Part shown: positions 1 to 35,246 of the stretch, one piece after another
How positions within the stretch are numbered: the stretch's first letter is position 1
Layout: every line of letters starts with the position of its first letter
Assembly (NCBI GenBank): GCA_022539475.1
Contig: VCMS01000422.1
Span: forward strand, 1-35,246
DNA from: Gracilaria domingensis
Taxonomy: Eukaryota > Rhodophyta > Florideophyceae > Gracilariales > Gracilariaceae
Length of the DNA stretch: 35,246 nucleotides
Direction of reading: 5' to 3'
Notes under the pieces: model-generated
What the model was told of the DNA's origin: nothing
Databases searched by the model: none
The model's input: only the letters and a program-made list of their open reading frames with translations
Made by a program: the position numbers and the translations under genes

Positions 1-1976
1 ACTCGTCTGCATCATCGCTTGAGTGCCATTCACCAACAAGAAGGCGTATATTGTCTGCCACGTCTTGGCCTTGCTAACCCATTAGATTCTTTCTTCAATC
101 GCAACCAAATCCTCCTTTTCCTCTGTTGAACCCCATTGCCTCTCCATGTACACGCTCGTCAATCCCGTTCAGAAACTCTTCACCCTGTCCATCTGGGGCA
201 AGTCAAAAGTCTCTACGGCATCACAACAAATCATTCTATGGATGTGAACTTCACCACATACATATGTCTCTGAGAAGTCCACACTTCTTCGACGCAGGAA
301 CCTCTTCAACCAGACGAGCTTGTTAACGCACTGTCGTTCACCAGAGACGAACCTCATACTTCTGTTACAACACCCAACTTGGACCGAAATCACTGCTGTC
401 TCTGGCCTTGCACTAGATCCACGCTGTCGTTGCTCCCATCAACGATTTGATACTTCACTCTCATTCCCTTCTTCCAAGCTCCGAATCAACGTGACACTTG
501 CGTCACCGTTACGACGAAGGATATCACACTGCTGTAAGCAAACACTGCACCACCCACCATGAGGATTCGTCTTTCTCTTGACGGTATCTACGAAGAAGAT
601 GCTTCTCTCACTCCCGGCTCATAATGGGCTGGTGTGTGTTCTTCATCCTACTGCATCTTGGTTTCTCTCGTGAGAAAGCTGGCCGCAGAACTCATCTTCA
701 GAATCACGAGTGGACCAGTGTCAGATGTAGCTTCTAGCATCTCCCGACTGTCACCAATCGATAGTCCGCGTATCTCTTTTCAGATGCTCGTCCACTTTCA
801 AGTTCCAGAGCCACTCTGTCAAACCTCACATCTCCTTACACAAAACACCTTCCTTTCTGGCTCCTCCCACAACTTGTATCCGTGAGCCTGAAGGACCCAA
901 TTGAAGATGGCTTCCCACGTGCACGCTCTTCCACTTCCTTCAAACTTCTGACAACCACCTTTACCAGCCAACGGCTACCAAACGACACCCAGATGCTCAT
1001 ATCAGGCTTCTGTCCATGCCACAGCTCAACGGATTCACGTCACTCGGCAAACGCTTTGCAGTTCACTCTTGCGCACATACACAGATAACATCAGAGCCTC
1101 AGCCCAAAAAGCTTTTTGGCACTATTAGTGTGCATGCAACCTTGACCTACCAAGTCCATGAGTGTGCGGTTAACCTCTCGTCAAGCCCGTTTCTGCGGGG
1201 ATTTATTAAGGCACCAGTTCGCTGATGCTCAATACCGTACTGCTCAAGCTGCGTAGAACCGATGACAAGGTACTCACACCACCATTTCAGTGCGTAATGA
1301 CGCAAACACACTCTGCGAGCGTGATGGATAACACTCCTCCCAATCTGTTCTCCACAACCTGAGCCACTTGTATGACACCGGAACACCTCATCCTTCTCTT
1401 GAGCATGTACAAGAACATAGCGGCTGTGGTCACGATGAATTGACAAAGTAGTGCGAACCTCCCAAGACTCACGTCACTGACCCGAAATATCAGAGTGTGT
1501 ACCAGTCATCACTTTAGCTGCCTGTTCTGCACCATTCGCAATGAGGCATACAAAGTCAAATCCGCTGCCCCTCGTACCTGCTCCATCGTTCTGATCCTGT
1601 ATGTACACTTGGGGTGCACCATCTACGTTGCTTTTTTTGAAAACATTCTTCTGGATATGACGCCTTTTATGCCCACAATAGTAAACACAGCAACCGACTT
1701 CAATGACTTCCTAACGAAACTGCGTCCGCCAAGAGTGCAGCATCAAACACCGGACTCTTCCTTGGCACGATCACTCATACGTTGCTCTTCTTGCAACAAA
1801 CGCTCTTCACAAACTCCATAGTGAGTTGGCGATCTCCGATCGTGGTGTCAATTGCAACAATGAGGTGCTCAAAACGATCCGGAAGTCCACATAGAGCAGC
1901 CATAGCAATGTCCTCTTCTTCAACGTTGACCTCCAAACTCTTGAGGTCGGAGGCCAAGTGCCGAACACGATTGATG
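1..1976 (-). pseudogene. Indel-riddled copia pol/gag remnant (A-type copy, first tandem unit)
   Basis: This stretch aligns end to end with 7048-9104: RT, integrase C-terminal linker, integrase core, then the gag tail. Bases 1 to about 1802 differ mainly by single-base insertions and deletions every few bases, so no ORF survives. From about 1803 it becomes identical to 8931 onward. It carries A-specific variants, and it has the same internal deletion that joins integrase to gag (near 1503, equivalent to 8616). It therefore derives from element A or a tandem copy of it, not from B. The indel-dominated pattern with a sharp edge looks more like uncorrected long-read sequence than natural decay, but decay is not excluded. 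Any short ORF here is meaningless. Confidence 0.85.
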
Positions 1977-2336
1977 GCAGAGTAACATCCTCAGACTTAG
2001 GCTCTCACTGTCTGTTGTTGATATCTGTTTGAACCGGAAGCTGTTGCCTTCGTTGCCATACGAAGGATGAGTAAGAAGTTCAGAGCATGTGACAAAAAAG
2101 GAGGGTGTTTCCAGAACATCCGAATCGTATAGAACAGAACTATGGTCTTGGTATACTGGTAGAACGGTACACCCGTGGACTTGGTCACACAATAACTGCA
2201 CTTGATGTTTGGTTGTCACCGTTGGCCATCATAAGGTTTAAGTGCAGTGACGCTGGTTTCCTGACTGCCCGACTTGTTACTTAGCATGTACTTGGCCAGG
2301 AGCGCTGGTTGCTTGAAGTCAGTAACAGAGGGAGGG
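1977..2336 (+). mobile_element. 3' internal fragment of non-autonomous element D (copy 1)
   Basis: Matches the 3' end of the complete D element (26277-26632) on the same strand and ends in a polypurine tract (CAGAGGGAGGG, 2326-2336) directly before a D LTR start. The left edge is an abrupt junction with the truncated A-type gag (…GATTGATG, then GCAGAGTAACATCC). Overlapping short ORFs on both strands have no recognisable domain. Confidence 0.8.
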
Positions 2337-2502
2337 TGTTGGAAGTCATGCTGTCACTGACATCAAGCAGCTGAGATGTGTGGAGTCTAGAATGGTATCT
2401 TGGTATGTGAAAGCGAGATTGATGTTGTTCTGTTTGGTATACTATGTTGCTGTGTGGTATACTCAGTATGGGTTGAACATTTACGGCTACATTGGAATGC
2501 TG
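2337..2502 (+). mobile_element. D LTR fragment (first 166 bp of U3)
   Basis: Begins TGTTGGAAGTCATGC, as do the full D LTRs at 23105, 26633 and 29768. After 166 bp it is cut by a B LTR starting at 2503. The remaining ~825 bp of D LTR does not reappear after 3287, so this is a rearranged junction and not a clean solo-LTR insertion. Confidence 0.85.
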
Positions 2503-3287
2503 TGTTGGATGTTGACCCTGTGCTGTCACTGAAAACCAAAAGTGCTGGGGAGCATGGGCTGTTTTGGAGGGTGCCGTTGGAAAAGCGCATATGCGCCTCT
2601 GCGCAAACTCAACGTGAAACGGGCTTCTGATTGGCTACTGCAAATGGTCATATGCATTGTGGTTCGTACAAGTGTTGTGGCGCTAATGGGTTGTGTCCGG
2701 GGTACACGTGTGTAGCTAGTACACTGGGCATACTGTACATGATGCACAGGGTACACACGTATGTACGTGGACATGTAGGACAGCTTGGTGTAACTTGGGC
2801 ACTATGGTGAAGAGTTGATGCGGTGTCAAGAGGATTACAGTGTGGTGTTGTTAGTGACGTAGGACTTGAAGTGAGTTTGTGGTGAGTTGTTGTTGGTGAG
2901 CCTGTACGTGACTGTTATGGTGTCGTGTAGGGATTACAGTGTGTTGGCACTATGTGAATCTGTGCATGGTCATGGTTATGTGTAGGCACGTAAGTTGTTG
3001 TGCACTGTTGTGCACTGTTGTGCTTTGTTGTTGTAAGCTGCCATGATAGTGTGGGAGTGTTACCATGTCATGTTAGAAGATGATTGGTAGTATTGAGTGT
3101 CTCTAGCTAGTGGTTTAGGTATTGCTTGGAGTTTGAGTTGTGCGATGGTTGCGCAAAGTAGTTCTATATAAGCGGTGACTCGAGCACCTCCAAGTAAATT
3201 CCAAGCCAGAGCTGGCGAACTTCCCTTCATTCCCCCCATCCCCCATCCTTTCTCTCATCCTTCCCTTTCCAGCTATAACCTCCAACA
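2503..3287 (+). mobile_element. B-family LTR (+), about 785 bp
   Basis: Terminal TGTTGGATG...CCTCCAACA gives a short inverted repeat and TG...CA ends. Inside are, in order: a U3 with the palindrome GCGCATATGCGC (2585-2596), an inverted CCAAT-type box (GATTGGCT, about 2630), E-box-like CACGTG, two to three tandem TTGTGCACTG decamers (about 2994-3030), a TATA box (TATATAAG, 3165-3172) and a pyrimidine-rich U5. No PBS follows: the next bases belong to a 5'-truncated C LTR. Flanking 5-mers (AATGC and GCCTG) do not match, so there is no target-site duplication. Confidence 0.88.
3165..3172 (+). promoter_or_regulatory. TATA box of B-family LTR promoter
   Basis: TATATAAG, in the same context in every B LTR. 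On the minus strand in the LTRs of A, B and E it reads as CTTATATA. About 120 bp remain to the LTR end, so R/U5 would start near 3195-3200. The start point is inferred, not seen. Confidence 0.75.
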
Positions 3288-3987
3288 GCCTGTCAGTCCC
3301 TCAAGGGTGCTCCAAGTACTTGGAACACAAAGTTGCAGGGGAGCATGGGCACTTTTGGGCACCCTCGCGCAAAAAGCGCATATGCGCCTCTCCACAAACC
3401 CAACGTAATACTGCAATATTATGGCTACTGCAAATGCGTATATGCAACGTAGTGTGGACAAGTGGACCTGGCTGTATGGGGCAGGAGTGGGGAATGGCAC
3501 AAGTGGTGCGCCGTGATTGGCTGAAGTCTGCTACTGCTGGCCAGTTATGCAGTAGCTGAGAATGAGCGAATACAGGCTGTTTTGAGCGAGTTTTGCAATA
3601 TGTGCGATTCTAGGCTACTGCGAAGGGTTTTGGAGCGAATGTGCGATTCTGAGCTGCGCGAGCGGGTTTGATGCGCCGGATTGAAAATGTTGATTTTTTG
3701 GGGCTACTAATGGATCATGGAGTTGGCATTGGATTTAGCGCGGTTTGATTTAGTTGTTTTGAATTCGTATTATGATTTTCGCGCGCTTTCGTCGTCAAGC
3801 TGTACACTTTCACAGCGTGTGCTGTTATGTCGCATGCAGCGACGGCGGCGGTGCGCGGTTAGTACTAGTAGGTTGCGATCGTCCCCGTTCACTAAACTCG
3901 GCCGAAGGTGGCCTACCCCCTTTGTTTGTCTTACCCATCTTGTTCACATCTTTTTCCTTTTCACTTCTCTAACCTGCGTTCGTTGCA
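3288..3987 (+). mobile_element. C-family LTR, 5'-truncated (copy 1)
   Basis: The fragment at 33741, starting TGTTGATGTTTGG, shows what the complete 5' end looks like. Here the first ~27 bp are missing and the sequence begins GCCTGTCAGTCC after the B LTR. It shares a U3 block with B LTRs (GGGGAGCATGGGC, AAAAGCGCATATGCGCCTCT, then GGCTACTGCAAATG) but is otherwise different. The 3' end is placed at ...GTTGCA (3987), four bases before the PBS. That boundary is inferred, because no second LTR of the same C element is available to confirm it. Confidence 0.72.
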
Positions 3988-3991
3988 TTAA

Positions 3992-4004
3992 GTTATGGGC
4001 CCAG
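3992..4004 (+). other. Primer-binding site of C (initiator tRNA-Met anticodon arm)
   Basis: GTTATGGGCCCAG is complementary to the anticodon stem-loop of initiator tRNA-Met (CUGGGCCCAUAAC, anticodon CAU). This is the half-tRNA priming mode known for Drosophila copia and Ty5. It is preceded by the probable LTR end. Confidence 0.8.
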
Positions 4005-4676
4005 AGCGTCGACTCTTCGCAGACGTCACGCTCTTCTACTAATTTCTCCTTTGGATTCTACGAAGTTTTCCTATCTGCGACAGGTACGCGTTGCGAGCGA
4101 GCGAGCGAGCGAGCAGAAGGACCGCGCTGATTTCCCGCAAGCGACTAGCAGGGGCTAACTGGTGAACGCATATCTTTGGCTACTAACCTCCCTAGGACGT
4201 CTCGTAGGGATTGTAAAGCCCCTCGCTCTGAAGTACGCAGAGCAGGGTAGGTCAAGAAGAATCCGTGCCTCACCTGGAGAGAGTAACCAGGGACCAGAGG
4301 TTCGGACCTCTAGGGTAACCGGATATTAGATCCTGCCAGTGGACCCGCTGCTTCTTCTTCTTCTTTTTGTTTCCGGGTTGAGTTCTGTCTCACCCGTGAG
4401 TATACTCCAGGCGTCGAGTACCCGAACTCCGCCTGTGATCGCGTACGGGACGCGTCCCGACGAGCGTTGTAGACCTGGTTACACGGTCTCCGCTGGCGCC
4501 CTCGCTGTTGAGTGTTGAGAATACTCCACTCCAGCTTTTACCATCTTTGTGTAACATAAGCATTGAGTCCCTCACTCTGCTTGTATTATTGTTTGTCGAA
4601 GCTACTTTTGTGATTCCGTCTTCCATTTTCTACTTGGTTTCCTCGATCTGGTTGTATTCAGAACGAGTCTTTTACA
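4005..4676 (+). other. 5' leader of C element (copy 1)
   Basis: A ~670-base untranslated leader between PBS and gag ATG. It contains a (GAGC)n microsatellite (about 4094-4113), a structured module listed separately (4157-4340), a CTT run (about 4351-4366) and a perfect 12-bp palindrome GGGACGCGTCCC (4447-4458). ORFs on the opposite strand here are shadows. Confidence 0.7.
4157..4340 (+). ncRNA. Structured leader module, C-type (candidate packaging/dimerisation RNA)
   Basis: Consecutive hairpins are visible: GCTCTG/CAGAGC (4225-4230 with 4238-4243), CCTGG/CCAGG (4273-4277 with 4287-4291), AGAGGT-TCGG-ACCTCT (4296-4311) and GGAT-ATTAG-ATCC (4321-4333). The order and spacing match the leaders of B and D, which use different paired bases at equivalent stems. 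The upstream anchor GGTGAA-GCATATCTTTGG and the block GGACGTCTCGTAG are shared by C and D; B differs from both by a base. No Rfam family was recognised; the role is inferred from position. Confidence 0.55.
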
Positions 4677-5215
4677 ATGTCGGACTCGGAAAACGAAACT
4701 GAAACCAACCCTGGTGTGAAGATCCCCCGCTTTCATGGTAAGCGTGGTGAAGATTACGCACTCTGGCGACATCGTCTTCGTGCTGCATGTCGTATCAAAG
4801 GTGTCTGGAATGTTGTTAACACGGATGCCGCGCAGTCCATGTCAACCGATACCACTGGTAGTGATGGTCAAGGATCCTCTGTGGACCCCATTCGCACATT
4901 GGCTAAGCGTGAAAAGGCCTGTGGCATCATCATTTGTGCACTTGGCGATGCTCCCTTGCGTGTCGTTATGGATGTGGATGATGATCCGGCACGAATGCTC
5001 AAGATGCTCGATGCACGTTATGCATCTAATCGAACGGTTTCCCGCATCGCGGTTCAGACTCAACTGTTCCGAATGTCGTACAAGGGGCAGAACATGTCTG
5101 AGTATGTCGATCAATTCACTGCACTGTTCTCACAGTTGGATCGCATGGGCAAGGATGCTGCCATTCCAGAAACTCATAAGGCTCCTATGCTTTTGGCTTC
5201 TATTGATCCGCAAGG
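4677..5215 (+). CDS. gag: Copia gag (C family), C-terminally truncated
   Basis: The nucleocapsid precursor of a Ty1/copia element, forming the particle that packages element RNA. About 180 residues are gag-like: after an acidic N-terminus comes the characteristic KIPRFHGKRGEDYALWRHRL start of the copia gag core (UBN2/gag-polypeptide type), ending near the MSEYVDQFTALFSQLDRMG block. The ATG at 4677 is chosen because it directly precedes this domain and follows the leader. At 5216 the frame runs into the inverted end of an LTR (3' LTR of element A), which supplies ~73 meaningless residues before a stop at 5435. The CCHC knuckle and all of pol are lost. This copy keeps the open frame that the duplicate at 11800 has lost. 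Confidence 0.85.
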
Positions 5216-5992
5216 TGATGGAGGTTATAGCTGGAAAGGGAAGGTTGGGAGAAAGGATGGGGGGAATGAAGGAAGTTCGCCAGCTCTAGCTCGGAATTTA
5301 CTTGGAGGTGCTCGAGTCACCGCTTATATAGAACTACTTTGCGCAACCATCGCACAAGTCCAACTCCAAGCAATACCTAAACCACTAGCTAGAGACACTC
5401 AATACTACCAATCATCTCCTAACATAACATCGTAACACTCTCACACTATCATGGCAGCTTACAACAACAAAGCACAACAGTGCACAACAGTGCACAATAA
5501 TTTACGTGCCTACACATAACCATGACCATGCACAGATTCACATAGTGCCAACACACTGTAATCCCTACACGACACCATACCAGTTACGTACAAGCTCACC
5601 AACAGAACTTCACCACAAACTCACTCCAAGTCCTACGTCACCAACAACACCACACTGTAATCCTCTTGACAGCGCATCTACTCTTCACAATAATGCCAAA
5701 GATACACTAAGCTGTCCTACATGTCCACGTACATACGTGTGTACTCTGTGCATCATGTACAGTATGCCCAGTGTATTAGCTACACACGTGTACCCTGGAA
5801 ACAACCCATTAGCGCCACAACACTTGTACGAACCACAATGCATATGACCATTTGCAGTAGCCAATCAGAAGCCCGTTTCACGTTGAGTTTGCGCAGAGGC
5901 GCATATGCGCTTTTCCAACGGCACCCTCCAAAACAGCCCATGCTCCCCAGCACTTTTGGTTTTCAGTGACAGCACTGGGTCAACATCCAACA
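5216..5992 (-). mobile_element. 3' LTR of element A (B family)
   Basis: Read on the minus strand it starts TGTTGGATG at 5992 and ends CCTCCATCA at 5216, 777 bp. TATA is at about 5323-5330. It is inserted in C gag; the identical junction (CCGCAAGG before TGATGGAGG) recurs at 12338, so both come from one event later duplicated. Confidence 0.9.
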
Positions 5993-6003
5993 CCCCCCCT
6001 CTG
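5993..6003 (-). other. Polypurine tract of element A
   Basis: Minus-strand CAGAGGGGGGG lies immediately upstream of the 3' LTR start, the expected plus-strand primer position. Confidence 0.85.
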
Positions 6004-6012
6004 TCACTGACC

Positions 6013-8082
6013 TCAAACTTCTATGTGGATCACACCACCGGCTTCGCGGAACCTCTCGTGCTTCACTCGCGCAAGTGGCTTATTCAGCATGTCGGCAACC
6101 ATGGAATCCGTCGGGCAGTAGAACAGTACAATCGACTTGGCCTGCAGAGCTTCTCGAGTGAAGTGGAACCGAATCTCAATGTGTTTGGTTCTCCTGTTTA
6201 CCACTCCATTTCGAGCAAGGTCAATGCTGCTCTGGTTGTCAACATACATGGGAGTTGGTTCAACCAGCAGCTTCACAGATCCCTCTGCTTCCATGCCAAT
6301 CACACTGCCAATGCCGTTCCAAAGTCGCCTAAGCCAGATCGCCTCCTTGGTGCCAGAGCACAAGCTCACGTACTCAGCCTCTGCACTCGACAGAGCAACT
6401 ACCTCCTGTTGACGAGACGACCACGACACAGCACCACCGCACATCATGAACAAGTATCCACTAGTGGACTTGCGGTTGGCAACATTGCCAGCCCAGTCAG
6501 AGCCCACATAGCCGTGCAATTGCAAATCGGTGCTGGAGCCATACGTCAACCCGAACGTGGTAGTGCCATTGAGGTAGCGAAGAACACGCTTGACCGCCTT
6601 CCAGTGAGTGTTTCCCGGCTTCTCAACATACTTGGCCAGCTTAGCCACAGCATATGAGATGTATGGACGAGTTCCCACAGACAGATACATGAGGCAGCCA
6701 ATCGCCTGACGATACGGTACATGTGTGAGCACTTCCTCCTCAACAGACAAGTACACACCGCACTCCATAGGAGTGTCAACGGGTTTCGACAGCTGCATGC
6801 CAAATCGCTCCAGGACCTTGTTCGTGTACGCTGACTGAGTCAAGTACAGCTCTCGCTTGGTTCTGTCTCGATGGATTTCAAATCCAAGAACCATGCGAGC
6901 TTCTTTGAGGTCCTTCATGCGGAAACGACTTGACAGCTCTGCCTTCACACGTTCCACGGTTTTCATGCTCGGACTCGCAATCAGCAAGTCGTCAACATAC
7001 AGAGCAATGATAACCAAGAAACCCAGTATGATCCCGGTGTAGACACACTCGTCTGCGTCATTCGGCTTGAGGTGCATTTCACCAACAAGGAAGGCGTATA
7101 TCTTGGCGTGCCACTGTCTTGGTGCTTGTCTAAGCCCATAGATTGCTTTCTTCAATCGGCACACCAAGTCCTCCTTTCCCTGCTGTGTGAACCCCATTGG
7201 CTGCTCCATGTACACTGTCTCGTCAAGGTCACCGTTCAGAAAGGCAGTCTTCACGTCCATCTGGTGCAAGTGAAAGTCTCGTACGGCAGTCACAGACAAG
7301 ATCATTCTGATGGATGTGAACTTCACCACAGGTACATATGTCTCTGAGAAGTCCACACCTTCGATCTGCAGGAAGCCTCTTGCAACCAGACGAGCCTTGT
7401 AACGCACTGTCGGTTCACCAGATGACGAAGCCTCATACTTCTGTACATACACCCACTTGGACGAAATCACGTTGCTGTCTGCTGGCCTTGGCACTAGATC
7501 CCACGTGTCGTGCTCCATCAACGATTGATACTCACTCTTCATCGCCTTCTTCCAGGCTTCGGAATCAGGACGTGACACTGCGTCACCGTACGACGAAGGA
7601 GTATCATCACTGGCTGTAAGCAAAGCACTGGCACCACGCCACCATGAGGATGTCGTCTTTCTCTGACGTGTGGATCTACGAAGAAGATGCGTCTCTGTCA
7701 CTCCCGGCTCATAATGTGTGTCTGGTGTGGTGTTCTCATCCGTACTGGCATTCGTGGTTCTCTCGTGAGAAGCTGGCGCAGAAGGGTCATCTTCAGAATC
7801 ATCGGTGGATGTGTCAGAGGTTGAGGCTTCAGCAGCTCCCGACTTGTCGACCAAATCGATATCCGCGTAGTCCTCGTGTTCAGAGTGCTCGTCACTTTCA
7901 GTTGCAGAGCACTCGTCAAACCTCACATCTCGTGACACAATCACCTTCTTCTTCTGGCTGTCCCACAACTTGTACCCGTGGGAGCCTGAAGTGTACCCAA
8001 TGAAGATGCACTCCACTGCACGCTCTTCCAGCTTCTTCAACTTGTGATCAACCACCTTGTACCAGCAACGGCTACCAAACAC
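6013..8082 (-). CDS. pol: Copia pol: integrase C-terminus, reverse transcriptase, RNase H (element A)
   Basis: 689 codons copying element RNA into DNA. Residues 1-60 are the integrase C-terminal region (FGSRCWYKVV ... FIGYTSGSHGYKLWD). A Ser/Asp/Glu-rich linker follows to about 140. The RT spans about 175-440 with QMDVKTAFLNG near 276 and YVDD near 362-365. RNase H covers about 500-640 with SSAEAEY and YVDNQ. The ORF start is only the first Met after a TGA at 8116-8118; the true frame continues upstream into integrase. An RNase H acidic motif is altered: GSDWAGN here against DSDWAGD in element B. The stop is a TGA 20 bases before the 3' LTR. Probably inactive. Confidence 0.9.
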   Translation of the reverse strand: MFGSRCWYKVVDHKLKKLEERAVECIFIGYTSGSHGYKLWDSQKKKVIVSRDVRFDECSATESDEHSEHEDYADIDLVDKSGAAEASTSDTSTDDSEDDPSAPASHERTTNASTDENTTPDTHYEPGVTETHLLRRSTRQRKTTSSWWRGASALLTASDDTPSSYGDAVSRPDSEAWKKAMKSEYQSLMEHDTWDLVPRPADSNVISSKWVYVQKYEASSSGEPTVRYKARLVARGFLQIEGVDFSETYVPVVKFTSIRMILSVTAVRDFHLHQMDVKTAFLNGDLDETVYMEQPMGFTQQGKEDLVCRLKKAIYGLRQAPRQWHAKIYAFLVGEMHLKPNDADECVYTGIILGFLVIIALYVDDLLIASPSMKTVERVKAELSSRFRMKDLKEARMVLGFEIHRDRTKRELYLTQSAYTNKVLERFGMQLSKPVDTPMECGVYLSVEEEVLTHVPYRQAIGCLMYLSVGTRPYISYAVAKLAKYVEKPGNTHWKAVKRVLRYLNGTTTFGLTYGSSTDLQLHGYVGSDWAGNVANRKSTSGYLFMMCGGAVSWSSRQQEVVALSSAEAEYVSLCSGTKEAIWLRRLWNGIGSVIGMEAEGSVKLLVEPTPMYVDNQSSIDLARNGVVNRRTKHIEIRFHFTREALQAKSIVLFYCPTDSMVADMLNKPLARVKHERFREAGGVIHIEV

Positions 8083-8115
8083 ACGCAGATTGCTCAGATC
8101 AGGCTTCTGTCCATG

Positions 8116-8616
8116 TCACAGCTCAAACGGCGTCACGTCACTCGGAAGCGCTTTGCAGGTCACTCTGTTGCGCACATACACAGAGACATTCAGAGCCTCA
8201 GCCCAAAAGCTTTTTGGCACATTCTTGTGATGCAACCTTGACCTGACCAAGTCCATGAGTGTGCGGTTGAACCTCTCGGCAAGCCCGTTCTGCTGTGGAT
8301 TATAAGGCACAGATCGCTGATGCTCAGTACCGTACTGCTCAAGCTTTTCGGAGAACCGATTGGACAAGTACTCACCACCATTGTCAGTGCGTAATGTACG
8401 CAACACACTCTTGCGAGCGGTGATGGTTAACACTTTCCTTCCCATCTGGTTCTCCACAAACCTGAGCCACTTGATGAACATCCGGAACACCTCATCCTTC
8501 GTCTTGAGCATGTACAAGAAGCAGTAGCGGCTGTGGTCATCGATGAATGTGACAAAGTAGTGCGAGCCTCCCAAGGACTTCACGTTCACTGGACCCGATA
8601 TATCAGAGTGTACCAG
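8116..8616 (-). pseudogene. Copia integrase core (element A), truncated upstream
   Basis: Encodes the retroviral-type integrase core: HSDISGPV, TDNGGEYLS and GLAERFNRTL carry the D, D and E of the catalytic triad. It ends in TPFEL followed by TGA where copia integrases normally have Trp, just before HGQKPDLSNLRVFG. A ~580-bp deletion at about 8616 removes the protease and the HHCC zinc-binding domain and joins integrase to gag in a different frame. Confidence 0.85.
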
Positions 8617-9104
8617 TCCAGTCACTGTTAGTGGCCTTGTCGGCACCATTCGCAATGAGGCATACAAAGTCAGAATCGCTGCCGCCCGTACCTTGCTCAT
8701 CGTTGAGCGCGGTATGTACACTTGGGTGAGCAGCATCGATCTGATCCTTGTTAGCCCCATCACGTTGCTTTTTGAAACAGTTCTTCTGGATATGACCCTT
8801 TATGCCACAATAGTAACACACAACCGACTTCAATGACTTCCTACGAAACTGGCGTCCCAAGAGTGCAGCATCAACACCGGACTCCTCCTTGGCACGATCA
8901 CTCATACGTTGCTCTTCTTGCAACAAACGGCTCTTCACAAACTCCATAGTGAGTTGGCGATCTCCGATCGTGGTGTCAATTGCAACAATGAGGTGCTCAA
9001 AACGATCCGGAAGTCCACATAGAGCAGCCATAGCAATGTCCTCTTCTTCAACGTTGACCTCCAAACTCTTGAGGTCGGAGGCCAAGTGCCGAACACGATT
9101 GATG
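8617..9104 (-). pseudogene. Copia gag C-terminal fragment with CCHC zinc knuckle (element A)
   Basis: ORF 8603-9085 encodes the C-terminal half of gag: MASDLKSLEVNVEEEDIAMA, the LPDRFEHL block and the zinc knuckle CYYCGIKGHIQKNC (CX2CX4HX4C). It stops just after NSDW, where B continues into the protease DSGA motif; the deletion replaces this with a short unrelated tail. The 5' half of gag, the leader and the 5' LTR are missing. At 9105 the sequence switches to D, so A cannot be autonomous. Confidence 0.85.
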
Positions 9105-9464
9105 GCAGAGTAACATCCTCAGACTTAGGCTCTCACTGTCTGTTGTTGATATCTGTTTGAACCGGAAGCTGTTGCCTTCGTTGCCATACGAAGGATGAGT
9201 AAGAAGTTCAGAGCATGTGACAAAAAAGGAGGGTGTTTCCAGAACATCCGAATCGTATAGAACAGAACTATGGTCTTGGTATACTGGTAGAACGGTACAC
9301 CCGTGGACTTGGTCACACAATAACTGCACTTGATGTTTGGTTGTCACCGTTGGCCATCATAAGGTTTAAGTGCAGTGACGCTGGTTTCCTGACTGCCCGA
9401 CTTGTTACTTAGCATGTACTTGGCCAGGAGCGCTGGTTGCTTGAAGTCAGTAACAGAGGGAGGG
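9105..9464 (+). mobile_element. 3' internal fragment of D (copy 2)
   Basis: Duplicate of 1977-2336, base-identical as far as I compared by eye, ending in the same polypurine tract before a D LTR start. Confidence 0.8.
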
Positions 9465-9630
9465 TGTTGGAAGTCATGCTGTCACTGACATCAAGCAGCT
9501 GAGATGTGTGGAGTCTAGAATGGTATCTTGGTATGTGAAAGCGAGATTGATGTTGTTCTGTTTGGTATACTATGTTGCTGTGTGGTATACTCAGTATGGG
9601 TTGAACATTTACGGCTACATTGGAATGCTG
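9465..9630 (+). mobile_element. D LTR fragment (copy 2)
   Basis: Duplicate of 2337-2502, cut at the same base by a B LTR. Confidence 0.85.
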
Positions 9631-10408
9631 TGTTGGATGTTGACCCTGTGCTGTCACTGAAAACCAAAAGTGCTGGGGAGCATGGGCTGTTTTGGAGGGT
9701 GCCGTTGGAAAAGCGCATATGCGCCTCTGCGCAAACTCAACGTGAAACGGGCTTCTGATTGGCTACTGCAAATGGTCATATGCATTGTGGTTCGTACAAG
9801 TGTTGTGGCGCTAATGGGTTGTGTCCGGGGTACACGTGTGTAGCTAGTACACTGGGCATACTGTACATGATGCACAGGGTACACACGTATGTACGTGGAC
9901 ATGTAGGACAGCTTGGTGTAACTTGGACACTATGGTGAAGAGTTGATGCGGTGTCAAGAGGATTACAGTGTGGTGTTGTTAGTGACGTAGGACTTGAAGT
10001 GAGTTTGTGGTGAGTTGTTGTTGGTGAGCCTGTACGTGACTGTTATGGTGTCGTGTAGGGATTACAGTGTGTTGGCACTATGTGAATCTGTGCATGGTCA
10101 TGGTTATGTGTAGGCACGTAAGTTGTTGTGCACTGTTGTGCACTGTTGTGCTTTGTTGTTGTAAGCTGCCATGATAGTGTGGGAGTGCTACCATGTCATG
10201 TTAGAAGATGATTGGTAGTATTGAGTGTCTCTAGCTAGTGGTTTAGGTATTGCTTGGAGTTTGAGTTGTGCGATGGTTGCGCAAAGTAGTTCTATATAAG
10301 CGGTGACTCGAGCACCTCCAAGTAAATTCCAAGCCAGAGCTGGCGAACTTCCCTTCATTCCCCCCATCCTTTCTCTCATCCTTCCCTTTCCAGCTATAAC
10401 CTCCAACA
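9631..10408 (+). mobile_element. B-family LTR (+), copy 2
   Basis: 778 bp, TGTTGGATG...CTCCAACA. It differs from 2503-3287 by a 7-bp deletion in a C-rich U5 tract (near 10367) and scattered single bases. TATATAAG lies near 10293. Confidence 0.88.
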
Positions 10409-11110
10409 GCCTGTCAGTCCCTCAAGGGTGCTCCAAGTACTTGGAACACAAAGTTGCAGGGGAGCATGGGCACTTTTGGGCACCCTCGCGCGAAAAGCGC
10501 ATATGCGCCTCTCCACAAACCCAACGTAATACTGCAATATTATTGGCTACTGCAAATGCGTATATGCAACGTAGTGTGGACAAGTGGACCTGGCTGTATG
10601 GGGCAGGAGTGGGGAATGGCACAAGTGGTGCGCCGTGATTGGCTGAAGTCTGCTACTGCTGGCCAGTTATGCAGTAGCTGAGAATGAGCGAATACAGGCT
10701 GTTTTGAGCGGGTTTTGCAATATGTGCGATTCTAGGCTACTGCGAAGGGTTTTGGAGCGAATGTGCGATTCTGAGCTGCGCGAGCGGGTTTGATGCGCCG
10801 GATTGAAAATGTTGATTTTTTGGGGCTACTAATGGATCATGGAGTTGGCATTGGATTTAGCGCGGTTTGATTTAGTTGTTTTGAATTCGTATTATGATTT
10901 TCGCGCGCTTTCGTCGTCAAGCTGTACACTTTCACAGCGTGTGCTGTTATGTCGCATGCAGCGACGGCGGCGGTGCGCGGTTAGTACTAGTAGGTTGCGA
11001 TCGTCCCCGTTCACTAAACTCGGCCGAAGGTGGCCTACCCCCTTTTGTTTGTCTTACCCATCTTGTTCACATCTTTTTCCTTTTCACTTCTCTAACCTGC
11101 GTTCGTTGCA
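10409..11110 (+). mobile_element. C-family LTR, 5'-truncated (copy 2)
   Basis: Duplicate of 3288-3987 with a few single-base differences, including length changes in T runs near 10541 and 11042. Confidence 0.72.
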
Positions 11111-11114
11111 TTAA

Positions 11115-11127
11115 GTTATGGGCCCAG
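11115..11127 (+). other. Primer-binding site of C (copy 2)
   Basis: GTTATGGGCCCAG, identical to the site at 3992 and complementary to the initiator tRNA-Met anticodon arm. Confidence 0.8.
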
Positions 11128-11799
11128 AGCGTCGACTCTTCGCAGACGTCACGCTCTTCTACTAATTTCTCCTTTGGATTCTACGAAGTTTTCCTATCTG
11201 CGACAGGTACGCGTTGCGAGCGAGCGAGCGAGCGAGCAGAAGGACCGCGCTGATTTCCCGCAAGCGACTAGCAGGGGCTAACTGGTGAACGCATATCTTT
11301 GGCTACTAACCTCCCTGGGACGTCTCGTAGGGATTGTAAAGCCCCTCGCTCTGAAGTACGCAGAGCAGGGTAGGTCAAGAAGAATCCGTGCCTCACCTGG
11401 AGAGAGTAACCAGGGACCAGAGGTTCGGACCTCTAGGGTAACCGGATATTAGATCCTGCCAGTGGACCCGCTGCTTCTTCTTCTTCTTTTTGTTTCCGGG
11501 TTGAGTTCTGTCTCACCCGTGAGTATACTCCAGGCGTCGAGTACCCGAACTCCGCCTGTGATCGCGTACGGGACGCGTCCCGACGAGCGTTGTAGACCTG
11601 GTTACACGGTCTCCGCTGGCGCCCTCGCTGTTGAGTGTTGAGAATACTCCACTCCAGCTTTTACCATCTTTGTGTAACATAAGCATTGAGTCCCTCACTC
11701 TGCTTGTATTATTGTTTGTCGAAGCTACTTTTGTGATTCCGTCTTCCATTTTCTACTTGGTTTCCTCGATCTGGTTGTATTCAGAACGAGTCTTTTACA
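11128..11799 (+). other. 5' leader of C element (copy 2)
   Basis: Duplicate of 4005-4676. The structured module is at about 11280-11463 with the same four hairpins. One substitution (CCCTGGGACG for CCCTAGGACG) lies in a loop region. Confidence 0.7.
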
Positions 11800-12337
11800 A
11801 TGTCGGACTCGGAAAACGAAACTGAAACCAACCCTGGTGTGAAGATCCCCCGCTTTCATGGTAAGCGTGGTGAAGATTACGCACTCTGGCGACATCGTCT
11901 TCGTGCTGCATGTCGTATCAAAGGTGTCTGGAATGTTGTTAACACGGATGCCGCGCAGTCCATGTCACCGATACCACTGGTAGTGATGGTCAAGGATCCT
12001 CTGTGGACCCCATTCGCACATTGGCTAAGCGTGAAAAGGCCTGTGGCATCATCATTTGTGCACTTGGCGATGCTCCCTTGCGTGTCGTTATGGATGTGGA
12101 TGATGATCCGGCACGAATGCTCAAGATGCTCGATGCACGTTATGCATCTAATCGAACGGTTTCCCGCATCGCGGTTCAGACTCAACTGTTCCGAATGTCG
12201 TACAAGGGGCAGAACATGTCTGAGTATGTCGATCAATTCACTGCACTGTTCTCACAGTTGGATCGCATGGGCAAGGATGCTGCCATTCCAGAAACTCATA
12301 AGGCTCCTATGCTTTTGGCTTCTATTGATCCGCAAGG
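11800..12337 (+). pseudogene. Copia gag (C family), frameshifted and truncated (copy 2)
   Basis: Same gag start as at 4677, but one A is missing at about 11966 (CATGTCACCG against CATGTCAACCG), which shifts the frame after ~55 residues. The authentic gag sequence continues in another frame from about 12003 (DPIRTLAKREKACG onward) until the LTR at 12338. The long ORF 11800-12558 therefore mixes a true N-terminus with an out-of-frame translation. Confidence 0.85.
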
Positions 12338-13116
12338 TGATGGAGGTTATAGCTGGAAAGGGAAGGTTGGGAGAAAGGATGGGGGGAATGAAGGGAAGTT
12401 CGCCAGCTCTAGCTCGGAATTTACTTGGAGGTGCTCGAGTCACCGCTTATATAGGACTACTTTGCGCAACCATCGCACAAGTCCAACTCCAAGCAATACC
12501 TAAACCACTAGCTAGAGACACTCAATACTACCAATCATCTCCTAACATAACATCGTAACACTCCCACACTATCATGGCAGCTTACAACAACAAAGCAAAA
12601 CAGTGCACAACAGTGCACAATAATTTACGTGCCTACACATAACCATGACCATGCACAGATTCACATAGTGCCAACACACTGTAATCCGTACACGCCACCA
12701 TACCAGTTACGTACAAGCTCACCAACTAACACGTCACCACAAACTCACTCCAAGTCCTACGTAACCAACAATACCACAGTGTAAACCTCTTGACAGCGCA
12801 TCTACTCTTCACAATAATGCCAAAGTCACATGAAGCTGTCCTACATGTCCACGTACATACGTGTGTACCCTGTGCATCATGTACAGCATGCCCAGTGTAT
12901 TAGCTACACACGTGTACCCTGGAAACAACCCATTAGCGCCACAACACTTGTACGAACCACAATGCATATGACCATTTGCAGTAGCCAATCAGAAGCCCGT
13001 TTCACGTTGAGTTTGCGCAGAGGCGCATGTGCGCTTTTCCAACGGCACCCTCCAAAACAGCCCATGCTCCCCAGCACTTTTGGTTCTCAGTGACAGCACA
13101 GGGTCAACATCCAACA
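12338..13116 (-). mobile_element. 3' LTR of element B, chimeric
   Basis: Minus-strand TGTTGGATG (13116) to CCTCCATCA (12338), 779 bp. The U3 start (about 12687-13116) matches B's own 5' LTR (18492-19277), for example GCGCATGTGCGC in place of the palindrome and AACACGTCACC. The U5-proximal part (12338 to about 12662) instead matches the 3' LTR of A, for example CACAATAATTTACG and the GGTTGGGAGAAAGGATGG terminus. So this LTR is recombinant, and the C gag flank came with the A half. Confidence 0.88.
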
Positions 13117-13127
13117 CCCCCCCTCTG
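13117..13127 (-). other. Polypurine tract of element B
   Basis: Minus-strand CAGAGGGGGGG immediately before the 3' LTR. Confidence 0.87.
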
Positions 13128-13136
13128 TCACTGACT

Positions 13137-15206
13137 TCAAAATTCTATGTGGATTACACCACCGGCTTCGCGGAACTTCTCGTGCTTCACTCGGGCAAGC
13201 GGCTTATTCAGCATATCGGCAACCATGGAATCCGTCGGGCAGTAGAACAGCACAATCGACTTGGCCTGCAGAGCTTCTCGAGTGAAGTGGAACCGAATGT
13301 CAATGTGCTTGGTTCGCCTGGTCACCACTCCATTACGAGCAAGGTCAATGCTGCCCTGGTTGTCAACATACATGGGAGTTGGTTCAACCAGCAGCTTCAC
13401 AGATCCCTCTGCTTCCATGCCAATCACACTGCCAATGCCGTTCCAAAGTCGCCTAAGCCAGATCGCCTCCTTGGTGCCAGAGCACAAGCTCACGTACTCA
13501 GCCTCCGCACTGGACAGAGCCACTACCTCCTGCTGACGAGAAGACCACGACACAGCACCACCGCACATCATGAACAAGTATCCACTAGTGGACTTGCGGT
13601 TGGCAACATCACCCGCCCAGTCGGAGTCCACATACCCGTGCAGTTGCAAATCAGTGCTGGAGCCATACGTCAACCCGAACGTGGTAGTGCCATTGAGGTA
13701 GCGAAGAACACGCTTGACCGCCTTCCAGTGAGTGTTGCCCGGCTTCTCAACATACTTGGCCAGCTTAGCCACAGCATATGAGATGTATGGACGAGTTCCC
13801 ACAGACAGATACATGAGGCAGCCAATCGCCTGACGATACGGTACATGTGTGAGCACTTCCTCCTCAACAGACAAGTACACACCGCACTCCATAGGAGTGT
13901 CAACGGGTTTCGACAGCTGCATGCCAAATCGCTCCAGGACCTTGTTCGTGTACGCTGACTGAGTCAAGTACAGCTCTCGCTTGGTTCTGTCTCGATGGAT
14001 TTCAAATCCAAGAACCATGCGAGCTTCTTTGAGGTCCTTCATGCGGAAACGACTTGACAGCTCTGCCTTCACACGTTCCACGGTTTTCATGCTCGGACTC
14101 GCAATCAGCAAGTCATCTACATACAGAGCAATGATAACCAAGAAACCCAGTATGATGCCGGTGTAGACACACTCGTCTGCGTCATTCGGCTTGAGGTGCA
14201 TTTCACCAACAAGGAAGGCGTATATCTTGGCGTGCCACTGTCTTGGTGCTTGTCTAAGCCCATAGATTGCTTTCTTCAATCGGCACACCAAGTCCTCCTT
14301 TCCCTGCTGTGTGAACCCCATTGGCTGCTCCATGTACACTGTCTCGTCAAGGTCACCGTTCAGAAACGCAGTCTTCACGTCCATCTGGTGCAAGTGAAAG
14401 TCTCGTACGGCAGTCACTGACAGGATCATTCTGATGGATGTGAACTTCACCACAGGTGCATATGTCTCTGAGAAGTCCACACCCTCGATCTGCAGGAAGC
14501 CTCTTGCAACCACACGAGCCTTGTAACGCACGGTCGGTTCACCAGATGACGAAGCCTCATACTTCTGTACATACACCCACTTGGACGAAATCACGTTGCT
14601 GTCTGCTGGCCTTGGCACTAGATCCCATGTGTCATGCTCCATCAATGACTCGTACTCACTCTTCATCGCCTTCTTCCAAGCTTCGGAATCAGGACGTGAC
14701 ACTGCGTCACCGTACGACGAAGGAGTATCATCACTGGCTGTAAGGAAAGCACTGGCACCACGCCACCACGAGGATGGCGTCTTTCTCTGACGTGTGGATC
14801 TACGAAGGGGCTGCGTCTCTGTCACTTCCGGCTCATCTTGTGGAACTGGTGTGGTGTGTTCATCCGTACTGGCATTCGTGGTACTCTCATGAGAAGCTGG
14901 TGCAGAAGGGTCATCTTCAGAATGATCGGCGGATGTGTCGGAGGTTGAGGCTTCAGCAGATCCCGACTTGTCAACCAAGTCGATATCCGCATAGTCCTCG
15001 TCTTCAGAGTGCTCGTCACTTTCAGTTCCAGAGCACTCGTCAAACCTCACATCTCGTGACACAATCACCTTCTTCTTCTGGCTGTCCCACAACTTGTACC
15101 CGTGGGAGCCTGAAGTGTACCCAATGAAGATGCACTCCACTGCACGCTCTTCCAGCTTCTTCAACTTGTGATCAACCACCTTGTACCAGCAACGGCTACC
15201 AAACAC
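13137..15206 (-). CDS. pol: Copia pol: integrase C-terminus, reverse transcriptase, RNase H (element B)
   Basis: 689 codons, the best preserved pol in the window. The integrase C-terminal domain is followed by an acidic Ser/Thr-rich linker (about 58-165). The RT core runs from about 175 to 440, with Asp276 in QMDVKTAFLNG and YVDD at 362-365. The connection and RNase H run from about 455 to 640, with VDSDWAGD at 526-533, SSAEAEY at 565-571, YVDNQ near 613 and RTKHIDIRFHF at 631-641. All polymerase and RNase H acidic residues I expect are present. The Met at 15206 is simply the first after the TGA at 15240, so this was originally continuous with the integrase frame. It terminates with TGA at 13137-13139. 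Confidence 0.93.
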   Translation of the reverse strand: MFGSRCWYKVVDHKLKKLEERAVECIFIGYTSGSHGYKLWDSQKKKVIVSRDVRFDECSGTESDEHSEDEDYADIDLVDKSGSAEASTSDTSADHSEDDPSAPASHESTTNASTDEHTTPVPQDEPEVTETQPLRRSTRQRKTPSSWWRGASAFLTASDDTPSSYGDAVSRPDSEAWKKAMKSEYESLMEHDTWDLVPRPADSNVISSKWVYVQKYEASSSGEPTVRYKARVVARGFLQIEGVDFSETYAPVVKFTSIRMILSVTAVRDFHLHQMDVKTAFLNGDLDETVYMEQPMGFTQQGKEDLVCRLKKAIYGLRQAPRQWHAKIYAFLVGEMHLKPNDADECVYTGIILGFLVIIALYVDDLLIASPSMKTVERVKAELSSRFRMKDLKEARMVLGFEIHRDRTKRELYLTQSAYTNKVLERFGMQLSKPVDTPMECGVYLSVEEEVLTHVPYRQAIGCLMYLSVGTRPYISYAVAKLAKYVEKPGNTHWKAVKRVLRYLNGTTTFGLTYGSSTDLQLHGYVDSDWAGDVANRKSTSGYLFMMCGGAVSWSSRQQEVVALSSAEAEYVSLCSGTKEAIWLRRLWNGIGSVIGMEAEGSVKLLVEPTPMYVDNQGSIDLARNGVVTRRTKHIDIRFHFTREALQAKSIVLFYCPTDSMVADMLNKPLARVKHEKFREAGGVIHIEF

Positions 15207-15239
15207 ACGCAGATTGCTCAGATCAGGCTTCTGTCCATG

Positions 15240-15763
15240 TCACAGCTCAAACGGCGTCACGTCACTCGGAAGCGCTTTGCAGGTCACTCTGTTGCGCACA
15301 TACACAGAGACATTCAGAGCCTCAGCCCAAAAGCTTTTTGGCACATTCTTGTGATGCAACATTGACCTGACCAAGTCCATGAGTGTGCGGTTGAACCTCT
15401 CGGCAAGCCCGTTCTGCTGTGGATTATAAGGCACAGTTCGCTGATGCTCAATACCGTACTGCTCAAGCTTTTCGGAGAACCGATTGGACAAGTACTCACC
15501 ACCATTGTCAGTGCGTAATGCACGCAACACACTCTTGCGAGCGGTGATGGTTAACACTTTCCTTCCCATCTGGTTCTCCACAAACCTGAGCCACTTGATG
15601 AACATCCGGAACACCTCATCCTTCGTCTTGAGCATGTACAAGAAGCAGTAGCGGCTGTGGTCATCGATGAATGTGACAAAGTAGTGCGAGCCTCCCAAGG
15701 ACTTCACGTTCACTGGACCCGATATATCAGAGTGTACCAGGTCCAGTACGTGTTCAGCTCGTT
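15240..15763 (-). CDS. Copia integrase catalytic core (element B)
   Basis: The reading frame shows the integrase core: LDLVHSDISGPV, FVTFIDDHSRY, RTDNGGEYLS and NGLAERFNRTLMD contain the D,D-35-E-type residues. The ORF is open from 16049, but only the part from about 15763 down is authentic; upstream residues are the wrong frame of the preceding region. The frame break is a run of six G (15764-15769), where the homologous fragment at about 32939-32945 has seven and stays in frame. The ORF ends at TGA in place of the conserved Trp of the ELWHG motif. Confidence 0.88.
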
Positions 15764-17170
15764 CCCCCCTTGCTTGGGAGTCGGAGCACGGGTTGCTTTG
15801 CCCACTACACAAGAGCCGCACACATCCAGCTTCTGAGCCACATCCACATTCAGACCTGACACAACACCATTTCGAGCCATCTGCTTGATGCCTTCCACAT
15901 TCACATGAGCCATTCGAGCATGCCAAAGAGACAAGTCTGACACAAGGGCACTGTCCGTAGCCGTGAACTGATCTGCAGCAGTGCAAAGGTAGTACAGGTC
16001 TTTGACGCGGCGCCCAACGGCAACCACTTTTGACCCCTTGTACACACATACCTTTTCTTTGTCAAACACTACCGTGCAGTTCAAATCACAAATCTGCGAC
16101 ACTGACAACAGGTGGTACCGCAAGTTAGGCACGTGCACCACTTGCTTCAGCTTGCACTTACGCTTGGACCCTTCAACTGTCAGATCGAGCTCCACACTTC
16201 CGTGACCAACAGACTGCAACTTGGAATCATTGCCGATACTCACACCCGACGACACCTTTGTCTCGTACGTTTTGAACATTGAGTCATCATAAGTCATGTG
16301 CGCAGTAGCTCCAGAGTCAACAATCCAGTCACTGTTAGTGGCCTTGTCGGCACTATTCGCAATGAGGCATACAAAGTCAGAATCGCTGCCTCCCGTACCT
16401 TGCTCATCGTTGAGCGCGGTATGTACACTTGGGTGAGCAGCATCGATCTGATCCTTGTTAGCCCCATCACGTTGCGTTTTGAAACAGTTCTTCTGGATAT
16501 GACCTTTTATGCCACAATAGTAACACACAACCGACTTCAATGACTTCCTACGAAACTGGCGTCCCACGAGTGCAGCATCACCACCGGACTCCTCCTTGGC
16601 ACGATCACTCATACGTTGCTCTTCTTGCAATAGACGGCTCTTCACAAACTCCATAGTGAGTTGGCGATCTCCGATCGTGGTGTCAATTGCAACAATGAGG
16701 TGCTCAAAACGATCCGGAAGTCCACATAGAGCAGCCATAGCAATGTCCTCTTCTTTAACGTTGACGTCCATACTCTTGAGGTCGGAGGCCAAGTGCCGAA
16801 CACGATTGATGAATTGCAACATCTTCTCGTCCTCGCGCATTTTGACAGAGTAGAAGGCACGTCTGGCGTTGATTCGGTTAAGAAGAGTCCTACGTTGAAA
16901 CACATTGCAAATGGCCTTCCATGCGTCAGCAGCAGTCTCGATGTCTCGAATGTGATCCAGGTGCTCGTCGGCAAGCGTGAGTGCAATGATAGCTCTGGCC
17001 CTTTCGTCCCGGATTTGCCACTTTGCCAGTTCCTCTTCATCCGTGGGTGCAGAAGTGGTGAGATGGTTCTTGAGGTCTTTCAGTGCAAGTAAATACTGAA
17101 TCTTCTGCTTCCAAGTATGGAAGTTATCCTCACCCAACTTCTCGATCTTGAGCCCACTAAACGAGTCCAT
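15764..17170 (-). CDS. gag: Copia gag, protease and integrase zinc-binding domain (element B)
   Basis: From the Met at 17170 (MDSFSGLKIEKLGEDNFHTW, a canonical copia gag start) ~469 authentic residues follow. The gag core spans about 10-190, with a CCHC knuckle CYYCGIKGHIQKNC at 216-229. The aspartic protease has DSGA at 285-288 and ends near HVPNLRYHLLSVSQI. The pre-integrase HHCC domain has His417, His422, Cys451 and Cys454. The ORF is open up to 17407, but the extra 79 codons come from a low-complexity GTT-rich repeat, so 17170 is the preferred start. A 1-base loss in a G run ends the frame at about 15764, leaving a short false tail to the stop at 15710. If that is a base-calling error, gag-pol is interrupted only by the TGA at 15240. 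Confidence 0.9.
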
Positions 17171-17227
17171 GATGTAAGAGAGGAACTGCAGCGAACCAGA
17201 TAATGCGGTGGCAGACAGGCAATAGCA

Positions 17228-17385
17228 AACGACAGCGGTAAACAACAACAGCAAACAACAACAACAAACAACAACAAACAACAATAACAACAAACAACAA
17301 CAACAAACAACAACAAACAACAATAACAACAAACAACAACAACAAACAACAACAAACAACAATAACAACAAACAACAACAACAAT
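17228..17385 (-). repeat. 39-bp AAC-rich minisatellite in the 5' UTR of element B
   Basis: About four tandem copies of a 39-bp unit built from CAA/CAAA steps with one CAATAACAA per unit; GTT/TTG-rich in element sense. It ends about 58 bases upstream of the gag ATG. The period is a multiple of three and all three minus-strand frames are open across it. The frame in line with gag would encode a CCCCLLLLLFVVV repeat. Confidence 0.9.
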
Positions 17386-17410
17386 AAAGATGAATAGTCG
17401 GGTGCAAAAG

Positions 17411-17591
17411 GAACTAAGATTCCTGGTACCCTAGGGAGTCGGACCCCTGACCCCCGGAGACTCTCCGGGTAAGAAACGACTTCTGCAGTCTACCTCCTCC
17501 TGCGTTCTAGAAGAAGGTGCGTCGCTCTCTACGAGACTTCCAGAGGAGAGTTAATGACCGAAGATATGCCTTCACCAAGTAAAACCCTCTC
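17411..17591 (-). ncRNA. Structured leader module of element B
   Basis: Homologous to 25014-25190 of D. On the minus strand it shows the CTTCTA..CAGGAG stem (weaker than in D), CCCGGAG-AGT-CTCCGGG (loop differs from D), the AGGG..CCCT stem, CCCTAGGG and AGGAA-TCTTAG-TTCCT. It lies 240 bases upstream of the gag ATG, beyond the minisatellite. Confidence 0.55.
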
Positions 17592-18476
17592 TGGTCTCTT
17601 GCAAGAACTTGCGCGACCCTGAAACTGCAGGTACTATGACAAACCGAGGTACGCTTCTAGCAAGCAAACAATGAAGTTCACAAGCGGCCTGATCCTAAAA
17701 AGGAGGTCAGCCTACCACACGTCGCCTCCCCGCACCACCGAAGCAGTACGGATCAAAAGCTCGTTTCAGTTTGCCTTCGCCACAGATCAAGAACCCAACA
17801 CAAAGTCAGGTCAGCAACAATAAAGGTGGACCACCTCCTGTCCAGTGCAGTACGTCACGGCACCCCGTCCACAAATGCCCCCGCGAAGAATACCAGGTCT
17901 TTCGACCGACACCGTTATCTGCCCCTAAGGACCGGTGGGAAACTCGCAAGACGGAACAAATGCTTTGGTTCAAGCCGCCAGACTAACGTCCCCGATTGCT
18001 CGGATCAACCGCTCGTCGCACCGAAACTCAAGTGATCACCACACCTGCCGAGCACACACGCAGTGCACGGACTTCAACAGAAACGAATGCTGAGCACAAC
18101 ACACAAGTGCACAGACTTCAACAACACAAGGTCCTCAACCTCTCGGATCAGAACCCACAAAGACGACGTGGGGATCCCAACAATAATAACAGAGGAATTC
18201 CAAACGACGCGTATAGCGATCGACAACACGGGCAACAACGAGCGCCCAAACACAATCACGATAGAAAGTCAACGTCGAACCACCACCAACAAAACGCCCT
18301 CAGGGAGGAACGAACGACAGAAAGAAGAAATTCAACACCGACCAACGATACTGTCAACACACACGACGCAACGGAGAAGGGAACGAAAGGGAAAACAGCG
18401 AAGCGGATGAACGGCGGTGAGGGAGAGCGGCGAGAATCAGCGGCGAGAGGGAACGATAACGGCAGAGGTCAGCGGG
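17592..18476 (-). other. 5' leader of element B
   Basis: Non-coding leader between PBS and structured module, ~85% similar by eye to the D leader (24113-25013) and to the leader starting at 34902. ORFs of 60-175 codons occur on both strands but have low-complexity composition, are not conserved in frame and show no domain. I treat them as chance. Confidence 0.7.
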
Positions 18477-18491
18477 GCTGGGCCCATAACC
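18477..18491 (-). other. Primer-binding site of element B
   Basis: Minus-strand GGTTATGGGCCCAGC directly abuts the LTR end (...CTCTATCA). It is complementary to 15 nt of the initiator tRNA-Met anticodon arm (GCUGGGCCCAUAACC), implying a half-tRNA primer. Confidence 0.88.
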
Positions 18492-19277
18492 TGATAGAGG
18501 TTGAAGCTGAAAGGGAAGGTTGAAGAAAGGATAGGGGAATGAAGGGAAGTTCGCCAGCTCTGGCTCGGAGTTTACTTGGAGGCGCTCGAGTCACCGCTTA
18601 TATAGAACTACTTTGCGCAATCATCGCACAACTCCATCTCCAAGCAATACCTAAACCACTAGCTAGAGACACTCAATACTACCAATCATCTTCTAACATA
18701 ACATGGTAACACTGCCACACTATCATGACAGCTTACAACAACAAAGCACAACAACGCACAACAGTGCACAACCGTGCACATCAAGTTACGTGCCTACACA
18801 TAACCATGACCATGCACAGATTAACATAGTGCCAACACACTGTAATCCGTACACGCCACCATACCAGTTACGTACAAGCTCACCAACTAACACGTCACCA
18901 CAAACTCACTCCAAGTCCTACGTAACCAACAATACCACAGTGTAAACCTCTTGACAGCGCATCTACTCTTCACCATAATGCCAAAGTCACATGAAGCTGT
19001 CCTAAATGTCCACGTACATACGTGTGTACCCTGTGCATCATGTACAGCATGCCCAGTGTATTAGCTACACACGTGTACCCTGGAAACAACCCATTAGCGC
19101 CACAACACTTGTACGAACCACAATGCATATGACCATTTGCAGTAGCCAATCAGAAGCCCGTTTCACGTTGAGTTTGCGCAGAGGCGCATGTGCGCTTTTC
19201 CAACGGCACCCTCCAAAACAGCCCATGCTCCCCAGCACTTTTGGTTCTCAGTGACAGCACAGGGTCAACATCCAACA
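18492..19277 (-). mobile_element. 5' LTR of element B
   Basis: 786 bp, TGTTGGATG (19277) to CTCTATCA (18492) on the minus strand. TATATAAG (minus) lies at about 18598-18605. It is inserted in an RT gene fragment on the same strand (next feature). The 5-mer upstream (GTATC in element sense) is not repeated after the 3' LTR (CCTTG), as expected if the 3' flank was exchanged. Confidence 0.9.
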
Positions 19278-20014
19278 GATACATGAGGCAGCCAATCGCC
19301 TGACGATACGGTACATGAGTGAGCACTTCCTCCTCAACAGACAAGTTTACACCGCACTCCATAGGAGTGTCAACGGGTTTCGACAGCTGCATGCCAAATC
19401 GTTCCAGGACCTTGTTCGTGTACGCTGACTGAGTCAAGTACAGCTCTCGCTTTGTTCTGTCTCGATGGATTTCAAATCCAAGAACCATGCGAGCTTCTTT
19501 GAGGTCCTTCATGCGGAAACGACTTGACAGCTCTGCCTTCACACGTTCCACGGTTTTCATGCTCGGACTCGCAATCAGCAAGTCATCTACATACAGAGCA
19601 ATGATAACCAAGAAACCCAGTATGATCCCGGTGTAGACACACTCGTCTGCGTCATTCGGCTTGAGGTGCATTTCACCAACAAGGAAGGCGTATATCTTGG
19701 CGTGCCACTGTCTTGGTGCTTGTCTAAGCCCATAGATTGCTTTCTTCAATCGGCACACCAAGTCCTCCTTTCCCTGCTGTGTGAACCCCATTGGCTGCTC
19801 CATGTACACTGTCTCGTCAAGGTCACCGTTCAGAAACGCAGTCTTCACGTCCATCTGGTGCAAGTGGAAGTCTCGTACGGCAGTCACTGACAGGATCATT
19901 CTGATGGATGTGAACTTCACCACAGGTGCATAAGTCTCTGAGAAGTCCACACCTTCGATCTGCAGAAAGCCTCTTGCAACCAGACGAGCCTTGTAGCGCA
20001 CTGTCGGTTCACCA
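19278..20014 (-). pseudogene. Reverse transcriptase fragment of another B-family element
   Basis: Open frame from YKARLVARGFLQIEGVDFSETY through QMDVKTAFLNG and YVDD to QAIGCLMYL, nearly identical to B pol residues about 226-467. It is cut on one side by B's 5' LTR and on the other by an LTR in the opposite orientation. Residues predicted beyond 19278 come from the LTR. Confidence 0.9.
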
Positions 20015-20792
20015 TGTTGGATGTTGACCCTGTGCTGTCACTGAAAACCAAAAGTTCTGGGGAGCATGGGCTGTTTTGGAGGGTGCCGTTGGAAAAGCGC
20101 ACATGCGCCTCTGCGCAAACTCAACGTGAAACGGGCTTCTGATTGGCTACTGCAAATGGTCATATGCATTGTGGTTGGTACAAGTGTTGTGGCGCTAATG
20201 GGTTGTTTCCAGGGTACACGTGTGTAGCTAATACACTGGGCATGCTGTACATGATGCACAGGGTACACACGTATGTACGGGGACATGTAGGACAGCTTCA
20301 TGTGACTTTGGCACTATGGTGAAGAGTAGATGCGCTGTCAAGAGGTTTACACTGTGGTATTGTTGGTGACGTAGGACTTGGAGTGGGTTTGTGGTGAAGT
20401 GTTGTTGGTGAGCTTGTACGTAACTGTTATGGTGTCGTGTAGGGATTACAGTGTGTTGTCACTATGTGAATCTGTGCATGGTCATGGTTATGTGTAGGCA
20501 CGTAACTTGTTGTGCACTGTTGTGCACTGTTGTGCTTTGTTGTTGTAAGCTGCCACGATAGTGTGGGAGTGTTACCATGTCATGTTAGAAGATGATTGGT
20601 AGTATTGAGTGTCTCTAGCTAGTGGTTTAGGTATTGGTTGGAGTTGGAGTTGTGCGATGGTTGCGCAAAGTAGTTCTATATAAGCGGTGACTCGAGCGCC
20701 TCCAAGTAAATTCCGAGCCAGAGCTGGCGAACTTCCCTTCACTCCCCACATCCTTTCTCTCAACCTTCCCTTTCCAGCTATAACCTCCATCA
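20015..20792 (+). mobile_element. B-family LTR (+) with PBS
   Basis: TGTTGGATG...CTCCATCA, 778 bp, with TATATAAG near 20678. It is followed at 20793 by PBS GGTTATGGGCCCAGC, so it is a 5' LTR. It stands head-to-head with B's 5' LTR across the RT fragment. Confidence 0.88.
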
Positions 20793-20910
20793 GGTTATGG
20801 GCCCAGCCCCGCTGACCTCTGCCGTTATCGTTCGTCCATCGCCGCTCTCCCTCACCGCCGTTCATCCGTTTCGCTGTTTTCCTTCTCGTTCTCTCCTTCG
20901 TTGCGTCGGG
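20793..20910 (+). other. PBS and truncated leader of a B-family element
   Basis: PBS 20793-20807, then ~100 bases matching the start of the B leader (as at 34887 onward). It is broken at GCGTCGGG by the D LTR end at 20911. Confidence 0.8.
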
Positions 20911-21900
20911 TGTTAGAGGTTATAGCTGGGATCAGAAAGTTGACATGAGGAAGGATGGGGGGATGCAAGGAAAGTTCGCCAGCTCTAGCTCAGATTTATT
21001 TGGAGGTGCTTGAGTCACAACTTATATAGCACTTCTTCGCTACTCCATCATGCGATTCCAACTCTGACCAACATGCAACTCACTAACCAGAGACACTCAA
21101 TACTACCAATCATCTACCGACATAACATGGTAACAGTGTCAAACTGCTTACAACAGCAGTGCACAACAACGCACAACAGTGTACAAGAGTGCACAACAAT
21201 TCCGTACACTACTGCACAGCAGTGCACAACAATGCACAACAATGTAGTAGCCATACACGTCCCTGACAGTGTACCGACACATTTCGACAGCACACCGCGA
21301 GCACCACACATCAATGCAGTCAACAATATGACAGCAGACCATAGCAACGCGACCATGCATACACACAATGCAACACCTCACCATTATGACCAGACATGCT
21401 TACGGAACATGACACAACACTTCACGTGTTGCTTGCACGCTGTAATCCTGTACGGATGTACACGACACCGTAATGTATACGTGCCAGACACCCAAGTCCC
21501 ACATCATCAACAAGTACCTGTAAACCAGATGACCAGTCACTCAGCTGCAACATGTTCCATTCATCCATACACACACATGTGCATGTAGCACAACCCAGAC
21601 ATGATGTACACTTCACAACACTGACAGTGCTGCAACCTGTACCATGCGTTCACATACATGGCCTTGCAACCTGTACTCCATGACCACTGTGCAACCTGTC
21701 ATCGTTGTACCTTGTGGTCATCCTAGCTGAACGACAGCATTCCATTGTAGACATAAAGGTTCAACCCATACTGAGTATACCACATAGCAACGTAGTATAC
21801 CAAACAGAACAATATCAATCTCGGTTTCATATATCAAGGTGCCATTCTACACTCCACACATCTCAACTGCTTGATGTCAGTGACAGCATGACTTCCAACA
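20911..21900 (-). mobile_element. D-family LTR (3' LTR of D0)
   Basis: 990 bp; minus-strand TGTTGGAAG at 21900 to CCTCTAACA at 20911. The polypurine tract just beyond identifies it as the 3' LTR of a minus-strand D element. It contains a long array of GTGCACAACA-type decamers (about 21160-21245) and a TATA box CTATATAAG (minus, near 21023). Confidence 0.87.
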
Positions 21901-21911
21901 CCCTCTCTCTG
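21901..21911 (-). other. Polypurine tract of D0
   Basis: Minus-strand CAGAGAGAGGG adjoining the LTR start. Confidence 0.78.
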
Positions 21912-23104
21912 TTACTGACTTCAAGCGACCAGCGCTCCTGGCCAAGTACATGCTAAGTAACAAGTCGGGCAGTCAAGAAACCAACGTTACTGCACTTAAA
22001 ACTTACGATGGCCAGCGGTGACAACCAAACATCAAGTGCAGTTAGCGTGTGTCCAAGTCCACGGCTGTACCGTTCTACCAGTATACCAAGATCATAGTTC
22101 TGTTCTGTACGATTCGGATGTTCTGCAAACACCCTCCTTTCGTCACACACTCTGAACTTCTCACTCATCCTTCGTATGGCAACGAAGGCAACAGCTTCTG
22201 GTTCAAACAGATATCAACAACAGACAGTGAGAGCCTAAGTCTGAGTATGTTACTCTGACACCCTCCCTCTCTCACTGGCTTTGAACTTCTCTCGGAACCA
22301 AAATGCACCTCAGAGTCCTTCACAAAAGGGATCTAGACGTTCACAAGTGACCACATTTTAGACACCGAAAACAAATGTTGCTTCGAGCATGTAACACATA
22401 ACAACCTCTCGGAGCACCACTAATCACATTACTTCAACCAGACATGCAAACACACGCAACCTTCTGGTTCAAGACCGATTTTCTTAACACCGGGCATGCA
22501 ACAAGTAGCAACCTTCCAATTCAACATCACCTTCGTAACAGCTGGACATGCAAAAGAGAGCAACCTTCCAGCTCAACAAATCTCTTCAAAGAGCGGACAT
22601 ACAAAATCACAGCAACCTTCCGCGAATAACACACAAAGAGAATTGCAACACAGGCATCCTGGACTTTCAAAATGACAACCTTCCAGGCCCCGTCCCTACA
22701 AAGTGATGTCCTACACACTCAGGCATGAAACACTCAACCTCCTGAGTCAATTAGCTCTTTCATTCACACCGGACATGCAAACACATAGCAAACTTCCAGT
22801 GACAACAAACTGAAACAAAGAGCAAAACAAACATCACAAGCAATGAAACAAACACTCAGGCATGAAACACTCAACCTCCTGAATCGAACAGCTCTTCCAT
22901 AACCCAGACATGCATACATGTAACAACCTTCTGGAAACATGAGAACAACATGGAGAGCAAAACACACATCACAAGTGATCAATAATACACTCAGGCATGA
23001 AACACTCAGCCTCCTGAGTCAAACAGCTCTTCCATACACACCGGACATGCAACCAAATAGCAACCTTCCGGTACAACATAAGTAAAGCGAAGAGCACAGC
23101 ACAC
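21912..23104 (-). mobile_element. 3' internal region of D0 including hairpin array
   Basis: Reverse-complement homologue of about 25430-26621 of D1, more diverged. The hairpin array covers about 22329-23085; AGCTGGA/TCCAGCT, GCGGA/TCCGC and GCTTCGAG/CTCGGAGC stems are all visible. No coding capacity: the longest ORFs (60-70 codons) lack domains. It is cut at 23105 by D1 in the opposite orientation, so the D0 leader, PBS and 5' LTR are missing. Confidence 0.8.
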
Positions 23105-24097
23105 TGTTGGAAGTCATGCTGTCACTGACATCAAGCAGTTGAGATGTGTGGAGTCTAGAATGGTACCTTGATACGTGAAACCGAGATTGATGTTGTTCTG
23201 TTTGGTATTCTACGTTGCTGTGTGGTATACTCAGTATGGGTTGAACGTTTATGGCTACACTGGAACGCTATCGTTCAGCTGGGATGACCACAAGGTACAA
23301 CGATGACAGGTTGTACAGTGGTCATGAAGTACAGGGTTGAAGGCTATGTATGTGCACACAAGGTACAGGTGGCAGCACTGTCAGTGTTGTGAAGTTTACA
23401 CCATGTTTGAGTTGTGCTACATGCAAATGTGTGTGTATGGATGAATGGAACATGTTGCAGCTAAGTGACTGACGTCATGTGGTTTACAGGTACTTGTTGA
23501 TGATGTGGGACTTGGGTATCTGGCACGTACACTCTACGGTGTGGTATACAGATTACAGCGTGCCAGCAACACGTGAAGTGTGATGTGATGTTCCGTAAGC
23601 ATGGCTGGTCATGATGGTGAGGTGTTGCATTGTGTGTATGCATGGTCGTGTTACTATGGTGAGCTGTCATATTGTTGACTGCGTTGATGTGTGGTGCTCG
23701 TGGTGTGCTGTAGAAATGTGTCGGTACACTGTCAGGGACGTGCATGGCTACTACATTGGTGTGCATTGTTGTGCATTGTTGTGCACTGCTGTGCAGTAGT
23801 GTACTGAATTGTTGTGCACTGTTGTACACTGTTGTGCGTTGTTGTGCACTGCTGTTGTAAGCAGTTTGGCACTGTTACCATGTTATGTCTGTAGATGATT
23901 GGTAGTATTGAGTGTCTCTGGTTAGTGAGTTGCATGTTGGTCAGAGTTGGAGTCCCATGATGGAGTAGCGAAGAAGTGCTATATAGGTTGTGACTCAAGC
24001 ACCTCCAAGTAAATCTGAGCCAGAGCTGGCGAACTTCCCTTGCATCCCCCCATCCTTCCTCATGTCAACTTTCTGATCCCAGCTATAACCTCTAACA
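23105..24097 (+). mobile_element. 5' LTR of non-autonomous element D1
   Basis: 993 bp, TGTTGGAAG...CCTCTAACA. It is unlike B in U3 but homologous to B from the ATTGGTAGTATTGAGTGTCTC block through U5. It carries a TATA box (TATATA, 23980-23985) and about nine TTGTGCACTG-like decamers (about 23757-23860). Minus-strand ORFs rich in Thr/His/Asn here are products of that repeat, not genes. Confidence 0.9.
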
Positions 24098-24112
24098 GGT
24101 TATGGGCCCAGC
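24098..24112 (+). other. Primer-binding site of D1
   Basis: GGTTATGGGCCCAGC directly after the LTR; same initiator tRNA-Met half-tRNA complement as in B. Confidence 0.88.
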
Positions 24113-25013
24113 CCCGCTGACCTCTGCCGTTTGTCGTTCCTCATGAGGTTTCCCTTTCCGCCGCTCTCCCTCACCGCCGTCCGTGTTGTTGAACGCCGTT
24201 GTTGATGTTTTCGATGTTTTTTCTCCGTCGTGTTTCTTGTCATTGACCGGTTTGGTGGTGTTGTATTTCCCTTTTGGTTTGCGTTCCTCCCTGAGGGCGT
24301 TCTGGTGGTAGTGGCTCGACGCTGTTCTACTTTCGTGATTCTGTTTGGTTTCTAGTTCATTTTCGTTTTCGTCGATCGCTATCCGCTTTGTTGGTTTCTC
24401 GCCTCTGTTTTCGTTGTTGTGATCCCCGTGTCGTGTTTGCGGGTTCTGATCCGAGGGGTTGAGTACCGTTGTCGTTGAAGTCTGTGCACTTGTGTGTTGT
24501 GCTCAGCATTCGTTTTTTCGTTGAAGTCCGGGCACTGCCTGTGTGCTCGGCATTTGTGGTGATCACTTGGGTTTCGGTGCGACGAGCGGTTGATCCGAGC
24601 AATCGGGGACGTTAGTCTGGCGGCTTGAACCAATTCGGACGCACTGTCGAGCGGGCTCCCACCGGTCCTTCGGGGCAGATAACGGTGTCGGTCGGAAGAC
24701 CTGGTAGTACCGCGAGGGCTGAAGTTGACGGGGTGCCGTGACGTACTGCATCGAACAGGGGTGGTTCACCTTTGTTGTGTGTGACCTGACTGTGTGTTGG
24801 GTTCTTGATCTGTTGGGAAGACAAACTGAAACGAGCTTTTGATCCGTACTGCTGCGGTGCTGCGGGGAGGCGACGTGTCGTAGGCTGACCTCCTTTTCAG
24901 GATCAGGCCGCTTGTGAACTTGATTGTTTGCTTGCTGGAAGCGTACCTCGGTTTGTCATAGTACCTGCAGTATCAGGGTCGCGCAAGTTCTTGCAAGAGA
25001 CCAGAGAGGGTTT
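24113..25013 (+). other. 5' leader of D1
   Basis: Homologous to the B leader (17592-18476 reverse complemented) from CCGCTGACCTCTGCCG onward. No gag start and no conserved ORF. Shared leader sequence is the main reason to call D a derivative of B. Confidence 0.75.
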
Positions 25014-25190
25014 AACTTGGTGAAGGCATATCTTTGGTCACTAACCATCCTCTGGACGTCTCGTAGAGAGCGACGCGCTTTCTCCTGGAACGCAGGAGGA
25101 GGTAGACAGAAGAAAGTCGTTTCCTACCCGGAGGGTCTCCGGGGGTCAGGGGTCCGACTCCCTAGGGTACCAGGAATCTTAGTTCCTTAT
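25014..25190 (+). ncRNA. Structured leader module, D-type
   Basis: Stems visible in order: CTCCTG-GAACG-CAGGAG (25082-25098), CCCGGAG-GGT-CTCCGGG (25127-25143), AGGG/CCCT (25148-25151 with 25160-25163) and AGGAA-TCTTAG-TTCCT (25172-25187). Equivalent C stems are GCTCTG/CAGAGC, CCTGG/CCAGG, AGAGGT/ACCTCT and GGAT/ATCC: different bases, same layout. Also contains self-complementary CCCTAGGG and GGTACC. Confidence 0.58.
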
Positions 25191-25234
25191 GCACCCGATC
25201 GCTTGCAGTTTGTTGTTGTTATTCTCGCTACAGT

Positions 25235-26201
25235 TCAGGAGGTGGAGTGTTTCCTGCCTGAGACTGTGTGTGTGAGATTCGTTTATGACACTTCCTGGGT
25301 GTTTATTGTTGAACATGTCTGAGCTCTTCTTTGTATCAACTTTGGAAAGTTGAGATGTTACTTGTCCGTTGTTATCGTGACTTCCTTACGCAGGCTCAGA
25401 AGGTTGTCGTTATGTATGCCCGGGATGTGTGCTGTGCTCTTCGCTTTACTTCTGTTGTACCGGAAGGTTGCTATTTGGTTGCATGTCCGGTGTGTATGGA
25501 AGAGCTGTTTGACTCAGGAGGTTGAGTGTTTCATGCCTGAGTGTATTATTGATCACTTGTGATGTGTGTTTTGCTCTCCATGTTGTTTTCATGTTACCGG
25601 GAGGTTGCTACTTGTATGTATGTCCGGTGTATGGAAGAGCTGTTTTGATTCAGGAGGTTGAGTGTTTCATGCCTGAGTGTTTGTTTCATCGCTTGTGATG
25701 TTTCTCTTTGCTCTTTGTTTCAATTTGTTGCCACTGGAAGATTGCTATGTGTCTGCATGTCCGGTGTGAATGAAAGAGCTGTTTGACTCAGGAGTTTAAG
25801 TGTTTCATGCCTGAGTGTGTAGGACATCACTTTGTATGGACGGGGCCTGGAAGGTTGTCATTTTGCAAGTCCAGGATGCCTGTGTTGCAATTCTCTTTGT
25901 GTGTTATTCGCGGAAGGTTGCTGTGATTTTGAATGTCCGCTGTTTGAAGAGATTTGTTGAGCTGGAAGGTTGCTCTCTTTTGCATGTCCAGCTGCTACGA
26001 AGGTGATGTTGAACTGGAAGGTTGCTACTTGTTGCATGTCCGGTGTTCAGAAAATCGGTCTTGAATCAGAAGGTTGCGTGTGTTTGCATGTCTGGTTGAA
26101 GTACTGTGATTAATGGTGCTCCGAGAGGTTGTTATGTGTTACATGCTCGGAGCAACATTTGTTTTCGGTGTCTAGAATGTGGTCAGTTGTGGACGTCTAG
26201 A
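25235..26201 (+). repeat. Array of covarying hairpins in D1 (noncoding)
   Basis: At least twelve hairpins share a loop-side consensus, roughly GGAAGGTTGC-(N9-12)-GCATGTCC, inside stems of different sequence. Stems: ACCGGA/TCCGGT (25459, 25486), ACTCAGG/CCTGAGT (25512, 25536), ACCGG/CCGGT (25596, 25624), CACTGGA/TCCGGTG (25732, 25760), ACTCAGG/CCTGAGT (25786, 25810), CCTGGA/TCCAGG (25846, 25870), GCGGA/TCCGC (25910, 25936), AGCTGGA/TCCAGCT (25960, 25987), ACTGGA/TCCGGT (26013, 26039), an 11-bp arm pair (26060, 26091), GCTCCGAG/CTCGGAGC (26118, 26146) and TCTAGA/TCTAGA (26171, 26196). The first six form three dimers with a ~137-bp period; later ones are ~50-60 bp apart. It occupies the place where gag-pol would lie. 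Confidence 0.82.
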
Positions 26202-26621
26202 TCCCTTTTGTGAAGGACTCTGAGGTGCATTTTGGTTCCGAGAGAAGTTCAAAGCCAGTGAGAGAGGGAGAGTGTCAGAGTAACATCCTCAGACTTAGGC
26301 TCTCACTGTCTGTTGTTGATATCTGTTTGAACCGGAAGCTGTTGTCTTCGTTGCCATACGAAGGATGAGTAAGAAGTTCAGAGTGTGTGACAAAAGGAGG
26401 GTGTTTCCAGAACATCCGAATCGTACAGAACAGAACTATGATCTTGGTGTACTGGTAGAACGGTACAGCCGTGGGCTTGGACACACACTAACTGCACTTG
26501 ATGTTTGGTTGTCACCGTTGGCCATCGTAAGGTTTATTTGCAGTAACATTGGTTTCTTGACTGCCCGACTTGTTACTTAGCATGTACTTGACCAGGAGCG
26601 CTGGTTGCTTGAAGTCAGTAA
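26202..26621 (+). other. 3' internal region of D1
   Basis: Contains an upstream purine tract followed by TG (GAGAGAGGGAGAG then TGTCAGAG, near 26262-26276), resembling a second polypurine tract/LTR-start boundary, then ~345 bases to the real tract. An ORF on the plus strand (26365-26580, 71 codons) and one on the minus strand (26275-26484) recur in other D copies but show no known domain. No convincing gene. Confidence 0.6.
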
Positions 26622-26632
26622 CAGAGGGAGGG
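26622..26632 (+). other. Polypurine tract of D1
   Basis: CAGAGGGAGGG directly before the LTR at 26633. Confidence 0.82.
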
Positions 26633-27625
26633 TGTTGGAAGTCATGCTGTCACTGACATCAAGCAGTTGAGATGTGTGGAGTCTAGAATGGTACCTTGAT
26701 ACGTGAAACCGAGATTGATGTTGTTCTGTTTGGTATACTACGTTGCTGTGTGGTATACTCAGTATGGGTTGAACGTTTATGGCTACACTGGAACGCTATC
26801 GTTCAGCTGGGATGACCACAAGGTACAACGATGACAGGTTGTACAGTGGTCATGAAGTACAGGGTTGAAGGCTATGTATGTGCACACAAGGTACAGGTGG
26901 CAGCACTGTCAGTGTTGTGAAGTTTACACCATGTTTGAGTTGTGCTACATGCAAATGTGTGTGTATGGATGAATGGAACATGTTGCAGCTAAGTGACTGA
27001 CGTCATGTGGTTTACAGGTACTTGTTGATGATGTGGGACTTGGGTATCTGGCACGTACACTCTACGGTGTGGTGTACAGATTACAGCGTGCCAGCAACAC
27101 GTGAAGTGTGATGTGATGTTCCGTAAGCATGGCTGGTCATGATGGTGAGGTGTTGCATTGTGTGTATGCATGGTCGTGTTACTATGGTGAGCTGTCATAT
27201 TGTTGACTGCGTTGATGTGTGGTGCTCGTGGTGTGCTGTAGAAATGTGTCGGTACACTGTCAGGGACGTGCATGGCTACTACATTGGTGTGCATTGTTGT
27301 GCATTGTTGTGCACTGCTGTGCAGTAGTGTACTGAATTGTTGTGCACTGTTGTACACTGTTGTGCGTTGTTGTGCACTGCTGTTGTAAGCAGTTTGGCAC
27401 TGTTACCATGTTATGTCTGTAGATGATTGGTAGTATTGAGTGTCTCTGGTTAGTGAGTTGCATGTTGGTCAGAGTTGGAGTCCCATGATGGAGTAGCGAA
27501 GAAGTGCTATATAGGTTGTGACTCAAGCACCTCCAAGTAAATCTGAGCCAGAGCTGGCGAACTTCCCTTGCATCCCCCCATCCTTCCTCATGTCAACTTT
27601 CTGATCCCAGCTATAACCTCTAACA
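26633..27625 (+). mobile_element. D LTR shared by D1 (3') and D2 (5')
   Basis: 993 bp, nearly identical to 23105-24097 and 29768-30760. It closes D1 and opens D2, giving an LTR-internal-LTR-internal-LTR array. No PBS follows it. Confidence 0.9.
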
Positions 27626-29767
27626 TGTGTTGTGCTCAGCATTCGTTTTTTCGTTGAAGTCCGGGCACTGCCTGTGTGCTCGGCATTTGTGGTGATCACT
27701 TGGGTTTCGGTGCGACGAGCGGTTGATCCGAGCAATCGGGGACGTTAGTCTGGCGGCTTGAACCAATTCGGACGCGCTGTCGAGCGGGCTCCCACCGGTC
27801 CTTCGGGGCAGATAACGGTGTCGGTCGGAAGACCTGGTAGTACCGCCAGTGCTGAAGTTGACGGGGTGCCGTGACGTACTGCATCGAACAGGGGTGGTTC
27901 ACCTTTGTTGTGTGTGACCTGACTGTGTGTTGGGTTCTTGATCTGTTGGGAAGACAAACTGAAACGAGCTTTTGATCCGTACTGCTGCGGTGGTGCGGGG
28001 AGGCGACGTGTCGTAGGCTGACCTCCTTTTCAGGATCAGGCCGCTTGTGAACTTGATTGTTTGCTTGCTGGAAGCGTACCTCGGTTTGTCATAGTACCTG
28101 CAGTATCAAGGTCGCGCAAGTTCTTGCAAGAGACCAGAGAGGGTTTAACTTGGTGAAGGCATATCTTTGGTCACTAACCATCCTCTGGACGTCTCGTAGA
28201 GAACGACGCGCCTTCTCCTGGAACGCAGGAGGAGGTAGACAGAAGAAAGTCGTTTCCTACCCGGAGGGTCTCCGGGGGTCAGGGGTCCGACTCCCTAGGG
28301 TACCAGGAATCTTAGTTCCTTATGCACCCGATCGCTTGCAGTTTGTTGTTGTTATGCTGGCTACAGTTCAGGAGGTGGAGTGTTTCCTGCCTGAGACTGT
28401 GTGTGTGAGATTCGTTTATGACACTTCCTGGGTGTTTGTTGTTGAACATGTCTGAGCTCTTCTTTGTATCAACTTTGGAAAGTTGCGATGTTACTTGTCC
28501 GTTGTTATCGTGACTTCCTTACGCAGGCTCAGAAGGTTGTCGTTATGTATGCCCGGGATGTGTGCTGTGCTCTTCGCTTTACTTCTGTTGTACCGGAAGG
28601 TTGCTATTTGTCTGCATGTCCGGTGTGTACGGAAGAGCTGTTTGACTCAGGAGGTTGAGTGTTTCATGCCTGAGTGTACTATTGATCACTTGTGATGTGT
28701 GTTTTGCTCTCCATGTTGTTTTCATGTTACCGGGAGGTTGCTACTTGTATGTATGTCCGGTGTATGGAAGAGCTGTTTTGATTCAGGAGGTTGAGTGTTT
28801 CATGCCTGAGTGTTTGTTTCATCGCTTGTGATGTTTCTCTTTGCTCTTTGTTTCAATTTGTTGCCACTGGAAGATTGCTATGTGTCTGCATGTCCGGTGT
28901 GAATGAAAGAGCTGTTTGACTCAGCAGTTTAAGTGTTTCATGCCTGAGTGTGTAGGACATCACTTTGTATGGACGGGGCCTGGAAGGTTGTCATTTTGCA
29001 AGTCCAGGATGCCTGTGTTGCAATTCTCTTTGTGTGTTATTCGCGGAAGGTTGCCGTGATTTTGCATGTCCGCTGTTTGAAGAGATTTGTTGAGCTGGAA
29101 GGTTGCTCTCTTTTGCATGTCCAGCTGTTACGAAGGTGATGTTGAACTGGAAGGTTGCTACTTGTTGCATGTCCGGTGTTCAGAAAATCGGTCTTGAATC
29201 AGAAGGTTGCGTGTGTTTGCATGTCTGGTTGAAGTACTGTGATTAATGGTGCTCCGAGAGGTTGTTATGTGTTACATGCTCGGAGCAACATTCGTTTTTC
29301 GGTGTCTAGAATGTGGTCAGTTGTGGACGTCTAGATCCCTTTTGTGAAGGACTCTGAGGTGCATTTTGGTTCCGAGAGAAGTTCAAAGCCAGTGAGAGAG
29401 GGAGGGTGTCAGAGTAACATCCTCAGACTTAGGCTCTCACTGTCTGTTGTTGATATCTGTTTGACCCCGGAAGCTGTTGTCTTCGTTGCCATACGAAGGA
29501 TGAGTAAGAAGTTCAGAGTGTGTGACAAAAGAAGGGTGTTTCCAGAACATCCGAATCGTACAGAACAGAACTATGATCTTGGTATACCGGTAGAACGGTA
29601 CAGCCGTGGGCTTGGACACACACTAACTGCACTTGATGTTTGGTTGTCACCGTTGGCCATCGTAAGGTTTATTTGCAGTAACATTGGTTTCTTGACTGCC
29701 CGACTTGTTACTTAGCATGTACTTGACCAGGAGCGCTGGTTGCTTGAAGTCAGTAACAGAGGGAGGG
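27626..29767 (+). mobile_element. Internal region of D2 (lacks PBS and proximal leader)
   Basis: Begins TGTGTTGTGCTCAGC, equivalent to D1 position 24493, so 395 bp including the PBS are missing. It then follows D1 with few changes: structured module at about 28147-28323, hairpin array 28368-29335, polypurine tract 29757-29767. An ORF at 29344-29715 (123 codons) is longer than in D1 because of a small insertion and has no recognisable domain. Without a PBS, D2 could not start reverse transcription from its own RNA. Confidence 0.85.
28368..29335 (+). repeat. Hairpin array of D2
   Basis: Same cassette order as 25235-26201, shifted by ~3133 bp, with substitutions mostly outside stems. One stem is weakened (ACTCAGC in place of ACTCAGG near 28919). 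Confidence 0.8.
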
Positions 29768-30760
29768 TGTTGGAAGTCATGCTGTCACTGACATCAAGCA
29801 GTTGAGATGTGTGGAGTCTAGAATGGTACCTTGATACGTGAAACCGAGATTGATGTTGTTCTGTTTGGTATACTACGTTGCTGTGTGGTATACTCAGTAT
29901 GGGTTGAACGTTTATGGCTACACTGGAACGCTATCGTTCAGCTGGGATGACCACAAGGTACAACGATGACAGGTTGTACAGTGGTCATGAAGTACAGGGT
30001 TGAAGGCTATGTATGTGCACACAAGGTACAGGTGGCAGCACTGTCAGTGTTGTGAAGTTTACACCATGTTTGAGTTGTGCTACATGCAAATGTGTGTGTA
30101 TGGATGAATGGAACATGTTGCAGCTAAGTGACTGACGTCATGTGGTTTACAGGTACTTGTTGATGATGTGGGACTTGGGTATCTGGCACGTACACTCTAC
30201 GGTGTGGTGTACAGATTACAGCGTGCCAGCAACACGTGAAGTGTGATGTGATGTTCCGTAAGCATGGCTGGTCATGATGGTGAGGTGTTGCATTGTGTGT
30301 ATGCATGGTCGTGTTACTATGGTGAGCTGTCATATTGTTGACTGCGTTGATGTGTGGTGCTCGTGGTGTGCTGTAGAAATGTGTCGGTACACTGTCAGGG
30401 ACGTGCATGGCTACTACATTGGTGTGCATTGTTGTGCATTGTTGTGCACTGCTGTGCAGTAGTGTACTGAATTGTTGTGCACTGTTGTACACTGTTGTGC
30501 GTTGTTGTGCACTGCTGTTGTAAGCAGTTTGGCACTGTTACCATGTTATGTCTGTAGATGATTGGTAGTATTGAGTGTCTCTGGTTAGTGAGTTGCATGT
30601 TGGTCAGAGTTGGAGTCCCATGATGGAGTAGCGAAGAAGTGCTATATAGGTTGTGACTCAAGCACCTCCAAGTAAATCTGAGCCAGAGCTGGCGAACTTC
30701 CCTTGCATCCCCCCATCCTTCCTCATGTCAACTTTCTGATCCCAGCTATAACCTCTAACA
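29768..30760 (+). mobile_element. 3' LTR of D2
   Basis: 993 bp, TGTTGGAAG...CCTCTAACA, TATA box near 30643. It abuts the inverted internal region of element E at 30761. Confidence 0.9.
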
Positions 30761-32080
30761 CACACATCCCGGGCATACATAACGACAACCTTCTGAGCCT
30801 GCGTAAGGAAGTCACGATAACAACGGACAAGTAACATCGCAACTTTCCAAAGTTGATACAAAGAAGAGCTCAGACATGTTCAACAACAAACACCCAGGAA
30901 GTGGCATAAACGAATCTCTCACACACAGTCTCAGGCAGGAAACACTCCACCTCCTGAACTGTAGCGAGCATAACAACAACGAACTGCAAGCGATCGGGTG
31001 CATAAGGAACTAAGATTCCTGGTACCCTAGGGAGTCGGACCCCTGACCCCCGGAGACCCTCCGGGTAGGAAACGACTTTCTTCTGTCTACCTCCTCCTGC
31101 GTTCCAGGAGAAGGCGCGTCGCTCTCTACGAGACGTCCAGAGGATGGTTAGTGACCAAAGATATGCCTTCACCAAGTTAAACCCTCTCTGGTCTCTTGCA
31201 AGAACTTGCGCGACCCTGATACTGCAGGTACTATGACAAACCGAGGTACGCTTCCAGCAAGCAAACAATCAAGTTCACAAGCGGCCTGATCCTGAAAAGG
31301 AGGTCAGCCTACGACACGTCGCCTCCCCGCACCACCGCAGCATTACGGATCAAAAGCTCGTTTCAGTTTGTCTTCCCAACAGATCAAGAACCCAACACAC
31401 AGTCAGGTCATACACAAAAAAGGTGAACCACCCCTGTTCGATGCAGTACGTCACGGCACCCCGTCAACTTCAGCACTCGCGGTACTACCAGGTCTTCCGA
31501 CCGACACCGTTATCTGCCCCGAAGGACCGATGGGAGCCCGCTCGACAGCGCTTCCGCATTGGTTCAAGCCGCAAGACTAACGTCCCCGATTGCTCGGATC
31601 AACCGCTCGTCGCACCGAAACTCAAGTGATCACCACAAATGCCGAGCACACAGGCAGTTCCCGGACTTCAACGAAAAAACGAATGCTGAGCACAACACAC
31701 AAGTGTACAGACTTCAACGACAACGGTACTCAACCCCTCGGATCAGAACCCGCAAACACGACACGGGGATCACAACAACGAAAACAGAGGCGAGAAACCA
31801 ACAACAGCGGATAGCGATCGACGAAAACGAAAATGAACGAGAAACCAAGCAGAATCACGAAAGTAGAACAACGTCGAACCACTACCACCACAACGCCCTC
31901 AGGGAGGAACGCAAACCAAAAGGGAAATACAACACCACCAAACCAGTCAACGAAAAGAAACACGACGGCAAACAACCATCGAAAACATCAACAACGGCGT
32001 TCAACAACACGGTCGGCGGTGAGGGAGAGCGGCGGAAAGGGAAACCTCAAGACGAACGACAAACGGCAGAGGTCAGCAGG
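30761..32080 (-). mobile_element. Element E: D-type leader and start of hairpin array
   Basis: Reverse complement of D1 from the leader start to about 25434. The first hairpins are at about 30765-30962, the structured module at about 31010-31185, then leader to the PBS. The rest of the element is replaced by D2. ORFs on either strand (up to 180 codons at 31559-32101) are leader sequence, low complexity, without domains. Confidence 0.82.
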
Positions 32081-32095
32081 GCTGGGCCCATAACC
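32081..32095 (-). other. Primer-binding site of element E
   Basis: Minus-strand GGTTATGGGCCCAGC adjoining the LTR end. Confidence 0.87.
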
Positions 32096-32876
32096 TGTTA
32101 GAGGTTATAGCTGGGATCGGAAAGTTGACATGAGGAAGGATGGGGGGATGCAAGGGAAGTTCGCCAGCTCTAGCTCGGAATTTACTTGGAGGTGCTCGAG
32201 TCACCGCTTATATAGAACTACTTTGCGCAACCATCGCACAACTCTAACTCCAAGCAATACCTTAACCTCTAGCTAGAGACACTCAATACTACCAATCATC
32301 TTCTAACATGACATGGTAACACTCCCACACTATCATGGCAGCTTACAACAACAAAGCACAACAGTGCACAACAGTGCACAACAAGTTACGTGCCTACACA
32401 TAACCATGACCATGCACAGATTCACATAGTGCCAACACACTGTAATCTCTACACGACACCATAACAGTTACGTACGAGCTCACCAACAGCAACTCACCAC
32501 AAACTCACTTCAAGTCCTACGTCACTAACAACACCACACTGTAATCCTCTTGACACCGCATCAACTCTTCACCATAGTGCCCAAGTTACACCAAGCTGTC
32601 CTACATGTCCCCGTACATACGTGTGTACCCTGTGCATCATGTACAGTATGCCCAGTGTACTAGCTACACACGTGTACCCCGGAAACAACCCATTAGCGCC
32701 ACAACACTTGTACGAACCACAATGCATATGACCATTTGCAGTAGCCAATCAGAAGCCCATTTCACGTTCACTTTGCGCAGAGGCGCATATGCGCTTTTCC
32801 AACGGCACCCTCCAAAACAACCCATGCTCCCCAGCACTTTTGGTTTTCAGTGACAGCACAGGGTCAACATCCAACA
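32096..32876 (-). mobile_element. Chimeric 5' LTR of E: B-type U3, D-type U5
   Basis: 781 bp. The outer U3, palindrome and TATATAAG (minus, 32207-32214) are B-type. The last ~65-90 bp (32096 to about 32160-32190), ending CCGATCCCAGCTATAACCTC then TAACA, are D-type, including the CATGTCAACTTTC block absent from B LTRs. The switch falls just downstream of the TATA box, where R is expected. Confidence 0.85.
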
Positions 32877-33740
32877 CTTCACGTTCACTGGACCCGATAT
32901 ATCAGAGTGTACCAGGTCCAGTACGTGTTCAGCTCGTTCCCCCCCTTGCTTGGGAGCCGGAGCACGGGTTGCTTTGCCCACTACACAAGAGCCGCACACA
33001 TCTAGCTTCTGAGCCACATCCACATTCAGACCTGACACAACACCGTTTCGAGCCATCTGCTTGATGCCTTCCACATTCACATGAGCCATTCGAGCATGCC
33101 AAAGAGACAAGTCTGACACAAGCGCACTGTCCGTGTCCGTGAACTGATCTGCAGCAGTGCAAAGGTAGTACAGGTCTTTGACACGGCGCCCAACGGCAAC
33201 CACTTTTGACCCCTTGTACACACATACCTTTTCTTTGTCAAACACTACCGTGCAGCCCAGATCACAAATCTGTGACACAGACAACAAATGGTACCGTAAG
33301 TTGGGCACGTGTACCACCTGCTTTAGCTTGCACTTACGCTTGGACCCTTCAACTGTCAGATCGAGCTCCACACTTCCGTGACCAACAGACTGCAACTTGG
33401 AATCATTGCCGATACTCACACCCGACGACACCTTTGTCTCGTACGTTTGGAACATTGAGTCATCATAAGTCATGTGCGCAGTAGCTCCAGAGTCAACAAT
33501 CCAGTCACTGTTAGTGGCCTTGTCGGCACCATTCGCAATGAGGCATACAAAGTCAGAATCGCTGCCGCCCGTACCTTGCTCATCGTTGAGCGCGGTATGT
33601 ACACTTGGGTGAGCAGCATCGATCTGATCCTTGTTGGCTCCATCACGTTGCTTTTTGAAACAGTTCTTCTGGATATGACCCTTTATGCCACAATAGTAAC
33701 ACACAACCGACTTCAATGACTTCCTACGAAACTGGCGTGC
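32877..33740 (-). pseudogene. Copia gag-protease-integrase fragment (B family)
   Basis: One continuous frame inside ORF 32847-33926: RQFRRKSLKSVV, CCHC knuckle CYYCGIKGHIQKNC, protease DSGATAHMT, the HHCC region LWHARMAH ... CGSC, and LVHSDISGPVNVK. It has seven G where element B has six (about 32939-32945), so it preserves the frame B has lost. Both ends are cut: at 32877 by the E LTR start and at 33740 by a C LTR start. Residues outside these limits are LTR-derived. Confidence 0.9.
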
Positions 33741-34100
33741 TGTTGATGTTTGGATAGGGTCGAGTGCCTGGCAGTCCTTCAATGTGTCTCCAATTACCTG
33801 GAACACAAAGTTGCAGGAGAGCATGGGCACTTTTGGGTACCCTCGCGCGAAAAGCGCATATGTGCCTCTCCGAAAACCCAACGTGATACTGCAATATGAT
33901 TGGCTACTGCAAATGCGTGTATGCAACGTAGTATGGACAAGTGTGCCTGGCTGTATGGGGCAGGAGTGGCGGATGCTACAAGTGGTGCGCTGTGATTGGC
34001 TGAAGTGTGCTAGTGCTGGCCAGTTATGCAGTAGCTGATAATGTGCGAATACAGGCTGTTCTGCGCGGGTTTTGCTTTATGTGCGATTCTAGGCTAGTAC
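33741..34100 (+). mobile_element. C-family LTR, first 360 bp
   Basis: Starts TGTTGATGTTTGGATAGGG and supplies the true 5' end missing from the two C LTRs further left. It then matches 3288 onward with several substitutions. It is interrupted at 34101 by a B LTR. It carries GCGCATATGTGC where the palindrome is perfect elsewhere. Confidence 0.78.
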
Positions 34101-34886
34101 TGTTGGATGTTGACCCTGTGCTGTCACTGAAAACCAAAAGTGCTGGGGAGCATGGGCTGTTTTGGAGGGTGCCGTTGGAAAAGCGCATATGCGCCTCTGC
34201 GCAAACTCAACGTGAAACGGGCTTCTGATTGGCTACTGCAAATGGTCATATGCATTGTGGTTTGTACAAGTGTTGTGGCGCTAATGGGTTGTTTCCGGGG
34301 TACACGTGTGTAGCTAGTACACTGGGCATACTGTACATGATGCACAGGGTACACACGTATGTACGTGGACATGTAGGACAGCTTCATGTGACTTTGGCAC
34401 TATGGTGAAGAGTAGATGCGCTGTCAAGAGGTTTACACTGTGGTATTGTTGGTGACGTAGGACTTGGAGTGAGTTTGTGGTGACGTGTTAGTTGGTGAGC
34501 TTGTACGTAACTGTTATGGTGGCAGGTACGGATTACAGTGTGTTGGCACTATGTGAATCTGTGCATGGTCATGGTTATGTGTAGGCACGTAACTTGATGT
34601 GCACGGTTGTGCACTGTTGTGCGTTGTTGTGCTTTGTTGTTGTAAGCTGTCATGATAGTGTGGCAGTGTTACTATGTTATGTTAGAAGATGATTGGTAGT
34701 ATTGAGTGTCTCTAGCTGGTGGTTTAGGTAATGCTTGGAGTTGGAGTTGTGCGATGGTGTCGCAAAGTAGTTCTATATAAGCGGTGACTCGAGCGCCTCC
34801 AAGTAAATTCCGAGCCAGAGCTGGCGAACTTCCCTTCATTCCCCCATCCTTTCTTCAACCTTCCCTTTCAGCTTCAACCTCTATCA
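34101..34886 (+). mobile_element. 5' LTR of a B-family element running off the window
   Basis: 786 bp, TGTTGGATG...CTCTATCA, same length and ending as B's 5' LTR. TATATAAG lies near 34774, and a PBS follows. Confidence 0.9.
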
Positions 34887-35246
34887 GGTTATGGGCCCAG
34901 CCCCGCTGACCTCTGCCGTTATCGTTCCCTCTCGCCGCTGATTCTTGCCGCTCTCCCTCACCGCCGTTCATCCGCTTCGCTGTTTTCCCTTTCGTTCCCT
35001 TCTCCGTTGCGTCGGGTGTGTTGACCGTATCGTTGGTCGGTGTTGACTTTCTTCTTTCGGTCGTTCGTTCCTCCCTGAGGGCGTTTTGTTGGTGGTGGTT
35101 CGACGTTGACTTTCTATCGTGATTGTGTTTGGGCGCTCGTTGTTGCCCGTGTTGTCGATCGCTATCCGCTTCGTTTGGTCTCCCTCTGTTATTATTGTTG
35201 GGATCCCCACGTCGTCTTTGTGGGTTGATCGGAGAGGTGAAGGACC
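34887..35246 (+). mobile_element. PBS and leader of the right-edge B-family element
   Basis: PBS GGTTATGGGCCCAGC at 34887-34901, then leader near-identical to the reverse complement of about 18150-18476. No coding sequence is reached; gag would be expected roughly 1 kb past the window end. Confidence 0.87.

Follow-up and report, generated by a model that had tools for sequence, protein, structure and literature searches.

What does an array of hairpins do in the place where a retrotransposon should carry gag-pol? The question is raised by D, an LTR element in a 35,246-nucleotide stretch of Gracilaria domingensis DNA (contig VCMS01000422.1 of assembly GCA_022539475.1, hereafter the window). 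Gene-free LTR elements are common and the function of their interiors is mostly obscure; the interior of D offers a repeated RNA motif that can be tested. The genome shows 14 phycobilisome-linker domain matches, four of them on one 179,836-base contig, and the linker protein encoded there shares 96% identity with its counterparts in Gracilaria textorii and G. multipartita, which marks the host as a Gracilaria-like red alga. The copy D1 occupies 23105-27625 (4521 bp, with an interior of 2535 bp) and belongs to the Copia-type LTR elements but has no gag-pol. Its 5′ LTR (23105-24097, 993 bp, on the plus strand like all features of D1 and D2 given below) has TGTT...AACA ends and is immediately preceded by a CACAC copy of the target site. 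The PBS (24098-24125) was called by sequence: its complement reads ...CTGGGCCCATAACC, an end that we take to be the anticodon arm of a putative initiator tRNA-Met, and half-tRNA priming, as in Drosophila copia, is the model for its use. The 12-mer GGGCCCATAACC from the PBS occurs 261 times in the genome, versus once for its backward control. The 5′ leader (24098-25223) is 83.9% identical to a copia leader in the window (17377-18523, minus strand) and is followed by the hairpin array (25232-26153), with 13 well-formed units designated H1 and H4-H15, and by a 3′ region (26203-26632) that bears no likeness to copia gag/pol and ends in the PPT, the purine run AACAGAGGGAGGG common to D1 and copia. 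No copia protein match was found in the D1 interior below E 0.07 (best match E 0.075) and the longest stop-free frame has 135 codons, which agrees with the initial annotation of a retrotransposon devoid of gag-pol and, there being no long frame, rules out the array as coding sequence. Because its leader is this close to that of copia and its interior is without gag/pol likeness, D is, as judged from sequence, the gene-free descendant of a Copia-type element.

The LTR that closes D1 (26633-27625) is at the same time the 5′ LTR of a second copy, D2, whose interior (27626-29767) has no counterpart of 24098-24492, so that the first 395 bases, the PBS among them, are missing; the D2 array lies at 28365-29286 and the last LTR at 29768-30760. 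The last and middle LTRs are identical, and the first differs from each of them by 2 mismatches. Examination of the D1-D2 composite for a target-site duplication found CACAC just before 23105 and just after 30760, flanking the composite as a whole, so a single duplication encloses two D interiors and three LTRs (23105-30760), and D1-D2 may have inserted as a composite. It sits inside the array of a third copy, D0, which is split on the minus strand into a portion left of the insertion (22380-23104) and the rest to its right (30761-30960). The ends of D0 differ, with a D-type LTR at the 3′ end and a copia-type LTR at the 5′ end (20911-21903 and 32095-32877); from these unlike LTRs it looks as if D0 were a recombined element. 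Within the D LTR, a 10-base repeat, CATTGTTGTG, recurs about nine times (23754-23858 and copies), and copia LTRs carry shorter ones.

Among 51 loci, some of which are one place fetched twice, 27 different 15-mers follow the 3′ LTR, counting two that are continuations of D itself and two that differ by one base; such distinct flanks suggest that D moves. Possible helpers for D may be sought among the pol matches free of internal stops, which make up 43 of the 65 listed (the best 65 of 1036 candidates were scored).

The motif was derived by reading 15 candidate units in register. Each unit consists of an outer stem of 5-9 bp, AGGT, an inner stem of 3 bp, an apical loop of 5-9 nt, the returning inner stem, TG and the returning outer stem. 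The array stands where the initial annotation had placed it, and its count of about twelve hairpins gives way to 13 well-formed units plus two decayed ones, of which only cores are left (H2x, 25347-25364, and H3, 25401-25418, both on the plus strand). Composite units of 137 nt, each joining one long-loop and one short-loop hairpin, are present in 2.6 copies at 25458-25818. All six stem pairs quoted earlier are present in the sequence, the outer stems including ACCGGA/TCCGGT, ACTCAGG/CCTGAGT, AGCTGGA/TCCAGCT and GCTCCGAG/CTCGGAGC. The proposed constant loop, GGAAGGTTGC...GCATGTCC, did not hold: its GGA/TCC belongs to the outer stem, where other units have AGG/CCT, AGA/TCT or GAG/CTC instead, and its TGC/GCA belongs to the inner stem, which can also be TGA/TCA, GGA/TCC or TGT/ACA. 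The constant element is an asymmetric internal loop in which AGGT faces TG, flanked by outer and inner helices that both vary. The consensus letter is kept in 133, 128, 113 and 131 of 135 distinct unit variants for AGGT and in 130 and 128 for TG, so this unpaired element persists while adjoining positions change. Among copies, H6 (25595-25629) shows two stem alleles, ACCGGG/TCCGGT and ACCAGA/TCTGGG or TCCTGGT, which perhaps arose by conversion between units. The copy number of the array varies as well, with one composite unit more in L034-L036 and apparently in L037 and one fewer in L039; the array of L041 has a larger gap.

A covariance model built from the 13 units gave 42 matches in the window (E<=1, filters off), all within the D0, D1 and D2 arrays; of the two decayed units, H3 was recovered (E 0.032) and H2x was without a match at E<=1. 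The array thus recurs in D0 and D2 as originally noted, and its supposed partial presence in element E was not borne out: E has no match at E<=1 and shares with D only the sequence from 26273 onward. The copia elements of the window likewise gave no match at E<=1, nor did any leader in the window, which rules out the array as an amplified leader hairpin. A search of Rfam, advised at the outset, returned nothing in the window at gathering scores and nothing in 24090-26640 at E<=5, and the array as a known RNA family was discarded on this absence. Across the 77.9-Mb genome (680 contigs), the pattern AGGTTGCN(5-10)GCATGTCC occurs 169 times and its backward control not once. A DNA similarity search with the array produced 44 matches, which fall at 40 distinct places because four arrays were hit twice; as the best 40 of 62 candidates were scored, there are at least 40 such places, and the exact motif pattern adds array places beyond these. 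Genome-wide detection rests on exact patterns and DNA similarity, by which more diverged arrays would be missed, and the pattern places followed up do not include C221:26922.

One locus, L080 (C167:27000-28700), was considered as an independent host gene and is read instead as the remnant of an old D copy interrupted by other repeats. It holds the array equivalent to 25610-26202 at 89% identity without the D flanks, as a fragment (490-1076 of L080) between two other repeats. The left flank is a repeat found at least about 40 times among the matches scored, and is probably an LTR end, because in the window it also precedes a PBS-like stretch (3504-3986). The right flank is another repeat that begins one base past the array, and in two sampled copies of it (L083 and L084) the upstream sequence contains nothing from the window. 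An inverted repeat at 1320-1430 of L080 (about GGCTTCCCATGTGGTCCGTTGGTGGACCAC and its complement) belongs to another repeat family of the genome.

Folding of the individual units gave negative z values for all 13 hairpins (-0.47 to -3.77, 200 shuffles each), which bears out the expectation that the stems are more stable than shuffled sequence; H1, H6 and H11 are weak, with 20, 21 and 62 of 200 shuffles, respectively, folding as well. Prediction for the whole array recovered most of the hairpins and a further helix, GCTCT.../...AGAGC, around H6 and H8. The initial annotation left folded RNA and cruciform DNA side by side. If the sense RNA folds, G.T mispairs on the plus strand should be tolerated and A.C mispairs should not, and in the inferred ancestor G.T mispairs number 6 and A.C mispairs 0. 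Over all variants, G.T stands at 35 slot positions and A.C at 24; the split is 23 versus 21 on terminal branches and 13 versus 7 on shared branches, or 6 versus 6 on the latter without H6. The whole-array fold is the stronger on the minus strand (z -5.59, versus -2.28 on the plus strand, where 2 of 20 shuffles reached the same stability), and we infer that the weaker plus-strand value comes from its G/T-richness, through which its shuffles fold well too. Taken from mispair counts of this kind, sense RNA appears modestly favoured over cruciform DNA.

In the 13-unit alignment, 89.5% of the 143 stem cells pair, versus 70.6% with the 3′ letters redealt (0 of 500 as high), and pairing drops to 26-44% when the partner is slid by 1-3 columns. 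Nine of the 11 pairs vary on both sides among the 13 window units, with 36 such cells versus 14.7 in shuffles. For a phylogeny-aware null, 558 instances without gaps in the stem flanks (13 slots in 46 copies, 135 distinct) were tabulated, changes were reconstructed by parsimony and each column's changes were redrawn over the branches, a test of our own and not R-scape. Summed covariation over the 11 pairs was 464.8, which none of 300 replicates reached on either the all-column tree (null mean 2.6, maximum 179.6) or the non-stem-column tree (mean 6.6, maximum 241.6). On these two trees, 7 and 6 of the 11 single pairs fell at p<0.05, and concerted changes on one branch numbered 11 versus 4.9 expected and 56 versus 20.3 expected. 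Among all 528 column pairs, not one passed E<0.05; a structural pair, 4-34, ranked first (E 1.7), and structural pairs made up 6 of the 11 highest-ranking ones. The hairpin fold is therefore supported and covariation is supported for the structure as a whole, the independent units being too few to certify single pairs. The earlier suggestion of paired change beyond mere duplication is upheld at that level, and its proposed covariation check succeeds for the whole structure and fails for any single pair among the 528.

Substitution rates were counted over 46 of 48 aligned rows, L041 and L073 being set aside; like the covariation tests, they cover one Gracilaria genome. With all branches pooled, stems changed at 0.592 per site and linkers at 0.636, indicating no constraint on stems. 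The division into shared branches (two or more copies) and terminal branches was made after this pooled count, since copies once inserted should be free to decay. On shared branches the outer stems took 26 changes over 174 sites (0.149) and AGGT/TG 11 over 78 (0.141), versus 135 over 547 in linkers (0.247), 25 over 94 in apical loops (0.266) and 123 over 430 in the 3′ region (0.286); on terminal branches the outer stems ran at 0.443 and linkers at 0.389. By Fisher's test on shared branches, outer stems differ from linkers at p 0.007, outer stems plus AGGT/TG from linkers plus apical loops at p 0.001 and AGGT/TG alone at p 0.05, and the inner helix (15 over 78, 0.192) shows no slowdown relative to linkers (p 0.79). 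H6 supplies 16 of the 26 outer-stem changes; its exclusion, chosen after seeing the data, leaves 10 of 160 versus 130 of 501 in linkers (p 5e-6), and restriction to clades of at least 4 copies gives p 0.09 when H6 is kept and 3e-5 when it is dropped. Pairs were kept in 23 of 41 changes on shared branches, versus a neutral expectation of 32% (p 0.001; 8e-5 with another root), an excess that stems from H6 (20 events), since pairing was preserved in 7 of the remaining 21. The rates were much the same with L032 as root. The pattern of the outer stems fits selection while the element is mobile and decay after insertion. With covariation of the structure as a whole, and with a slowdown of the outer stems that is confined to shared branches, the proposal of selection for a folded nucleic acid gains support.

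Rates in 39 copies were 0.194 on shared versus 0.372 on terminal branches for the array as a whole, and 0.041 versus 0.256 for the second half of the leader (24701-25231), the strongest constraint in the element. A leader stretch (24990-25200 in D; 17395-17620, minus strand, in copia; 4130-4345 in a third family, F) contains long invariant blocks in all three, together with stem-like parts changing in both arms, in leaders that otherwise differ. From its sequence, it is perhaps a real packaging or priming structure.

These rates bear on two explanations that dispense with selection for a function. Template switching in DNA replication, a described process (PMC8794818), makes or repairs inverted repeats and could generate paired changes in stems that are near-perfect inverted repeats. 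It should act on terminal branches too, however, where stems keep pace with linkers and the number of mismatches is close to expectation (57 of 93, versus 69% under neutrality; p 0.06 for an excess of pair-keeping), and it would neither conserve an unpaired AGGT/TG nor leave 6 G.T versus 0 A.C in the inferred ancestor, so that we give it little credence. Slightly better placed, and still improbable, is neutral filler, in which a single palindrome was duplicated in tandem and recombination keeps its copies alike: the 137-nt composite units expand and contract, H6 switches between two stem alleles and stems are not slower when all branches are pooled. Duplication, however, yields no paired differences between units, and the outer stems are slow on shared branches.

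We tentatively propose, at somewhat below even chances, that D is a LARD-like element whose array acts in sense RNA as a multivalent docking platform for an RNA-binding protein. D keeps the cis-acting parts, namely LTRs, PBS, leader and PPT, and the array of about 13 hairpins stands in the place of gag-pol. Each hairpin would present AGGU opposite UG, held by helices that are free in sequence as long as they pair, and each internal loop would bind one putative RNA-binding protein molecule. This docking-site reading follows from the look of the unit, since a conserved unpaired internal loop between sequence-free helices is what a scaffolded protein- or RNA-binding site looks like, and the repetition of the hairpin suggests binding of many molecules. 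The candidate partner would be the Gag or nucleocapsid of a helper element, or a host factor for RNA export or stability; such a row of sites could enable the gene-free RNA to vie for helper particles, or to enter the cytoplasm and last there. That D is transcribed and bound, by which partner and for which step, is what we infer. Packaging signals of such elements usually lie in the leader, and because D keeps the copia leader, the array would add a function that the parent did not need, or of which D needs more; Gag competition, nuclear export and protection of an untranslated RNA are candidates. Against docking through Gag, the hairpin model has no match in the copia elements of the window, though a Gag site might be expected there, and the constrained leader alone could carry packaging. 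With a little less assurance still, we suggest that D swapped all coding for a selected multivalent RNA scaffold, in which 13 copies of a new AGGU/UG hairpin motif would recruit a helper or host protein, so that D would live off an autonomous Copia family as a structured non-coding RNA.

More specific versions of this proposal fare less well. The array could be an amplified, psi-like Gag-binding site by which D outcompetes its autonomous parent for virus-like particles. Being gene-free, D must use a helper, many of the pol copies listed are open, and for TRIMs the authors of one account assume, in the portion drawn on here, that a possible packaging signal is kept as secondary structure (PMC4558846). 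The hairpin is nonetheless missing from the window copia elements at E<=1, and the leader, common to D and copia, is under tighter constraint than the array and may itself hold packaging; we consider an amplified Gag site unlikely. To a similar degree we doubt that the loops recruit a host factor so that an ORF-less RNA exits the nucleus and escapes degradation, as the loops of the MPMV CTE recruit NXF1. This analogy would draw on a shared layout, in which one and the same internal loop is repeated between helices (PMC4377836, as far as the excerpted description goes) and on one genome match above cut-off to the TAP_C domain of such receptors (27.4 bits), yet that is a single weak domain match, the loop size differs and the hairpins of D are many and separate, where the CTE forms one long stem. 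Least probable, and remote in our estimate, is a role in RNA silencing, with the hairpins supplying the host machinery with small RNAs or engaging it as decoys. Four Piwi-domain matches are present in the genome, and oppositely oriented D copies form inverted repeats of up to 1293 nt in the window. The units of 33-37 nt with stems of 5-9 bp are, however, too short for usual Dicer substrates, and a silencing role would need no conserved internal loop.

On the docking-platform reading, the D array, with its defined internal loop, covarying helices and a selection signature confined to the mobile lineage, could serve as bait for its binding partner and would reveal cis-acting RNA needs beyond the leader.

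Among known systems, the autonomous relative nearest at hand is copia A (12338-18523), which has in common with D the leader, the PPT, the LTR ends and the PBS sequence; it has gag-pol (13137-17407, minus strand) and no hairpin array, whereas D has the array and no gag-pol. The start of the copia gag frame (17241-17384) carries a 13/39-base AAC-rich repeat. The MPMV CTE, likened to D by layout alone, is likewise a retroelement RNA in which the same internal loop recurs between helices. In the sections of its description compared, its two 16-nt internal loops, which recruit NXF1, lie in one stem (PMC4377836), whereas D has 13 separate hairpins with AGGU/UG. LARDs and TRIMs are presented, in the parts of the two sources used here, as gene-free LTR elements with conserved RNA structures and an assumed dependence on helpers (PMC7215508, PMC4558846), so that gene-free LTR elements as such are a known class. 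The TRIMs, such as Cassandra and Ta-TRIM, share with D the gene-free LTR organisation, and the portion of one source used here attributes tandem arrays and predicted conserved folds to Cassandra (PMC7215508). TRIMs are, however, shorter than 4 kb with almost no interior, whereas that of D1 measures 2535 bp, and the Cassandra fold lies in the LTRs, in 5S rRNA-like sequence, whereas the fold of D is an interior array. Closer to D are the LARDs (Sukkula, Dasheng), alike in LTRs, PBS, PPT, a long gene-free interior and a presumed dependence on a helper. LARDs exceed 4 kb according to the text consulted of PMC4558846, and D1, at 4521 bp, has TG...CA LTR ends with a target-site duplication, PBS and PPT and no gag-pol. 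D thus appears LARD-like, agreeing in all features tested, and its flanks together with the open pol copies suggest mobilisation in trans. LARDs are known from plants and D comes from a red alga, and the portions of the LARD descriptions compared contain no hairpin array with covarying stems. A search of the open-access literature, with subscription journals outside its scope, found no description of such an interior, in line with what the initial annotation had held for this part of the architecture. Gene-free LTR elements are thus already represented by LARDs and TRIMs, and what appears new in D is an interior built as a hairpin array.
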